Assembly (NCBI GenBank): GCA_947474365.1
Contig: CANJIU010000049.1
Span: 1-64,000 of the forward strand
DNA length: 64,000 bases
Reading direction: 5' to 3'
Source: Opitutia bacterium
Lineage (GTDB): Bacteria; Verrucomicrobiota; Verrucomicrobiia; Opitutales; Opitutaceae
Part shown: positions 1-64,000 of the stretch, piece by piece
Layout of the letters: each line of letters starts with the position of its first letter
Position numbering within the stretch: the first letter of the stretch is position 1
Notes under the pieces: model-generated
Seen by the model: only the letters and a program-made list of their open reading frames with translations
Databases searched by the model: none
Told to the model about the DNA's origin: nothing
Translations under genes and position numbers: made by a program

Positions 1-2
1 CC

Positions 3-293
3 GCGCACGGCGCCCAATTCTTCAAGGACTGGCACCGCAGCGTTGTTCGCACCCGCCTCACCAGGGTCAAGGCGGTGGCCGCGACACTCAAAAAGCATCT
101 GACCAACCTGCTGACCTACTTCGTGTATCCGATTACCAACGCCAGCTCCGAAGGCTTCAATTCGAAGTTCCAAGCCATCAAGTCAGACGCGCGGGGCTTC
201 CGCAGCTTCGCCAACTATCGGGCGCGCATCCTCTTTCACTGCGGCAAACTCAGCCTCTTGCCGGATTTGCTCCGTCCCTCGGGCTGCCACTAA
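3..293 (+). CDS. ISL3-family transposase, C-terminal part (cut by window edge)
   Basis: The reading frame is open from base 3 to the TAA at 291-293, so the gene begins outside the window. The product carries the C-terminal signature of ISL3-type DDE transposases: an FFKDWH segment, a YPITNASSEGFNSK block containing the last acidic catalytic residue, and a GFRSFANYRARILF tail followed by CGKLSLLP. The protein would cut and rejoin DNA at the ends of its insertion sequence. An internal GTG at 75 is available but sits inside conserved sequence and is unlikely to be the start. The stop overlaps the 3' end of a gene fragment on the other strand, so the end of the element should lie very close by. 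I could not identify the terminal inverted repeat. Family assignment is confident; whether the element is intact cannot be judged here. Confidence 0.85.
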   Translation, partial: AHGAQFFKDWHRSVVRTRLTRVKAVAATLKKHLTNLLTYFVYPITNASSEGFNSKFQAIKSDARGFRSFANYRARILFHCGKLSLLPDLLRPSGCH

Positions 294-1156
294 GAAACCG
301 GGACAACCAAAAGAACCCCCAGGAGGGTCGTAATCTCCGCTCGGTGGCTCAGCTCGCTTCGGTACTCTTCGTCGAGCAGACGTTGGGTGGCCGCTGCGTG
401 CCAGCTCGTGAACGCCTTTAGCAGATCGTCAGTGGTCGCCGAGGTGATCTGCAGGAACAGGTTAAGGTCGTCCACGGCGTCCAGATACCCGGGCTCACTG
501 AACTCTATGTCCTCCGGCTGCGTGCTGCGCTGTTGAACCTCGCCGACAAAGGGCGCGTATGACTCCGAACTGCCACCCCGGTTCAGATGACTCTTGATCA
601 AATGCAGGTTTCGGGAAACCACCCGCTTGTCCATACCGTGGAACACTGATCGCTGGTGCCACGGATCTTGCCCGATCGTCCTGAGCAACCAGACCAACGG
701 TCGCATGGTACTGGCCGAGAATGCACCTGAGGTGGTCGGTGCCGCGGGTTTGGTGCGGATGCGGATCACGGCGCCTTCACCATGAATGATCGGCGCTGTC
801 GAGAGGCGCAGGTCGAATCGCTTGGTCGAAAACTTCCGGCAATCGAGGCGCCCTTCCTGCGGAAACCCGCGTTGCCGGAGGTTGCTCATGGCCTTCAGGC
901 GCGCGATCAGGTCCGGGCCGGCGGCTTTGGGCAGGCGCGCCTTCTCGCGGCAGCGACCGTTGATCCGCAGGTGGACCAGGAGTTCGTTTTCCGTCGGCTG
1001 AATGTGGAGGTCAGAGTCGCCAGCGGTGCAGGCATTCTCGATGAGCTGGCCGATGAACTGGTCGATGAGGTGCGAGGTCCGATCTTCCCGCTGCGCCGAA
1101 GTCCGGCCGCCGCGGAAAACGGCAAGGAGCCGAGATGCACCGGCGACAAGTCCCAT
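290..1156 (-). pseudogene. GspE/PilB-like secretion ATPase fragment fused to unrelated C-terminus
   Basis: Residues about 30-135 match the N2 domain of type II secretion/type IV pilus ATPases (GspE/PilB): an SDLHIQP block, a LRINGRCRE block, PQEGRL and an HGEGAVIRI segment. The match stops where the nucleotide-binding domain should begin. No Walker A, Asp box, Walker B or tetracysteine motif follows, and the last 150 residues resemble nothing I know. A few residues also seem missing before the RQRGFPQ segment. The ORF is 288 codons against more than 550 for the family, so it cannot be a working ATPase. It starts two bases after the stop of a receiver-domain remnant and ends inside the transposase tail, which fits a rearranged locus. 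Pseudogene status is inference: the frame itself is open and could yield a chimeric protein. Confidence 0.6.
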
Positions 1157-1158
1157 AA

Positions 1159-1308
1159 TCAGCTCCTCGTGATCCAGGACCGGACTCCCTGAAAGTCCTC
1201 CAAATCGACGGGCTTTTGCAGCGTGGCGACGTAGCCGGATTCGGCGTATTTCTGGATCACCGCTTCTTGAGTGTAGCCGACCATTACGGAGGACTTGATG
1301 GCGGCGTA
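1159..1308 (-). pseudogene. response-regulator receiver domain, C-terminal remnant
   Basis: Read on the minus strand, about 50 codons ending at a TGA at 1159-1161 match the last third of a CheY-like receiver domain. They include the GYTQEAVIQKYAESGY stretch and an LQKPVDLEDF block whose KP is the conserved lysine-cis-proline pair. Upstream codons lose similarity at about 1308 and no start or phosphoacceptor half is present. The remnant lies directly before the GspE-like fragment, with a TGATTATG junction. The two may be leftovers of one regulator/secretion operon or of a kinase whose final domain was a receiver. Confidence 0.5.
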
Positions 1309-1779
1309 CGCCGAAGGGGTCAAAGCGCGAAACGCGAAAGGAGTGCCCCTTCCAATGAGGCAGCCACCCGCTGACCCAAGAGCGGGTCCCCGAGATACAG
1401 GCGAAATCGGCGCGAGCCCTCAGGTAAACAACCTTCGTACGTCAACCAGCCGCTTGGTTGGAAACGCAACAACCGATGAACGCGAGCGTCGGAAAGCCTC
1501 TCCTTTGAACGCACCATTGTTGGCGGTGAAACGGACCGAGGCACGCAGCGCGGTTGAGGGTTGCATCCGACCGGCGGGACCAAACCAGCCGCGCGATTCG
1601 CGGCTATTCGTCCGGTTATCCACCGGTATTCCTCCGGTTATCCACCGGTTGCCTTTGTCCGGCAAAACGGACCGGAGCACGCGGCCGGCGAGGGTGATAA
1701 ACCACCCGGAATCGGCCGGTTTCCGTGGAGGAAGCGCAGGAGACCCTAACCCCGGCCAGCGGCCTGCGCCGCGGCGACG
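1309..1779. other. non-coding, decayed stretch
   Basis: No reading frame here has a recognisable protein signature. The only structured element I see is a pair of tandem dyads at 1612-1649. The region separates the transposase/fragment patch from the sialidase gene and is probably degenerate sequence. Confidence 0.5.
1612..1649. repeat. two direct repeats of a 16-bp dyad, 22-bp period
   Basis: The sequence CCGGTTATCCACCGGT occurs at 1612-1627 and again at 1634-1649. Each copy is itself a dyad, CCGGT and ACCGG around a TATCC centre. The spacing of 22 bp is close to two helical turns, the geometry expected for cooperative binding of a dimeric regulator. The core also resembles a one-mismatch DnaA box, but only two copies are present. 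Confidence 0.45.
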
Positions 1780-3150
1780 TCAGTAAATCAACGTCCGAAA
1801 ATTTCTGACCCGGTGAAACGTGATGAGATTTCCATTATGCGCGGACTGCGCGCGCTCGTCACCGCTGCGCGCGAGGATCACCAGATCGTCGCCGTCGACG
1901 TCCATCGAGGCATAGTGCCGGGAGCCGCGATTTCCGGGACCGACGGCAACGAGGCCGGCGAAACACCAATCGACCATGTTTTTCGAAAAGTGAAGGACGA
2001 GCCGCGTCCGTTCATTGTTGGGCAATTGATGGCGATCCTTCGGCAACGCCTCCGGACGCGTCATCGAGTCGGTGGCTTGCGTGCCCAGGAGCCAATAGAG
2101 CTTCGTCGGCTCATCGTAAAGGACGTGGAAGCGCATCTGCCCGCCTGGAAACGGCAGGAACAGTTGCGTCTTTCCCGACGGCGCATGCACGAGCCCCGTC
2201 GTGAGGGTCCCGTCGTCGTTCTCGACGACCCGGGCGATCGCGGCAAACCCGGTGCCTCCGGTGTGCGCCCGCATGAAGAGATGAAACGTTCGCTGCCTGG
2301 GGTCGAACCACAGATGATTGGGATCCGTGATTTGGACGACGTTGGTCTCCAGCCAGCCCATCGGATGCATCGGCCGGCCCGGGGAGACTTGGTTTACCGC
2401 GGGGAACTTCTGGGAAAAGAAGGGCACGCCGAAGAAATCGAGCGCGAGATCGTTCTGGCGGTAGCCTGGAATGAGGTCGGCAAACGCCAGTTCGGAGGCA
2501 TAGGTCCAACTCGACGGGAGCGTAAGGTCATCCTGCTCGCGCGCCCGCATCACGACCGGGGCCAGATTGCCAATCGTCCACCCCGACTTGTTATCCTCAT
2601 AAATGCGCCGCTCCATCACCAGGTAGACATTCCCTTTGCCGTGCCAGACGTTGCAGGCGGTCGCATACCACTGGGGTTTCTTGGTCCCGAGATCCGCGGG
2701 AGCAGACCAATGCTCGCCCCGGTCATCCGACCGGAGGATCTTCAGGTCCTGGTCATGCCCGAGATAGTAGATCGCTTTTCCCGCCTGGAAAAGACGCGCT
2801 TGGTTGATGTTGGGGGTCGCGCGCGACGTCCAAGTCAGTCCGCCATCATCGGAGGTGCAAATGCGCGCCCACCAATGGCCCTCCGTGCGACTCGTCACTC
2901 CGCCCCGTTCGCTCGCCGCCACGAGGCGACCTCCCTCGAGGCGGAGAATGGAGGGAGTGTTGAGCGGCGACGGCGTACCCGGCGTCTCGTCGAACACCAC
3001 AGGATCCGGCGCCAGCGCGCGGATCGGTCCGTGCATCGGAGCGTTCGTGGAGTCGGCGGCCAGCGACCTGCCAGCAGTGCCCACCAGGAGCGGGCAGCCA
3101 ATGGTGAGCAGCATCAGGAGGCTTGAGCAGGAAGGAAACAGGATGGTCAT
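1780..3150 (-). CDS. secreted sialidase-like BNR-repeat hydrolase
   Basis: The 456-residue product starts with a signal peptide: a hydrophobic stretch LLMLLTIGCPLLVG and a likely cleavage after SLAA. The body is a six-bladed propeller of the exo-sialidase superfamily. Two Asp-box (BNR) motifs are visible, SDDGGLTW and SDDRGEHW. Family members release terminal sugars from glycans outside the cytoplasm, although many in this phylum act on substrates other than sialic acid. I place the start at the ATG at 3150, because the 79 codons upstream are translation of an intergenic inverted repeat and not protein-like. The nearest plus-strand neighbour is a Gfo/Idh/MocA oxidoreductase, transcribed divergently. 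Fold is confident; substrate is not inferable. Confidence 0.75.
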   Translation of the reverse strand: MTILFPSCSSLLMLLTIGCPLLVGTAGRSLAADSTNAPMHGPIRALAPDPVVFDETPGTPSPLNTPSILRLEGGRLVAASERGGVTSRTEGHWWARICTSDDGGLTWTSRATPNINQARLFQAGKAIYYLGHDQDLKILRSDDRGEHWSAPADLGTKKPQWYATACNVWHGKGNVYLVMERRIYEDNKSGWTIGNLAPVVMRAREQDDLTLPSSWTYASELAFADLIPGYRQNDLALDFFGVPFFSQKFPAVNQVSPGRPMHPMGWLETNVVQITDPNHLWFDPRQRTFHLFMRAHTGGTGFAAIARVVENDDGTLTTGLVHAPSGKTQLFLPFPGGQMRFHVLYDEPTKLYWLLGTQATDSMTRPEALPKDRHQLPNNERTRLVLHFSKNMVDWCFAGLVAVGPGNRGSRHYASMDVDGDDLVILARSGDERAQSAHNGNLITFHRVRNFRTLIY

Positions 3151-3304
3151 CGGCCGAAGGAGGTTCAAAACGTGACCGGGTTGGCCCAGAACAGTCAAAA
3201 CGAAGCAGTCAAGACGGGCCAGATTGGGCATCCCATCGTCCGCCCCCACCATGGGGCGCATCTGCGAATTGACGGTGAGACTATCGTCAGCAAGCAACCC
3301 TCTC

Positions 3305-3374
3305 GTAGCCGCGAGCGCCAGCGAGTGGATGCTCGTCGCGTTTTTCCGGTCCACTCGCTGGCGCTCGCGGCTAC
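3305..3374. repeat. REP-like 25-bp perfect inverted repeat
   Basis: Bases 3305-3329 and 3350-3374 are exact reverse complements over 25 bp, around a 20-base loop. The arms begin GTAGCCGCGAGCGCC and would form a very stable hairpin in RNA or single-stranded DNA. It sits between divergent genes, about 155 bp from the sialidase start and 87 bp from the oxidoreductase start, so it is not a terminator for either. Palindromic intergenic repeats of this kind are typically mobilised by REP-associated tyrosine transposases. One such gene lies at 33.7-34.7 kb, but the repeats next to it have a different sequence. Confidence 0.8.
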
Positions 3375-3460
3375 GGGTAACCGTCAACGTGGAGATGCGC
3401 CCTCACCATGATGGTGATTGCGACGTCAGCGACGGACGCCACGCTTGGCGCCAGGCTCCC

Positions 3461-4780
3461 ATGCAGAATCATCCGCTTTCCCGCCGCTCGCTCCTGAAAG
3501 GCGCGGCGTCCCTCGCCGCCCTGGCCGGTGTCGCCGGTTCGCTCCCCGCCGCATCGACTGCAGTCCGGCGGCCACGAAAGGTGCAACCGGGCGAAAAGCT
3601 TAATATCGCCTGTGTCGGTTGTGGCGGAAAGGGACAGACCGATGTCGAAGCCATGGCCGGCGAGAACATCGTGGCGCTGTGCGACGTCGATTGGTCGAAG
3701 GCGAAGCGCGTGGCGCAGCAGTATCCGGACGTCCCGAAATTTCAGGATTATCGCGTGATGCTGCGCGAACTCGACGAGCGGATCGACGCCGTCACGGTGA
3801 CGACGCCGGACCACATGCACTTTCCCATCGCCAAAATGGCGATCGAGATGGGCAAGCATGTCTACGTGCAGAAGCCGCTCACGCACACGGTGTGGGAGGC
3901 GCGGCAGCTGGCCGAGCTCGCCCGCCGGCACGGGGTCGCCACGCAAATGGGCAACCAGGGACAGGCCGAGGAAGGCGTGCGCGTGCTCTGCGAATATGTG
4001 GGGAGCGGCGCAATCGGCCCGGTGCGCGAAGTGCAGGTCTGGACAAACCGTCCCATCTGGCCCCAGGGGATCGAGCGTCCCAAGGAAACACCACCGGTTC
4101 CCGCGACGTTGAACTGGGATCTTTGGCTCGGGGTGGCGCCCGCGCGGCCGTACCATCCGGCGTATCATCCGTTCAAATGGCGCGGCTGGTTTGATTTCGG
4201 TACCGGGGCGCTGGGCGACATCGGCTGCCACTCGTTCGCGCCGATTCAGCGCGCGTTAAAACTCGGCCCGCCGTCGAGCGTCGAAGCGGTCTCGAGTCCG
4301 CTGGCCAAGGAAGCCTTCCCGCTGGCTTCGATTGTGCGCTATCAGTTTCCCGCGCGCGGCGACCTGCCGCCCGTAAAACTCACGTGGTATGACGGCGGGC
4401 TGAAGCCGGAGCGCCCTGCCGAACTCGAAGCCGACCGTACGCTCGGTGAAGGCGGCACGATCTTCGTCGGCGACAAGGGCGTCATTTACAACGGTCGCCT
4501 GCTGCCGGAATCACGGATGCACGCCCAGCCCCCGCCGCCGCGGACCTTGCCGCGCTCGCCGGGTCATTATCAGGAATGGTTGCTCGCCTGCAAAGGCGGT
4601 GAGCCCGCCGGATCGAACTTCGATATCGCCGGCCCCCAGGCCGAAACAATCCTGCTCGGAAACATCGCGCTGCGCACCCAGAAACGGCTGCTGTGGGACG
4701 CGGAAAACCTCCGGATCACGAACGTGCCGGACGCAAACGAGCAGCTGCGCCCGCGGTATCGGGAAGGCTGGGACGTCTGA
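3461..4780 (+). CDS. Tat-exported Gfo/Idh/MocA-family oxidoreductase
   Basis: The 439-residue protein opens with a twin-arginine signal (SRRSLLKGAASLAALAG), so it is folded in the cytoplasm and exported with its cofactor. A Rossmann NAD(P)-binding motif VGCGGKGQ follows at about residues 53-60. The usual EKP catalytic motif appears as QKP in YVQKPLTHT, a variant common in exported members of this family. The C-terminal half is the alpha/beta substrate domain with the GDIGCHSF segment. Relatives oxidise, reduce or epimerise sugars and inositols, and exported ones have been linked to glycoside processing. The ATG at 3461 is chosen because the signal peptide starts there. Its substrate is unknown. 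Confidence 0.85.
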   Translation: MQNHPLSRRSLLKGAASLAALAGVAGSLPAASTAVRRPRKVQPGEKLNIACVGCGGKGQTDVEAMAGENIVALCDVDWSKAKRVAQQYPDVPKFQDYRVMLRELDERIDAVTVTTPDHMHFPIAKMAIEMGKHVYVQKPLTHTVWEARQLAELARRHGVATQMGNQGQAEEGVRVLCEYVGSGAIGPVREVQVWTNRPIWPQGIERPKETPPVPATLNWDLWLGVAPARPYHPAYHPFKWRGWFDFGTGALGDIGCHSFAPIQRALKLGPPSSVEAVSSPLAKEAFPLASIVRYQFPARGDLPPVKLTWYDGGLKPERPAELEADRTLGEGGTIFVGDKGVIYNGRLLPESRMHAQPPPPRTLPRSPGHYQEWLLACKGGEPAGSNFDIAGPQAETILLGNIALRTQKRLLWDAENLRITNVPDANEQLRPRYREGWDV

Positions 4781-4871
4781 CACGACTTTCCCCGCTCTGA
4801 CCAGCGCCTTTCCCGTTCCGGCATTTGAACGTTGAACGTTTTCGCGCTCTCCGTCTCTTCCCTTCTCTCCT

Positions 4872-5690
4872 ATGCTGCGTTATTTCGCCTACGGGGTCCG
4901 CGACTTTGGCGACGCGCCCGACTGCTCGGATTTTCGGCTGAACTGGGAGTTCATTGTCACGTTCCGTCACGGGGTGAGCCCCGTCTTTCCCCACGATCCC
5001 CGACCCACGGAACCGGCCGCCAATTTTTGGGTGATGCCGCCCAAGCTCCGGTATAATTGGAATTTCCCCGCGACGAAGGTCGAGCGGGCGGTTTTTCACT
5101 TCGCCATGGTGCCCGAGCCGCTGGAGGATTTGGTCCGCTGGCAGGGAGCCTTCCGCCGTCAGCTCGCAGCGGACGAACTGACGGAGGTTCGGAACATCGC
5201 CACGACCGTCGATGCCGCGATGGCGCGCCGCGACCGCCTGAGCCCGCTACGCTTCCAGCGCGCCTTGATCGAACTGACGCTTCTGGCGTTGCGGCACGAG
5301 GTGGCCACGGCGGGGGAATCCACGCTCGAGACGCAGGTGGCCGATCGCGTCGAGTACGCTGTGGCGTGGTATCGCGAGCATCTGGCCGAGGGACCCAAGC
5401 TGGAACAGGTGGCCGCAGCCCTGCATCTCTCGGTCAGCCACCTCCGCCGGCTTTTTCACGCCTACTACCGCCGCAGCCCGAAGGAAGTTTTCGACCGGGT
5501 GCGCCTTGAAACCGCCGCTTCGCTGCTCGCCACCAGCACCGCGACACTCGAAGCCGTCGCCGGCCGCACGGGTTTCCACAGTGTCACGGATTTTTGCCGC
5601 GTCTTCAAAAAACGCTTCGGCCACCCACCCGACGAGTGGCGCCGCACCAAGGTTCGCGCCCGGCCGGCGGTTCCCGCCCCGGACCGGTGA
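4872..5690 (+). CDS. AraC-family transcriptional regulator
   Basis: The 272-residue protein has an N-terminal cupin-like sensing domain (about 1-140) and a C-terminal pair of helix-turn-helix motifs (about 165-262). The second motif includes the family signature from VAGRTGFHSVTDFCRVFKK to GHPPDEWR. Proteins of this class bind a small ligand and activate neighbouring promoters. The gene lies 91 bp after the oxidoreductase and 111 bp before a siderophore-type TonB receptor on the same strand, so either could be its target. No ligand can be deduced. Confidence 0.85.
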   Translation: MLRYFAYGVRDFGDAPDCSDFRLNWEFIVTFRHGVSPVFPHDPRPTEPAANFWVMPPKLRYNWNFPATKVERAVFHFAMVPEPLEDLVRWQGAFRRQLAADELTEVRNIATTVDAAMARRDRLSPLRFQRALIELTLLALRHEVATAGESTLETQVADRVEYAVAWYREHLAEGPKLEQVAAALHLSVSHLRRLFHAYYRRSPKEVFDRVRLETAASLLATSTATLEAVAGRTGFHSVTDFCRVFKKRFGHPPDEWRRTKVRARPAVPAPDR

Positions 5691-5760
5691 GCGATTCGGT
5701 CAACAAGCCGCGCGCTCCCGGGGATTGCGCCTGGCACCAGCGGACGCGAAATCGCGGCAC

Positions 5761-5783
5761 GCGGGTTCCGCCCACGAACCCGC
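5761..5783 (+). promoter_or_regulatory. 8-bp perfect leader hairpin before TonB receptor
   Basis: GCGGGTTC (5761-5768) and GAACCCGC (5776-5783) pair perfectly around a 7-base loop, ending 18 bases before the ATG of the TonB receptor at 5802. There is no T-run, so it is a poor terminator for the AraC gene. Its position near the ribosome-loading site suggests translational or mRNA-stability control, which is inference. Confidence 0.4.
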
Positions 5784-5801
5784 CACGCGTTCCCGCACCC
5801 C

Positions 5802-7955
5802 ATGAAATCCCCCCGCCGCACCCCAATCCTGATCGTCGCCGGCTGCCTCGCCGGCCTGCTGCCACCCGCCGCCCGCCTGACCGCTCAATCGGCCCCTCGA
5901 CCGGCCGCCACCAATGAGGCGTCGGTCGTCCAGCTGGACGAGTTTCAGGTCACGAGCGATCGCGACACGACCTATCGCGCCACCAACGCGACCGCGGGCA
6001 CCCGCCTCGGCACCAAGATCAAGGATCTGCCGCAATCGATCACCGTGCTCACGGAGGACTTCCTGCAGGACATTGCGGCAATCAACCTCGAGGACGCGCT
6101 GGCCTATGTCGGCGGCGTGTCGCCCGGCGAAGCGCAGCCCAACGCCGGCGACTCCTCGACCATTCGCGGTTACGCCTCGCCGTTTCCGTTCAAGGATGGC
6201 ATCCGCAACGAAAGCCTGAACACCCGGGGCGACATGGCGGATGTCGAACGGGTCGAGGTGTTGAAAGGTCCCTCGTCTTTCATCTACGGCAATGTCTTCG
6301 GCGTCGGCGGCGCCATCAACCTGGTCTCCAAGCGCCCGAAGCCGAAGGCCGCCTACAGCCTGCGCGCCATGGTCGGCCAGTACAATTTCCACCGGGGCCA
6401 GGTCGACGCCACCGGCCCCATCAGTAGCGACAAGTCGTGGATGTACCGGGTCGTTTACGCGCAGGAGGACGGCGACACGTATCGCGATTTCACGCACGGA
6501 AAGCGCCTCTTCGTCTCACCCAAACTGACCAAGGTATTCTCGTCCGCGACCCAGTTGAACCTCGATCTCGAATATCTCCGCACGTCCGTGACCAACGATC
6601 CCAACGTGCCCATTGCCGTCGGCGACACGCTCCCGATCCGCGTGCCGCCGTCGCATTTCCTCGGGGAGCCGTGGGCGACGAACGAGGTCCGCAAGCGCGC
6701 GGTCCGCGCGATCCTCGATCATCGTTTCACGCCCAACTGGGCCGTGCGTCAGGCCGTGGCCGTGGTGGTCAACGACGCCGACAAACACAATATCGCGCTT
6801 ACCGGCACCATCGACCCGGTGCGCTCCGTGACCACCAAGCAGGACGGGGCCCAAATCATCGAGGGGAAGTTCCTGCTCATCCAGGGCGACGTCGTGGGGC
6901 GCGTGCAAACCGGGCCGGTGAATCACCGCCTGTTGGGCGGCTACGAAGTGAGTCGCGACAACGTGCGCAACGACGTCTACAACACCCCGATTCTCGGCGG
7001 CTTCAATGTCTACCGGCCTGTCTACAACAATCCCCGCGGCCCCACAGCCTACACGTCGGGCATTCGCAACCGGCCAAGCGCCGTCGCTTTGTATCTGAAC
7101 GACCACGTCAGCATCCTGAAGGATCGCCTGCAGTTCATCGCCGGCGCCCGCCTCGACCAAATCAAGGGCAACAGCGACAACGTCGTCACGCGGGTCTCCG
7201 CGGATGTCAGCGTGCCCGGACATTGGACGCCGCGGTTCGGAGTGGTCGCCCGGCCGGTGGAGGCGCTGTCCTTTTACGCCGTCCACGCGGGGGGATTCAT
7301 CGCCGACCGCACCGCGCGGGTGGTCTGGCCGGATAATTCGCCGGTGAAGCCGGAGACCGGCACGATGTTCGAGGCGGGAGTGAAGGCGGAATTTCTCGAA
7401 GGGAAACTCAGCGTCAATGCCGCCGGCTTTTCCGTGACGCACGAGAACATCGTGCGAAATGCGCCGATCCCGCCGGCGCCCGCCGGCGCCATCATCCAGA
7501 ACGGCGCGGAGGAGGTGAATGGAACCGAAGTCAACTTCACGGCTGAACTCGCCCGCGGGCTGACGTTGATCGGCAGTTACAGCTACATCGACGGCTCGGT
7601 GAAGAAAGGGCAGAATAACATTCCCGACGGCAGGCCGCTCCAGAACACGCCGCGGCACGCCGGGCAACTCTGGGTGCGCTATGCGTTTCAGCAGGGCCCG
7701 TTGAGCGGGCTGGCCGCGCGCTTCGACCTCCGGCGCACGAGTGAAATCTTCGGCCGGGTGAATCAGAATGTACGGCTACCCGGCTACACGTTGATGAATG
7801 CTGGTCTCTCCTACCGCTGGAAACGACAGGTGAGCCTGCAGATCAACGTCAGCAACCTCGCCGACCACTATTACTACCGCGCCGCCGGCGCCAGTGCCCA
7901 AATCGCTCTCGGCGCCCCGCGCAACTGGATGTTCAGCACGAACTACAACTTCTGA
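5802..7955 (+). CDS. TonB-dependent siderophore-type receptor
   Basis: The 717-residue outer-membrane receptor has a signal peptide (about 1-30), a short extension with LDEFQVTSD near residue 50, a plug domain (about 60-170) and a 22-strand barrel ending in the aromatic FSTNYNF typical of outer-membrane proteins. The plug carries TRLGTKIKDLPQSITVLT and RVEVLKGPSSFIYG, matching the siderophore receptor family (TIGR01783, FhuE/FpvA-like), and is clearly different from the LSPFEV receptors elsewhere in the window. It would import a ferric chelate or similar ligand using TonB energy. No siderophore synthesis or ABC permease genes lie nearby; an AraC regulator is immediately upstream. A hairpin precedes the start. 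Confidence 0.88.
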   Translation: MKSPRRTPILIVAGCLAGLLPPAARLTAQSAPRPAATNEASVVQLDEFQVTSDRDTTYRATNATAGTRLGTKIKDLPQSITVLTEDFLQDIAAINLEDALAYVGGVSPGEAQPNAGDSSTIRGYASPFPFKDGIRNESLNTRGDMADVERVEVLKGPSSFIYGNVFGVGGAINLVSKRPKPKAAYSLRAMVGQYNFHRGQVDATGPISSDKSWMYRVVYAQEDGDTYRDFTHGKRLFVSPKLTKVFSSATQLNLDLEYLRTSVTNDPNVPIAVGDTLPIRVPPSHFLGEPWATNEVRKRAVRAILDHRFTPNWAVRQAVAVVVNDADKHNIALTGTIDPVRSVTTKQDGAQIIEGKFLLIQGDVVGRVQTGPVNHRLLGGYEVSRDNVRNDVYNTPILGGFNVYRPVYNNPRGPTAYTSGIRNRPSAVALYLNDHVSILKDRLQFIAGARLDQIKGNSDNVVTRVSADVSVPGHWTPRFGVVARPVEALSFYAVHAGGFIADRTARVVWPDNSPVKPETGTMFEAGVKAEFLEGKLSVNAAGFSVTHENIVRNAPIPPAPAGAIIQNGAEEVNGTEVNFTAELARGLTLIGSYSYIDGSVKKGQNNIPDGRPLQNTPRHAGQLWVRYAFQQGPLSGLAARFDLRRTSEIFGRVNQNVRLPGYTLMNAGLSYRWKRQVSLQINVSNLADHYYYRAAGASAQIALGAPRNWMFSTNYNF

Positions 7956-8158
7956 CGGACGGCCCGAACGGGCAGGTTGCGGAATGGCAAAGTTCACGCC
8001 CGACGACGCCCCAATTCCGAATTCGCGGCGACTGGGGATCGGCGAGCCCCGGGTGCTTGCCCCATCGCACCTAACTTTTGGATACGCTAGCGGTCGCTCC
8101 GCCGGGGCCTAGCGGTTGAAACAGCAGGCAGGCGGGGCGGAAAGTCGCCACCTCTCGG

Positions 8159-8483
8159 GTGCGAGCCAGGTGTTACAACAGAAGGATCCTCCGAGGGGTG
8201 GCGCGTGACCTCACACCGGGTCGAGCCTCTTCAGCGGGCCAACAGGGTGGGCATTGGCACGAGCCAATTCCCATCCCATGCGGCAACGGGAGTCGAACGG
8301 AGCGGGAGGGGCGGTTTCAAGCCGGAGACAATTCCTATCTCATGGTCGCAGCGGCAACAGACTGGGTGGTGCCGGGTACGTGCACGCCGCGGGATAGACT
8401 CCCTGGCGAGCACACGCGACTTGAGCGCCGGCGCCGACAACGTGGCAGCCTCCGAACGTGTTCGTGCGTGGATGTCGCCCGGG
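8159..8483 (+). ncRNA. possible group II intron 5' fragment (domain I), no maturase
   Basis: The segment begins with GTGCGAG, matching the GUGYG 5' end of group II introns. It continues with strings I associate with domain I of bacterial introns: a GTGTTACAACA stretch, GTCGAGCCTC followed by GGCCAACAGGGTGGG, and a GGTGCCGGGT stretch. A strong hairpin closed by ATTGGC/GCCAAT with an ACGA loop sits at about 8250-8270. No reverse transcriptase/maturase ORF follows: the TonB receptor stop is reached at 8484. If real, this is a truncated intron remnant. The assignment rests on remembered sequence similarity, not alignment. The preceding 200 bases (7956-8158) hold no gene that I can see. Confidence 0.4.
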
Positions 8484-11400
8484 TTAGAATTTCACCGCGG
8501 TCGTGAGCAGGAAATTCCGCGGCGTGAGCCAAGTGTAGCGGCTCGGCGACGCGACACGCGCCGGATTGGTGAGGTCCCCGCCCGGTGGGCGGAGGACGGT
8601 TGTGGTGAACAACGGTTGGTCGTAATCGAAGAGGTTGTCGACCCGCAGCGTAACGGTGAGGTTGTAACGTTTGAACAAGCGCCGCGTATAGCCGAGCGTC
8701 AGGGTGGCGGTGACGTAGGGATCGGTTTGGACGACGTCGTTGCCATTGACGCTCGGATCATCGATCGCCTGCGTCGGATTCGCCGGGTTGCGAATCGTGT
8801 CGGCGCCCTTGTAGCCGATGACCTGATGGCCGCGGTAATTGAGCCCCGCGCCGATCTTGAAACCCTTCAGGCGCTCCCGGAATGCATAGTCGGTGTAGAT
8901 ATTCGCCGTGACGTCGTTGAGCCGCGTCCGCTTCTGGGGCGTCGGGCTGAACGAGGCGAGCGTGCTCTGGATCGTGTTCCAGGCATCCACGGCGGCCGGG
9001 CCCTCGTTGGGCTGCCCCACCGGAACCGTCGCGGTAAACGTCGCGAGGTTGCCGCTGAACGTGCCGCCGGCGTCCGTGATGATCTGGCGCAGTTTGGTTT
9101 CGTTGGCGGCGAAATAAGCCCGCGATTCCACGTTGGGATTCGACTGATACGATTCCGGCAGCGCGACGTTGCCCATCATCCGCCACTGCGGCGTGAAATT
9201 CGCTGTGACCTCGAATTCCCAGCCCTTCGTCTTGGTGTCCACCGAATCGACAAACCCGGTCGGGAGGCGCTGCAAGCCGCGGTTGTTGATGCCGCCAATC
9301 GTGAAGTCGCCAAGGGCATTGGCCTGGATGATCGTGTTGAAGGGAAATGGCACCGAGGAGATGGTGTTGTTCTTCTCCTCACCGTCGTAGCGGATCAAGT
9401 TCGCGACCAATCCGCCGTCGAGGAGCGTGACCCGCACACCGTAGTCGTGGCCGGTGGACGCCGGCGCGGTAAAGAGCGAGCCGTCGATCTTCAACGTGGT
9501 GCCGGGCGGACGGAATGACTCGGCGTAGTTCGCGAAGACACTGAGCATCCTCGTCAGATGGAGTACCCCGCCGACCGACGAGGTCGTGACCCGGCCGGTC
9601 TGATCAGGCGACGTGTAGTCGTCTTGAAAACGGTCGGCGGCGTACAACGGGTCGCGGGCTCCACTGCTCAACCGCGGCCGGGTGTTGGCGGGCAACGGGG
9701 CGCCGACCGGCGTGCCGGCGGCCGTGCGTTCGCGGTAGGTGAGCGCGGCCCAATCCGCCGGCGCCGTCGGCTTGAGCAAACGGGAGTAGCCGTCCCAATT
9801 GGCCGGATTGTCGAATTGCCGCACGGGCGACTCCTGGCGCGACTCGTACTCGTCCTGCCGAACCGCGCCGACCAGATCAAGGCGGCCCCGGAACAGTTTG
9901 GCAGTGGTGGCGGCCTGGCCGTAGCGGTAGCGGCGGTCGCTCACGAGATTGAAGGCGTCGTTCGTGTAATCGCGGACCAGGCCGGCGGGCACGGTGGCCG
10001 TGGTGTTGGTGCGGGGATCGACATAGGTCCACGAAGCGGGGGTGGGCATCGGCCGCTCCTTGTCGGTGTAAAGGTAGTAGCGATACATGACGGTGAACTC
10101 GGTCGGCCACTGCCGCGGGTCGGCGTTGCGTTTGAGGGTGTAGCGAAAGCTGTTGCGATCGGTGCGGAGGCGCGACGTCCCGCCCATCAGGCTGAACTTG
10201 AAGTCGCCGAGGCGGGTGCGTTCGAGGACATAGCCGAGCGCGAACCGCGCGTTGCTCTTTTCCTCGGGTTGGAGGTACGGATTGCTGATCGCCTCGGTGT
10301 AGGGCTGGCGGAAGTTGGGATTGGGCTGGCCGTTCGGCAGCACCGAGTTGATGTCGATCCAGATGCGCGACATGCCGCGGCTGATACCGGTATTGGAGTT
10401 GAGATCCTCCCGGCCGCGGTTCACCGCCGCCTCGGCGAAAAGGCGGTCATTGATCCGCTGCGTCAGCGACACGGTGAAATCCTCGTTGCGCAGGCCAAAG
10501 ATCGGTCCGTCGCTGAAGGTGGAAAGCGTACGGTCGGGGATGCGAAAGGCCGAGTTGCGGATTGCGATGTCGTAGAGGCTCGCCGGCAGGTTGACCTGCG
10601 CGATGATGGAATTGTTGGTGATGTTGGCCGAGGTACCGACGACCGTGACGCCCCCGGCGGGCGTGTTGGCGGCGGAGTTTCCGCCGAGCGTACGGGCCCA
10701 GCCCTGGTAATTCATCACCTGCGTGCCGCCGCCCGCGACCGTGATGATGGCGTTGTTGGCGCCGTAGCCCACCGCACCGGCCGGGTTGTTGTTGGCCGGA
10801 AGCAGCGCGGAATAGGTAACGCCGTTCCAGCCGCTGACATTGTCGTCGAAGTTCGAGGTGATGACGGAATGCTCCAGCCGGCCCTTCTCGGCCTCGAAGC
10901 GAAGTTCGGTGTTCGGGAGCGGCTTCCAGGTGGCGGCGAGCGTCACGCCCTTGCGACGCTCGACGTCGTTGTCGCGCCACCCCTCCCGGTCGTGCCAGAC
11001 GGCGTTGATCCGCACGGCGAAATGCTTTCCGAGCGGCTGGTTGTGGTCGAGGGTGGCGCGGGCGTTGGCCCATGAGCCGTACGAGAGGCGCACCTCGGTT
11101 TCCGTCCGTTCGGTGCGCGCGCGCTTGGTGACGCTGTTGGTCGTGCCGCCGACGCCACTGGTGCCGAAGAGCACCGCGTTGGGACCGCGCGCAAGATCGA
11201 GCCGCTCGATGTTGTAGCTGTCGAAGTTGAAGTTAACCGGAAAGAAATTGCGCTGCGGGTTGTTGCTGCCGACGCCGCGCGACGAAAGTTTCAGACGGTC
11301 GCCAATCGCAAAACCCACCGAGTCTCCCTCGGGGACGTCATAGGCGTTGGTCGACCACTTCGTCAGCTGCGTGAGATCGGTGAGCTCAAGAGCGTCGATG

Positions 11401-11603
11401 AAATCCCGCGTCAAGACCGTCATCGCGATCGGCGTGTCCGCCAGCTCACCGGCGAGACGTCCGCCCGCGAGTGAGCTCGACGCAACAAAGCCGCGGTCGC
11501 GGGAGGTGTTGACCTCGAAGGGACTGAGGACAACGGGAGCGTCGGCGCCGACGAGGGGAGCGGCCAACACGAGGAGCAAGAGAACGGCGCGGGGAAAAGT
11601 CAT
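8484..11603 (-). CDS. TonB-dependent receptor (LSPFEV type)
   Basis: The 1039-residue receptor has a clear signal peptide (to about residue 20), then VLSPFEVNTSRDRGF, a motif that marks the large receptor family of Opitutaceae-like bacteria. The plug (about 45-160) contains NIERLDLARGPNAVLFG and GTTNSVTKR. The barrel fills the rest and ends in TPRNFLLTTAVKF with the expected terminal aromatic. It closely resembles the receptor at 14917-18102, including a shared LRPPGGDL segment near the C-terminus. It is the last gene of a minus-strand cluster after an MFS transporter and a TIM-barrel isomerase, so it probably imports the small organic substrate that those genes handle. No SusD-like lipoprotein accompanies it. 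Confidence 0.88.
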   Translation of the reverse strand: MTFPRAVLLLLVLAAPLVGADAPVVLSPFEVNTSRDRGFVASSSLAGGRLAGELADTPIAMTVLTRDFIDALELTDLTQLTKWSTNAYDVPEGDSVGFAIGDRLKLSSRGVGSNNPQRNFFPVNFNFDSYNIERLDLARGPNAVLFGTSGVGGTTNSVTKRARTERTETEVRLSYGSWANARATLDHNQPLGKHFAVRINAVWHDREGWRDNDVERRKGVTLAATWKPLPNTELRFEAEKGRLEHSVITSNFDDNVSGWNGVTYSALLPANNNPAGAVGYGANNAIITVAGGGTQVMNYQGWARTLGGNSAANTPAGGVTVVGTSANITNNSIIAQVNLPASLYDIAIRNSAFRIPDRTLSTFSDGPIFGLRNEDFTVSLTQRINDRLFAEAAVNRGREDLNSNTGISRGMSRIWIDINSVLPNGQPNPNFRQPYTEAISNPYLQPEEKSNARFALGYVLERTRLGDFKFSLMGGTSRLRTDRNSFRYTLKRNADPRQWPTEFTVMYRYYLYTDKERPMPTPASWTYVDPRTNTTATVPAGLVRDYTNDAFNLVSDRRYRYGQAATTAKLFRGRLDLVGAVRQDEYESRQESPVRQFDNPANWDGYSRLLKPTAPADWAALTYRERTAAGTPVGAPLPANTRPRLSSGARDPLYAADRFQDDYTSPDQTGRVTTSSVGGVLHLTRMLSVFANYAESFRPPGTTLKIDGSLFTAPASTGHDYGVRVTLLDGGLVANLIRYDGEEKNNTISSVPFPFNTIIQANALGDFTIGGINNRGLQRLPTGFVDSVDTKTKGWEFEVTANFTPQWRMMGNVALPESYQSNPNVESRAYFAANETKLRQIITDAGGTFSGNLATFTATVPVGQPNEGPAAVDAWNTIQSTLASFSPTPQKRTRLNDVTANIYTDYAFRERLKGFKIGAGLNYRGHQVIGYKGADTIRNPANPTQAIDDPSVNGNDVVQTDPYVTATLTLGYTRRLFKRYNLTVTLRVDNLFDYDQPLFTTTVLRPPGGDLTNPARVASPSRYTWLTPRNFLLTTAVKF

Positions 11604-11699
11604 GGTGAGGTCGGCACGGCGGCGGCGGGGTTGAACTGACCTTTGGGGACGAGGTGATCAAACGGGATTCGTTTCATCTCTGCGGCGAAGCAGGTTGAC

Positions 11700-11737
11700 T
11701 TCAGCTCGGGGCGACGAGGCGCTCGGACCTAGCTGAA
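11700..11737 (-). promoter_or_regulatory. nested stem-loop upstream of TonB receptor
   Basis: On the minus strand TTCAGCT pairs with AGCTGAA around 24 bases that contain a smaller CGAG/CTCG stem. It lies between the TIM-barrel stop (11741) and the receptor ATG (11603). It could be an intercistronic mRNA element or a weak terminator. A chance hairpin is quite possible in DNA this GC-rich. Confidence 0.25.
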
Positions 11738-11740
11738 TTC

Positions 11741-12667
11741 CTACGCTGAAGCCTGCGCGGCCTGCAGCTGTTTCGCCAGAAACGCGTAGCATTTCTCGGC
11801 GGTTTGCACCGGTTGATAACCGGGCCGGCTGTGAATCTGCGCGCTCACCTCGACGACGATCGGGCCGGTGTACTTCAGCTCCCGGAGCAGCCGGAAATAT
11901 TTTACGTAGTCGATCTTCCCCTCGCCCACCAGGAGGTACTTCGCCGGTTTCTCACCCACGACGAGATCCTTCATGTGGATGAAACCGGTGCGGGGGATGA
12001 CGGCGCGCAGCGTCGGCTCCAAATCGAGTCCCTCGGCCTGATAGTGGCTGTAGTCGTAGGTCAGCGTGAACGCCGGGTGGTTGACCCGCCGATGGAGCCA
12101 CAACAGCCGATCCGGTGAATTGATCACCTGCCCGTAGTGGGCTTTTACGGCGATCTTCACGCCCGCCGGGCCCGCCGTCTCCGCCCAGCGGCGCATGTTG
12201 TCCACCAGATCATTCTTGGTCGCCTCCCAGTCCTCGGCCTTTCCGCCGGTGACCGACTCGACGAGCGGCGGGCGCCGATCGTCGAGCAGGCGCGCGATCT
12301 CTGCCGCACCTTTGATGATGTCTTTGGCAGGCCCCTGGGCCTTGGCAGTGAGATCGATGTGGACGAGCAGGCTTGAAACCTCGAGCCCGGTGGAGCGCAG
12401 CCGGTCGCGAACCTCGCGCTGGGCGGGCACGGAGAACTTCCCCAGCTCCGTCGGAAAATCCTTCATCAGACACAGCTCGACGTTGTCGTAGCCGATGCGC
12501 TGGCAGTGATCGAGGGCTTCGAGCACCGGCAACGATTTCATCCCATACAGACTGAAGCCGATGGGGCGGGCCTTGCCCTTGGCGGGCGCGGCAGCGAGGC
12601 GGGGAAGTGCGGCGGCGGCGAGGGCCGCAGAGGAGAAGTGCAGGAAGTGACGGCGGGTGGAGGGCAC
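11741..12667 (-). CDS. exported sugar isomerase/epimerase-like TIM-barrel protein
   Basis: The 308-residue protein starts at a GTG (12667) that places a twin-arginine-like export signal at the N-terminus: STRRHFLHFSSAALAAAALP. The body is the xylose-isomerase-like TIM barrel (AP endonuclease 2 family). Metal-ligand segments are visible: NVELCL early, TYDYSHYQ in the middle, GFIHMKD later and VVEVSA near the end. Family members isomerise or epimerise sugars or act on inositol derivatives; exported versions are frequent in this phylum. The open frame continues 249 codons upstream, but that part overlaps the transporter and is not protein-like. Spacing to the MFS gene is only 23 bp, so they are likely co-transcribed. 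Confidence 0.78.
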   Translation of the reverse strand: MPSTRRHFLHFSSAALAAAALPRLAAAPAKGKARPIGFSLYGMKSLPVLEALDHCQRIGYDNVELCLMKDFPTELGKFSVPAQREVRDRLRSTGLEVSSLLVHIDLTAKAQGPAKDIIKGAAEIARLLDDRRPPLVESVTGGKAEDWEATKNDLVDNMRRWAETAGPAGVKIAVKAHYGQVINSPDRLLWLHRRVNHPAFTLTYDYSHYQAEGLDLEPTLRAVIPRTGFIHMKDLVVGEKPAKYLLVGEGKIDYVKYFRLLRELKYTGPIVVEVSAQIHSRPGYQPVQTAEKCYAFLAKQLQAAQASA

Positions 12668-12690
12668 GACGAGATGTGATGAAAAAGTGG

Positions 12691-13953
12691 TTACGCCGGC
12701 AGCGGCCGGCCCTTCGTCTCGGGCACGAACCAGATCAGACCGAGTCCGACGAGGTAAACGAGCGTGATGACGGCGCCGGCGCGGGCGTAGCTGCCGCCGA
12801 ACGTCTGCATGAGCGACCCCATCTGCAACGCGCCCACCGCGGCGACGATGCGGCCCAGATTGAAGGCGATGCCTTGCCCCGTGGCGCGCACGCGCGTGGG
12901 AAACAGTTCCGGCAGGTACAGCGGCAGCCAGCCGTAAAACGACGCCGTGACCACCCCCGAGAGAAAACTCGCAGTCAGGAAGGTGGCGCCGTAACTGCCG
13001 ATGCCGCGGAACATCCACTGGCACACGACGAACGAACTGGCGCACAACGCGAAGTAGGCGGCACGCCGGCCGAGTCGCTGCCCGAGCCACGCACCGGCGA
13101 GGCAGCCGATGACCGAGCCGACCCCGTTGAGCACCTGCGTGAACGCCTTGGCATCGGGGTTGGTGCCACCGGTCATCCGGTCGGCCCAGAGCGGCAGCCA
13201 TTGCACGGAGCCCCACGAGCCGACGAGCGCCACGCCGCCGAGTCCCGCGGCGATCAACAAGACTTTCAGATTTCCTCCGCGGAGGAGTTCGCGCAGCGGC
13301 TGCAACTGGCCCGTCGCGGCCACCGCCTGCCACCGGTGCGATTCCGGCACCCACCATTGGATCATGAAGGTCAGTAGCGCCGGGGCCGCCCCGATCAGCA
13401 CAACGTTTCGCCACGAAGCAGTGGTGATCGGAAAAAAGACGGCGACGACAGCGATGACGATGAAGCCGACGTTGGCCGCTGCGCCGATTACTCCGGCGAG
13501 GATCGGGCGATGCTTTTCCGGCCAGACCTCAGCCACCAGCGCGACGCCGAGCGACCACTCTCCGCCCATGCCGAGCGCCGCGATGAAACGCAGAGCCCCC
13601 AACTGCAGGGGGGTCCGGACGAAATAGGCCAGCGCGGTGAACACTGAATAGACCAGGATCGCGAAGCTCATCGCCCGCACGCGGCCGATCTTGTCTCCCA
13701 TCCAACCGAAGACGAGGCCGCCAAGCGCGGCACCCACGAGAAACATTGCGGTGATGGTCCCCATCCACTGCCCCACATACGCTTCGCCGACCACTCCGGC
13801 CCCCGCCTGCATCTCCTGCAGCGCGGGTCGGGCAATCAACGGAAAGATCCCCATCTCGAGTCCGTCGAACATCCAGCCGAGGAAGGCGGCGAACAAAACC
13901 AAGTTGCGGCGATCGCCAGTGGGGCGACCTGGAGGGGGAGGCACGGAAGACAC
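12691..13953 (-). CDS. major facilitator superfamily transporter
   Basis: The 420-residue inner-membrane protein has about 12 hydrophobic helices. The loop between helices 2 and 3 carries the MFS motif GWMGDKIGRVRAM, and a related GQRLGRR sits in the second half. A PESHRW segment ends the first six-helix bundle and PETKGRPL closes the protein, as in sugar and organic-acid symporters. It should carry a small substrate across the cytoplasmic membrane. It is the first gene of a minus-strand run followed by the TIM-barrel protein and a TonB receptor, giving outer- and inner-membrane steps in one cluster. The 280-bp divergent region to the next gene must hold its promoter. Confidence 0.88.
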   Translation of the reverse strand: MSSVPPPPGRPTGDRRNLVLFAAFLGWMFDGLEMGIFPLIARPALQEMQAGAGVVGEAYVGQWMGTITAMFLVGAALGGLVFGWMGDKIGRVRAMSFAILVYSVFTALAYFVRTPLQLGALRFIAALGMGGEWSLGVALVAEVWPEKHRPILAGVIGAAANVGFIVIAVVAVFFPITTASWRNVVLIGAAPALLTFMIQWWVPESHRWQAVAATGQLQPLRELLRGGNLKVLLIAAGLGGVALVGSWGSVQWLPLWADRMTGGTNPDAKAFTQVLNGVGSVIGCLAGAWLGQRLGRRAAYFALCASSFVVCQWMFRGIGSYGATFLTASFLSGVVTASFYGWLPLYLPELFPTRVRATGQGIAFNLGRIVAAVGALQMGSLMQTFGGSYARAGAVITLVYLVGLGLIWFVPETKGRPLPA

Positions 13954-14233
13954 CGGGGGAACAGGGGGATTGGGCGCGACCTAAACGGGTCCACCGGTCC
14001 GTTAGCAAGATCGATCATGGAAATGTTTCCCTTCCACCGGATCGAAGCATCCCCCGGGCCCGCCAGCATACTGCTGGTTTCGACGACCGACGCGCGTGTT
14101 TGGTCACGGCCGATTCACCGGGAGTTGATCGATCATCCCGCTTGACACTCCCATCTGACAACTCCGGTCTTGGCGCATTCGCCTGCGGACCAGACTCCGC
14201 GAGGTCCCCCAACCGCACCGCTACGCTCATCCC

Positions 14234-14824
14234 ATGGAAAAAGTACTCATCATTGTCGGCGACGCCTCAGAAACCGTCGATACGCTCTATCCGTTCTACC
14301 GTCTGCAGGAAGGCGGCTACCAACCCGTCGTGGCCGCACCGGAAAAGCGGAAATACCAGATGGTGATGCACGAGGTGAAGCCGGGCTGGACGATCACGAA
14401 GGAATGGGAGGGCTACACCATCAACGCCGACATCACGTTCGCGGAAATCAAGCCCGAGGAGTACTGCGGGATCTTTTTTAGCGGCGGACGCGCCCCGGAA
14501 TACATCCGGGACGACGAGGATTTGTTGCGGGCAACGCGCTGGTTCTTCGCGCAGAACAAGCCGATCGCGAGCGTCTGCCACGGTGTCGAAATTCCCGCCC
14601 GCGCCGACTGCGTGCGGGGCCGGCGGATGGCCACGGTGGGCAAGTGCAAATTCGATCTCGAAGTATGCGGCGGCATCTACGTCAACGCCCCGTGCGTGGT
14701 GGACGGCAATCTCGTGAGCGGGCGGACCTTTCACGATCACGGCCACTACATGGGCGCCTGGATGGCGCTGCTGGATGCCGAACGCGCGGCCCGCCAGTCA
14801 AAAGGCGCCCCCGATCGCAAGTAG
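14234..14824 (+). CDS. DJ-1/PfpI-family protein
   Basis: The 196-residue cytoplasmic protein has the class I glutamine amidotransferase-like fold of the DJ-1/PfpI family. The nucleophile-elbow cysteine is C115 in the segment IASVCHGVEIPA, with H116 next to it; an FFSGGRAPEYIRDDE loop precedes it. Family members act as proteases, glyoxalases or deglycases, and the specific activity cannot be told from sequence. The length is normal. It is the first gene of the long plus-strand island, 92 bp upstream of a TonB receptor and divergent from the MFS cluster. A role in dealing with reactive aldehydes made by the downstream dehydrogenase is possible but is inference. Confidence 0.85.
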   Translation: MEKVLIIVGDASETVDTLYPFYRLQEGGYQPVVAAPEKRKYQMVMHEVKPGWTITKEWEGYTINADITFAEIKPEEYCGIFFSGGRAPEYIRDDEDLLRATRWFFAQNKPIASVCHGVEIPARADCVRGRRMATVGKCKFDLEVCGGIYVNAPCVVDGNLVSGRTFHDHGHYMGAWMALLDAERAARQSKGAPDRK

Positions 14825-14849
14825 GCCTCAGCCCCTCCCGCGCACTACG

Positions 14850-14867
14850 TCGCGGTTCGGACCGCGA
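14850..14867 (+). promoter_or_regulatory. 7-bp stem with TCGG tetraloop before TonB receptor
   Basis: TCGCGGT and ACCGCGA pair perfectly around a TCGG loop, 50 bases before the receptor ATG at 14917 and 25 bases after the DJ-1 stop. There is no T-run. It may be an intercistronic stability or regulatory hairpin. Confidence 0.35.
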
Positions 14868-14916
14868 GCGCCCGGAGCGGCGCAACGTCCGCCCAACCCT
14901 ACCCCACCCCACGATC

Positions 14917-17900
14917 ATGACGTTCGCCTCCGCCGTCCGACTGATCACGCTCCGTTGGCCGGCGGTGCTCTTGTCGGCGGCAGCGACGGCCCAGACCACC
15001 GGGTCCGTGCCGCCAGACAAGGACGCCATCGTGTTGTCGCCGTTCGAAGTGAACACCTCGCGGGATGTCGGCTTCGTCGCCGCGAGTTCGCTCGCCGGTG
15101 GCAGGTTGGCGAGCGACCTCCGGGATACGGCCGTCGCGTATTCGGTGCTGACGCGCGAATTTCTCGACGCCGTTTCGATTACCGATCTCGCCGAGGCGAC
15201 AAAGTGGACCGTCAATACCAGCAGCACGCAGGATGATGCGAGCAACGCGTTGATCGCCCGCGGCGTCAGCTACAACTCCCGCGGCGTTGGCGCCGGTTCG
15301 CAATATCGCGACTTTTTCCCGAGCACGTTCAATCCCGACAGCTATAACGTCGAGCGCTTCGACTATGCCCGCGGGCCCAACGCGATCCTCTTCGGTCCGG
15401 GCGGCATCGGCGGCACGAGCAACGTCGTCACCAAGCAGGCCCTGTTGCGCAAATCCTCCGGTCAAATCGGCCTGCAAACCGGGTCGTGGGACCGCCACCG
15501 CGCCACGCTAGACGCCAATCTGCCGATCGGCGAATTGGCCGCGCTGCGGATCAACGCCGTGGACCAGGATGCGGCCAGCTGGCAGCAAAACACCTTCGAC
15601 AACCGGCGCGGGCTGCACCTCGCCGGCGTCCTCCAGCCGCTGCCGAAGCTGCGGTTGAATTTCGATGGCGAGTGGGGCCGCAAGGAGCAGAACGTCGCCA
15701 TCTCCAGCCTGCTCGACATCCTCAGCGCCTGGGACGGCGTGACCACGTTTGCGGTGCCGACGGCGGCGATCCCGGCGGCGCTCGCCACCTCCAGCAGCGC
15801 GCAGCGCTACGCCCCGCCCCATCTGTTGATTTCGCCGGCCAGCACGGGAAATTCCGTGCCGTTTGACTACGGCAACGACGTTCACACTCGCGGCGGGGCG
15901 CAGGCGGCGGGCCTGACCGTGGGCGGCGTGCCGGTGGCGAGCGCGCTGAGCCCGAACATCGCAAATTTCGCGATGCAGAACTCCCTCAACCTGCCCGCTT
16001 GGGACACGCGGCTGAAAAACATTCTCCAGTCGCCGGTCGCGCCGGCGGCGACGAAGGATTTCGTCCGCGACCTGGGGCTCAACCGCTCGACGTTCACGGA
16101 AAATCTCGATGTGCCCAACGTGTATCACAAATACCGCACCTTTGGCGGCACCGCCCGCTACCAGGTGAACGACCGGCTCTTCCTTGAGCTGTCGGGCAAT
16201 ACCCTCTGGCAGTATTGGGCCAACGAGCTCACCGCACGCAGCTCCATGCAGCAGATTCTCCTCGATCTCACGCAGACCCTACCCAACGGGCAGCGGAACC
16301 CTGGCTTTCTGCAGCCGTACAGCGAGAATCTCCGGACGGTTCATTTCTCCGAAAACCAAACGGACAACTATCGTGTCGCCGGCGCCTATGTGCTCAACGA
16401 CACCCGCCTCGGCAACTTCACGTTCAGCGCCAATGCCGGCGGCCAGAACGCCTCGGCCAAGAACCGTCGCATGATCTATTCGGTGGCCGGGCTCACCGCC
16501 GACCCGCGCGGCTGGGGCGCCTCGAGCACAATCAACGGCGTCGCGGTCGATCCGCGTTTATATTACCGGTATTACTGGACGGTGAACACCCCCGGCAACC
16601 GGCCGCTCTCCGCCCCGCTTGCCATCGACTCCGGCCCGGTGACCATAAACGCGAACGGCCAGAATCTCACCGGACGTCCGGCGTGGTTGCTCGATCCGGC
16701 CGGCATTTCCGCGGACATCGACACGACCTCAGAACTGAACTTCGCCCAGACCGCGGCGAACTGGAAATTCTGGCAAAACCGCGTGAACGTCCTTGCCGCC
16801 GGCCGGTTCGATCGGTTTGTCGCCCGACAAAAGAGCCCGTATCCGCTCGTCGCGGACCCCGCGTACGGCCCGGGCTGGGACGGGGTTGGCGTGCCCTTCC
16901 GCCCGGCGGCGCCCGCCAATTATTTCCAGCTTTCGTCCGACGATCAGGCGCGCTACTCGGCGCCAGCGGTCAAGGTCAGCCACGGCACGTACGCCGTGGG
17001 CGCGGTCGTCCACGCCACCCGCTGGCTCAGCCCGTTCGCCGATTTCGGAACCAGCTTCAATCCCAACGGCGCCGGCATCGACGTGTTCGGCCGCACGTTT
17101 GAGCCGCGCACCTCGCAGGGTTGGGACGCTGGTCTGCGAGTTTCCCTCCCCGGCGACCGGGTCAGCGCCACGCTCGGCCGCTATTCCGGACGCGAAACCG
17201 GCCAGCAAATCAACGTGGGCAGCGCCGCCGGTCTCACCTTCGCTCTCGACGGACAGATCAACAACATCATCACCGCCCGCCCGGTCGGCGCCGGCACCGC
17301 CGGAAACACCCGCGGACTCCCCGCCGTGCCCCGGGCCTACAGCGACCGCCGCGATTTGCAGAATTCCGGCTATGAAATCGAGGTGCTCGCCAATCTCGGC
17401 CGGGGCTGGCGCGTGATGGCCAACGCCGCGCGGGCCGCGGCTTCGCAGACCAACGCCTATTCCGACTCCCGCGCGTATCTGGAACGCAACGACGGCGTCC
17501 TGCGCCAGATCCTCGCCGACGCCGGCGTGACGGTCGGTGCGAGCGGCCAGGCCTCGATCAACGCGTCCGCCAGTCCCGACGCGCCCAACGCCGCGACCGG
17601 CTGGAACAACCTGCAGACGTTCAAGTCCGCCGTCATCACCGGCGAACAGAAGGTGAACCGGCTCCCGCGGATGACGGCGAACGCGTTTGTCGACCACACG
17701 TTTTCCGAGGGGCGCCTGCGCGGGATCACCCTCGGCGCCGGCGTGAACTATCGCGGACGGGAAATCATCGGCAACTACGGCGCCGACCTGATCGCGAACC
17801 CCGCCAACCCGACCCAGGCAATCGACAATCCCTCCCTGGGTCCGCTGAATTACGTCTACGGCAGCTCGTACTACACCGGCACGCTCACCGCCGGTTATCG

Positions 17901-18102
17901 CCTGCGGCTGAAAAACAACGCGAGCCTCTCCTTCAATCTGAAGGTCGACAATCTCTTCGATTACCGCGAGCCCCGCTACTACAACACCGTGCTCCGCCCG
18001 CCCGGCGGAGATCTCGCGTCCTTCGCCCGCGTCACGACGCCGTATCAATTTTTCTATCTCACCCCGCGCAACTTCACCCTGACGGTGACGCTGCGGTTCT
18101 GA
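14917..18102 (+). CDS. TonB-dependent receptor (LSPFEV type)
   Basis: The 1061-residue outer-membrane receptor starts at the ATG at 14917; codons upstream of it belong to the overlapping DJ-1 region and are discarded. After the signal peptide comes IVLSPFEVNTSRDVGF, then a plug (about 55-175) with NVERFDYARGPNAILFG and GTSNVVTKQ. The barrel ends in TPRNFTLTVTLRF. It is a close paralogue of the receptor at 8484-11603. The PQQ dehydrogenase begins 28 bp after its stop, so uptake and oxidation are probably expressed together. No SusD partner is present, as is usual for these receptors. Confidence 0.88.
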   Translation: MTFASAVRLITLRWPAVLLSAAATAQTTGSVPPDKDAIVLSPFEVNTSRDVGFVAASSLAGGRLASDLRDTAVAYSVLTREFLDAVSITDLAEATKWTVNTSSTQDDASNALIARGVSYNSRGVGAGSQYRDFFPSTFNPDSYNVERFDYARGPNAILFGPGGIGGTSNVVTKQALLRKSSGQIGLQTGSWDRHRATLDANLPIGELAALRINAVDQDAASWQQNTFDNRRGLHLAGVLQPLPKLRLNFDGEWGRKEQNVAISSLLDILSAWDGVTTFAVPTAAIPAALATSSSAQRYAPPHLLISPASTGNSVPFDYGNDVHTRGGAQAAGLTVGGVPVASALSPNIANFAMQNSLNLPAWDTRLKNILQSPVAPAATKDFVRDLGLNRSTFTENLDVPNVYHKYRTFGGTARYQVNDRLFLELSGNTLWQYWANELTARSSMQQILLDLTQTLPNGQRNPGFLQPYSENLRTVHFSENQTDNYRVAGAYVLNDTRLGNFTFSANAGGQNASAKNRRMIYSVAGLTADPRGWGASSTINGVAVDPRLYYRYYWTVNTPGNRPLSAPLAIDSGPVTINANGQNLTGRPAWLLDPAGISADIDTTSELNFAQTAANWKFWQNRVNVLAAGRFDRFVARQKSPYPLVADPAYGPGWDGVGVPFRPAAPANYFQLSSDDQARYSAPAVKVSHGTYAVGAVVHATRWLSPFADFGTSFNPNGAGIDVFGRTFEPRTSQGWDAGLRVSLPGDRVSATLGRYSGRETGQQINVGSAAGLTFALDGQINNIITARPVGAGTAGNTRGLPAVPRAYSDRRDLQNSGYEIEVLANLGRGWRVMANAARAAASQTNAYSDSRAYLERNDGVLRQILADAGVTVGASGQASINASASPDAPNAATGWNNLQTFKSAVITGEQKVNRLPRMTANAFVDHTFSEGRLRGITLGAGVNYRGREIIGNYGADLIANPANPTQAIDNPSLGPLNYVYGSSYYTGTLTAGYRLRLKNNASLSFNLKVDNLFDYREPRYYNTVLRPPGGDLASFARVTTPYQFFYLTPRNFTLTVTLRF

Positions 18103-18130
18103 ACCGCAGACGAAATAGTCACGCGCCACC

Positions 18131-20278
18131 ATGATTCCTTCCCGCCTCATCGCCCGCCTCTTTCTGGTAGCACCGTCCCGCGCCGCGCTGCTGACCGCTC
18201 TGGCCGCCACCCCGGCGGGCCGAGCCGCCGAGAGCGAGTATCGCACGATCCCCGCGGCGCGCACCGCCGAGCTCACACCGGCCAACGGCTGGCCGGCGCC
18301 CGACGCGTACCGCGATTGGAGTCGTTCCCTCGGCGGGCCGACCTCCAACCGCTTCTCCTCCCTCGACCAGATCAATACGGCCAACGTCGCTCAACTAAAG
18401 GTCGCATGGACCTACCGCTCCAAGGACGGCGCCGCCAACCTGCAGGCGAACCCCATTGTCGTCGACGGCACCATGTATGCCCCAACGGCGGGCCATGCGA
18501 TTGTCGCTCTCGACGCCGCGACCGGCGTCGAACGCTGGCGATTCAAGCCAGAGAAGCTCGGCAACAAGCTGGAGGACCTGCCAGCGCGCCGCGGACTGAT
18601 TCACTGGCCGGGCGACGCCCGCGTGGGCTCGGGCCCGCGGCTGATTTTCACGGCGGGCAACTGGGTTTACGAACTCGATCCGAGGTCGGGCAAACCCGTC
18701 GCCGGCTTCGGGCAGAACGGCCGCGCGGTGCTGCCCACCGGCGGCGGGGTGACGGGCGCGGTGTGGCGCGACACGCTGGTGATTCCCGGATTTGGCCGCG
18801 ATGTCTTCGGCTACGACGTCGTGACCGGCACGCTGCGGTGGCGGTTCCACACGATGCCCCAACCGGGCGAATTTGGGGCCGACACCTGGCGCGGCCAGGA
18901 GACCGGCGCCAATTGCTGGGGCGGCATGGCGCTCGACGAGTCCCGCGGTATCGCCTTTGTGGCGACAGGTTCGCCCAAGCCGAACTTCGTCGGAACCGGC
19001 CACCTCGGGGACAATCTTTTCTCCAACTGCGTCATCGCGATCGACGTCGCGACCGGCCGGCGCCTCTGGCATTTTCAGGAGATTCGCCACGACATCTGGG
19101 ACCTCGACCTGCCGGCGCCGCCAAACCTGGTGACCATCACGCGCGACGGGAAAAAATACGACGCGGTCGCGCAGGTGACCAAGATCGGCAACACGCTTCT
19201 GCTCGACCGGCTGACCGGACAGCCGCTCTTCCCGTTTCGCCTGCGCCGGGCACCGGCTTCGCCACTGGCCGGGGAGGAGACCTCGCCGTATCAGCCCGAC
19301 CTCGAGCTGCCACAGCCGTTCGGCAAACAGGAATTCCGGCGCGACGAGATCACGGAGCGGACGCCCGAAGCGCGCGCGTTTGTCGAGGCGTCGCTCACGC
19401 GAATAAATCTCGGCTGGTTCACCGCGTTTGAGGCCGCCAAGCCGACGGTGTTCTACGGGCTGCATGGCGGCGCGGAGTGGACCGGCGCCGCCGTCGATCC
19501 GCGCAACGCCCGGCTCTACGTCAGCGCGAACCATCTGCCGTGGGCCATCACCGTCTTCCGTGACGACGACCCGCCGCCGCTCGTGCCGGCGACCGAAGGG
19601 GAAAAGGCCTACCAGCAATTTTGCGCCGGCTGCCACGGTCCTGATCGCAAGGGCGTCGGAATGGCCCCGCCGTTGCGCGGCGCCCGCCACCGGATCGACA
19701 CCGCCGCTCTCCTTGAACTGATTCAAAAGGGCCGCAACGCCATGGTGCCGCTTGGCGCAATCCCACTGGACCAGCAGCGGGCAATCGCCGATTTCGTGCT
19801 GGTGAAGGACCGTCCCGTGCCCCCGGCCCCGACGGGCGCACCGAAGTACGCGTTCGGCGGATACCGCAAGCTGCTCGATCACGAGGAATACCCCGGCATC
19901 AAGCCGCCATGGGGCACGCTGAACTGTCTCGACCTCAATACGGGAAAAATTCTCTGGCGCGTGCCGCTTGGCGAATATGCCGCACTCACGCAGGCGGGCC
20001 TGCCCCGGACCGGCACGGAGAATTTCGGCGGCGCGATTGTGACGGCGAGCGGACTCGTGTTCTGCTCCGGCACGCGCGACCGAAAGATTCGCGCGTTCAG
20101 CGCCGCCACCGGCGACGAACTGTGGTCCGCTGAGTTGCCGCTGCATGGCACCGCCCCTCCGACCACCTACGAGGCGGGCGGGCGGCAATTCGTCGTCATC
20201 GCCGCCACCGGCGGAGGCAAACTCGGCGGCCCCGCCGGCGACGCCTGGGTCGCGTTCGCCCTGCCGGCCACCAAATAG
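18131..20278 (+). CDS. PQQ-dependent dehydrogenase with internal cytochrome c domain
   Basis: The 715-residue exported quinoprotein begins with a signal peptide (to about residue 31), then propeller blades containing PQQ-repeat segments such as TANVAQLKVAWTYR, GHAIVALDAATGVERW and DVATGRRLWHFQ. These match quinoprotein alcohol/glucose dehydrogenases, which oxidise an alcohol or sugar in the periplasm using pyrroloquinoline quinone and a calcium ion. A c-type heme motif CAGCH lies at residues 498-502, inside the chain; further propeller blades (LDLNTGKILWRVPL, AFSAATGDELWSAEL) follow it. The heme would take electrons from PQQ. No PQQ biosynthesis genes are in the window. Substrate unknown. Confidence 0.88.
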   Translation: MIPSRLIARLFLVAPSRAALLTALAATPAGRAAESEYRTIPAARTAELTPANGWPAPDAYRDWSRSLGGPTSNRFSSLDQINTANVAQLKVAWTYRSKDGAANLQANPIVVDGTMYAPTAGHAIVALDAATGVERWRFKPEKLGNKLEDLPARRGLIHWPGDARVGSGPRLIFTAGNWVYELDPRSGKPVAGFGQNGRAVLPTGGGVTGAVWRDTLVIPGFGRDVFGYDVVTGTLRWRFHTMPQPGEFGADTWRGQETGANCWGGMALDESRGIAFVATGSPKPNFVGTGHLGDNLFSNCVIAIDVATGRRLWHFQEIRHDIWDLDLPAPPNLVTITRDGKKYDAVAQVTKIGNTLLLDRLTGQPLFPFRLRRAPASPLAGEETSPYQPDLELPQPFGKQEFRRDEITERTPEARAFVEASLTRINLGWFTAFEAAKPTVFYGLHGGAEWTGAAVDPRNARLYVSANHLPWAITVFRDDDPPPLVPATEGEKAYQQFCAGCHGPDRKGVGMAPPLRGARHRIDTAALLELIQKGRNAMVPLGAIPLDQQRAIADFVLVKDRPVPPAPTGAPKYAFGGYRKLLDHEEYPGIKPPWGTLNCLDLNTGKILWRVPLGEYAALTQAGLPRTGTENFGGAIVTASGLVFCSGTRDRKIRAFSAATGDELWSAELPLHGTAPPTTYEAGGRQFVVIAATGGGKLGGPAGDAWVAFALPATK

Positions 20279-20313
20279 TCTCTCCTGAAACGTTCAACGT
20301 CACCCAAACCACC

Positions 20314-20988
20314 ATGGACAAACGCAGCCCATCGCAAACGAAGTCATCCCGCGTCTACGGCGAACTGCGGCGTGACATCACAGCCGGCGCCTTCCGCCCC
20401 GGCGAGCACCTCGTCCGGCGCGATTTGGTCAAGCGCTACGGGGTCAGCATCTCGATCGTGAATGAAGCCCTTGGCCGGCTGAGCGGCGACGGCCTGGTCG
20501 AGACGACCGAGATGATCGGGACGCGCGTCGTGAGTCTCAGCGAAGAGGGACTGCGGGATGAATTCGCCCTGCGCGAGGCGGTCGAACGCCACGTGGCGCG
20601 AGTGCTCACCGAGCGCGCCACCGACAAACAGCTCGCGACGCTGCTGGAGGACGCCCGGATGCTCGACCGATGGATGAACGAACTCGGACATGACGACGGA
20701 CAGGGCAGCCTCCTCCATCTCGAATTTCACCTGAAGCTCGCGCGGACCACCGGTTTCGCGTCGCTTGAGGAAAACCTGAAGCGGATGAGCATGCGCGCCC
20801 TGCTCACCACCCGCTGGTTGAAAAACCTGCGCCTGCCCCATCCGGAGGATTTCCACCAGCAGCTCGTCCAGGCGTTTATGCGCCGCGACGTCGTAGCAGC
20901 GGACGAGACGATGAGGGCCCACCTGCACTATGCCGACGAGTATCAGGCGAAGCACGCCGCCGGGGCGGTCGCCGCGAGCACCAGTTGA
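20314..20988 (+). CDS. GntR-family regulator (FCD type)
   Basis: The 224-residue protein has an N-terminal winged helix-turn-helix (about 10-75; a segment like RRDLVKRYGVSISIVNEALGRL is the recognition unit in two parts) and a C-terminal all-helical FCD ligand domain (about 85-215). FadR/VanR-type members usually repress a catabolic operon until an acid or sugar-acid intermediate binds. The gene sits between the PQQ dehydrogenase and the redoxin gene on the same strand, with 35 and 30 bp gaps, so it is likely autoregulated with the island. No operator repeat was recognised in the short flanks. Confidence 0.85.
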   Translation: MDKRSPSQTKSSRVYGELRRDITAGAFRPGEHLVRRDLVKRYGVSISIVNEALGRLSGDGLVETTEMIGTRVVSLSEEGLRDEFALREAVERHVARVLTERATDKQLATLLEDARMLDRWMNELGHDDGQGSLLHLEFHLKLARTTGFASLEENLKRMSMRALLTTRWLKNLRLPHPEDFHQQLVQAFMRRDVVAADETMRAHLHYADEYQAKHAAGAVAASTS

Positions 20989-21018
20989 CCCCTCGGCTGG
21001 GCCGTGCCTCCCGCTCCC

Positions 21019-22227
21019 ATGAAGCTTCCCCTCGCCCTGACCCTTGCCCTCTCGCTGGCGACCATTGCCGGTCACGCCGCTGAGGCTGCGTCGCCGGAAA
21101 TCGCCCGGCTCCAGATCGGAGATCACGCGCCCGACTTCCGCCTGCCCGGCCTCGACGGCCGCACCCGCTCGCTCGCTGACTACGCCCAGGCCGACGTGCT
21201 GATGGTCGTGTTTCTTTCCAACCATTGTCCGGATTCCAACGCCACCGCACCACGCCTGATCGCGTTTGCGCAGCAGATGGCCGGACGCAGCCTCGCGATT
21301 GTCGCCATCAACCCTAATCATCCGGAGGCGGTGAGCGTCGACGAGCTGGGGTATTCGAATTACACGGACAGCTTCACCGACATGAAGCGCTACGCGGCGG
21401 ACCTCGGCTTCGTGTTCCCCTACCTCTACGATGGCGAGACTCAGGCCACCGCGCGCGCGTACGGCTGCCTCTGCACCCCGCACCTCTTCGTCTTCGACCG
21501 CGCGCGGCGGCTGCGTTACAAGGGACACCTCGACAATTCGCGTTTCGCCGACCCGACCACGGTAACTTCGACCGAGGGCCGAGAGGCAGTCGAGGCCCTG
21601 CTCGCCGGGCGGCCGGTGCCGGTGGCGGAAACCGCGCCGCACGGCTGCTCGACCAAGTGGCTGGCCAAGAGACCGGGCATCGCCGTCAAAATCAAACGCT
21701 GGGACAGCACGCCGGTCACCGTGGAACCGATCGACCCCGCGGGGGTGGCCGCCCTGCGGCGCAACGGCACGGGCCGGCTGCGCCTTTTCAACGTGTGGGC
21801 GACGTGGTGCGTGCCGTGCGTCGAGGAATTTCCGACGCTGGTGGAGGCGGCGCGCCGGTTCAGCCAGCGTGAATTCGAATTGATCACCATCAGTGTCGAC
21901 GACCCTGCGCAGCTGTCGCGGGCGAAGGCGTTTCTGGAAAAGCAGGGAGCCGGGCTGACACCGAAGCTCGCGGCGGCCCTGAAAACGGAAGGCCGGCGCA
22001 CGAACAGCTACCTGTTCCAGGGGGCCGACACCGCGAAGCTGATGGACGCGCTCGACCCCGGTGGATGGCAAGGCGGCGTACCGCACACCGCACTCGTCTC
22101 ACCAGACGGCCGCGTCCTCTGGCGGCACAGCGGAGTGGTCGAAGAAACGGAGCTGCGGCGGCAAATCCTCGCCGTGCTCGGTCCTTATTTTATTCCGGGA
22201 GACGGAACCGTCCGTGGCACACGTTAA
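21019..22227 (+). CDS. exported protein with two thioredoxin-fold domains
   Basis: The 402-residue product has a signal peptide, then an AhpC/TSA-type redoxin domain (about 25-185) whose active-site region reads FLSNHCPDS, with a single catalytic-type cysteine. A TlpA/ResA-like domain follows (about 225-390) with the classical WCVPC motif in NVWATWCVPCVEEFP. Both should act in the periplasm. TlpA-type proteins reduce disulfides, often in heme c attachment sites, which fits the c-type heme proteins encoded on both sides. I prefer the ATG at 21019, which begins the signal peptide, over a GTG 15 bases upstream. The stop overlaps the start of the next gene by 14 bp, indicating translational coupling. 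Confidence 0.8.
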   Translation: MKLPLALTLALSLATIAGHAAEAASPEIARLQIGDHAPDFRLPGLDGRTRSLADYAQADVLMVVFLSNHCPDSNATAPRLIAFAQQMAGRSLAIVAINPNHPEAVSVDELGYSNYTDSFTDMKRYAADLGFVFPYLYDGETQATARAYGCLCTPHLFVFDRARRLRYKGHLDNSRFADPTTVTSTEGREAVEALLAGRPVPVAETAPHGCSTKWLAKRPGIAVKIKRWDSTPVTVEPIDPAGVAALRRNGTGRLRLFNVWATWCVPCVEEFPTLVEAARRFSQREFELITISVDDPAQLSRAKAFLEKQGAGLTPKLAAALKTEGRRTNSYLFQGADTAKLMDALDPGGWQGGVPHTALVSPDGRVLWRHSGVVEETELRRQILAVLGPYFIPGDGTVRGTR

Positions 22228-25219
22228 CTCCATTCAATTCGCACTCGGTGCCCTGCTCGCCACCCTCCCGGTGGCTTGGGCGGCTGATTCCTATCAGCCC
22301 GTGGACACCCAAACCTCGGGCCAACCGCTCGCGCCCGCTGAGGCACTGGCGCGCATGCGCCTGCCCCCGGGCTTCAAGGTCACCCTCGCCGCCGCCGAGC
22401 CCGCCGTGCGGCAGCCGATCGCGATGGCGTACGACGCCCGCGGACGCTTGTGGGTTGCGGAGAGCTACTCGTACAACGGTTCGGATTTCACCGACGAGCG
22501 TCACGACCGCATCGTGATTTTCGAAGACGCCGACGGCGATGGTGTTTTCGAATCGCGGCGCGTGTTTCACGATCATCTGAACCGCCTCACCGGGCTCGCC
22601 GTCGGCCTCGGGGGAGTATGGGTCACAACACCACCCACGCTCTCGTTCATCCCTGATCGCAATCACGATGACGTGCCGGATAGTGAGCCCGAGGTGAAGC
22701 TGGACGGCTGGACGCTCAAGGCCGAACACAACAGCGTGAACGGTCTCACGTGGGGCCCGGACGGCTGGCTCTATGGGCGCCACGGGATCAAGGAACCGTC
22801 GCACCCCGGCCTGCCGGGCACGCCCGTGGCGGGGCGCCCGGAAGTCAGCTGCTCCATCTGGCGCTACCATCCGGCCCGGCGCGTATTCGAGGTTGTGGCG
22901 GACGGCACGATCAATCCCTGGGGGCTCGATTTCGACGAACTGGGCCAGATGTTCCTGAGCACGAGCGTCGTCGATCATCTGTGGCATGTCGTGCCCGGAT
23001 CGAGTTTCAAGCGCTGGGTCGGGCGCGATCTGGCGATCCAGCCGCACCTCTATGATCTGATGGATCCGGCCAACGATCATTCCCACCGGGCGCCCGACGC
23101 GAAGACCAAGCGGGTGGCGGCGACCGATGACACGAGCGGATATGCCGGCGGCCACTCGCACTCCGACGCGATGATCTATCTCGGCGATCGCTGGCCCGCG
23201 ACCTATCGCGGCACGGTCCTCATGAGCAACATCCACGGCCGTCGCATCAACCGCGACCGCCTCCAACGCGCCCCTGAAGACGGTCGCCTCATCGCGACCC
23301 ATGAGCCGGATTTTCTGCGCGCGAACGACCCGTGGTTCCGCGCCGTCTCGCTGCAATACGGGCCGGACGGCGACGTCGTGATGAGCGACTGGTCCGACAA
23401 CGGGGAGTGTCACGATCGCGACGGAGTCCATCGCAACAGCGGGCGGCTCTACAAGATTTCCTGGGGCGATCCGCGGCAGGTGGCGGTGAATCTGCAGCGA
23501 GCCAAGTCCGAGGAACTCGTCGCGCTGCAACTGCATCCGAACGACTGGTTCGTCCGCCAGGCACGACTGCAATTGGCGGAACGGGCACTGGCCGGGGAAA
23601 ATCTAACCACGGTCAATTCGGCCCTGCGCCGGATCTTTGAATCGCATCCCGCGCCCGCGGGCCGCCTGCGCGCGCTCTGGGCGCTCCATGTCAGCGGCGG
23701 GACGGATGGCGCCTGGCTGGCGGGCCAGCTCGCCGACCGTGACGAGAACGTGCGCTATTGGGCCGTGCGACTGCTGGTCGACGGCGGCGCCCCGGCCGCA
23801 AAGCACGCGGACCTGCTCGTGCAACGCGCCGGGGTTGAGACGTCCTGGATCGGGCGCATGGCGCTCGCGTCGGCGTTGCCCGTGCTTGGCGCCAACGACC
23901 GGTGGAAGCTGGGTGCCGCTCTGGCACGAACCGCGCAGCCCGGGGAGGATCGCAACCTCACGCGTTTGCTTTGGTTCGGCTGGCATTCGGCGGTCGCGGC
24001 TCACCCAGCCGACAGTCTCGCACTGGCTCCAAACTTGCGGGTACCCGCGCTCGTCGAATGGATCGGTCGGCGGCTGGCCGAACAAGCGGCGCAGGATCCC
24101 GGCATTGTCGTTCAACTCCTCTCTGCGATTGGCAAGGGCGGCACGGTCACGCGCGATGCGCTCGTCAGTGGCGCGGCCGCGGGCCTCGAACTCCGGAGCT
24201 ACGATCTGCCCACCGATGCAACCGTTCCGCTGCGCTCCTACTTCAATCACGCGACGACCGCGTTGCGCCAGCCAGCGCTAACACTCGCCGCCCGGCTCCG
24301 CGATCCGGTCGCATTGGAACGGCTCCGGGCAAACCTACGGAACAAACGCCTTCCGTCAGCCGTCCGCACCGACGCGCTCGCGACGCTGGCCCCGCTCCGC
24401 CCCGCCTGGCTGGCGGGCGACCTGCTCACTCTGCTCGCCGCGGGGGAACTGATCGACCCGGCGATTCGCGCCCTGGTGGCTTACGATGATCCGCGCATCG
24501 CTCCCGCCGTGCTCGCCGTTTTCCCGCGACTCAACCGGACCTCGCGTGCCGCCGCCGTGGATACCTTGCTGGCTCGCGACGACACTTTGCGCGTCCTGCT
24601 CGACGCCCTCGCGGCCGGCCGGATCGACAAGAAGGACATCACGCACTTCCAGGCACGCCAGGTCGCAAAGTCCGCCGCACCCGAGCTGCGCCGCCGCTTT
24701 GAAACGCTGTGGGGCAGCGTCAACTCCTCGTCGGAGGCGCTGGCTGAGCGGATGAAGAAGCTGCGGATGACGATGAAAGCCGACTTCCTCGAACTCGCCG
24801 ACGTGCCGCACGGTCGCGCCCTCTTCGAACAGCGCTGCGCCGTCTGCCACACGTTGTTCGGCAAGGGCGGCAAGCTCGGGCCCGACCTCACCGGCTCCGG
24901 CCGAAAAGAACTCGAATACCTCATCGTCAACATCACTGATCCCAACGCGGCGATCCCCGCCGACTGGCGGCTTACGATCGCCACGCTGACCGACGGCCGC
25001 GTCGTCGCCGGTTCGATCGGTGCGGAAACGGAAACGACGGTCACCCTGCTCACGATGGAAGGGACGGTCGCGCTTGAGCGGGCGACGATTCGGACGCTGG
25101 AACGGAGCAACACCTCGCTGATGCCAACCGGACTCCTGGACGACCTGCCACCGGATCACGTGCGAGATCTGTTTGCGTTCCTGATGTCGGACGACGGCGC
25201 CAAGCCGGCGGGAAAATGA
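22214..25219 (+). CDS. propeller-HEAT-cytochrome c membrane-associated dehydrogenase-like protein (first paralogue)
   Basis: The 1001-residue protein starts at a GTG (22214) followed by a signal peptide (LGALLATLPVAWA). Residues about 45-420 form the Pirellula/Verrucomicrobium propeller domain (TIGR02604, DUF7133), related to soluble glucose dehydrogenase propellers: LPPGFKVTLAAAEP, IAMAYDARGRLWVAE and WGPDGWLYGR. A HEAT-like helical region covers about 430-830. A TIGR02603 heme domain closes it, with CAVCH at 875-879 and GKGGKLGPDLTG after. It probably oxidises a sugar or alcohol, or relays its electrons, in the periplasm. The gene overlaps the redoxin gene by 14 bp and its stop overlaps an in-frame ATG of the next open frame. 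Confidence 0.82.
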   Translation: MAHVNSIQFALGALLATLPVAWAADSYQPVDTQTSGQPLAPAEALARMRLPPGFKVTLAAAEPAVRQPIAMAYDARGRLWVAESYSYNGSDFTDERHDRIVIFEDADGDGVFESRRVFHDHLNRLTGLAVGLGGVWVTTPPTLSFIPDRNHDDVPDSEPEVKLDGWTLKAEHNSVNGLTWGPDGWLYGRHGIKEPSHPGLPGTPVAGRPEVSCSIWRYHPARRVFEVVADGTINPWGLDFDELGQMFLSTSVVDHLWHVVPGSSFKRWVGRDLAIQPHLYDLMDPANDHSHRAPDAKTKRVAATDDTSGYAGGHSHSDAMIYLGDRWPATYRGTVLMSNIHGRRINRDRLQRAPEDGRLIATHEPDFLRANDPWFRAVSLQYGPDGDVVMSDWSDNGECHDRDGVHRNSGRLYKISWGDPRQVAVNLQRAKSEELVALQLHPNDWFVRQARLQLAERALAGENLTTVNSALRRIFESHPAPAGRLRALWALHVSGGTDGAWLAGQLADRDENVRYWAVRLLVDGGAPAAKHADLLVQRAGVETSWIGRMALASALPVLGANDRWKLGAALARTAQPGEDRNLTRLLWFGWHSAVAAHPADSLALAPNLRVPALVEWIGRRLAEQAAQDPGIVVQLLSAIGKGGTVTRDALVSGAAAGLELRSYDLPTDATVPLRSYFNHATTALRQPALTLAARLRDPVALERLRANLRNKRLPSAVRTDALATLAPLRPAWLAGDLLTLLAAGELIDPAIRALVAYDDPRIAPAVLAVFPRLNRTSRAAAVDTLLARDDTLRVLLDALAAGRIDKKDITHFQARQVAKSAAPELRRRFETLWGSVNSSSEALAERMKKLRMTMKADFLELADVPHGRALFEQRCAVCHTLFGKGGKLGPDLTGSGRKELEYLIVNITDPNAAIPADWRLTIATLTDGRVVAGSIGAETETTVTLLTMEGTVALERATIRTLERSNTSLMPTGLLDDLPPDHVRDLFAFLMSDDGAKPAGK

Positions 25220-25308
25220 TCCCGAAGCGGTGTGACGAACGTTTGTTTTTGCCACCGCACCTCCCCTATCATCCGCCGCCCCGCACGATCAGCCTTCCTT
25301 GCTTCACG

Positions 25309-28300
25309 ATGAGAACCGCCGCCCACGTTGCCCGCATTGCACTCGCCCTGCTCGGTCTCGCGTCCCTCGACCGTTTGCCCGCGGCGATACCGACTCCTTT
25401 CAACACGGAGACCGCGGCCGGCGGCCCGATGCCGGCGGCGATGGCGGCCGCGCAGGTCAAACTGCCGCCCGGGTTTCGTTGCACCGCGTTCGCAGCCGAG
25501 CCCGACGTTTGTCAACCCATCGCGATGGTGACTGATTCGCGGGGGCGGCTGTGGGTCGCCGAGAACTACACTTACGCTGAACGAACGGTCAATTTTCATC
25601 CTGATCTGCGCGATCGCATCCTGGTTTTCGAGGACACCGACAATGACGGCGTCTTCGACAAACGCACCGTGTTCTGGGAAGGTGCCCAGCGCCTCACCAG
25701 CATCGAGGTCGGGTTCGGCGGGGTGTGGGCGCTCTGTCCGCCCAACCTTTATTTCATTCCGGACAAAAACGGCGACGACGTGCCGGATCGCGAGCCCGAG
25801 ATTGTGCTCGACGGCTTTGAATTCAACCGGGCACGCCACACGCTGGCCAACGGGCTGCGCTGGGGGCCAGACGGCTGGCTCTATGGACGTCAGGGAATTC
25901 TGGGTACGTCGCGGGTGGGAAAACCGGACGCCTCCGCGGACCAGCGGACCACGGTAAACGTCGGCATCTGGCGTTATCATCCGCGACACGGCACGTTTGA
26001 GATCGTTGCGGCGGGAACCACGAATCCCTGGGGCATGGATTGGAACGCGCAAGGCGAGTCGTTCTTTATCAACACCGTCATCGGCCATCTCTGGCACATC
26101 ATTCCGGGCGGACATTATCGCCGCATGTCGGGCGATGACCTGAACCCGCGAGTCTACGAAATCATCGAGCAACACGCGGACCACGTCCACTGGGCGACCG
26201 GCGAGGTCTGGACCGACGTGCGCCGGGGAGTTTCCCAGAGCACGCTGGCGACCGGCGGCGGACATGCGCACACCGGCCTGCTCATCTACCAGGGCGGCCA
26301 GTGGCCCGCCGAGTGGAATGGAAAACTGCTGACGAACAATCTCCACGGTCGGCGGATCAACGTGGAGCGGCTTGAGCGCGAAGGCAGCGGCTACGTCGGA
26401 AAACGCGAGCCGGATGAGTTCATTTTCAACGACCCATGGCTGCGGGCGATTGACCTCATTGCGGCGCCGGACGGCGGGGTGTTCCTCAGCGATTGGAGCG
26501 ACACGGGGGAGTGCCACGAAAACGACGGCGTCCATCGCACGAGCGGGCGGATTTACAAAATTTCCTACGGACCAGCGAAGCCGCGCACGATCGGCGACCT
26601 CGCCCGCCTCGACGGCGCCGCGCTCGCGCAGCTGCAGTTCAGCCCGAACGATTGGCTCCCCCGCCAAGCGCGGCGCGTGCTGGCCGACCGCGTCGCAGCC
26701 GGAGCAAGTGTCGCCGATGCCGACAAGGCGTTGCGGCAGATCCTTGCCCAACCGACCAACACCGTGGCGCGACTTCGCGCGCTCTGGGCGCTCCACGTCA
26801 TCACCGACGGCGCCGGAACCGATCTAGTCAAACTGCTGACGGAATCAGACGAGTCCCTGCGTGCCTGGGCAATTCGCCTGGCGGTGGATCGCGGCCCCAC
26901 GGCCGTCAGCACCGAGCTATTGGACGGCTTCATTCGTCTGGCAAAATCCGATCCGTCGGCCCTGGTGCGGTTGACGCTCGCCTCGGCGCTGCAACGACTC
27001 CCGAACGGCCAGCGTGCCCGCGTGGCCGCGCCACTCTTGGCGCACGGCGAGGACGCCGCCGACCACAATCTGCCGCTCATGCTCTGGTATGGCATCGAAC
27101 CGCTGGCGAGCGCGCCGGACGTGGCGTTTGAAAAACTCGTGATCGATGCCCGCATCCCGCGGGTGCAGCGGCTGGCGGCACGACGGCTGGCCGAAGACAT
27201 CGACCAGGCCCCGGGTCGCATCAACACCCTGCTTTCCGCCGTCGCCACCAGTGCGGTGATCGAGTTCCGGCAGGCAGTGCTCGATGGCATTGCCGAGGGT
27301 CTGCGCGGCCGGCGCCAAGCCCCGAAGCCCGGAATCTGGGACGACATCAAGGGACGTCTGTCGGCCGGCGCATCTGCACCGCTCCTCAGCCGTATCAGGG
27401 GTCTCGGTGCGCTCTTTGGCGACAACGGCGCCATCGACGAATTCCGCGCCATCGTCCGCAACGAATCCGCCGGCCCGGCCGAGCGCCGGGCCGCGCTGCA
27501 ATCGCTCGTTGACGTGCGCGCGCCCGGACTGCCCGAACTCTGTATTCCACTACTCGCCGTCCGCGGCCTTTCCGGCACGGCGGCGGCCGGCCTGGCTCTG
27601 GGTGGCGAAGCGACGATCGCCGACCTGCTATTGAAGGCATGGCCGCAGATTCCCAGCAACGAACGTCCGGCGGTGATGAGCGTTCTCGTCTCGCGCCCGG
27701 CTTGGGCGGGCACGGTGCTGGATCGACTCGCAGCCGGCACACTTCAGCGCCCGGATCTTAGCAGCTATCACGCCCGACAAATCCGCGCCTTCAAAGACCC
27801 CACCCTCACCCGGAAACTCGAGAGTGCATGGGGTAAACCTCAGGACGGTTCCGAGGCGGAGAGAAGCGCCACCCTCCTGAAATGGCGTCGCGAGTTCGCC
27901 CCCGAAGCCTTGAAGATCGCCAGTCCGGCCAAGGGTCGCGCTGTCTTCACCGCACTCTGCGGGGCGTGCCACACGCTCAACGGCGAGGGCGGCAGCATCG
28001 GTCCCGATCTCACCGGCGCCGCGCGTGACAATCTCGAATATCTGCTGGAAAACATCCTCTTCCCGAGCGCGGTCGTGGCCGACGATTACCGGCTCACCAC
28101 CCTGAAACTGAAAGACGGTCGCGTGCTCGCCGGCATGATTCGTTCCCGCACCGGCAAGACCCTCGCCCTGCAAACGATGTCGGAACGGATCGCACTCTCC
28201 GTCGACGACATCGTCAGCCAGGACACCGCCCCTCTGTCACTCATGCCAACCGGCCTGCTCGACGGCTTGGAGCCCTCCCAGGCGCGCGATCTGATCGCCT

Positions 28301-28317
28301 ATCTCATGACGAAATAG
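25309..28317 (+). CDS. propeller-HEAT-cytochrome c dehydrogenase-like protein (second paralogue)
   Basis: The 1002-residue protein repeats the architecture of its upstream neighbour: signal peptide, TIGR02604 propeller (VKLPPGFRCTAFAAEPDV, DSRGRLWVAENYTY, WGPDGWLYGRQG), HEAT-like helices (about 440-840) and a C-terminal heme domain with CGACH at 884-888 followed by GEGGSIGPDLTG. The ATG at 25309 begins the signal sequence. An in-frame ATG at 25216 overlaps the previous stop and could also serve, adding 31 unlikely residues. The two paralogues diverge enough to have different substrates or different places in one electron chain. The product is predicted to be exported; no membrane anchor other than the signal is obvious. 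Confidence 0.82.
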   Translation: MRTAAHVARIALALLGLASLDRLPAAIPTPFNTETAAGGPMPAAMAAAQVKLPPGFRCTAFAAEPDVCQPIAMVTDSRGRLWVAENYTYAERTVNFHPDLRDRILVFEDTDNDGVFDKRTVFWEGAQRLTSIEVGFGGVWALCPPNLYFIPDKNGDDVPDREPEIVLDGFEFNRARHTLANGLRWGPDGWLYGRQGILGTSRVGKPDASADQRTTVNVGIWRYHPRHGTFEIVAAGTTNPWGMDWNAQGESFFINTVIGHLWHIIPGGHYRRMSGDDLNPRVYEIIEQHADHVHWATGEVWTDVRRGVSQSTLATGGGHAHTGLLIYQGGQWPAEWNGKLLTNNLHGRRINVERLEREGSGYVGKREPDEFIFNDPWLRAIDLIAAPDGGVFLSDWSDTGECHENDGVHRTSGRIYKISYGPAKPRTIGDLARLDGAALAQLQFSPNDWLPRQARRVLADRVAAGASVADADKALRQILAQPTNTVARLRALWALHVITDGAGTDLVKLLTESDESLRAWAIRLAVDRGPTAVSTELLDGFIRLAKSDPSALVRLTLASALQRLPNGQRARVAAPLLAHGEDAADHNLPLMLWYGIEPLASAPDVAFEKLVIDARIPRVQRLAARRLAEDIDQAPGRINTLLSAVATSAVIEFRQAVLDGIAEGLRGRRQAPKPGIWDDIKGRLSAGASAPLLSRIRGLGALFGDNGAIDEFRAIVRNESAGPAERRAALQSLVDVRAPGLPELCIPLLAVRGLSGTAAAGLALGGEATIADLLLKAWPQIPSNERPAVMSVLVSRPAWAGTVLDRLAAGTLQRPDLSSYHARQIRAFKDPTLTRKLESAWGKPQDGSEAERSATLLKWRREFAPEALKIASPAKGRAVFTALCGACHTLNGEGGSIGPDLTGAARDNLEYLLENILFPSAVVADDYRLTTLKLKDGRVLAGMIRSRTGKTLALQTMSERIALSVDDIVSQDTAPLSLMPTGLLDGLEPSQARDLIAYLMTK

Positions 28318-28401
28318 GCTTCGCTCAACCGCGCCAGTGTTGACGTGCTTTTTCCGCGTCGGGGCGAGACGCCGCCCGTCGCGCCCCTCTCGACCCCATC
28401 C

Positions 28402-31400
28402 ATGAAATTCCACGCCCACGCGGATGGCGCCCGCCCGCTCGCTATCGTGCTCACCACAGCAATGCTGTTTTTCAGTTGGCTCGCTCGCGCGCAGTCCATT
28501 CCCGCACCCGACCCGAAACGGGAGCCAACGGCCACAACATCCGGTGACGTCGTGGCATTGTCTCCGTTCGAAGTCGTGTCCGACACGAAGGGCTACTACT
28601 CGCCGAACACGATGTCCGGAACGCGCTTCAACGCCCGCATCGAGGATCTGGCGTCGTCCCTCACCGTGATCACGAAGGAACAGATGGCCGACTTCGCGAT
28701 GCTCGATATCAACGACATCTTCCTCTACACGGCGAGCGCCGAGGGCTCCGGCACGTACACCGACCTCACCATCGACCGCAACGGCAGCGTGTCGGACAAC
28801 GTGCAGCTCAACCCGACGCAGGCGAACCGCGTGCGCGGCCTCGCCGCCGCCAATGTGTCCCTCGGCAACATCGAGACGATGGGCCGTGTGCCCGTTGATC
28901 CGCTCGCAATTGACGCGGTGGAAATCAGCCGCGGCCCGAACTCCAGCGTCTTCGGACTCGGAAATCCGTCGGGCACCGTGAACCAAGTGCCGGCCTCGGC
29001 CAACCTGACGCGCAACCGCTCGCAGGTTCAGCTCCGCGCCGACACCTACGGCGGCTTCCGCACGAGCCTCGATCTGAACCGCGTGCTGCTGAAGGACCGC
29101 CTCGCGATCCGCACCAGCGGGGCCTTCCAGCACGACGGTTTTGTGCGCAAGCCCTCCGGCGTGAACACCGAGCGCTACAACGGCATGATCAAATACTCGC
29201 CGTTCCGATCGACGGAGATCAGTGCGAGCGTGCAATACTTTCATCAATACGGCGTCCGCCCCAACTTCAGTCCGCCGCGCGACAACATCTCCTACTGGAT
29301 CCGCAGCGGACGCCCAACCTGGGATCCCGTCGGCCAGGTCATCCACGTCAACGGGCAAACCCTCGGGCCCTTCACCACCGCGACGTACGCGGGGCCGGAC
29401 TATTTCAACAATACGTTCACCCTCAGCACCAGCGCCTATCTGTTCGTCGATCGCGGCGGTGATCTCCTCTGGTCCGCTCCTTCGACCTTCAGCAACCTCA
29501 ACACGGGGCCCATCAGCGGTGCCCAAACCGTACGGTTCATGGCCACCAGCGGCGGCGCTGGAATCGTCGCGGGCAAGCCGGGCGATCAGCCGCTCTTCAC
29601 GACCACGCCCACCATCAGCGATAAGTCGGTTTATGACTGGTCGAAGCTCAATCTGGCGTCGATCAACCGCGACACGGACCGCGTGATCACGAGCAACGTT
29701 CAGGTCAACCAACATTTCTTCACCACGGGCCGGCAAACCCTCGACGGCCAGGTGGGATTCATGCGCGAGGACGCGATGCGCGTGCGCCGCGACTACATCG
29801 GCATCGCCAACAGCCAGGGTCAGTCGGGTCAGCTCCTGATCGACATCAACGAAAAGTTGCTCACGGGCGCGCCCAATCCGTTTTTCCTCCGGCCGTACAT
29901 CGCACAAGGCCAGCCGCCCACGGAGTACGTGCCAGCGAAGTGGGATTCCTATCGCGCGCAGCTCGCCTACAAACTCGACCTCACGCACGAGAAGAACTGG
30001 CTGAAGTGGATCGGCCTGCACCAGGTGAGCGGCTACGACGAATACAAGTACCGCATCATCCGCCGGCGCAACTACCGCGAAGGCATCGTGGACAACCACG
30101 GGTGGTCGGCGGTCCCAGCCAACTCCACCTCCAACAGCTCGCCCGGCATCGCCCGCGAACTCCTGCGTTTCTACGTCGGCGACGCCCAAGGCAACAACGT
30201 CGACTACGCCCCGTCCGACTTTGCCTGGGGCACGTATCCGTTTGTCTGGGGCAGCTATCCCGCTACACCCAACCCGCCGGTCGCCGGCAGCGGCACGTTC
30301 CGCACTGAGCAGACGCAACTCGGGCTTGTCTCGTCATCCACCGGTTCCCTCGGTTCGAACAACTCCAAGACGATCCTCAAGGCCGCCGGCTGGGTCGTGC
30401 AAAGCCACTTCCTCGCCGAGCGCATCGTCACGACGTTCGGTGAGCGGCAGGACAAACAGTATCAAAAATCCGGCACCACCGACGTGCTCGCGGTCAATCG
30501 CGACGGCATCACGTTCAACCAGGACGCGCTCGATCACTGGCAGGCGGGTGATTACAAATTCAACTCCGGGAAAACCTCGCAGGGCGGCGCAGTCGTGCGG
30601 CCCTTCCGCGGTCTTCCGTTTCTCGAAAGCCTCCGGCAGGCCGGCAGCGGCGGACAGTTTCTCGCCAACGCATTGCGCGGACTCTCCCTCACGTACAACA
30701 AGTCCGACAGCTTCCGTCCGGTCGACCCGAAGGTAAACGTCTACCTCCAGTCGCTGCCGAATCCCTCCGGCACCGGCAAGGACTACGGCTTCTGGCTCGA
30801 CCTGGCTGACGGCCGTTTTGTGCTGCGCGTCAACCGCTGGGAAAACCGTCAGCTCAACAAGAGTGGTGGCGACGCCGGCACAATCGCCCAGCGCGCCATC
30901 CGCGAAGACATTCCCAACACCACGAACCAACCCTACATTCTCACCACGCAGGCGACAAATTGGGTGCGGGCCGTCAACCCCGGCTGGACCGAATCCCAAA
31001 TCGCGGCCGAGGTGGCGCGCCAGACCAAGATCCCCGTCGAGCGGCTCGCCGGACTGCTCGACCAGTTCAACAACATCTCCTCGACGCAGGACGTCTCGGC
31101 CAAGGGCACAGAAATTGAACTGAACTTCAACCCCACCCGCACCTGGACCGTGGCGGCCTCTGCCACGGAGACGCAGTCGACCAACTCAAACGTCTCGAAG
31201 GAACTCGGCCAGTATCTCAATGAACGCTACGCCGTCTGGACGACGATCATCGACCAGCGCACCGGCCGGCCATGGTGGACCACCAACTACGGCGGCACCC
31301 AGACTCCGGCGCAAAATTACGCAGCGTTCCTCGACACGCCGTACAACGTCGTCAAGCAACTCGAGGGAAAGGCGAACCCGCAAATCCGCCGCTACGCTGC

Positions 31401-31803
31401 GAAGTTCAGTACCAATTACCGGCTCTCGGGCGTCACCGAGCGCCCATTCTGGCGCAACGTGAACGTCGGCGGCGCCGTGCGCTGGGAGGACCGCGGCGCG
31501 ATCGGCTACTACGGCGTGCAAAAACTGCCCGCGTTGATCACCGACCTCGACGCGAAGAATCCGATTTACGACCGCTCCAACCTCGGGGGCGGAGTTCGCG
31601 GCAACTATTATTTCGACGCATTCGTCGGCTACCGACGGCGGCTTTGGGCCAACCGGGTCGGCGCAACCTTCCAGCTCAACGTCCGAAATCTCCAGGAAGG
31701 CGGCCGACTCCAACCCGTCGCAGCATTTCCGGACGGAACTCCCAGCGCATATCGGATCGTCGATCCGCGACAGTTCATCCTGTCGGCCACATTTGATCTG
31801 TAG
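28402..31803 (+). CDS. TonB-dependent receptor (LSPFEV type)
   Basis: The 1133-residue receptor starts at the ATG at 28402 with a signal peptide ending near WLARAQS. The extension has ALSPFEVVSDTKGYYS; the plug (about 60-200) has SSLTVITKEQMADFAMLD and AVEISRGPNSSVFGLG. It belongs to a subfamily distinct from the 8.5- and 14.9-kb receptors, with a long insert before the plug core and many surface loops in the barrel. It ends in RQFILSATFDL. It follows the second heme protein by 84 bp on the same strand and may belong to the same unit. A collapsed copy of the same receptor lies just downstream. Confidence 0.88.
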   Translation: MKFHAHADGARPLAIVLTTAMLFFSWLARAQSIPAPDPKREPTATTSGDVVALSPFEVVSDTKGYYSPNTMSGTRFNARIEDLASSLTVITKEQMADFAMLDINDIFLYTASAEGSGTYTDLTIDRNGSVSDNVQLNPTQANRVRGLAAANVSLGNIETMGRVPVDPLAIDAVEISRGPNSSVFGLGNPSGTVNQVPASANLTRNRSQVQLRADTYGGFRTSLDLNRVLLKDRLAIRTSGAFQHDGFVRKPSGVNTERYNGMIKYSPFRSTEISASVQYFHQYGVRPNFSPPRDNISYWIRSGRPTWDPVGQVIHVNGQTLGPFTTATYAGPDYFNNTFTLSTSAYLFVDRGGDLLWSAPSTFSNLNTGPISGAQTVRFMATSGGAGIVAGKPGDQPLFTTTPTISDKSVYDWSKLNLASINRDTDRVITSNVQVNQHFFTTGRQTLDGQVGFMREDAMRVRRDYIGIANSQGQSGQLLIDINEKLLTGAPNPFFLRPYIAQGQPPTEYVPAKWDSYRAQLAYKLDLTHEKNWLKWIGLHQVSGYDEYKYRIIRRRNYREGIVDNHGWSAVPANSTSNSSPGIARELLRFYVGDAQGNNVDYAPSDFAWGTYPFVWGSYPATPNPPVAGSGTFRTEQTQLGLVSSSTGSLGSNNSKTILKAAGWVVQSHFLAERIVTTFGERQDKQYQKSGTTDVLAVNRDGITFNQDALDHWQAGDYKFNSGKTSQGGAVVRPFRGLPFLESLRQAGSGGQFLANALRGLSLTYNKSDSFRPVDPKVNVYLQSLPNPSGTGKDYGFWLDLADGRFVLRVNRWENRQLNKSGGDAGTIAQRAIREDIPNTTNQPYILTTQATNWVRAVNPGWTESQIAAEVARQTKIPVERLAGLLDQFNNISSTQDVSAKGTEIELNFNPTRTWTVAASATETQSTNSNVSKELGQYLNERYAVWTTIIDQRTGRPWWTTNYGGTQTPAQNYAAFLDTPYNVVKQLEGKANPQIRRYAAKFSTNYRLSGVTERPFWRNVNVGGAVRWEDRGAIGYYGVQKLPALITDLDAKNPIYDRSNLGGGVRGNYYFDAFVGYRRRLWANRVGATFQLNVRNLQEGGRLQPVAAFPDGTPSAYRIVDPRQFILSATFDL

Positions 31804-31946
31804 TTCGAAAAATGCCGATCTGAAATCTAGGACGTCAGGTCCCGGATGGCCGATTTCACGATTTTCCAATCGTTCCGCGCACCACCCCGCCGCCCTCTCA
31901 CCACCACACCTTGCACACTCAGCCTTCCCCTACTCGGTCCGCCCTC

Positions 31947-32477
31947 ATGCTCAAGCAGTTCACCGTCCCTACCTTGACCGCGCTTCTACCGTTGCGCGCC
32001 CAAGCGGCGCCGGCTCTCCCTCCGACCCGCGATACAAAATCAGTCCCGGCCAATGCGGACCACGGGGTCGCGCACTTGCCATTCGAGGTCCCGGCCAACA
32101 CGAAAGGATACTACTCCGCCAACACGATGTCGGAGATGCGCCCGAACACCAACGTCAAGGGTCTCGCGTCGTTGCCCACCGTGGTGACGAAGGAGCAGAT
32201 GGCGGACTTCGCGATGCTCGATATCAACGACATCTTCGTCTACCCCGCGACCACTGAAGGCACCGGGACGGACCACGACTTCGTTATCGACCGGAATAGC
32301 CAGCCCTACGACAACATGCAGCTGAACTCGACCGTGGAAAACCGCGTCCGGGGCATCGCAGCCGCCAACATCTCGCTCGGCAATATCGGAACGATCGGCG
32401 CCATTCCCGACGGGCGGCTCACAGCTTCCGCATCGTCGATTCACGGCTGTTAGTTCTGTCGGCGACGTTCGATTTTT
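31947..32477 (+). pseudogene. internally deleted TonB receptor
   Basis: The first 155 codons align with the N-terminus and plug of the receptor at 28402-31803: KGYYSANTMSE, VVTKEQMADFAMLDINDIF, RVRGIAAANISLGNIG. At the PDG codons near 32410 similarity jumps to the last 20 codons of that receptor (intact: YRIVDPRQFILSATFDL; here FRIVDSRLLVLSATFDF), but one base out of frame. About 950 codons of plug and barrel are missing. The open frame therefore ends at 32453 after 168 codons, in out-of-frame residues. No functional receptor can be made. Substitutions throughout suggest that the copy is old. Confidence 0.85.
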
Positions 32478-32504
32478 GCCCAAAAACCTGCCCTACTCCT
32501 CGCC

Positions 32505-33434
32505 ATGAATTCACTTTGCTCCGCCGCCGTCTTTCTTGCTGTGCTCTGCACTTCCTCCGGTTTGCTACCCGCGGCCGAGCCTTCGCTCACTCGAAATATC
32601 TGGCCCGGTACGCCGCCGGACGAGACCAAGTCGCTGCCACCGGAGGGGGACCAGACCAAGCCATCCGACAAGCTGATCGCGGGGCGCCGCATCATCAAAC
32701 TTGGAAATGTCTCGACCCCGCAGATCGCGGTCTACCGTCCGACAAAAGATAAGGATACGGGCACGTCGGTGATTATTTGCCCAGGTGGCGGCTTCAACAT
32801 CCTTGCGTACGATCTTGAGGGGACGGAGGTCGCAGAATGGCTCAACTCGGTCGGCGTCACCGGCATCGTTCTAAAATACCGCGTGCCCGCCCGGAATCCG
32901 CAAAAACGCTGGCTGGCGGCCGTGCAGGACGCGCAGCGCACGCTTAGTCTCGTGCGCAGCCAGGCAGGCGAGTGGGGGCTCGATTCGAGCCGGATTGGCA
33001 TCCTCGGGTTCAGTGCCGGCGGAGCCACGGCCGCGTTTGCCGGGTTGCTGTACGAACACCGTCAATACGCTAACGTAGACGCGATCGATCGTGTTTCCTG
33101 CCGGCCCTATTTCGGCCTGGTCATCTATCCTGGAGCTCTAGTGGAACGCGGTCGAACGACGTTGAATCCGGAGGTCGTTGTACCCCGCAATCCGCCGCCC
33201 ATGTTCTTCGTTCAGGCCTTCGACGATCCGGTGTCGGTCCACAATACCCTGCTGTTCGCTGGAGAACTGAAAACGGCTGGCGGTTCTGCCGAGGCGCACG
33301 TTTATGACGTCGGCGGGCACGGTTACGGACTGCGTTACGTAGCAGAGCTTCCGGTCACGACCTGGCCGAAACGCGCCGAAGAATGGTTCGCCCGCCGCGG
33401 TCTGCTTCACCCGCCTGCCCGCCCGGGTTCATGA
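32505..33434 (+). CDS. secreted alpha/beta-hydrolase, probable carbohydrate esterase
   Basis: The 309-residue protein has a signal peptide (to about residue 24) and an alpha/beta-hydrolase fold of the BD-FAE/xylan-esterase-like group. The nucleophile is S170 in GFSAGG; the acid is D240 or D241 in QAFDDPVSV and the base is H272 in GGHGYG. The oxyanion-hole segment CPGGGF is at 92-97. Relatives remove acetyl or feruloyl groups from plant polysaccharides. The NIWPGTPP and VYRP segments are typical of verrucomicrobial and bacteroidal members. The ATG is 28 bases after the remains of the deleted receptor, so the gene may once have been co-transcribed with a working receptor. Confidence 0.85.
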   Translation: MNSLCSAAVFLAVLCTSSGLLPAAEPSLTRNIWPGTPPDETKSLPPEGDQTKPSDKLIAGRRIIKLGNVSTPQIAVYRPTKDKDTGTSVIICPGGGFNILAYDLEGTEVAEWLNSVGVTGIVLKYRVPARNPQKRWLAAVQDAQRTLSLVRSQAGEWGLDSSRIGILGFSAGGATAAFAGLLYEHRQYANVDAIDRVSCRPYFGLVIYPGALVERGRTTLNPEVVVPRNPPPMFFVQAFDDPVSVHNTLLFAGELKTAGGSAEAHVYDVGGHGYGLRYVAELPVTTWPKRAEEWFARRGLLHPPARPGS

Positions 33435-33483
33435 ACCGGTGCAGGCAACTCGTCTCCTGAACCGCCGAAGCGTGCTCGGGGCG

Positions 33484-33532
33484 ATTGACCTGTCCCTTTT
33501 ACGGAAAACGGGCATAATTGACCTGTCCCTTC
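33484..33532. repeat. two copies of the RAYT-flanking repeat, left side
   Basis: ATTGACCTGTCCCTT occurs at 33484-33498 and 33517-33531, 33 bases apart. The same word recurs on the other side of the tyrosine transposase gene, in the same orientation. The remaining bases between the esterase stop and the transposase stop (33435-33753) hold no gene. Confidence 0.75.
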
Positions 33533-33753
33533 TTAGCTTGGGATGGTGTCGGGTCATGGTTTCGCACGGTTGTTCTTCGGCATGTGGTTCATGGCCCCGA
33601 TAGGATGAAGGCGAAGAGTGCCCGCACCCATTTCTGCAAGGTTCGTTCACCAGAACCAAGTCAGCCCAGCATCGGCTTCGAAGAAGAGACGACATGGCGG
33701 CGGCCTGCGGCGAAGCCGCCGAGCACGATCAACCGGCCTCGTCGGATTATCGC

Positions 33754-34740
33754 CTATCCCGCAGCTCGTCGTCGCAACCCACGCAAGGTCGCCCAATCGC
33801 ACCAGTCCGTCCACGCCGGCAGCGCCCGCGATGCAGTGCGCTCACGACGGCCGGTCTTTTGGCGGTACCTGGCGAGCTGCAATTCCACGAATGCCCGGCT
33901 ACCCAACACCGCACCATCGGTGAAGTACCGGAGCCGACAGCGCAGGACCGTAGACAGCGGCAGCCGGCCCCCAACGTCGATGACGCGTTGCAACTGCGCC
34001 AGAGGGACGATTGATATTCCCGCACAAGCTCCTGCTCCGGTACCAAACAACATTTCGCGGTATTGCGCTTGCGCCTCGTGCCATTCACGCCCACCGCTCA
34101 CTGAGCGAATGCCTTTAATCGCAAGCGAGCTTCCCGCCACCGCCTCCGCGTAGCCGCAGAAACGGTAGTCCTTGGGATCGGCGACAAGACCGGCTCGCAC
34201 GCTGTTCAAATCGATGTACACGGCCATGGTTTGCTGCACACGCTCCTCGGTCTCGACCAACACGCTCTTGAAGCGCTCAGCCCACAGGGTACCGAAGCGG
34301 CCGTGTGATTTGTTGAACCAGATCGAGAACCGCTGCTTGACCAACTTCATGAACTGCGAAACGTCGCCCATCAGGGCGAGCTGGCGCTGCCTCCAAGCGA
34401 GCGCTTCCGGACCGTTGCGGGCCAGTTCTGCCTCGACGACGGTGATCCGCGCGCTCTGGTACTTTGTCGGTGTGGGATACATCACCTTGTAACGACGAAG
34501 GAGCTCCGAGTCTGTAACGGGCTCCTGACGCGGCACGTGGAGCAAAACGTGAAAGTGATTCGACATGATCACATACGTGAAGATCCGGACGCCGCAGTAG
34601 TCCGCCACCCGCCAAAGCTGCTGGCGCAGGATTTCCTTGGAAACGTCATCGAACAGCCATTCTCCATTTACGGTTCGGCTGATACAGTGATACGTCGCCT
34701 CCTTCTCCGCCGCAGAGATTTTGATGCGCGACTGTCTCAT
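33754..34740 (-). CDS. REP-associated tyrosine transposase (Y1, HUH family)
   Basis: The 328-residue protein has the Y1 transposase signatures: the HUH metal motif H62-F-H64 in MSNHFHVLLHVP, the family block NKSHGRFGTLWAERFKS at about 143-159, and catalytic Y175 in VYIDLNSVRAG. All key residues are present, so it may be active. Enzymes of this class nick and rejoin single-stranded DNA at palindromic intergenic repeats and are thought to spread them; they are usually single-copy. The 120-residue C-terminal extension, rich in arginine, is longer than in the short E. coli type and probably binds DNA. Direct repeats containing TTGACCTGTCCC lie on both sides. Confidence 0.85.
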   Translation of the reverse strand: MRQSRIKISAAEKEATYHCISRTVNGEWLFDDVSKEILRQQLWRVADYCGVRIFTYVIMSNHFHVLLHVPRQEPVTDSELLRRYKVMYPTPTKYQSARITVVEAELARNGPEALAWRQRQLALMGDVSQFMKLVKQRFSIWFNKSHGRFGTLWAERFKSVLVETEERVQQTMAVYIDLNSVRAGLVADPKDYRFCGYAEAVAGSSLAIKGIRSVSGGREWHEAQAQYREMLFGTGAGACAGISIVPLAQLQRVIDVGGRLPLSTVLRCRLRYFTDGAVLGSRAFVELQLARYRQKTGRRERTASRALPAWTDWCDWATLRGLRRRAAG

Positions 34741-34823
34741 GCGTCCTCAGCCTGCCGCCGGAAGCCAGGCGCTGACTAGCGCCAGGAATACCCGAATTTG
34801 GGTACGACTGCCTGTCCCAAACC

Positions 34824-34950
34824 CAATGCCCCGTGGAATTGATCTGTCCCTTCGCCAGTCCCAATGCCACCTGGAATTGACCTGTCCCTTCACCAGTCCC
34901 AGTCACCAGTCGCGGGTCACCAGTCGGTGAAATTGACCTGTCCCCTCACG
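34824..34950. repeat. RAYT-flanking repeats, right side, including a 38-bp tandem duplication
   Basis: Three copies of AATTGAYCTGTCCC start near 34837, 34875 and 34931. The first two sit inside a 38-bp unit duplicated in tandem (from 34824 and from 34862) that runs from CAATGCC to CAGTCC. A degenerate CTGTCCC lies at 34812. They occupy the gap between the transposase start and the sulfatase stop. Together with the left-side copies they look like the cognate repeat of the transposase. Confidence 0.75.
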
Positions 34951-34963
34951 GGTCACTTACGGG

Positions 34964-36481
34964 TCAGCGCGGTCCCGACTTGTTGACATGAATCGCGTCG
35001 CGCGGCGATCCCGGCGGCGTCCCACGATAGCCTTCCCCTTTTCCCAGCCGTTTTCCCGTCTCGCGATCAAACCCATCGCGCGAGAGCTGCTCCGGGACGG
35101 CATCACCCGTTTCGTCGCTCCACTGCTCAAGCAGCCTCGCGAGGCGCTGCCGCACAGCCGCAAACGAGGGATCCCCCACCAGGTTCTTCATTTGGTTGGG
35201 ATCATCCGCCGTGAGATAAAGCTCCTCCACCGGACGCGGCCGGAGAAAAACATCCGCCTGCTCCGAAGTCAGCCGCCCCGCGTCGCGCCACGCCCGCAGC
35301 GACTGATGCGATGGCGACGCAACCGAATCTGCCGGTCCTTGCCACGCCAGCGCCGGGCGATTGTTGCGCAGGTACAAAAAGCCCTGGCTGCGCACCGCGC
35401 GACCGTGCGCCTCGTAATCATGCCAGTTGTGCTCCGAAAACGCATGTTTCCGCACCACCGCCTTCGGATCGCGAAAAATCGGCGTCAGGCTGACGCCCTG
35501 AAAACTTGGCCCCGCCTTAACCCCCGCGATTTCCAGAATGCTGGGCGCAAGATCGATCGAGCTGACAAGGCTGGTTGTCGCAACACCCCGACTAACGATG
35601 CCATCCGGCCAATGCGCCACCAGCGCAGTCTTCATTCCGGAATCATGCAACCGCGTCTTCGCCCGCGGAAATGGCCGGCCGTTGTCGGCCAGCACCAACA
35701 ACAACGTGTGCTCAAGCTCACCCTGCGCGGCCAGCGCCTTGACGACCTGACCGACAAAAAAGTCGAAACGCGTCACTTCGTTGGCGTGGGACGCGAGGTC
35801 CTGCCGGGTCTTCGGTTCGTCGGCGAGAAATGGCGGCACTCGCATCTCCTCCGGCCGGTGCTTCGGTCCGTAGTTCGCCTCGATCCATTCCTCGTCGCCG
35901 TCCCAAGCGCGATGCGCGTCGAACGACGCGAACCACATGAAGAACGGCCGGTCTTTCGGACGCTTCTCCAGTGTCTGCACCCAATGCGCCTCGGCACCGT
36001 GATTTTCGGGCGTGATGCCGGCATCCACCAAATCCCACGCGACCGGCTGAGCGGGATCGCCCGGCCCCGGCTTGTCCATCGTCATGTGGTTCTTTCCGAT
36101 GATCGCAGTGTAGTAGCCAGCCTCGCGGAGCAGCGCGGGAAACCACGGAATGTTCGCGGCAATTGGCTGGTGGAGCTCGGCGGCCCGCCCAAGATTGTGC
36201 GGGTAACGTCCGGTCACGATGCTGGAGCGGCTCGGGCTGCAGCTGCTGGCCGTGAGATACGCCTCGGTGAAACGCAGACCGCGCGCGGCCAGCGCATCGA
36301 TGTTCGGCGTGCGTGCCGCCGGGTTGCCGTAACAACCGTAGTCATCCCACGAGACATCATCGGCGATGAGGATGATGACGTTGGGCCGGCGGGCCGCAGC
36401 CGACTGCGCCGCATTGCTCACCACCGGCGCGCACACCATCGCAACGACAAGACACCAACCAGAGAGGTAATTTGATTTCAT
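34964..36481 (-). CDS. secreted type I sulfatase
   Basis: The 505-residue protein has a signal peptide (MKSN start at 36481; a start 10 codons upstream is possible) and the alkaline-phosphatase-like sulfatase fold. The CSPSR motif at 81-85 is the type I C-x-P-x-R signature, whose cysteine is turned into formylglycine by a maturase encoded elsewhere. Metal ligands appear as DD at 41-42 in LIADDVSWDDYG and as LADNGRPF later; the GRYPHN and GKNHM segments are further family marks. It should remove sulfate from a glycan or small sulfate ester outside the cytoplasm. With the sialidase-like enzyme and the esterase it suggests degradation of decorated polysaccharides. Confidence 0.88.
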   Translation of the reverse strand: MKSNYLSGWCLVVAMVCAPVVSNAAQSAAARRPNVIILIADDVSWDDYGCYGNPAARTPNIDALAARGLRFTEAYLTASSCSPSRSSIVTGRYPHNLGRAAELHQPIAANIPWFPALLREAGYYTAIIGKNHMTMDKPGPGDPAQPVAWDLVDAGITPENHGAEAHWVQTLEKRPKDRPFFMWFASFDAHRAWDGDEEWIEANYGPKHRPEEMRVPPFLADEPKTRQDLASHANEVTRFDFFVGQVVKALAAQGELEHTLLLVLADNGRPFPRAKTRLHDSGMKTALVAHWPDGIVSRGVATTSLVSSIDLAPSILEIAGVKAGPSFQGVSLTPIFRDPKAVVRKHAFSEHNWHDYEAHGRAVRSQGFLYLRNNRPALAWQGPADSVASPSHQSLRAWRDAGRLTSEQADVFLRPRPVEELYLTADDPNQMKNLVGDPSFAAVRQRLARLLEQWSDETGDAVPEQLSRDGFDRETGKRLGKGEGYRGTPPGSPRDAIHVNKSGPR

Positions 36482-36546
36482 ATTTGCTGCACCTGAGTTA
36501 CGCCCGATCACCCGGAGCGGAAAAGCGGCCGAAACGATTTTTTGCT

Positions 36547-37734
36547 TCAGCTCGAGCTGGACTTGCCCGCGCCGTCGGCGGTGTCGCGTTTCTGCCAGTT
36601 GTCCGCAAACAAGTTGAAGTGCACCTTGCGCGACGGATGCTCGGCAATCAACGCCTCATCGACGCTCACCCCGAGCCCGGGTCCACCCGGCAAGGCGACA
36701 CAGCCGTCAGCGCCAATCCGGGGCACGCCCGGCGCGGCTTCCATCACATAAGCGTCGTCGAAGTCATTGAAATTTTCCTGGATCATCGCGTTGGTCGTGC
36801 ACGCGTTGAAATGGAGCGCAGCGGCGGTGGATACCGGACCGCCGACGTTGTGCGGCGCGACACGCATATAGTGATACTCGGCCTGCGCCGCGATCTTCTT
36901 GGCGTTCGCAAGGCCGCCGAAGTGCGAAATATCGGTCTGCAGGATGTCGCACGCCTGCAGTTCAAACAATTCGCGCGTGTCGCACGGCGTGTGGATGCGC
37001 TCGCCGGTCGCGATCGGGATACCGAGCGGGGCGACGGCGTCCATCACCTTCTTGAGCGCCTTCAAGTTCTCCGGCGGCACCGGTTCCTCAAACCATCCCG
37101 GGCGAAACACCGCGAGTTCACGCACCATCTCGATGGCGCCAATCGGCGTGAAGCGGCCGTGCATCTCAATCAGCAAGTCAACGTCGGGACCGACCGCCTC
37201 GCGCACCGCTGCCACGAGGGCAATGGAGCGGCGTTTCTCGTCGAGGGGAAAATCGAAAAAGCACGACCCGAACGGATCGAACTTGAGCGCACGGTAACCC
37301 ATGGCGACCGCGGCGCAGGCCGCGTCGGCAAACTGCCCGGGCGTGCGATCGACGCGATACCAGCCATTGGCGTAGAGCTTGATCCGCTCGCGCACCGCAC
37401 CACCGAGCAACCGGTAGACCGGCTGGTTGAGGGCCTTGCCCTTGATGTCCCAGCACGCGACTTCGAGCAGCGCGAGCGATGACATGGCGATTTCTCCCGG
37501 CCGCCCGAAGTCGCCCAGCATCATGTCGTAAACCAGCCGCTCCGTGTCGAACGGATCACGGCCTATCAGGTAGCGCGCGGCCGATTCGGCGAGGTAGCCG
37601 ATCACCGCCTGGGTCTTGTTCGGCGGGCGCACTTCGCCCCAACCAGTGATACCTTCGTCGGTTTCGACCTTCACGAAGACCAGTTCCCGCCAGGCGGTGC
37701 CGAGGACAACAGGGGTGACGCGGGTGACTTTCAT
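36547..37734 (-). CDS. enolase-superfamily sugar-acid dehydratase (MR/MLE type)
   Basis: The 395-residue protein has the capping domain (about 1-125) with GWGEVRPPNKT and the barrel domain (about 130-370). Catalytic features are visible: LKFDPFG around the KxD position, metal-ligand segments IEMHGRF, FEEPVPPEN and ATGERIHT, and the general-base region APHNVGG. The pattern is close to galactonate/mannonate-type dehydratases, which remove water from sugar acids to give 2-keto-3-deoxy acids in the cytoplasm. The substrate cannot be fixed. I start at the ATG at 37734; the frame runs 66 codons further upstream without protein character. It follows the sulfatase on the same strand with a 65-bp gap in which the enolase gene is first. 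Confidence 0.83.
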   Translation of the reverse strand: MKVTRVTPVVLGTAWRELVFVKVETDEGITGWGEVRPPNKTQAVIGYLAESAARYLIGRDPFDTERLVYDMMLGDFGRPGEIAMSSLALLEVACWDIKGKALNQPVYRLLGGAVRERIKLYANGWYRVDRTPGQFADAACAAVAMGYRALKFDPFGSCFFDFPLDEKRRSIALVAAVREAVGPDVDLLIEMHGRFTPIGAIEMVRELAVFRPGWFEEPVPPENLKALKKVMDAVAPLGIPIATGERIHTPCDTRELFELQACDILQTDISHFGGLANAKKIAAQAEYHYMRVAPHNVGGPVSTAAALHFNACTTNAMIQENFNDFDDAYVMEAAPGVPRIGADGCVALPGGPGLGVSVDEALIAEHPSRKVHFNLFADNWQKRDTADGAGKSSSS

Positions 37735-37825
37735 CGGAACGCATCGTTGCCTGACGGCACCCGCCTCCGCAACCAAAGGGTTGGTCAAATTTCGGTCGGA
37801 GCCGGTGAAGTCCCAGTCGACCCAC

Positions 37826-39814
37826 CTACGTTGCTCCGGACTTCGGAAGCAATTCCTTGGCCCCCGCCTCGCCCCTTGGCGCCAGCGGGAGAGTGAACCA
37901 AAAGGTCGAACCTCGGCCAAATTCGCTCTCAAAGCCGATCTGGCCGCCCATCAGTTCCACGAGCCGCTTTGAAATCGCGAGGCCCAGGCCCGCGCCGCCA
38001 TAGAGGCGGGAATTCGTGGCGTCGACCTGATTGAAGTGCTGGAAAATTTCCGCGTGCCGATCCCGGGGAATGCCGATGCCGGTGTCCGTCACGGTGAATC
38101 GCAAATGGGATCGCCCGCTCTGGTCGACGCCGTGGACCTGGACTGTGATTCCCCCCCGCTCCGTGAACTTGATCCCGTTGCTGACGAGATTCCCGAGCAC
38201 CTGAAGCAAGCGTGGGCCGTCGGCGCAAAGCCGGGGCGGGGTGCCTGGCGCAATCGAGACGCTCAACGACAATTGGCGCTCACGCGCCTTCGTCTCATAA
38301 CCGTTGGCGAGTTCCGCCACCAGGGCAGCGGTATCGAGCGCCTTGGTTTTGAGGGGAATCCGGGCCGACTCCATGTCAGAGTAGTCGAGGATGTCGTTCA
38401 AGATGCGCAACAGGTCTTCGCCTGATTCCTTCAGCGCCTCGACATAGCTGCGTTGGTCGACGTCGAGCGTGGTGTCGAGCAGCAGGCCGGAGAAGCCGAT
38501 TACGGCGTTCATCGGTGTCCGGATCTCATGGCTCATGGTGGACAGAAATGCCGACTTCGCCCGATTGCCGAGTTCCGCCTCGGCCTTGGCCTGAGTCAGG
38601 ACCTGCTCCACATTCTTGCGCACGGTGATATCCTGGAGCGATCCGAAGACACGGAGGGTTTTTCCATCGACTTGTTCCGCCTCACCGGTGGTCCGCACCC
38701 ACAGGTTGCGGCCAAGGGCCGTGATGAACGAAAGCTCGAGGTCCCACGGTTCGCCGCGGGACAGGGCGCGCTGGAAAGCTGAACTCACGATCGGCACGCT
38801 TCCCGCAGCGTAAAACGCAACCGAGTTTTCGAGCGTCGGCTCATGGTTGGACGGCGTGAGTTCGTGCAGGCGAAACATCTCCTCCGTCCAATGCAGCCGG
38901 CCCGTGGTGCAGTCGTATTCCCAGCCGCCGATCTGTGCGGACTGCTGGGTTTGCCGGAGCAGCCGGGCCTGGAGGGCCAGAACGGCCTCGCTGCGCTTGC
39001 GCGCCGTGATGTCGGTACGAATCGCGATGTACTTGGCCGGCTTGCCCTCCCGCCGGCCGAGCGGCACCACCGTCGTATCGACCCAGTAGCGGCCGCCGTC
39101 CTTGGCCAGGTTGCAGACCTCGCCGTGCCAGACCTCGCCGCGGCTGATCGTGGCCCACATCCCGCAGAAGAATTCCTTGGAATGCTGGCCGGAATTCAGC
39201 ACGCGATGGTTGCGCCCGATCAGTTCCTCCCGGGTGTACTGCGACAGCGCGCAAAACTTCTCGTTGACATAGGTGATCGTGCCCCGCGTATCGGTGACCG
39301 CCACGATGGCGTGCTGATCGAGGGCAAACTCGTGCTCCTCCAAATCCCGCAACGAGAGTTCCGCCCGGTCGCGCGCCGCGATCAAATCGCGATTCATCGC
39401 CCGTCCGCGCTGCTGGCCCACCACGCCCGCGGTAACGTCAAGGATTGTGATCGCCAGATGGTCCGACGGCGCCGCCAGAAGGCGCAGGTGGCATTCCTGC
39501 TGCATCTCGCTGAACCCGCTGATGTGCCCGACCGGTAACGGCACTGGGATCAACCAGTGGTGAAACATCTGGGATAAAACGCGGGGCTGCCGGCTGGCGC
39601 GGGTCTCAGCCAGCAAACGGCCCAGCTTGGGCGCGTCCGGGTAGATCTCGGTCAATCGCCTCCCCTGCACCGATTCAAGCGAACGTCCGGTCCAGCGCTG
39701 CAAACATTGATTCCACCGCACAACACAGTCCTCGGCGTCAAGCTGCAGCAGACCGCAGGGCAATGCGTCGATGAGCGGCCCGCCGTCACCTGAATTCAGG
39801 GGGTTGCCAAGCAT
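37826..39814 (-). CDS. PAS-sensor histidine kinase
   Basis: The 662-residue soluble kinase has an N-terminal PAS-like domain (about 10-105), two further PAS domains (about 160-275 and 290-405, the first with the IRTDITARKR exit), a HisKA dimerisation domain with the phospho-accepting histidine near residue 429 in MSHEIRTPMNAVIGF, and an HATPase domain (about 525-650) with LVSNGIKF, DTGIGIP and GAGLGLAIS. There is no transmembrane segment and no receiver. The start overlaps the end of the CheC-like gene by 19 bp. Its likely phosphate acceptor is therefore the CheY-like protein two genes upstream in the same transcript. Confidence 0.87.
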   Translation of the reverse strand: MLGNPLNSGDGGPLIDALPCGLLQLDAEDCVVRWNQCLQRWTGRSLESVQGRRLTEIYPDAPKLGRLLAETRASRQPRVLSQMFHHWLIPVPLPVGHISGFSEMQQECHLRLLAAPSDHLAITILDVTAGVVGQQRGRAMNRDLIAARDRAELSLRDLEEHEFALDQHAIVAVTDTRGTITYVNEKFCALSQYTREELIGRNHRVLNSGQHSKEFFCGMWATISRGEVWHGEVCNLAKDGGRYWVDTTVVPLGRREGKPAKYIAIRTDITARKRSEAVLALQARLLRQTQQSAQIGGWEYDCTTGRLHWTEEMFRLHELTPSNHEPTLENSVAFYAAGSVPIVSSAFQRALSRGEPWDLELSFITALGRNLWVRTTGEAEQVDGKTLRVFGSLQDITVRKNVEQVLTQAKAEAELGNRAKSAFLSTMSHEIRTPMNAVIGFSGLLLDTTLDVDQRSYVEALKESGEDLLRILNDILDYSDMESARIPLKTKALDTAALVAELANGYETKARERQLSLSVSIAPGTPPRLCADGPRLLQVLGNLVSNGIKFTERGGITVQVHGVDQSGRSHLRFTVTDTGIGIPRDRHAEIFQHFNQVDATNSRLYGGAGLGLAISKRLVELMGGQIGFESEFGRGSTFWFTLPLAPRGEAGAKELLPKSGAT

Positions 39815-40416
39815 GTCAGCTTACTGATGAGGCCCGCCAGGCTGGTATCGGGAAACATCATGAGGAAATAACCGCTGATCCGATCTTCCCGTATGGAGAG
39901 CGAGGCTCGCATGATAATCACCTTGGCCAGGCGGGGGTCGACGATGTCAGAAATGAGATCGATGTAGTTCTTGGTGCCGCGGAGCTGCAGTTGCGGCATC
40001 TCATACTCCACCGGAGCGTCGAGTTCGCTGGCGAGCAGTCCGATGACATTGCCGATGACAATGTTGCCGAGCTCAAGCATGGCGCCCTGTTCGTTCACAT
40101 CGAACGCATCGTCACCGGCCTCCTTGCCCAAGAGCAACTCGGCCAGGCGCACGGCCCCCGCACGATTCAGAACCAGCATGGCGTGACCGCCGATGCCACC
40201 GGAAAACGCCTGGCTCACCCGTATCGTGATGCCATGGCACGACTCCAGGACATGGTCCCCGGCGGTGTGGTTGATCAATTCCAGCGTCGGGATTGTCATC
40301 GTCACCTCCCGGCCCGTGAGCTCCGACAGCCCGCGCGCGGCACGCCCGACGCCAATGTTGACGAGCTCCAGGAGAACGTCAGCGGTCGCCGGGGCCAGCG
40401 TTGGCGTGGAGATCAT
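39796..40416 (-). CDS. CheC-like CheY-P phosphatase
   Basis: The 206-residue protein has both halves of the CheC family signature: D13-x3-E17-x2-N20 in DVLLELVNIG with P43, and E115-x2-N118 in LELGNIVIGN with P141. In CheC and CheX these Glu/Asn pairs remove phosphate from CheY-type receivers. The second site has glycine at the first position but keeps the catalytic pair. The start at 40416 overlaps the stop of the receiver gene (ATGA), and its end overlaps the kinase gene. Kinase, receiver and phosphatase thus form one tightly coupled module. There is no CheA or CheW in the window. Confidence 0.85.
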   Translation of the reverse strand: MISTPTLAPATADVLLELVNIGVGRAARGLSELTGREVTMTIPTLELINHTAGDHVLESCHGITIRVSQAFSGGIGGHAMLVLNRAGAVRLAELLLGKEAGDDAFDVNEQGAMLELGNIVIGNVIGLLASELDAPVEYEMPQLQLRGTKNYIDLISDIVDPRLAKVIIMRASLSIREDRISGYFLMMFPDTSLAGLISKLTCLATP

Positions 40417-40775
40417 GCGGCAATCAATTTGCCGAGAGCCGCCTGTAATTTCTCCAAGGTGATCGGCTTTTCGATGAAATCCGTGGCGCCCAGATCCCGG
40501 CACTTCTGGCGGACGGTTTTCTGGACATCGGCGGAGATCACGATGATCCGCGGTCGTCGCGCATTTCCTTCCATCGCAGAAAGGAAAGCCAGTCCGCTCA
40601 TCCCCGGCATCAGCAGGTCGAGCGTGACAAGATCCGGCCCGAGCGCCGGAAGTGCCGCCAGCGCGAGTGACGCGTCGCCAAATTCATCCACCTGGGCCTG
40701 AGGATGGGCCTCCAGCAGCGCGGTCCGGATTAGCCGGCGCATGAACAGGGAGTCATCAACAATCGCGATCTTCAT
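40413..40775 (-). CDS. CheY-like single-domain response regulator
   Basis: The 120-residue protein is a bare receiver domain. The acidic pocket is D7-D8, the phosphorylation site is D53 in LDLLMPG, S81 and K103 (EKPI) complete the active site. With no output domain it should act by binding a partner when phosphorylated. It is the first gene of the three-gene receiver/CheC/kinase unit and lies 101 bp after the hybrid kinase. The ATGA overlap with the CheC-like gene suggests coupled translation. Confidence 0.87.
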   Translation of the reverse strand: MKIAIVDDSLFMRRLIRTALLEAHPQAQVDEFGDASLALAALPALGPDLVTLDLLMPGMSGLAFLSAMEGNARRPRIIVISADVQKTVRQKCRDLGATDFIEKPITLEKLQAALGKLIAA

Positions 40776-40876
40776 GGGGAGAGTAATCGAGCAGGGACGC
40801 CACCGAGGCGCAGGCGGCGGAAAGGCAGCCCGTCACCTTATCGGACCCGATGGAAGCAACTTGAGGGAAACCGGGA

Positions 40877-43800
40877 TCAACCGGCCCGGTCTTCCGGCCC
40901 CGCGTCAAGCTGCGTGCGCACGGCGGCGAGCACCTTGTGCAACTCGAAGGGCTTGGAGATGAATTCCACGTCGAATCCGAACGTCTTCCGGTCCTTGCCC
41001 AGCGTGGGGCTGTAGCCACTGATAAAAATGATTCGCAGGTCCGGACGATCCGCCAGCAGGGCTTTCGCCAGATCCGCCCCACTGACGCCGTCCGGCATCA
41101 CCAAGTCGGTGATCAACAGCCGAATTTCCTTCCGGTGCTCTGGCCAGAGAGCCTGCGCGGCAACTCCCGAGGCCGCTTCCAGGACGTGGTATCCCGACCG
41201 TTGCAACAGCAGGCATAACAGGCTGCGCACCGCATGTTCATCCTCGACGACGAGGATCGTCTCGCCGCGACCGGATTTTTTCAAATGCGTCGGCGTCTCC
41301 TCGAACCCCGGAGCCGGGGCCGTCTTGATCGCAGGGAGATAGACGCGAAACGTGGTGCCGACCCCGACCTCGGTGTCGACCTCGATCCAGCCATGGTGCT
41401 GCTGCACGATGCCATAGACGGTCGCGAGACCGAGCCCGGTTCCCTGGCCCTGTTCCTTCGTCGTAAAAAAGGGCTCGAATATATGCTCCAGCACTTCCGG
41501 CGGCATGCCGCAGCCGTGGTCGGTCACCCGGAGACAGACAAACGTTCCGGCGCGGGCCACACTCTCCGATGGCGCCAGCTCGCCGGGGTTGTTCCTCTCC
41601 ACGGAACGTCGATCGGGCCGCACCCGCCGCTCGACACCGCGCCATTCGGACAGGCTTGCCGAAGCAGTCTCGGAGGCGAAGGTGACGGTTTCGGTTCCGA
41701 TGATCAGCTTGCCACCCTGCGGCATCGCGTCGCGGGCGTTAACCGACAGGTTGAGGATGATCTGGTCCAACATGCCGGCATCTGCGTTCACCATCTGCGG
41801 CTGGGACGCGAAGGCGACGTCGAGACTGAGGTTCTCCCCGAGAATGCGCCGGAGCATTTTCAACATCTCGGTGACGACCTGGTTCAGATCGAGATCGTGC
41901 CGGACCGGCTCGGTGCGCCGGCTAAAGAGCAGGAGCTGACGCGTCAGACTCGCGGCGCGGTTGCCCGCCTTGCTGATCTGCTGCAGCAATTCCTTCTGGA
42001 TGGCCGGAGCCACATGATCATCCTGCAGGATCGCCGTGCTGCCGAGGATCGCCGTGAGCAGATTGTTGAAATCATGCGCGATGCCACCGGACAACTGGCC
42101 GATCGCCTCCAATTTTTGCGACTGCCGCAGCTGCGCCTCGACCCCTCTTTTTTCCCGCTCGATCCTCTCCTGCACGGAGACATCGCGTAGAATCACCGTG
42201 AACAGCGACTCCTCGCCCAAGTTGACCTGCGAAATCGAAGCCTCGAGGGGAAATTCGTCGCCGTCAGCCCGCAGGCCGTGGACGACGCCGGGATTGCCCA
42301 TCGCCCGGCCGGTATGGCCCGAACTCGCAAAGTGCTCAACGTGCCGGCGGTGACCCGACCGGAACCGCGCCGGGATGAACCGATCCAAAGGCTGTCCGAT
42401 GGCCTGCGCCCGCGGAAACCGGAACATCGCCTCCGCCGCGGGATTGAAAATCACGATCTGCTGCCGGGCATCTACCGTGATGATCGCGTCCATCGCGGAA
42501 TCGATGATGCTGGCGAGACGGAGCTCGCTCTCTTTGATTTTTTTCTTCGTCTGTGCCTGCCGCCAGATGTCCTCGCGCAGATTGGCGAGCAATTGGGCGT
42601 TGTGCAGGATGAGCGCCAGAGCGTCGGCCAGCTGCGCCGCTTCGGCGTGCTCTTCTAAACTGAAATCCAAATCTTCCGCCCGCCGCGTCATCTCAAGGAC
42701 CCCGAGATGCTCCGTCCCCAAGGTGATGGGAACATGCAACACCACCGCACCCTTCGGGGCCGCGGCCGGATCCACGCCCTCTCCCGCGTCAGCGTGGGTC
42801 TTGGTCCGGAGCGTCCGGCCACTGTCAAACGCGACCCAGGCAGGTTCCGTCCCTCCTCGGGTCAGAATCACATTGCTGGCCAGAGCCCCGACGTCGCGAT
42901 TCCACGTGGCCCGGCTGACGAGCGCGTCGCCCTCGCGAAGATAGATCACCGTCTGCTTCGCGTCGAACGTCCTCGCGACCTGCTCGGCGGTCGCGGGCAG
43001 CAGTTCGTCGAGTTCCCGATGGGCGAGGAGATCGCGCACGATCTGGCCCAGACCGGCGAGAAACGCATTGCGATGTCGCATCGCGGCCTCGGCCTGGCGC
43101 CGGGCCGTCACATCGCGGATGACCGAAATAAAGTAAGTCAATTCCCCGTGCTCGTCATGGATCGGGGAGATTGTCAGGTCATTCCAAAACGGAGTGCCAT
43201 CCTTCCGATGGTTGAGTACTTCGCCGGAGTACCCGACCCCACTCTCGATTGCGCAACGAATCGCCTCGCGGACCTCGGGATCGCTTTTCGGTCCCCACAA
43301 AAAACCGGGATTTCGGCCCAACGTCTCCATTTCCTCATAGCCGGTGATGGCGGCGAAGGCGGCATTCGTCGCGATGATCCGCCGGTCTCCACCGCAAATA
43401 ATGACGCCCTGCGAGATCGCTTTCAGGGCCAAATCGCTCACCCGCAGTTTTTCCTCCGCGCGCTTGCGCGCCGTAAGGTCGGTATTTGTTCCCAGCAGCC
43501 GGATCGCCCGGCCGGTGGCGTCCCGCAGCGTCAGGCCACGCGAGAGGATGGGCACATAATGCCCGGCCTTGTGCCGCAGGCGGACTTCGAAATCAAAAGT
43601 GCTCGTCGTCCCCGACAAGGCCTCAGCCAACAGCCCCAACACCCGCTCCTGATCATCCGGGTGCATGAGGCTCCGCCACAGGTCGACCGAAAGGGGCAAC
43701 TCGTTCGGCTCATATCCGATCATCTCCCACCAGCGGTCGGAATAAAACACCTCCTGCGAGATCAAATCCCGATCCCACACGCCGTCAGTTGAAGCCTGGA

Positions 43801-44272
43801 GCACAAGGCGCAGCCGCTCCTCCGACCGCTGCACCTTGAGATCCGCAGCGTGCTTAAAAAGCGCCATCTCGATCACGGTGTGCAGTTCCCGTTCGGAAAA
43901 GGGTTTCAGGATGTAGCCAAAAGGGTCGGTCAGCTTGGCCCGCTCAAGCGTGGCATCCTCCGCGAACGCGGTCAGGAAGACGACCGGAATCGAAAACTGC
44001 GCACGAATCACGCTGGCGGTGGCGATGCCGTCCATCTCCCCGGAGAGCCGGATATCCATCAGCACGAGGTCGGGCCGGAGCGTCCCCGTCAAGGCGATGG
44101 CCTCCTCACCCCGGCTGGCGTCGCCGACCGGATCGTAACCCTGCTCCCGCAATTGGCGCTCAATGTCGCGAACGACGATCGCCTCGTCTTCGACAACAAG
44201 TATTCTTCGCTTTTTCACAGTTGATGACATGACAGGAAACGGGGGAAGGCGAAAGGAAACATCGGCGCCCAT
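40877..44272 (-). CDS. hybrid histidine kinase, REC-PAS-PAS-GAF-PAS-HisKA-HATPase-REC
   Basis: The 1131-residue soluble protein opens with a receiver (about 20-140; LMDIRL holds the phospho-Asp), followed by PAS domains (about 150-270, 280-400), a GAF domain (about 415-570), another PAS (about 590-705), a HisKA domain with H733 in GGIAHDFNNLL, an HATPase domain (about 830-985) and a C-terminal receiver (about 1005-1120, phospho-Asp in LLITDLVMP). The ATG overlaps the stop of the upstream kinase as TGATG; an in-frame ATG at 44230 is an alternative start. The N-terminal receiver is well placed to accept phosphate from the upstream kinase, linking two membrane and cytoplasmic sensors in one relay. 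Signal unknown. Confidence 0.87.
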   Translation of the reverse strand: MGADVSFRLPPFPVMSSTVKKRRILVVEDEAIVVRDIERQLREQGYDPVGDASRGEEAIALTGTLRPDLVLMDIRLSGEMDGIATASVIRAQFSIPVVFLTAFAEDATLERAKLTDPFGYILKPFSERELHTVIEMALFKHAADLKVQRSEERLRLVLQASTDGVWDRDLISQEVFYSDRWWEMIGYEPNELPLSVDLWRSLMHPDDQERVLGLLAEALSGTTSTFDFEVRLRHKAGHYVPILSRGLTLRDATGRAIRLLGTNTDLTARKRAEEKLRVSDLALKAISQGVIICGGDRRIIATNAAFAAITGYEEMETLGRNPGFLWGPKSDPEVREAIRCAIESGVGYSGEVLNHRKDGTPFWNDLTISPIHDEHGELTYFISVIRDVTARRQAEAAMRHRNAFLAGLGQIVRDLLAHRELDELLPATAEQVARTFDAKQTVIYLREGDALVSRATWNRDVGALASNVILTRGGTEPAWVAFDSGRTLRTKTHADAGEGVDPAAAPKGAVVLHVPITLGTEHLGVLEMTRRAEDLDFSLEEHAEAAQLADALALILHNAQLLANLREDIWRQAQTKKKIKESELRLASIIDSAMDAIITVDARQQIVIFNPAAEAMFRFPRAQAIGQPLDRFIPARFRSGHRRHVEHFASSGHTGRAMGNPGVVHGLRADGDEFPLEASISQVNLGEESLFTVILRDVSVQERIEREKRGVEAQLRQSQKLEAIGQLSGGIAHDFNNLLTAILGSTAILQDDHVAPAIQKELLQQISKAGNRAASLTRQLLLFSRRTEPVRHDLDLNQVVTEMLKMLRRILGENLSLDVAFASQPQMVNADAGMLDQIILNLSVNARDAMPQGGKLIIGTETVTFASETASASLSEWRGVERRVRPDRRSVERNNPGELAPSESVARAGTFVCLRVTDHGCGMPPEVLEHIFEPFFTTKEQGQGTGLGLATVYGIVQQHHGWIEVDTEVGVGTTFRVYLPAIKTAPAPGFEETPTHLKKSGRGETILVVEDEHAVRSLLCLLLQRSGYHVLEAASGVAAQALWPEHRKEIRLLITDLVMPDGVSGADLAKALLADRPDLRIIFISGYSPTLGKDRKTFGFDVEFISKPFELHKVLAAVRTQLDAGPEDRAG

Positions 44273-47200
44273 CAGTCCGAAATTAGGCCGACTCCGAAGG
44301 TGACGGTGAACACAGCCGCGGATCCCTTTTCGATTTCCAGCTGGCTCCCGAGCTGCCGGGCGAGGTCGCCGACCAGCTGCATCCCGAGCGACCGCGCCTT
44401 TTTCTCCGCGAAATCCGCCGGAAGGCCGACTCCGGTGTCGCTGACTCGCAGGCGCAGGCGTGCCCCATCGTCAACCAAAGTGAGTTCAATCCGAACCTCG
44501 CCGGAGCGGCCGGCCGGGAATCCGTGTTGGAGTGAGTTGGAAAGCAGTTCGTTGACCAGCAGACCGCAGGGGAGCGCCAAATCCATCGACACCCTCGCCG
44601 AGACCAGGTCCTGCCGGAGCTGGATCGCTCCGGACGCGGGGCCCAGCGTGCGAAACGACTGCGTGGCCAGTTTTCCAAGGTACGCACCGAGGTCCACCGC
44701 CGAAAAATCCTTGGAGCGGTAAAGCGCCTCATGCAATTGCGCCATCGACCGGATGCGGCCCACCATAGCACCCAAAACCTCCCGCGTCGCCGGAAGCTCG
44801 CTCCGGCCACTTTCAAGCCGCAAGAGGCTGGTGATGACCTGGAGGTTGTTTTTTACCCGGTGATGAACCTCCTTTAACAGAGCTTCCTTTTCGTGCAACG
44901 ATGCCTGGACCGAGAGTTCCGCCGTCTTGCGCGCCGTGATGTCGAAGAACGAGGTGACAAAACGGTTCCCGACGATTGGCGATGTCGCGACGTGATACCA
45001 GCGGCGGCCGATCGGGCTCTGAAATTCGGTATGCCGCACGTCCGTCCGGCTCCGGTGAGCGTCCCAGAATTCCTTAATGTCAGCCGCCGACAGGCCGTAA
45101 ACCTCGCTGGCGAGCCCGCCGACAATTTTCTTCCCGCGATAATCCGCGGTCGAATGGAACGCCCGGTTGATCTCCAGGATCCGGTAGTCGATCATCTCCC
45201 CCTGTTCGTCGTAGACCACCTCGTTCAGGGCGACCCCTTCCGACATCGTCTCGAAGATCGTCTGCAGCTTGGCCTGGCTGTCCATCGCCGCTTCCTCCGC
45301 CAATTTTTTCCCGGTGACGTCGATATGGCAGCCCATCATGCGCAGGGGCCGTCCGGTCTCGTCACGGGTGACATCCGCCCGGGCCAGGATCCATCGCCAG
45401 GATCCGTCGCGGTGGCGCAGGCGAAACTCGGGGTCGAAGATCGGACGGCGTCCCTCCAGATAGTCCGAGATGGCAGAGAGCGTAGGCGGTCGGTCGGCCG
45501 GATGCACCCGTGTCTCCCATTCCTCGAAATGATCCCCCAGTTCGTCATTCGCGTAGCCCAATTGCCGTTTCCACTCCGGAGAAAAATAAACCTCGTTGGT
45601 GACCAGATTCCAGTCCCACAGACCGACATTGGACGCGTGGACCAACAATTTCAGCCGAGCCTCACTCTCCCGCAATGCCTGCTCCGCCCGCCGGTACGCC
45701 GAGATGGCCTCGACGACACCGATGCTGAACCGGGGGAGAGCGCCCTTCGTCGCCATCGCGGAAACGAAGACCCGTGCCCAGACCGTCGTACCGTCCTTGT
45801 GACGGTACCGCTTTTCGAGAGAGAATTCGCGAATCTCACCGCTGGCGACCCGCTGGTTCCAAGTCCGGGATTCCTCGACACCGTCCGGATGGGTGACGGT
45901 ACCGATCGTCATCCGGAGCAGTTCATCCGACGAATACCCGATCATCTCGCAGAAGCGACGGTTGACGCGCACAAAGGCGCCCGAGGTTGAATCGACGACA
46001 GTGACACCCGTTCCGGCCTGTTCAAAGACGGCCTCGAACCGCACCTCGCTTTCGCGCAGCGCGGCCTCGACGCGTTTGCGGGCGCTGATGTCGCGGGCGA
46101 CCAGTTCCACCGCCGGACTCCCGTCATAAAATATCGGGATGCTTTGGATCTCCACCTCCGCCATCGAGCCATCGCGCCGCAGGAAACCCATCTCGACGAG
46201 GGGCATTGCACCCGTGACGTTGGCCAGGCGCTCGGTCACGAGGGGATGATAGTCCGGATGGGTGACCTCCAAAACCTGTTTTCCTGCGAGATCATCCACC
46301 GTCGTCGCACCCAGCAAGGCAATCGCGGCAGGGTTGACATAGTTGATCCGGCCGTGCCGATGCACGATGACCGCGTCGGGCGACCACTCAATCATCGTCC
46401 GAAAGCGCTGCTCGCTGTCCCGCAGAGCGTCCTCCGAACGCCTGCGCTCTGAGATATCGGTGATGGTCCCCGTCATGAGCAGCGGTTTCCCGGCGGCGTC
46501 GCGCTCCACCAGGCCGCGCGATACGACCCAAAGGTAGTCGCCGGTCTTGCGCCGCAGCCGCATTTCAATCTGGAACGGGAGGCCGCTTTCCAGACTCCGA
46601 TTCGACACCTGCATGACCCGCGCAAGGTCGTCGGGGTGGATCAGGGCGTTGAAGGACCCGAAATCCTTCGGGGAATCATCCGGAGGATATCCGAGCATTT
46701 CCAACCACCGCGGCGAACAGTATTCCGCCCCCGTGACGATATTCTGCTCCCACATCCCGTCGTTGGTGCCCCGCTCCATGCGGCGATACCGACCCTCGCT
46801 CGCCTGCAACTCAGCCGTGCGCTTCCGCACCATTTCCTCCGCCCGCTCGCGGTACGTCTGCAGGCCCACCAGCCATGCGACCAGCAACACGACGCCCATC
46901 GGAGACGACAAGGCCAGCACGGACAGCGGCGAGCGGGACGCAGGAACAAAATCCGGCCCGCGATTCCAGCCGAGCGTAAACCGCTGCCCACCGAGATCGA
47001 GTGAGGTGACCTGGTCGAACCTCGCGGGAAAAACCCGGGACGGTCCAGAAGCGTAGAGCAGACGGGCGGGATCGGCCCGGTCTCCGTCAAAAAAATGGAG
47101 TTCGATTTTTTCGCGGCGTTTTCCCAGCACGCCCTGCAGGAAACGGGGAGTGACAAAGGGTGCGTAGATCCACGCCTGCAGCGCCGAGCGGCGTTGGGCC

Positions 47201-48741
47201 ACCGTCGTGACCGGCGCACCGAGTCGGTACACGGGCACCAGCAGGAGAAATCCCGGGGACCCGCCGGAATCCTGGACCAGGGTGATGCGCGCCGTGACCT
47301 GAGTCCGACCGGTGTCGCGGGCCGCCTCCACCGCCCGTCGCCGGGCCGTTTCGGTGCCAAGATCAAGGCCGACCGCGGGCCGGTTGCCGGCCAGCGGGGC
47401 GACATGCGTGACAACATAGTGCTCCGGACCGGCGTTCGCCACGCCACCGGGCACCGCGCGGAGAGCGAAGTCCGGCGCCTGGTCGGCACGCACCCGCTTG
47501 AGAAAGGTTTCCCGGTTTTCCACCGCCACCGGATAGATCACGCCCATCCCGTTGATCCCGGGATAGCGTTCCGGCAGATTCAGCGTATCCGCAAAGGCAA
47601 TCCATTCCGCACGCGAGATCGAAGGCGCATGCAGGAGAAAGCTGACTCCACTGTACAGCCCGTCGGTGTACGTGGCCAGACGCCGCTCGATCAACTCCGT
47701 CGCATTGTTCGCCAGCAGCGAAATTTCTGACGCGATCTCGCGCCGTTGGTAAATCTGCACCCGCTGGAACGCGATCGCACCCATCGTCCAACCAGTCAGC
47801 ATCAGCCCCAGCGGAAGAGGCCGCAGCAAACTGCGCCGACGGTGAATCGCCGGTAGTACCAGCGCGACGAACGCCACCACCAGGATGAACCACGGTGCCC
47901 CGAGCGGATCAGGCCCGAAGCCGTCCAAGGGTAATATGCCGCGGTCCGATGAGACCGCGAGCGTGGCCGCTGCGGCGACGAGAAAAGCCATCAATCGCAC
48001 TCCGGCCGCACCGAATCGCGCCGCCGTCAGCAGCAAAACCGGAAACGCCCCGAAAATAAGTCCATCCACCCGGGCGGGCCCAAAAGTAATCCAGGCTACT
48101 CCGCCCAAGAGCCCCACCAACAGCAGCCCCAGTCCCACTGCCCGCCGGCTCGCGCCGCGCCCACGCCGCCAGAGCTCCGGCCCCACCCCCAGCAACGGCA
48201 AGATCACCAACACCCCGGCCGCCTTGCCCATCCACCAAACGACCCAATTGCCCGTGTCAATCCCCCCGACCGAACTTCCCGTCACCAAAATCGGCATACA
48301 CACGCCCACAGTGGCGGACACCAACGGGGCGACCAGCGCAGCCGCGAAGCAACCCACCGGTTCGTCAAACGCCTCCAGATTGGCTCTCCCAAATCGCACG
48401 CCCAACCGAAACATCAGCGCGCCCAGATACGCCGTGAACACCTGGGCCAGCACGAGGCTCGCATTCACCATGGGTGCCGCCAAGGCGGACAGGTCGGAGG
48501 AAAGAATTCCCAGCGTTTGCCCGAGTCCCACCGCGAACAACATCTTCGGCCCAAACTGGACAACCAGCCAGATGGCCAACCCCGTCGCGACTCCGAGGGA
48601 ACTGATCCCCTGCCCCTGGGGCGCCAGCGAGACCCCAAGCCGGGAAGCAGCGGCACAGGCAATTGTCCCCAACAGCAACGCTCCGCCGACACGCAGCTGC
48701 GACGCGGCCTGGGGTATCGGTTCTGGATCGTTCAGCGGCAT
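44272..48741 (-). CDS. giant membrane sensor kinase, MASE1-CHASE-5xPAS-HisKA_2
   Basis: The 1489-residue inner-membrane protein has about eight helices of a MASE1 sensor (about 20-320), a periplasmic CHASE domain (about 345-590) that would bind a small ligand, a second anchor near 605-625, five consecutive PAS domains (about 645-1275) and a HisKA_2 kinase core with the EVHHRVKNNLQVI box near 1292, followed by an HATPase domain with the DTGVGLP loop. HisKA_2 kinases often answer to stand-alone or N-terminal receivers. The stop overlaps the ATG of the hybrid kinase, whose N-terminal receiver is the obvious partner. The combination of MASE1 and CHASE in front of five PAS domains is unusually large. 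Confidence 0.87.
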   Translation of the reverse strand: MPLNDPEPIPQAASQLRVGGALLLGTIACAAASRLGVSLAPQGQGISSLGVATGLAIWLVVQFGPKMLFAVGLGQTLGILSSDLSALAAPMVNASLVLAQVFTAYLGALMFRLGVRFGRANLEAFDEPVGCFAAALVAPLVSATVGVCMPILVTGSSVGGIDTGNWVVWWMGKAAGVLVILPLLGVGPELWRRGRGASRRAVGLGLLLVGLLGGVAWITFGPARVDGLIFGAFPVLLLTAARFGAAGVRLMAFLVAAAATLAVSSDRGILPLDGFGPDPLGAPWFILVVAFVALVLPAIHRRRSLLRPLPLGLMLTGWTMGAIAFQRVQIYQRREIASEISLLANNATELIERRLATYTDGLYSGVSFLLHAPSISRAEWIAFADTLNLPERYPGINGMGVIYPVAVENRETFLKRVRADQAPDFALRAVPGGVANAGPEHYVVTHVAPLAGNRPAVGLDLGTETARRRAVEAARDTGRTQVTARITLVQDSGGSPGFLLLVPVYRLGAPVTTVAQRRSALQAWIYAPFVTPRFLQGVLGKRREKIELHFFDGDRADPARLLYASGPSRVFPARFDQVTSLDLGGQRFTLGWNRGPDFVPASRSPLSVLALSSPMGVVLLVAWLVGLQTYRERAEEMVRKRTAELQASEGRYRRMERGTNDGMWEQNIVTGAEYCSPRWLEMLGYPPDDSPKDFGSFNALIHPDDLARVMQVSNRSLESGLPFQIEMRLRRKTGDYLWVVSRGLVERDAAGKPLLMTGTITDISERRRSEDALRDSEQRFRTMIEWSPDAVIVHRHGRINYVNPAAIALLGATTVDDLAGKQVLEVTHPDYHPLVTERLANVTGAMPLVEMGFLRRDGSMAEVEIQSIPIFYDGSPAVELVARDISARKRVEAALRESEVRFEAVFEQAGTGVTVVDSTSGAFVRVNRRFCEMIGYSSDELLRMTIGTVTHPDGVEESRTWNQRVASGEIREFSLEKRYRHKDGTTVWARVFVSAMATKGALPRFSIGVVEAISAYRRAEQALRESEARLKLLVHASNVGLWDWNLVTNEVYFSPEWKRQLGYANDELGDHFEEWETRVHPADRPPTLSAISDYLEGRRPIFDPEFRLRHRDGSWRWILARADVTRDETGRPLRMMGCHIDVTGKKLAEEAAMDSQAKLQTIFETMSEGVALNEVVYDEQGEMIDYRILEINRAFHSTADYRGKKIVGGLASEVYGLSAADIKEFWDAHRSRTDVRHTEFQSPIGRRWYHVATSPIVGNRFVTSFFDITARKTAELSVQASLHEKEALLKEVHHRVKNNLQVITSLLRLESGRSELPATREVLGAMVGRIRSMAQLHEALYRSKDFSAVDLGAYLGKLATQSFRTLGPASGAIQLRQDLVSARVSMDLALPCGLLVNELLSNSLQHGFPAGRSGEVRIELTLVDDGARLRLRVSDTGVGLPADFAEKKARSLGMQLVGDLARQLGSQLEIEKGSAAVFTVTFGVGLISD

Positions 48742-49008
48742 CGCGACATTTCAGCGGTGCGCGGAGCGGCACCCGCGTCGCAAATCATCGGTCGCCGGGA
48801 ACAAGCGGCAACACCAATTGTGGTCATGCGGCGATGACGATCCGCCTCGCGCGAGCGTTGTCTTTGCTTTGGCAATTACTGCGCATATTTTGGCATTCGG
48901 CGGGCGCCGCTCGATCCCGGCTAAAGTTCAAACCCGGCATGCCGTTGAGACCCCTCACCGCTGGCGTGCGCACGTTCGCCCGTGGTGAAATCACAATCCC
49001 CTTCAGCC

Positions 49009-49560
49009 ATGGCCCGACCCACCACCGCCCCGACCGGCAATGAAATCACCTTTGCCGAACACGAGATCATCGTCAGCAAGACCGACACCCACGGCGTCAT
49101 CACCTATGCGAACGACGTCTTCCTCCGCGTCGCGGGCTACACGGAACAGGAGGTCATCGGACAGCCGCACAATTTCATCCGGCACCCCGACATGCCCCGT
49201 TGCGTCTTCGCGCTGCTCTGGGACACGGTCAAATCGGGCCGCGAGATCTTCGCCTACGTCGTCAACATGGCGCGCAACGGCGACCACTACTGGGTGTTCG
49301 CCCACGTGACGCCGAGCGTTGACGCCGAGGGGAGGCAAGTCGGCTACCACTCCAACCGCCGCACTGCCTACAGCGACGCGCTGCCGAAGGTGCGCGACCT
49401 CTACGCCCAACTGCGGCAGGAAGAGCAGAAGCACAAGGAGCCCGCCAAGGCCGTCGAGGCCGGCCGCCGGTTGCTCGCCAAGGTCCTCGCGGATCAAAAA
49501 ATGGAGTACGCGGAGTTCGTCTTCAGCCTCTCCTACCAAACTCAACTCGCGACCGCCTGA
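49009..49560 (+). CDS. Aer-type PAS protein (sensor half of split aerotaxis receptor)
   Basis: The 183-residue soluble protein is almost entirely one PAS domain of the Aer/redox type: [39 protein letters not shown], and the core tryptophan in [10 protein letters not shown]. In Aer, FAD bound by this domain reports the redox state of the electron-transport chain. A charged helical tail (about 120-183, rich in E, K and Q) follows in place of a membrane anchor and signalling domain. Those parts are encoded by the next gene, which begins four bases after this stop. The upstream 267 bp are divergent with the giant kinase and must hold both promoters. Confidence 0.85.
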
Positions 49561-49564
49561 CCCC

Positions 49565-50512
49565 ATGTCCCACGAAACAACCGCCCAAGTCCAGGATTTC
49601 ATCTCGAAGGACGAGCAAACGGCCCAGCGCGTCTGGGCGATCACCCAGGTCTGTGATCGCGCCGCGCAGGGCGACCTTGAGGCCCGCATCACCGGCCTGT
49701 CCGGCGACCCGGACTGGCAGCCTCTGGCCTCGTCCATCAACCGCATGCTCGACTTGGCGGACTCGTTTGTCCGCGAGAGCGCGGCGGCGATGGATCACTG
49801 CAGCCGCGACCTCTACTACCGCCCGGTGCTTCTGCGCGGCCTCAAAGGGGCATACCGGCAGAGCGCCGGCGTGATCAACCACGCCGGAGTGAAGATGAAG
49901 GAAAGCAGCGATCAGATTCGCTACGTTGCGCGCATGGCGTCCGAAACCGCCGCCAACGTCACCACCGTGGCCGCCGCCTGCGAGGAATTGTCGAGCACGA
50001 GCGGCGAAATCTCCCGGCAGGCCGGCGGCTCCGCCAAGTTGAGCGCCGAGGCGGTCGCGGTCGCCCAAAAGGCCGGGCTTGCCGTCACCGAGCTGATGGC
50101 CGCGGCCAAGAAGGTCGATAACATCGTGAAGCTGATCAACACGATCGCCGGCCAGACCAATCTCCTCGCACTCAATGCCACGATCGAGGCGGCCCGGGCC
50201 GGTGAGGCGGGCAAGGGCTTCGCGGTCGTCGCGGCCGAGGTGAAGGACCTCTCCCGCAACACGGCGAAGGCGACCGACGACATCGCGCAGCAGGTGCTGA
50301 AGATGCAGGAAACCGTGCGCATGGTCAGCGAGCACATGCAGTCGATCGACGCCGCCATCGCGCGGGTGAGCGAAGGCGCCGGGGCGATATCCCGCTCGGT
50401 CGGCGAGCAGGTCCAGGCGACGGCGGAAATCTCCCGCAGCATCACCGGAGTCTCGCAGAACACTGCGCTCATCTCCCAACGTATCGGCAGCGTCGGCCGC
50501 GCCGAAACCTGA
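49565..50512 (+). CDS. soluble methyl-accepting chemotaxis protein
   Basis: The 315-residue protein has no signal peptide or membrane helix. Residues about 20-110 form a HAMP-like input region ([19 protein letters not shown], then [22 protein letters not shown]). The rest is the coiled-coil signalling domain with the highly conserved hairpin tip [20 protein letters not shown] at about 200-219. It would form chemoreceptor trimers and control a CheA kinase encoded elsewhere. Translation is probably coupled to the PAS gene, and together the two equal an aerotaxis receptor. Confidence 0.87.
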
Positions 50513-50627
50513 CGTCCGGCCACGCGAAAAATTCCGATCAAGTTTCCCCGGGTCCGGCCGATGATTCACGTTGCCGAACCAGGAATCCACCCGGGCGCCC
50601 GCCCCAATCTCCGAACCATCCCCCGCC

Positions 50628-51488
50628 ATGCTACCCACCAAGGAGAAGATTGTCGTCGCCCTCAGTGAAATCGAGGAATTCAGTCCGGCGCCGGTCATCC
50701 TCGCCAGCGCCCTCAAGCTGCTGAGCGACCCGCTGGCCGACCTTGAGGGAATCGCGTCACTCGTGGCCCGGGATTCGGCCCTGACCGCCGACATCATCCG
50801 TTGCGCCAACAGCGTTTACTACGGAGGCGGGACCAGCACCGGCATCTTCGAAGCCGTGCAAAAAGTCGGGGTACGCGAGACGATGCGTCTCCTCAATCTC
50901 GCGGTCGCCCGCATCGTCAGCAGCCGCGACCTGACCTGCTACGGGATTCACGGCACCGACTACTGGGCGGAAAGTCTTTTCAACGGCCTGTTCATGCACC
51001 GCCTCGCGATCGAGACCGGCGGCAACGACCCCGAGGAGGCCTACACGACCGGACTGCTGCGCTACATCGGTCGCCTCGCGATCAATCAGACGCTCGAACA
51101 TCTCCACGGCGGGTTGTTCTGGAACGGCCAGGACTCCCTCGCGGAATGGGAGCGCGAAAACGTCGGCCTCGTGCAGGCGGAAGTCGGCGCGAAGCTCCTC
51201 GGCCGCTGGCGGTTTCCCGGGTCCATCGTGCAGGCGGTGGGCGCGCAGGATGCACCCGCCACGCTGCCCGACGGAAACTGGCTGGCCGACGCGCTCTTCT
51301 TCGCCTCGGCGCTGCTCCCGCAAGGCACCGGCACGCCCTTCCTGCCCGCCATCGGGACCAACTGGCCCGAACCGCCCAAAGTGAGCACGTTCATGGACCA
51401 CCACGATCTCACCCCGGATGCGGTCGACGCCATGCTGCAGGCGACCAGCGCGACCTTCGACGAAATCCGCGAAAATTTTGGCGCCTGA
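50628..51488 (+). CDS. HDOD-domain signalling protein
   Basis: From the ATG at 50628 the protein has 286 residues, nearly all an HDOD domain, an HD-like helical fold lacking the metal-binding His-Asp pair. Typical segments are FSPAPVILASALKLLSDP, ARDSALTADIIRCANS and EAVQKVGVRETMRLLNLA. HDOD proteins occur widely in chemotaxis and motility loci, often as adaptors, without known enzymatic activity. An upstream TTG at 50571 would add 19 residues. It is the third gene in the plus-strand run after the PAS and methyl-accepting genes. Confidence 0.82.
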   Translation: MLPTKEKIVVALSEIEEFSPAPVILASALKLLSDPLADLEGIASLVARDSALTADIIRCANSVYYGGGTSTGIFEAVQKVGVRETMRLLNLAVARIVSSRDLTCYGIHGTDYWAESLFNGLFMHRLAIETGGNDPEEAYTTGLLRYIGRLAINQTLEHLHGGLFWNGQDSLAEWERENVGLVQAEVGAKLLGRWRFPGSIVQAVGAQDAPATLPDGNWLADALFFASALLPQGTGTPFLPAIGTNWPEPPKVSTFMDHHDLTPDAVDAMLQATSATFDEIRENFGA

Positions 51489-51526
51489 TGGACGGCATCC
51501 ATCCGGATTTCCACCACCTCTTTTAG

Positions 51527-51532
51527 TATAAT
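51527..51532 (+). promoter_or_regulatory. TATAAT -10 element of a possible promoter
   Basis: A perfect TATAAT lies in a short AT-rich island that stands out from the surrounding GC-rich DNA, 120 bases before the TonB receptor ATG. No convincing -35 box is at the right distance. The site also lies just past the HDOD stop. Confidence 0.4.
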
Positions 51533-51580
51533 ATATTCAGATACGGAGGCGCCGTCCGCGCGCCCCGTTTTCGCTTGTCG

Positions 51581-51629
51581 CCCGACAGTGGTCGGGTTGT
51601 CCTTGTGCGGCCGATTCCTGCCGGAATCG
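51581..51629 (+). promoter_or_regulatory. two consecutive perfect leader hairpins before TonB receptor
   Basis: CCCGAC/GTCGGG (51581-51586 with 51591-51596, AGTG loop) and CGATTCC/GGAATCG (51612-51618 with 51623-51629, four-base loop) both pair exactly. They sit in the leader between the TATAAT and the receptor ATG at 51652. A TTGTCCTT run follows the first. An attenuation or RNA-stability role is inference. Confidence 0.4.
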
Positions 51630-51651
51630 TGCCCGGCAACCCTCGCTCCGC

Positions 51652-54600
51652 ATGACCACACCGCTCCGTCTTCTCTCCGTCGGCCTCGCCAGTTGGCTCG
51701 CCCTCGTAACGGCAAACCCGGCCGCCGCCCAAATCGCGCCGCCGCCCCGCCCCGCCCTCCCCGCCGTCGCCGCTCCCGAGGTGGTCGAACTCAGCCCGTT
51801 CACGGTGAACACCAGCCGCGACGTGGGCTACTCCGCGGAAAACACGCTCGCGGGCAGCCGGTTGAACGCCCCGCTCCGCGACACCGCCGGGTCGGTCACC
51901 GTCTTCACTCGGGAATTCATCGACGACCTCGCCATCACCAATGTGAACGAGCTCGTGCAGTACTCGCTCAACGCCGAGATGAACACGAACGAGAACCAGG
52001 CGGGGAACGGGCAAAATCCTGTCGTCAACGCCCAGAGCCTGACGCCCACGATCCTGATCCGCGGGGCAGCCGCCAGCCTCGGCACCGACTATTTCACCAG
52101 TATCATCCCGACCGATTCCTATCGGGTGAGCCGCTACGAGGACAACCGCGGACCCAACAGCATTCTCTTCGGCCTCGGCGCCCCCGGCGGGATGATCAAC
52201 GAATACTCCAAAATCGCGAGCACCGCCCGCGACAGCGCCACTATCCGGCACAGCACGGGATCGTTCGATCGCAACCGCCTCGAACTCGATGCGAACAAGG
52301 TACTGAAACGGAATTTTCTCGCGCTGTCGCTGGCCGGCGTGCTCCAGGAAAACGGCGGCTGGCGCGCCTTCGATTTCCAGGACAAGAAACGCCTCTTCGG
52401 CTCGGTCACCGTCCGCCCCACAAACTCGGTGAAGGTGACGGCGATGGGCGAGGTCGGCCGCGACATCAACGCCGTCATCCGCAGCACCGTGGATACCGAC
52501 GAGGCGTTGGCGTGGTACGACAACCGCAATGCCAAGGGCGTCGATGCAGTGACGTTTACGCCCACCACGGCCGCCCCCACCGCGGCGATGATCGCGCTCG
52601 GAGTCACGACCCGGGACGGCACCAAGACGGGGACCAACCACCGCGCCGTGTTCATCGAGAACAACGGTACCGTGTTCGACAACATCGGCGGCTACCTCTC
52701 CGGCACCTACAACAATTCCGCCGTGCGCGGGCCCGACGGCACCCCGGGCATCACGGCCTCCATCCTGCGGGTCCGCGATCCCCGCATCTACCCGGACAAC
52801 GCCAACGCCGCCGGTCCCGGGATGTACCGGCAGCAAAACCTCCGCAACTACACGATCACCGCCGACTGGCAGGCGACGCGCAACCTGGCGTTCAACGTCG
52901 CGCACAACTACCAATACACCAAGGCGCTCGTGCACCTGATGGTCGGCACCGATCCGACGCTGCGCGGCGATCCGAATCGTACGCTGGGAATCGACGGACC
53001 AGCGAACCCGTTTGCCGGCCGGCTTTATTTCGACGGCAACTGGCGGCGCGACGTCCACACGGGCGACGTGCACGAGACGCGGCTCTCGGCTTCCTACAAT
53101 CTCGAAACCCGGTGGAAGTGGTTCGGAAAACACCAACTGGCCGCGATGGGCTCCAAAATGGCACAGTTCGACGCGCGCGCGAACTCCTGGCTGGCATTTG
53201 CCGGCCACCCCTATGCCCCCCTGCCCAACGACCCAAACAACCGGATCACGTCGCGCAATTACATCACCGAGGGAAGCTGGGCCACCTATCGCGTCGGCGA
53301 CTGGCGCACGCTGCCGAACCCAATCCGCTTCGATGGAAAATCCTACGGTCTTATCTGGGGCAACGAAGTCGCCGGCGCGAACAACAGCGGCGGCGAACAA
53401 GAGGGCACGACCCTGCTCGGCGTCGTTCAAAGCCGGTTTCTCGACAACCGCCTCGTCACCACGTTCGGCTACCGGCAGGACAAGGTCGATATTATCGAAC
53501 TCGGGTTCTACAACGACCCGATCATCGGTGACATCGTCGATCGCGACCGGAGCAAGAGCCGGACGACCAGCGCCACGGGCCACACTGGCACGTCGGGAGG
53601 CGTGCTGCATGTTTTCGACTGGCTGTCGCTCATTGCCAACCATTCCACGAACCAGGGCGTACCCTCGTTTACCCGGAAGGTCTTCCCCGACGGAAATCTC
53701 GCGCCGCCGACCAAGGGGGTGGGCTCCGATTACGGATTGTCCTTCGACTTCTTCGGCGGTCGCCTGAATGCCAAGGCGGTCTATTTCAATTCCACGGAAC
53801 AGGGGCGAATCACCACCAACGGTTTCGCTGGCGCCGCCGGCCGGAACACCCGGGTGTCGACCGCGTTCACTGGTGTGCTCGTGGGCAGCGGACTCCCCTA
53901 CTCGACCACAACGTGGCAACCCGTCCTCAGCGCACTCAACCCGCCGGCGACAGCCGCCTCCTCTGATTCCGAATCAAAGGGCTATGAGGGGCGAATCGTG
54001 GCCAACCTGACGAAGAACTGGCGGCTCGTCGCGAACTACTCCTACACCGACTTCATTCGCAAAAACGTCGGCGCCGAGATCGCCGCCTGGTACGGGCTGA
54101 AGCTGGCCGACGACCGCCTGGTGCAGGGCGCACGTCAAGACGCCACCGGGCGCTACGTGGTCGACCCGAGCGCGTATGTGGCGGGCAAGACCGTCGCCAA
54201 ATGGCTCGAACTCGGCGCCCTTCGGCCGCAAGCCAACGTCTCGAGCCTGACGACCTCCAACGGCCAGACGATTGCCCAGGAAATCTACAACATGGTCGAC
54301 ACGATGAACAACGAGCGTGACGACGAGGAGAAGCGCTGGGGATTGCGGCCGCACAAGGTCAGCCTGTTCACGGCATATGACTTCAAGGAGGGCCGACTCA
54401 AGGGATTCACGGTCGGCGGCGGCTGGCGCTGGCGGTCGGCCAATGTAATCGGCGCCGACTCCAAGGGGAATGAAATCATTGGCGAACCAATCGTCGCGAA
54501 CGATCTGATGATTGCCTATACCCGGAAATTTGAGCGGCTGCCCGGCCGCGTGCGTTTCCAACTCAACGTCTCCAACGTACTCGACAACACCGACATCCTC

Positions 54601-54732
54601 CCGATACGCCTTGCCACCGGCGCAACGGTGCCGGATGGCTTCGTGATCCCGGGAGGCCGCGGCCCCGCGTACAGCCGGTACGATCTGGTGGCGCCTCGCG
54701 AATTCCGTTTCACGACGACGTGGTCGTATTAA
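51652..54732 (+). CDS. TonB-dependent receptor (LSPFTV type)
   Basis: The 1026-residue receptor has a signal peptide ending near NPAAAQI, a proline-rich linker, then ELSPFTVNTSRDVGYSAENTLAG. The plug (about 60-180) holds TVFTREFIDDL and RYEDNRGPNSILFGLG. The barrel ends in PREFRFTTTWSY with a terminal aromatic. It belongs to the same wide family as the other receptors but has a much longer N-terminal half of the plug and is probably for a different ligand. The gene has its own promoter-like site and structured leader. It converges with the coiled-coil membrane protein gene, with 31 bp between the stops. Confidence 0.88.
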   Translation: MTTPLRLLSVGLASWLALVTANPAAAQIAPPPRPALPAVAAPEVVELSPFTVNTSRDVGYSAENTLAGSRLNAPLRDTAGSVTVFTREFIDDLAITNVNELVQYSLNAEMNTNENQAGNGQNPVVNAQSLTPTILIRGAAASLGTDYFTSIIPTDSYRVSRYEDNRGPNSILFGLGAPGGMINEYSKIASTARDSATIRHSTGSFDRNRLELDANKVLKRNFLALSLAGVLQENGGWRAFDFQDKKRLFGSVTVRPTNSVKVTAMGEVGRDINAVIRSTVDTDEALAWYDNRNAKGVDAVTFTPTTAAPTAAMIALGVTTRDGTKTGTNHRAVFIENNGTVFDNIGGYLSGTYNNSAVRGPDGTPGITASILRVRDPRIYPDNANAAGPGMYRQQNLRNYTITADWQATRNLAFNVAHNYQYTKALVHLMVGTDPTLRGDPNRTLGIDGPANPFAGRLYFDGNWRRDVHTGDVHETRLSASYNLETRWKWFGKHQLAAMGSKMAQFDARANSWLAFAGHPYAPLPNDPNNRITSRNYITEGSWATYRVGDWRTLPNPIRFDGKSYGLIWGNEVAGANNSGGEQEGTTLLGVVQSRFLDNRLVTTFGYRQDKVDIIELGFYNDPIIGDIVDRDRSKSRTTSATGHTGTSGGVLHVFDWLSLIANHSTNQGVPSFTRKVFPDGNLAPPTKGVGSDYGLSFDFFGGRLNAKAVYFNSTEQGRITTNGFAGAAGRNTRVSTAFTGVLVGSGLPYSTTTWQPVLSALNPPATAASSDSESKGYEGRIVANLTKNWRLVANYSYTDFIRKNVGAEIAAWYGLKLADDRLVQGARQDATGRYVVDPSAYVAGKTVAKWLELGALRPQANVSSLTTSNGQTIAQEIYNMVDTMNNERDDEEKRWGLRPHKVSLFTAYDFKEGRLKGFTVGGGWRWRSANVIGADSKGNEIIGEPIVANDLMIAYTRKFERLPGRVRFQLNVSNVLDNTDILPIRLATGATVPDGFVIPGGRGPAYSRYDLVAPREFRFTTTWSY

Positions 54733-54763
54733 GAACCACGTGACGCCGCCTTCGCCGCCGGCG

Positions 54764-55516
54764 TCAGTTTGGCGGCGGCAGGCGCCGGGAGAAATGGTCG
54801 AGCGTCTCGGCGGAGAGCACGAGCCGCCAGCCCTGGGCGGTGGGACGCACCAGATAGTCCACCGCGTCGATCTCGCCGTCGATCGTGCCAAACCGAATTC
54901 GCACCATGACGTCGCCATCGCCGACGTCCCGCTGCTCCAGCACCTGCATGCCGCTGAGCATGCCGGAATCGTCTGCCATCAGGTGCCCCAGCAGTTTCTC
55001 CGGTGTGCCGTACTCCTGCCGGATGTTTTCGGGTTGGTTGGAAAACCACTCGCTCACTCGGGTCGCATCGTCCTCCGGAAAAAGGATGCCCGCCGCGAGC
55101 ACATCAAGTTCGCTGTGGAGCGCCGCCCAATAAAACGTCTCCATCGCCGCCGCGGGCGACTCATCGCCGGCATTCTGCCAGTCTTTCGCCGGAATGAGGT
55201 CCACCGGAATTGCGGAATCCGCTCCGCCCTGAGTCGCCTGCGCCGCAGAGATTTTTTTCATCTCGTTCTCCAGGCGCGCTATGTCCTCGCGCAGCTTCTC
55301 CCATTCGCGATCCTCTGCCCGCCGCGCCGCCGCGGCCGCTTGGGCCACCACCGCCCGCGCCGCAGCCGCCTCACGCGCCTCCTGCAGCGCGGCCTCCCGC
55401 TCCGCCCGCATCGCCTTCATCTCCGAATGCAAAACCTGGTTCGTGCGGACCTGCAGCGCGATCGCGACGGCGATCACGAGGCCAAGTCCAAACAAACCGA
55501 TACCGATTGATCTCAT
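54764..55516 (-). CDS. hypothetical membrane protein with coiled coil
   Basis: I do not recognise this family by name. From the ATG at 55516 the 250-residue protein has one N-terminal membrane helix (GIGLFGLGLVIAVAIAL), an alanine/glutamate-rich coiled coil (about 25-90), and a C-terminal domain of about 130 residues that resembles NTF2-like folds (WQNAGDESPAAAMETFYWAALH). The frame continues 57 codons upstream into the neighbouring gene and is not protein-like there. It lies 40 bp after the isochorismatase-like gene on the same strand and may be co-transcribed with it. Similar single-helix proteins are common in this phylum without known function. Confidence 0.6.
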   Translation of the reverse strand: MRSIGIGLFGLGLVIAVAIALQVRTNQVLHSEMKAMRAEREAALQEAREAAAARAVVAQAAAAARRAEDREWEKLREDIARLENEMKKISAAQATQGGADSAIPVDLIPAKDWQNAGDESPAAAMETFYWAALHSELDVLAAGILFPEDDATRVSEWFSNQPENIRQEYGTPEKLLGHLMADDSGMLSGMQVLEQRDVGDGDVMVRIRFGTIDGEIDAVDYLVRPTAQGWRLVLSAETLDHFSRRLPPPN

Positions 55517-55556
55517 GGGTTGAAAATGTACCTCGATTTCCTTCAACACCTCAATC

Positions 55557-56504
55557 TCAGCGATCTCGCGTCGCCGCCACCCGCGGGTCGCCACTGAACG
55601 TGAATCGCGCGCCACCGAGGATCTGGTCGGACGTAATCGTCGGACCGATGAAGCGTTCGACATGCTCGAGGAAGAGTTCGGTGCCACGGTAGTGATCCAC
55701 GTACGGCCGACACTGCGGATTGTACATGGCGTCGGTGAGGTCGCGCATCAGCACCACGCGCTTCCCGTTCTTCGCCATCTGCCGCATGCCGAACGGCCGG
55801 CCAGTCACGCATTTGTTCACATGCACGCCCATCAGGATCACGCCAGTGATGCCCCGCGCCTCGAGCAGATTCCAAACTTCCACGCCTGAGTCGGTGATCG
55901 CATCTTGATCGTGGATTTTCAGCACATCGATCTGACGCGTCCACGGTTTCTTGGGATTCAGCCCCCGCGCAGTGAGTTCGGCCGCCCAGCGAAGATGTTC
56001 CGCGGCGGCGTCGTCCGACTCGTCCGGAGTGTCATCCAGCGGATATTGCACCGCGCCCTCAGCCGGCAGGGCCCGGCACCACTCGCCGATGTCGGGAGGC
56101 AGGTTGGCCGCCGTCGGCGCGCTCTGGGCGCGGAGCCGGGCGGGGTGCCCCTCGTAAAACTTCATGCAATTGCTCGGTGCGTGCACGATGAAGGCGCCGC
56201 GCGCTCGCGCCGCCTCAAGCAGAAAATTCATGCGCGGCGCAAATTCCGCCTCCCGTTTCACGGCATTGCTGCAGTGGTGCAGATCCCACATGTCGCAGAC
56301 AATGATCGCGGTCCGTCCCGGATCCCACGACTCGGCAGCGGTGACCACGCGCGATCCCTCGGACGCGGGGTTCGTCCCGACCCTCGTTTGGAGTGAAAAA
56401 CGAAATCCGGGCGTGTCCGCACCCGCCACCAGCCACGGCACGCCGACCGCCAACGAAACCGTCAGCAAGAGGGTCGACACCCGGCCAGACGCGGAAGAGA
56501 GCAT
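55557..56504 (-). CDS. exported isochorismatase-like cysteine hydrolase
   Basis: The 315-residue protein starts with a signal peptide (LLLTVSLAVGVPWLVAGA) and has the isochorismatase-like fold. The catalytic aspartate is in AIIVCDMWDLHHC and the nucleophilic cysteine in VHVNKCVTGRPFG. Members cleave amides, carbamates or vinyl ethers. An exported version with an insertion after the first active-site block is characteristic of planctomycete/verrucomicrobial proteins whose substrate is unknown. The open frame extends 982 codons upstream but that part is the shadow of the PSCyt gene on the other strand. The ATG at 56504 is chosen for its signal peptide. Confidence 0.8.
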   Translation of the reverse strand: MLSSASGRVSTLLLTVSLAVGVPWLVAGADTPGFRFSLQTRVGTNPASEGSRVVTAAESWDPGRTAIIVCDMWDLHHCSNAVKREAEFAPRMNFLLEAARARGAFIVHAPSNCMKFYEGHPARLRAQSAPTAANLPPDIGEWCRALPAEGAVQYPLDDTPDESDDAAAEHLRWAAELTARGLNPKKPWTRQIDVLKIHDQDAITDSGVEVWNLLEARGITGVILMGVHVNKCVTGRPFGMRQMAKNGKRVVLMRDLTDAMYNPQCRPYVDHYRGTELFLEHVERFIGPTITSDQILGGARFTFSGDPRVAATRDR

Positions 56505-56663
56505 GGAGGTACTATCACCCGCAGCGGCCCGATGTAAACCGATTTGCCGACGAAACGAGCCGCCCGACCCGGCGGCGCCCGACCCGGCGGAGGGTTGCGC
56601 TCCCGGGCCGAACCATTTCAACTCTCCCCTCGCCCCGCGTCTGTTCCATCCCTCCCCGTAATT

Positions 56664-59426
56664 GTGCGCACGAGCCTTCGACCTATAGCCGCGCTTTTCT
56701 CCGCCTTGCTGGCGGGCGCTGCTCCGACGGCGGTGGCGGCGACGGCAACCGACGACCTCGCGTTCTTCGAGGCCAAGGTCCGCCCGCTGCTGATCGAACG
56801 TTGCCTCGAGTGCCACGACGAACGAAAGCAAAAGGGAGGGCTTCGCCTCGACTCGGTACCCGGCTGGCAGGCCGGCGGCGACGGAGGCCGCGTCATCGTG
56901 CCCGGCGATCCCAACGCGAGCGTCCTCGTCCAGGCCATCCGCTACGCCAACGAGGATCTGCAAATGCCGCCAAAGAACCGGCTTGATCCGGACGAGGTCG
57001 CGGTATTGACTGAATGGGTACGACGGGGCGCCCCCGACCCGCGTCTCGCCGCGCCGGTGCCATCCGCGCCCAAGCTCGCACCGATGACGCCCGAACAGGC
57101 CCGCGGGCACTGGGCGTTCCAGCCGATCGTACCGCCGGAGGAGCCCAAACGGGTGCCGGGCCGGCCGGGCCACAACGCCATCGATCGGTTCGTGCGGGCG
57201 CGGCTGGCAGCGGAAAATATCCCGCCCAATCCAACCACCGATCCCCGCACGCTCGTGCGCCGCGCCTATCTCACGCTCCTCGGTTTGCCGCCATCCTTCG
57301 ATCGCGTGGAACAGTTCGCCGCCAACCCCGGCCCGGCCGCTTTCGCCGCGCTCGTTGATCAGCTGCTGGCCCGCCCTGAGTACGGACAGCGCTGGGGGCG
57401 CCACTGGCTCGATGTCGCCCGTTACGCCGACACCACGGAAAAATCCACCGACAGCGAACGCCGCATTCCGTTCGCCCATACCTATCGCGACTACGTGATC
57501 GAGGCGATGAACTCCGACCGGCCCTTCGACCGGTTCGTGCGCGAGCAGGTCGCCGCCGACCGCCTGGCGCCGGAGGAAAACCCCGACTTGCGCGCGCTCG
57601 GTTTCTTGACGGTCGGGCGCCACTTCGAGGGTAATGTCGACGCTCCCGATCTGATCGTCGACGATCGGATCGACACGATCGGTCGCGGCGTCCTCGGGCT
57701 GACGCTGGCCTGCGCCCGCTGCCACGACCACAAATTCGACGCCATTCCCACGGCCGATTACTATTCGCTCTACGGCATTCTCGCCAGCAGCGACGAACCG
57801 ATGGACCTTCCGGAAGTGGGATCGTCCAAGACCAGCGAGGCGGTGGAAAAATATCGCGCCAAGCGCGCCGCGCTTTTTGCCGACTACGAAAAGCACCTCG
57901 ATGCCTGCGTCACCAAGGCGAAGCGCCTGCTCCGTGAACTGGCCCCGGAATATCTGCGCTACCTCGTCGAGGAATCGTCCAATCACCGGACGGTCGAGGG
58001 TTTCATCCCGCTCGACACCCCGCGCGGGCTGCTCGTACGCGGCGGCCCTCCGCGTTGGAACGCCCTGATCCGAGAGTGCGTTCGGCGCGGCGAGAAAACC
58101 TTCCTGCTCTGGCCGGAATTTCTCGCTCTGCCCCGCGTCGATTTTGCGGCCGCTGCGGCAAAACTGATCGACGACGCGAACCATGCCTCCGAGCAGCATG
58201 ACGCTTCGGTGCTCGCCGCCCTGAACGAGAAACCGCCCACCACGATGCACGACGTGGCCGACCTCTTCGGCCAACTCATCACCGCCGCGCTGAAGTCGCC
58301 CGACGGTTCCGGTCTTGCCACTTTGCTCAACGACCCCGCGACGCCGCTGCAATTTTCCCGCGAAGAAGTACGCCGCGACCTGCTTCGCTTCGTCACCGAG
58401 CATCAGTTGGTCTCCCGCAAGGACGGCGAAGCAGCGGGGAAAATTCGCAAGGACCTGACCGTGCTCGAGGCGGAGGCGCCCGTCCGTCGCGCCCAGGCCC
58501 TGGTCGTCACGTCCGAGTTGGTGGAACCACACGTGATGATTCGCGGCGACCGGCATAAGCTGGGCCCGGTGGTTCCCCGGCGCATTCCGCAGGTTCTCGC
58601 CGCCGTCGACGGCAACACCTTCGCAGACGACGGCCGGCTGCAACTTGCCCGCGCGCTCGCGAGCCCGAAGAATCCGCTCACCGCGCGCGTAATCGTGAAC
58701 CGGGTGTGGCAGCAGCATTTCGGACAGGGCCTGGTCGCGACGCCGGACAACTTCGGAGCGACCGGCGAACGACCCTCGCATCCCGAACTGCTCGACCATC
58801 TCGCCGCGTGGTTCATCGCGCATGACTGGTCCCTCAAGTCCCTGCACCGTTACATCATGGCCTCCGCAACCTGGCAGCAAAGCAGCGCGGAGCAGATCGC
58901 CGCCCTTGAGCGCGATCCGTCGAACCGCCTGCTCTGGCGCATGAGCCCGCGACGGCTGGAGTTCGAGCCGCTGCGCGACAGCCTTCTGCGCGTCGCCGGT
59001 CGGCTCGACACCCGCCTTGGCGGCCGCAGCGCCCCACTGACCGACACCAATGTCCGCCGCGCGGTCTATGGTTACACGGATCGTTTCCGGATTCCCGCCC
59101 TCCTGCGGAATTTCGACGTCGCGAATCCGGACCAGTCGATCGCCCGCCGGTCCGAATCCATCCATCCACTCCAGGCGCTGTTCTTTCTCAACAGCCCGTT
59201 CGTTCGCGCGCAGGCTGAGTCGGTCAATCGCCAGGCGGAGATCGCCGAACTTTTCGACGTATCCGCCCGGGTCATGGCGATTTACCGGCGCGTGCTCATC
59301 CGCAATCCCGAGAGTGAGGAGGCCAGTCTCGCGGCGCGTTTTCTCGGCCCGGCACCAACGGAGGAGCAGTGGGTGCATTTCACCCAGGTGCTGCTGCTCT
59401 CGAACGAATTTTCCTATTGTGACTGA
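56664..59426 (+). CDS. PSCyt1-DUF1549-DUF1553 heme protein
   Basis: The 920-residue exported protein has a signal peptide, then a planctomycete cytochrome c domain with CLECH at 47-51 and LQMPPKNRL as the likely axial-ligand region. DUF1549 (about 170-385; includes ARCHDHKFD, a second CxxH-like segment) and DUF1553 (about 590-870; LARALASPKNPLTARVIVNRVWQQHFG) follow. These proteins are abundant in PVC bacteria and are almost always followed by a DUF1501 gene, as here 12 bases downstream. Their function is not established; they are suspected to act on glycans or in periplasmic redox. Start is a GTG (56664) giving the signal peptide; upstream codons are not protein-like. Confidence 0.83.
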   Translation: MRTSLRPIAALFSALLAGAAPTAVAATATDDLAFFEAKVRPLLIERCLECHDERKQKGGLRLDSVPGWQAGGDGGRVIVPGDPNASVLVQAIRYANEDLQMPPKNRLDPDEVAVLTEWVRRGAPDPRLAAPVPSAPKLAPMTPEQARGHWAFQPIVPPEEPKRVPGRPGHNAIDRFVRARLAAENIPPNPTTDPRTLVRRAYLTLLGLPPSFDRVEQFAANPGPAAFAALVDQLLARPEYGQRWGRHWLDVARYADTTEKSTDSERRIPFAHTYRDYVIEAMNSDRPFDRFVREQVAADRLAPEENPDLRALGFLTVGRHFEGNVDAPDLIVDDRIDTIGRGVLGLTLACARCHDHKFDAIPTADYYSLYGILASSDEPMDLPEVGSSKTSEAVEKYRAKRAALFADYEKHLDACVTKAKRLLRELAPEYLRYLVEESSNHRTVEGFIPLDTPRGLLVRGGPPRWNALIRECVRRGEKTFLLWPEFLALPRVDFAAAAAKLIDDANHASEQHDASVLAALNEKPPTTMHDVADLFGQLITAALKSPDGSGLATLLNDPATPLQFSREEVRRDLLRFVTEHQLVSRKDGEAAGKIRKDLTVLEAEAPVRRAQALVVTSELVEPHVMIRGDRHKLGPVVPRRIPQVLAAVDGNTFADDGRLQLARALASPKNPLTARVIVNRVWQQHFGQGLVATPDNFGATGERPSHPELLDHLAAWFIAHDWSLKSLHRYIMASATWQQSSAEQIAALERDPSNRLLWRMSPRRLEFEPLRDSLLRVAGRLDTRLGGRSAPLTDTNVRRAVYGYTDRFRIPALLRNFDVANPDQSIARRSESIHPLQALFFLNSPFVRAQAESVNRQAEIAELFDVSARVMAIYRRVLIRNPESEEASLAARFLGPAPTEEQWVHFTQVLLLSNEFSYCD

Positions 59427-59438
59427 CCCCATCGCACC

Positions 59439-60869
59439 ATGACCCCACACCTGTCACGTCCTACGTCTGCGATCTCGCGGCGCGAGATGCTGCGCCGGTG
59501 CGGCGCCGGTTTCGGCACCTTGGGACTCGCCGCCCTGCTGAGCGAATTTCCGGCCCTCGCGACGGAGAACGTCGATCCGTTGGCGCCACGGCCGCCGCAC
59601 TTCCGCGCGCGGGCCAAGTATGTGATCCAGATCCTCGCCAACGGCGGACCGGCGCAGATGGACACCTTTGATCCGAAACCGGTGCTGACAAAATATCACG
59701 GCCAGCGCCTGCCAATTCACCTCGAAACCGAGCGCCCGACCAGCACGGCGCTCGGATCGCCCTTCACGTTTGCCCGGTACGGTCAGAGTGGACTTGAGGT
59801 GAGCGAACTCTTCGGAGACCTCGCGGCGAAGCACGCCGACGATCTCTGCGTCATCCGCTCGATGTACACGGACACGCCCATCCACGAGAACTCGCTGCGC
59901 CTGATGAACTGCGGCGCGAGCATCATGGCGCGACCCAGCATCGGATCGTGGATCACCTATGGGCTCGGCACGGAGAATCGCAATCTCCCGGGCTTCGTCG
60001 TGCTCGTGCCCAAGGGCATGCCGGTCGCGGGAGCCGACAACTGGCAGGCGTCGTTTCTCCCCGGGACATTTCAGGGCACCTACATCGAAACCCAGGATCG
60101 GAAGGCATCGGAACTCATCGACCACCTCGCCAACACCGACCTGACGACTGACGAGCAACGGGCGCAACTCGACTTGGCGGGCGCCCTCAATCGCCGCCAT
60201 CTCGCCAGTCGGCATGATCCGGCCCTCGAAGCCCGCATCCAAAGTCTCGAGACGGCGTTCCGCATGCAGACCGCCGCGACCGACGCCTTTGACATCGAGC
60301 GCGAACCAGAACACATCCGGAAACTCTACGGTGACACCCCGCAGGCGCGGCAGATGCTCATGGCCCGCCGCCTCGTTGAACGCGGCGTGCGCTTTGTGCA
60401 GGTCTGGCATGGCACGCTCCAGCCCTGGGACAGTCACGACAACATCGAGAAGGCCCACCGCAAACTCGCCGCCGAAAGCTGTCAGGGCATCACCGCGCTG
60501 CTGACCGATTTGAAACAGCGTGGGCTCCTTGGCGAGACCCTCGTGATTTGGGGCGGTGAATTTGGGCGCACCCCCACGGTCGAATTGTCCCAGGGCGAGA
60601 AGGTCGGCCCGACCGCGGGACGCGATCACAACCACTACGGTTTCACGATGTGGCTCGCCGGGGGCGGCGCCAAGGGCGGCGTGGTGCACGGCGCGACTGA
60701 CGACTTTGGCTTCCGGGCGGTCGAGGATCGCGTCCATGTTCACGACCTGCAGGCCACCGTGCTGCATCTCCTCGGCTTGGATCACGAAAAGCTCACCTAC
60801 CGCCACAGTGGCCGAAATTTCCGGCTGACCGACGTGCACGGCAACGTCGTTCGCCGCCTCCTGGCCTGA
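59439..60869 (+). CDS. Tat-exported DUF1501 protein
   Basis: The 476-residue protein has a twin-arginine signal (SRREMLRRCGAGFGTLGLAALL) and the DUF1501 alkaline-phosphatase-like fold, a relative of sulfatases. Visible segments are QILANGGPAQMDTFDPKP, IRSMYTDTPIHENS, WDSHDN, GGEFGRTP and GRDHNHYGF, which supply the metal-binding Asp/His set of the superfamily; the sulfatase formylglycine motif is absent. The gene lies 12 bp after the PSCyt gene and the two should form one operon. Biochemical role is unknown. Stops of this gene and the ceramidase-fold gene face each other, 21 bp apart. Confidence 0.85.
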   Translation: MTPHLSRPTSAISRREMLRRCGAGFGTLGLAALLSEFPALATENVDPLAPRPPHFRARAKYVIQILANGGPAQMDTFDPKPVLTKYHGQRLPIHLETERPTSTALGSPFTFARYGQSGLEVSELFGDLAAKHADDLCVIRSMYTDTPIHENSLRLMNCGASIMARPSIGSWITYGLGTENRNLPGFVVLVPKGMPVAGADNWQASFLPGTFQGTYIETQDRKASELIDHLANTDLTTDEQRAQLDLAGALNRRHLASRHDPALEARIQSLETAFRMQTAATDAFDIEREPEHIRKLYGDTPQARQMLMARRLVERGVRFVQVWHGTLQPWDSHDNIEKAHRKLAAESCQGITALLTDLKQRGLLGETLVIWGGEFGRTPTVELSQGEKVGPTAGRDHNHYGFTMWLAGGGAKGGVVHGATDDFGFRAVEDRVHVHDLQATVLHLLGLDHEKLTYRHSGRNFRLTDVHGNVVRRLLA

Positions 60870-60890
60870 GCCGGGAGAGCCCATCGCCCG

Positions 60891-62321
60891 CTACGGGGCA
60901 GTCGCTTTGCCGGCCATCCCGGTGACACGTTCCAGCTCTGTCACCTTGGCCACAATCTGTTCCTCTAGACCGGGCGCCCACGGACCCGGGTGGATGCTGT
61001 TCCGCATCGAAGTGACAGCTTCATAACCACCCTCGCGGAGCACCCGCTCACTCGGAATGTAGGCCATGACATCGTTCGAATACGCCGCGATCCAAACCGA
61101 GCGCGGACCACCAAACTGCTGCTTCAGCCGCAACGAATAATCCACGACGGCTTCGCCGCCGAGGGCGATGAGCTTGAGTTCATTGCCGAGCCGCACGACT
61201 TGCACGGGATAAGGATAACTCGCCCGGATCGCTCCGTCCTTTTCGATCTGATCCAGCATCCGGCGCGCGTGATTGACCTCGATCCGGTCCTTCGAGGCGA
61301 GGCGCGCCTCAAACTCGGCCCGGGAAGGCGGTGGCGCGTAACGAAGGTCAATCTCGCTGAAAGCCGAACGAAGCGCTCCGGTCAGCGGCGTCAGCGTTGT
61401 GCCCAGGGCCGCGTCGACCGCCGTGGCCAATGTCCGCCCATGAATCTGCGCCAACGCGACCGTGCTGCGCGGGTACGGATTTTGGTCCCCGGCACAGCCG
61501 GTCAAAAAGAGCGCGATTGCTCCGGGATGATCGGCCTCCAGATACTCCTGCGCATACCCGGCATAGTCGCCGGAGAATTTATAAAAGCTGAGGGTCGTGT
61601 TGTGGCAGGCATAGCCAAACAGCACCGCCCGCAGGCGTCCGTCCGGCGCGTCCACCCGAAGCACCGGGACATCATGGTCTACGGGGCCGTCAGGATAGGA
61701 CGCGTCGGTGAAATTCCCTTTGGGTTGCGGCCGGCGACGGTTCATCGCGAATCCAGCGCGCGCCCGCGTGTACGCGACACGGGCCGGAGCCAGGTTGGCA
61801 AGCGCCTCGCCCACCACGGCGTGAAGCTTGTCCTCAAGTGCCGTCCGATACGCGGGGATTAGCGCCGCCTGCGGCGATTCGGCGGCGCCGGCGGGCAGCT
61901 TGTATTCGCGCAACTCGGGACCGGAGTGAGTGTGTGACGCCGTGAGGACGAATTGCTCGGGCCGAAGCTGATAGGACGCCGCCAGGCGCCTCTCCAACGA
62001 TTGGCGCAGCGACCGCGAAACGCCAATAAAGTCCATCGTCAGGAACACGAAACGGCCGTCCTGCGCATCGGCGAGCGCGAGGGCTTTGGCGTGGAGCTTT
62101 TGCGCCACTCCCTCCGATGGGCGGTTGCGGCTGCCAAAGCCGGCCATCCACATGTTGCTGGCGGGAGTGATCTCCACCGTCGCGGCGCCCGCCCGCCAAG
62201 TCGGCGCGGCCGGGGCTGCCCTTGCGCCGGTGGTCGGGCCGACGCTCAGTGCCACCGACAGGGCGAGCCATCGCCCCGTGATCCGTCGGACGAAAAGATG
62301 GAAAAAATAATGGAGTCGCAT
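60891..62321 (-). CDS. ceramidase-fold (Ceramidase_alk N-domain) secreted hydrolase
   Basis: The 476-residue protein has a signal peptide (to about residue 36) and the N-terminal domain of neutral ceramidases. Zinc-site segments are visible: TASHTHSGPE near 130 and GYACHNTTL near 240. Where true ceramidases have the nucleophilic serine in GDVSP, this protein reads GDQNPYP (about residue 275), so the catalytic serine is missing and ceramide is not a likely substrate. The C-terminal Ig-like domain of ceramidases is also absent. Other zinc hydrolase activity is possible. The ATG lies six bases after the stop of a TonB receptor, so the two are co-transcribed. Confidence 0.75.
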   Translation of the reverse strand: MRLHYFFHLFVRRITGRWLALSVALSVGPTTGARAAPAAPTWRAGAATVEITPASNMWMAGFGSRNRPSEGVAQKLHAKALALADAQDGRFVFLTMDFIGVSRSLRQSLERRLAASYQLRPEQFVLTASHTHSGPELREYKLPAGAAESPQAALIPAYRTALEDKLHAVVGEALANLAPARVAYTRARAGFAMNRRRPQPKGNFTDASYPDGPVDHDVPVLRVDAPDGRLRAVLFGYACHNTTLSFYKFSGDYAGYAQEYLEADHPGAIALFLTGCAGDQNPYPRSTVALAQIHGRTLATAVDAALGTTLTPLTGALRSAFSEIDLRYAPPPSRAEFEARLASKDRIEVNHARRMLDQIEKDGAIRASYPYPVQVVRLGNELKLIALGGEAVVDYSLRLKQQFGGPRSVWIAAYSNDVMAYIPSERVLREGGYEAVTSMRNSIHPGPWAPGLEEQIVAKVTELERVTGMAGKATAP

Positions 62322-62327
62322 GTGCGC

Positions 62328-64000
62328 CTAAAACGTCCCCTTCAGCCCGAATGTCCACAACGCCCCGTACTCGACGCGTTGATCCAATTGCGCATGCGCC
62401 GGCGTGCTCGGGCCGGCGACTTCCCGCAGCAACGGCGCATCGTTGAAATTGCGGAGCGTCGCGAACAACGACACCCGCTTGAAAAGGGTGTACTCCCCGA
62501 GGATGTCGTAGGAATAGCGCCGCGCCGTCCAGTTATACGTGCCCGGTTCAATCCCCCTCCCGGCCGCGACCAACCCCTCCCGCTGGCGGCCGCGATCGTT
62601 CCAATTCATGCGGAGATTGTACTTTGCCCGGGTAAGACTGGCGCCCCAGCTGTAAGTGCGCGGAATGAGAGCGATGCCCGTGAAGTTGCCCAGGTTCGGG
62701 CCGGTCGCGCGCATCGAACTGGCGTTGGCAAACACCTGCACGCCGCGGGCCCACTGCGGCAGAAACGTCAGCGCCTGCTTGTAACCAAACTCGAGTCCCT
62801 CCATGCGCACGACGCCCGGAAGATTTTGCTGGGTCGAAACATCGTAGGCCGCGTAGGTCGCGGGATCCAAGCCGTAGAGATGGAGAAACTCCGGCGTCGG
62901 TTTGAACACGGTGCCGCCGAAGAAATCACTGAAGTCGCGCCGGAAGCCACCGACCGAGAACTGGCCGACGCCGGCAAAATAGTACTCGAGCCGCAGGTTG
63001 GTCGTCTTCGCGCTCCACGCCTTGATGCCCGCATTGTTCACCGTGATCCGGTTTCCCGCGGCCGGCGGATTGTCGGTGTTCGGCAGCGTGACCCCACCGG
63101 CGTACTGATTGAAATTAGGCCGGCCGACGGAAAAATAATAGGACGCCCGCGCGACGAGATTTCCCCGCAGATCGAAACTTGAGTTGAGGCTGGGGAAGAG
63201 GCGGAGGTATTCCTTCTCGGCGTTCGTCCCCCGGCCGATGAAGGTGAGCTTGGAGGTCTCGAGCGCATTCGTGGTGACGGGCTGCGGCGTGCCATTGGCC
63301 GCCAGGATCGGCCGGCCCTGGGAGTCGCGGCGGATGTTGCGCGAGAGATCGGTGAGCGGGCCCTCCGCGTGGATATTCGTCTGCTCGGCGCGCACTCCGC
63401 CGACCAACTTCAGCCGCCGTTCGAAAAACGCCAGGTCACCGCGCAGATAGACCGAGGAGATCACCTCGTCGGCGTACTTGGAGGTGCTGACCAGCGTTCG
63501 ATACAGGTTGTCTTCGTTGAGGGTGAACTGGCTCGGGTTCGCCTTGAAGGCGTCCCAGACAAGTTCGGGACTGAGGTGCTGGATACGCGGGAAACCAAAC
63601 GGCGCGATGCGCTGCGAGAAGCTCGCGTCCAGGAACGGCGCGGCACCGTCATCGCTGCCGACCGGCGTGGTCGATGCGCGACCGTCCCGTCCGACGTAGG
63701 CATAGGGGGCGTTGTAGTTGCCCGGAACGTCGCGCACGGACTGGCGGACATCGATGCCGCCCTTGAGCGTCAGGGGCACGGATCCGCCGAAACTGCGGCG
63801 CGCGTTGGCGTAGACACTGCGCTGGAGGTCGTACGGATTCCGCTCCTGGTCGTTGGCGGAGATCAGCGCGTAGTTGCCCAAGCTGTACGGATCGACCGGC
63901 GCTCCCGTCGTGCCATCAGTGACCGTAATCCGGCCCGGACGAAGGTAGACGACGTCGTCGAACGACACCGTGACACCGGTGCGCCGGGCGGTGAGGACAT
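62328..64000 (-). CDS. TonB-dependent receptor, C-terminal part (cut by window edge)
   Basis: The frame is open to base 64000, so the N-terminus with signal, plug and TonB box is outside the window. The 557 visible codons are barrel strands with alternating aromatic and polar residues, such as RAEQTNIHAEG, LFPSLNSSFDLRG and ARASYYFSVGRPNFNQYAGG, and end in the aromatic WTFGLKGTF. The FSVGRPNFNQYAGG-type block is shared by large receptors of this phylum. It would import a ligand whose processing involves the ceramidase-fold hydrolase encoded directly downstream. Confidence 0.82.
   Translation of the reverse strand, partial: VLTARRTGVTVSFDDVVYLRPGRITVTDGTTGAPVDPYSLGNYALISANDQERNPYDLQRSVYANARRSFGGSVPLTLKGGIDVRQSVRDVPGNYNAPYAYVGRDGRASTTPVGSDDGAAPFLDASFSQRIAPFGFPRIQHLSPELVWDAFKANPSQFTLNEDNLYRTLVSTSKYADEVISSVYLRGDLAFFERRLKLVGGVRAEQTNIHAEGPLTDLSRNIRRDSQGRPILAANGTPQPVTTNALETSKLTFIGRGTNAEKEYLRLFPSLNSSFDLRGNLVARASYYFSVGRPNFNQYAGGVTLPNTDNPPAAGNRITVNNAGIKAWSAKTTNLRLEYYFAGVGQFSVGGFRRDFSDFFGGTVFKPTPEFLHLYGLDPATYAAYDVSTQQNLPGVVRMEGLEFGYKQALTFLPQWARGVQVFANASSMRATGPNLGNFTGIALIPRTYSWGASLTRAKYNLRMNWNDRGRQREGLVAAGRGIEPGTYNWTARRYSYDILGEYTLFKRVSLFATLRNFNDAPLLREVAGPSTPAHAQLDQRVEYGALWTFGLKGTF

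Follow-up and report, generated by a model that had tools for sequence, protein, structure and literature searches.

The window, by which we mean the whole 64,000-nucleotide stretch of DNA analyzed here, carries two divergent groups of genes that we read, with a probability of roughly 45%, as a two-armed regulon under a GntR-FCD regulator for breaking down a sugar or glycoside by oxidation in the periplasm. The rightward arm encodes a quinohemoprotein, the regulator, a redoxin, and two propeller-type cytochromes between TonB receptors, and the leftward arm encodes a transporter and a TIM barrel. The parts are known, while their combination seems to be new.

Gene content of the two arms

A preliminary description of this DNA had proposed seven co-directional genes at 14234–28317, and these are real: all are long ORFs on the + strand, and the domains named for them were found, with the exception of HEAT repeats (Table 1). 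The “short gaps or overlaps” ascribed to the run held for the gaps (92, 28, 35, 30, −14, and 89 bp, with start codons picked from codon usage) but not for an overlap of the DJ-1 and TonB genes, as TonB1 starts at about 14917. The interval was also too narrow. Beyond 28317 the run continues in the same direction with gene 8, for a second TonB receptor, followed at gaps of 143 and 51 bp by two genes that may form its tail, and the divergent MFS and TIM-barrel genes had been left out. TonBu may be the third gene on the leftward side, and three TonB receptors lie in or beside the locus. A Gfo/Idh/MocA gene (PF01408; 3461–4780) belongs to neither arm, from which an AraC gene and two TonB receptor genes separate it. 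Scans for promoters (1 found versus 2.0 in shuffles) and terminators (19 versus 15.2) gave counts not above chance. No signal peptide was seen on the DJ-1 protein, which by inspection appears to be cytoplasmic; its closest solved structure by sequence was “Protein DJ-1 homolog D” (4ofw, E 1.7e-46).

Table 1. Genes and predicted operators of the locus, with positions in the window
Feature	Coordinates	Strand	Basis or remark
TonBu, TonB-dependent receptor	8484–11603	-	Translation; 38% identity to TonB1; 137 bp from TIM barrel
Xylose-isomerase-like TIM barrel (IolE-like), Tat-like leader	11741–12667	-	PF01261 E 3.1e-28; start by codon usage
MFS transporter, leftward arm gene 1	12691–13953	-	PF07690 E 8.7e-35; 23 bp to TIM barrel
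Predicted GntR operator 1	14007–14018	.	One mismatch to ATGATCGATCAT
Predicted GntR operator 2	14125–14136	.	One mismatch to ATGATCGATCAT
DJ-1/PfpI protein	14234–14824	+	PF01965 E 1.3e-30
TonB1, TonB-dependent receptor	14917–18102	+	PF07715 E 2e-07; start by codon usage
Quinohemoprotein: PQQ-type propeller dehydrogenase, inserted heme-c domain (residues 487–556)	18131–20278	+	PF01011 E 1.6e-144; PF13442 E 1.1e-10
GntR/FCD transcriptional regulator	20314–20988	+	PF00392 E 1.8e-15; PF07729 E 5e-10
Double redoxin (AhpC/TSA-like + TlpA/ResA-like, CVPC)	21019–22227	+	Domain matches; signal-peptide-like start by inspection
PVC1: DUF7133 (propeller-type) N-domain, C-terminal heme c	22214–25219	+	TIGR02604 331 bits; TIGR02603 113.8 bits
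PVC2, paralogue of PVC1	25309–28317	+	TIGR02604 385 bits; TIGR02603 110.7 bits
TonB2, second TonB-dependent receptor, run gene 8	28402–31803	+	PF07715 E 1.8e-05; gap 84 bp
Small protein without Pfam match	31947–32453	+	Possible tail of run
BD-FAE/abhydrolase esterase-like protein	32505–33434	+	Possible tail of run

The quinohemoprotein and its TIM-barrel partners

The quinohemoprotein was classed as a PQQ-dependent dehydrogenase, with predicted PQQ binding, from its PF01011 propeller (483.3 bits against a gathering score of 26.7). Its HDxWDxD motif (H320-D-x-W-D-x-D), the Asp of which we take to be catalytic, and its single CxxCH (C498AGCH) were each kept in approximately 99% of the aligned homologues (80 and 76 rows, respectively). 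The nearest named subfamily was that of the membrane glucose/quinate/shikimate dehydrogenases (TIGR03074, 338.7 bits); this score and that for the methanol/ethanol dehydrogenases (TIGR03075, 179.3 bits) were below the cut-offs of 832.65 and 480.05, and membership in either was rejected. The protein has the PQQ propeller in common with the TIGR03074 enzymes and, like the quinohemoprotein alcohol dehydrogenases 1kv9 and 1kb0, has heme c in a domain of the same polypeptide; in the alignment, however, this domain precedes the last propeller part, whereas it follows it in 1kv9.

The family of this dehydrogenase is linked to TIM barrels. An N-terminal extension of at least 240 amino acids was present in 31 of 80 quinohemoprotein loci, and 29 of these extensions matched PF01261 (one matched ThuA). 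A separate barrel within 3 kb occurred in 6 of the 49 unextended loci, including L018, where it lies 33 bp downstream; the model of that barrel (pLDDT 84.7) gave fold matches to sugar isomerases/epimerases, including a 3-keto-glucoside 4-epimerase. The other 43 of the 80 loci, some on short contigs and one (L147) without a called gene, had no barrel either fused or within 3 kb. Among the matches listed, the source assembly holds 10 paralogues outside the window (two of DJ-1, one of GntR, three of the redoxin, and four of the quinoprotein), and for 6 of them one of the 63 PF01261 places was no more than 3 kb away (chance approximately 4.9% each, binomial 2e-6; 6 of 12 and 1e-5 when two short partial quinoprotein matches, C60 and C93, are counted). 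The close DJ-1, GntR, and redoxin paralogues among these matches were mostly near barrels. The paralogues scored were the best 15 of 37 candidates for the redoxin, the best 24 of 31 for GntR, and the best 6 of 91 for PVC. Because the source bin is large (10.3 Mb, against 3.8–6.6 Mb for the four congeners sampled) and has 7.4% contamination, some of these “paralogues” may come from another organism. Of 20 redoxin loci, 6 had a TIM barrel as the gene directly upstream, in the same orientation, and 14 had none within 3 kb; in L035, a TIM-PQQ fusion is followed by a redoxin (56%). A search of titles and abstract openings, mostly of non-subscription literature and therefore weak as evidence of absence, returned no mention of a xylose-isomerase-like barrel joined to a PQQ dehydrogenase; the papers that contained both terms of one such search dealt, according to their abstracts, with peptide natural products.

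The window contig has one PF01261 place only (C49:11834–12511), in a barrel 5.6–8.5 kb from the GntR, redoxin, and quinoprotein genes. This barrel belongs to an IolE-like family (A2), and the fused barrels belong to another (A3), in which the usual metal ligands are, on inspection, missing. An RR pair invariant across A2 (nine sequences) is the basis for the Tat-like leader, a call made by inspection, with no match of the Pfam TAT model on the barrel; we infer that the barrel is exported. The A2 profile matched the sugar isomerases/epimerases 3lmz, UlaE, IolE, and IolI best; its matches to the β-eliminase AtOGE (8bvk, E 2.1e-9) and to 8ro4, a 2-hydroxy-3-keto-glucal hydratase (E 2.2e-7), were weaker. 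The metal site of AtOGE is given as His132, Asp163, His189, and Glu233, with His134 as the catalytic residue, in the text of PMC10628242 available to us. The window barrel has K-x-H, D-x-SH, H-x-KD, and VEVS at the seemingly corresponding strands, so that four positions appear compatible and the first ligand is Lys, in a comparison mapped by motif from an alignment without AtOGE. With the A3 profile, a sequence search of solved structures gave no match at E 0.01; a fold search placed the fused-type barrel among sugar isomerases, with AtOGE at rank 48 by Foldseek and not among the best 50 rows of VIA-align, which excludes nothing.

Two described pathways, as far as the accessible text of each source goes, pair a dehydrogenase with a β-eliminase of the sugar-phosphate-isomerase type: the levoglucosan pathway LgdA-LgdB1-LgdB2-LgdC (PMC7676230) and the Agrobacterium GlycDH-AtOGE-AtHYD-Gfo operon (PMC10628242). 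The window likewise sets an oxidizing dehydrogenase beside a TIM barrel of this type. It differs from these systems, as described there, in that its oxidant is a PQQ/heme-c protein, of another cofactor class, its barrel has a Tat-like leader, its Gfo/Idh/MocA gene stands apart from both arms, and it also has TonB receptors, cytochromes, and a redoxin. The four-enzyme glycoside pathway (oxidation, elimination, hydration, and reduction) as described has two barrels (eliminase and hydratase), and the window contig has one. It also calls for a dehydrogenase that oxidizes C3 of the sugar; the sugar-type dehydrogenase of the window may act at C3 or at another position.

The same genes would also fit simple aldose oxidation, in which a free sugar is oxidized to a lactone or acid in the periplasm for energy, with no glycosidic cleavage. 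The TIM barrel would then feed or drain the pathway as a sugar epimerase or isomerase of the ordinary kind. The nearest named subfamily, although under its cut-off, and the closeness of A2 to ordinary isomerases speak for this explanation. Against it stand three loci in total, which point to glycosides and keto-sugars: GH28-like proteins accompany the barrels near both close DJ-1 paralogues, and one PVC relative (L186) carries a fused 3-keto-disaccharide hydrolase domain. We regard simple aldose oxidation as somewhat unlikely.

The regulator, its predicted operator, and conservation of the set

The regulator belongs to the FCD subfamily of GntR proteins, its HTH (56.8 bits) and FCD (40.3 bits) domains both being over the gathering score. 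With at most one mismatch, the palindrome ATGATCGATCAT occurs twice in the 280-bp divergent promoter between the MFS and DJ-1 genes and nowhere else in the window. A second locus in the same assembly has a close GntR copy (63% identity), together with a TonB receptor, a TIM barrel, and an oxidoreductase of the GMC type that has fructose/glucose dehydrogenases among its relatives. It contains a single match, which is perfect, intergenic, and again in a divergent promoter; this locus would represent a different oxidant in the same slot. Seven more matches in approximately 1.9 Mb of loci all fell within genes. The palindrome common to both loci strengthens the GntR control suggested in the preliminary description and makes the two sites candidates for binding. 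The operator was chosen by visual inspection of a list of 42 imperfect palindromes, drawn from 11 intergenic stretches, and a direct search for shared 16-mers found none. At two mismatches, the numbers were not above shuffles (window, 3 versus a mean of 1.98; L172, 1 versus 0.70), and the looser 10-base core GATCGATCAT, found in 20 of 190 loci, is unspecific alone. Predicted operator 2 overlaps a promoter-like match on the - strand (14161–14132), of a kind not above shuffles in number.

The preliminary description held that orthologues scattered in relatives and not co-expressed would make the unit accidental, and scattered they were: the seven-gene set was absent from the other 119 of 120 Opitutaceae genomes sampled, and among the matches listed, a close GntR occurred in no other genome and orthologues of the remaining genes were on different contigs or tens of kilobases or more apart. 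The whole set was thus seen in one genome only. Neighbor clustering found no frequent separate-gene partner of the quinohemoprotein; in L138, an MFS gene of 57% identity lies approximately 5 kb from the quinoprotein gene. Clusters of sulfatase, DUF1501, and Gfo/Idh type, named by a look at their sequences, recurred in up to 11 loci with mixed anchors. A quick tree without bootstrap, built from 68 of 81 rows after 13 had been removed by hand (mostly truncated, broken, or very distant ones, and L032 without good reason), grouped the window quinohemoprotein with L018, its closest relative (80%), outside a 15-row clade of the assembly's C4 copy and 14 family rows. Both this placement and the lack of the set in any sampled relative speak for reading the genes as accidental neighbors, unrelated or separately regulated in a large genome and forming no pathway; but eight genes are tightly spaced, four separate gene families occur near barrels, and the palindrome is common to both GntR loci, and we consider accidental proximity unlikely.

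Cytochromes, PQQ supply, and proposed mechanism

PVC1 and PVC2, paralogues of 42% identity, exceeded the cut-offs for both the TIGR02604 N-domain and the TIGR02603 heme domain and were classed as PVC-type heme-binding CxxCH proteins, with one CxxCH each (C875AVCH and C884GACH). Pfam reported none of the HEAT repeats that the preliminary description had ascribed to them, a label of its own. In the heme part, the PVC profile matched cytochrome-type chains among solved structures, 7zs0 first; the model of the PVC2 propeller, from a four-row alignment, is too weak (mean pLDDT 58) for its best Foldseek matches, PQQ sugar dehydrogenases (TM ~0.3), to be more than a hint. Of the 60 named quinohemoprotein loci, four (L015, L018, L042, and L061) had a PVC-type match (24–41%) within 3.3 kb, and the pairing is therefore not unique to the window. 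Planctomycete-specific cytochromes (PSCyt) have been proposed to act in carbohydrate metabolism in freshwater Verrucomicrobia (PMC5615132); in the text of that paper available to us, PSCyt1–3 are treated rather than a PVC1/PVC2 pair, and the word PQQ is absent from the main text. The earlier idea of one closed chain, in which electrons from the dehydrogenase are handed along three hemes, one each in the quinoprotein, PVC1, and PVC2, agrees with the three CxxCH proteins in one run and with those four loci, but it is quite improbable given the 350-residue DUF7133 domains of PVC1 and PVC2, needless for a mere carrier, the fold hint from the weak PVC2 model, and the distance of at least 27 kb between the PVC matches and quinohemoproteins listed for the family (best 6 candidates per genome). 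Instead, PVC1 and PVC2 may be separate dehydrogenase-cytochromes.

PqqC was not found in the source assembly or in 120 family genomes, where the controls were silent too; as a positive control, 6 of 387 phylum genomes were over the cut-off. For the PqqE family, nothing in the source assembly was over the cut-off, below which the assembly (three places) and all 14 controls matched. Because no PqqC was found, PQQ is probably scavenged and not made by the cell, and for this reason the chain is not “self-contained” as first described; its likely partner barrel and the MFS transporter, moreover, lie outside the seven-gene interval, in the divergent arm. PqqU scavenges PQQ, and five Verrucomicrobia are reported to have it with no synthesis genes, in the text of PMC12124388 available to us; such bacteria have quinoproteins without PQQ synthesis, as is probable for the window organism.

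In the two-armed regulon that we favor, TonB1 and TonB2 would carry the sugar or glycoside through the outer membrane, and the quinohemoprotein would oxidize a hydroxyl with scavenged PQQ and pass the electrons through its own heme c to respiration; gene content and domains support such periplasmic oxidation and import, both of which had been proposed before. PVC1 and PVC2 would be further propeller-cytochrome oxidoreductases, acting on the same intermediate or a later one, the double redoxin may keep the cysteines of the exported cytochromes reduced or otherwise assist these proteins, and the cytoplasmic DJ-1 protein may clear reactive dicarbonyl by-products. From the leftward arm, the exported TIM barrel would isomerize, epimerize, or β-eliminate the keto-sugar, and the MFS transporter would import the product, with GntR binding the two ATGATCGATCAT-like palindromes between the arms. 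More tentatively, and doubtful as a whole, many PVC bacteria may possess a respiratory counterpart of the oxidation-elimination glycosidases, in which a PQQ/heme-c dehydrogenase, often fused to an exported TIM barrel, would oxidize and cleave a periplasmic glycoside and send the electrons straight to cytochromes, with PQQ scavenged from neighbors; the GntR regulon of the window would be one version of this respiratory system, with a flavin version elsewhere in the assembly controlled by the close GntR copy.

Verrucomicrobia and Planctomycetes have many unusual cytochromes and TonB receptors, for the functional study of which the quinohemoprotein-barrel fusion and the predicted operator supply partners, a candidate binding site, and candidate reactions. 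If true, the proposed regulon would explain how, outside its inner membrane, a bacterium that does not produce PQQ draws energy from sugars or glycosides.

Gene organization of the cluster

The seven co-directional genes of the preliminary description were found as described, tightly packed on the + strand, with intergenic gaps of 92, 28, 35, 30, −14, and 89 bp (start codons refined with codon usage) and one CxxCH motif in each of three of the encoded proteins. That description was right in outline to combine uptake, PQQ-dependent oxidation, hemes, and a GntR regulator, but the unit is not self-contained and does not end at its proposed limits, because the run continues into a second TonB receptor and because an MFS transporter and a TIM barrel lie outside them. 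HEAT repeats, which had been ascribed to the two propeller-cytochrome proteins (PVC1 and PVC2), were not listed by Pfam in either. A further TonB receptor, beyond the TIM barrel, shared 38% identity with TonB1, the first receptor of the run. The window corresponds to contig 49 in an assembly of 275 contigs (10.3 Mb, 97.6% complete, 7.4% contamination), compared with 3.8–6.6 Mb in the four congeners sampled, and this assembly may mix organisms.

Features of the window and of the loci compared with it
Sequence	Position	Strand	Feature	Remark
Window	3461–4780	+	Gfo/Idh/MocA oxidoreductase	possible Tat leader, below cut-off
Window	4872–5690		AraC regulator	after the Gfo/Idh/MocA gene
Window	5802–7955		TonB receptor	after the AraC gene
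Window	11741–12667	−	TIM barrel (PF01261)	Tat-like leader
Window	12691–13953	−	MFS transporter	across a 280-bp gap from DJ-1
Window	14234–28317	+	Seven-gene run	in order: DJ-1/PfpI; TonB plug; PQQ propeller carrying a cytochrome c insertion; GntR–FCD; a protein with two redoxin-type stretches; PVC1 and PVC2, each with DUF7133 and C-terminal heme c
Window	28402–31803	+	Second TonB receptor	84 bp after the seven genes
Window		+	Small protein, then esterase-like gene	beyond the second TonB receptor, same run
Window	33754–34740	−	Small REP/Y1-type transposase (by sequence look)	between cluster and sulfatase
Window	34964–36439	−	Sulfatase	downstream of the cluster, facing it
Window	36547–37734	−	Mandelate-racemase/enolase family protein	downstream of the cluster, facing it
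Window	56733–60869	+	Protein with two CxxCH motifs, then DUF1501-like protein	presumably resembles planctomycete-specific cytochrome pairs
L172 (contig C25)	3658–9825		Second GntR locus	GMC oxidoreductase (divergent), TIM barrel, TonB receptor, GntR
L012	9041–12067	+	Quinohemoprotein (66%)	extension unlike the TIM-barrel ones
L173	40–3126		Locus of a close DJ-1 paralogue	together with TIM barrel and GH28-like protein
L174	8916–13517		Locus of a close DJ-1 paralogue	together with TIM barrel and GH28-like protein
L186	2475–6647	+	PVC-type protein, one chain	N-terminal PF06439 (3-keto-disaccharide hydrolase), DUF7133, HEAT_2 (just below cut-off), cytochrome c

Distribution of the parts and their association with the barrel

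Among 120 family genomes, including the genome under study, matches were found in 31 for the quinohemoprotein and in 19 each for PVC1 and PVC2 (E 1e−150), in 39 for the redoxin (E 1e−50), in four for DJ-1 (E 1e−60), and in three for TonB1 (E 1e−200); GntR (E 1e−40) was matched only in the genome under study, with two copies among the candidates scored. The paralogue lists are lower bounds, since part of the first-look candidates was scored per genome; in the genome under study, these were 15 of 37 for the redoxin, 9 of 41 for the quinohemoprotein, 6 of 91 for PVC1, 24 of 31 for GntR, and 6 of the 322 obtained with the TonB query, and a separate quinohemoprotein search there scored 48 of 48. 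Among the matches listed, different parts lay on separate contigs or at least tens of kilobases apart, the closest listed spacing being 27–29 kb between PVC and quinohemoprotein genes in two genomes (G048 and G101). The gene-neighborhood check suggested in the preliminary description thus found the set not conserved, the whole of it occurring in none of 60 loci on named contigs and 55 further stretches read. A partial case was L035, a locus in which a barrel-fused quinohemoprotein is directly followed by a redoxin (56% identity), and a PVC-type match lay within 3.3 kb of the quinohemoprotein in 4 of the 60 loci (L015, L018, L042, and L061). In the phylogenetic tree, the window quinohemoprotein paired only with that of L018 (SH-aLRT 100) and fell outside a 15-row clade of 14 family rows and the C4 copy of the same assembly, and thus represents a second quinohemoprotein lineage in this assembly, which could have arisen either by transfer or by an old duplication.

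PF01261 occurred at 63 places in the assembly. Of the 10 paralogues found there outside the window, six had one of them within 3 kb (DJ-1, 2/2; GntR, 1/1; redoxin, 2/3; quinohemoprotein, 1/4), with a chance of about 4.9% each (binomial 2e−6, the places not being fully independent, with four on contig C32 alone). When two short partial quinohemoprotein matches were added (C60 and C93, with no PF01261 place listed there), the values were 6/12 and 1e−5; among the PVC paralogues listed, 0/3 were near a place. At 20 redoxin loci from the family and the assembly, a same-strand barrel was immediately upstream in six, and the other 14 had none within 3 kb. The proximity to paralogues and at redoxin loci indicates that the barrel is a recurrent companion of these parts; the window's own barrel falls narrowly beyond 14234–28317. 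The neighborhoods of the two close DJ-1 paralogues hint at pectin-related substrates.

Fusions were surveyed in 80 quinohemoproteins, comprising 20 copies from the family and the assembly and 60 relatives whose loci, found via peptide patterns, are neither random nor independent. An N-terminal extension of at least 240 aa was present in 31 (loci L012–L071 and L139), of which 29 matched PF01261 and one ThuA; the latter would, by sequence look, be that of L012. Eleven of the 31 matched the lectin-like domain Laminin_G_3, which suggests carbohydrate binding. Compared with the L035 extension, 27 of the 30 others were 44–69% identical and three (L012, L019, and L139) only 14–19%. A barrel lay within 3 kb of 6 of the 49 unfused copies and of none of the other 43, as counted with a local profile on script-called genes, many contigs being short and L147 having no called gene. 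At L018, whose quinohemoprotein is the closest relative, a barrel gene follows the quinohemoprotein gene directly, after 33 bp, and the structural model of this barrel (16 sequences, pLDDT 84.7) matched sugar isomerases/epimerases at Z 19–21, including 3-keto-D-glucoside 4-epimerase at Z 19.4 (rmsd 3.2, 232 aligned). By inspection of the alignment that represents the fused barrels, the usual metal ligands are missing from this barrel, so that it may be something other than a canonical isomerase.

A second GntR locus and a predicted operator

The second GntR copy, on contig C25, shared 63% identity with the window GntR and had nearly the same recognition region; the barrel at its locus was 45% identical to that of the window, and the closest solved relatives of its GMC oxidoreductase by sequence were fructose and glucose dehydrogenases. 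Eleven intergenic stretches from the two loci yielded a list of 42 imperfect palindromes, out of which a candidate operator was chosen by eye, post hoc; a direct search found no shared 16-mers with 14 matches. The palindrome, ATGATCGATCAT, occurred perfectly in the C25 divergent promoter and, with one mismatch, twice in the 280-bp MFS/DJ-1 gap, 118 bp apart; elsewhere in the window, there was no match at ≤1 mismatch. Two such sites appeared in 0 of 150 shuffled windows; when the 280-bp stretch was shuffled 5,000 times, one site appeared in six and two in none, and the exact palindrome appeared in 0 of 5,000 shuffles of the C25 stretch. Counts at two mismatches were not above chance (window, 3 versus a mean of 1.98; L172, 1 versus 0.70). 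The 10-base core was present in 20 of 190 loci. In approximately 1.9 Mb of loci, some overlapping and some homologous to each other, there were 10 matches at ≤1 mismatch, and the three intergenic ones were the window pair and the C25 site; the other seven lay inside script-called genes (one of the four matches in loci of the assembly and all six in relatives). As the two predicted sites lie between the two arms, the most economical reading is that one GntR would control both.

Proposed pathway and PQQ supply

In the proposed pathway, the TonB receptors would import a substrate to be oxidized by the PQQ/heme-c protein, whose HDxWDxD and CxxCH motifs are conserved in roughly 99% of the homologues aligned. 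The barrel, presumably exported, would rearrange or cleave the resulting keto-sugar, the MFS transporter would take up the product, and GntR would control the cluster; judging from their families, DJ-1 would remove dicarbonyls and the redoxin would maintain the cytochromes. Additional propeller-cytochrome oxidoreductases may be present in the form of PVC1 and PVC2, a reading drawn from the hydrolase-domain fusion at L186 and from a weak PVC2 propeller model (pLDDT 58), whose first matches were PQQ sugar dehydrogenases and which is too weak to lean on.

The precedent for this scheme is the oxidation–elimination–hydration–reduction route, in which dehydrogenases work together with barrels that carry a sugar phosphate isomerase annotation (PMC7676230; PMC10628242). 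A profile of nine barrels, including that of the window, reached AtOGE (8bvk, E 2.1e−9) and a 2-hydroxy-3-keto-glucal hydratase (8ro4, E 2.2e−7), but ordinary isomerases/epimerases outscored both. The cluster would work like the oxidation–elimination glycoside pathway but was kept outside it, because a single PF01261 place, and not the two barrels of that pathway, was found on the window's contig.

PqqC had no match in the genome under study or the 120 family genomes, and 14 controls were likewise silent; across the phylum, its model matched 8 of 387 genomes, six over the cut-off, all of which belong to a single different family within the class, indicating that the search works. PqqE gave no match over the cut-off in the genome under study. 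The assembly thus has several quinoproteins with no sign of PQQ synthesis in the PqqC and PqqE searches, and in this it resembles five PqqU-bearing Verrucomicrobia reported earlier (PMC12124388). At least one of its TonB receptors may be a PQQ importer.
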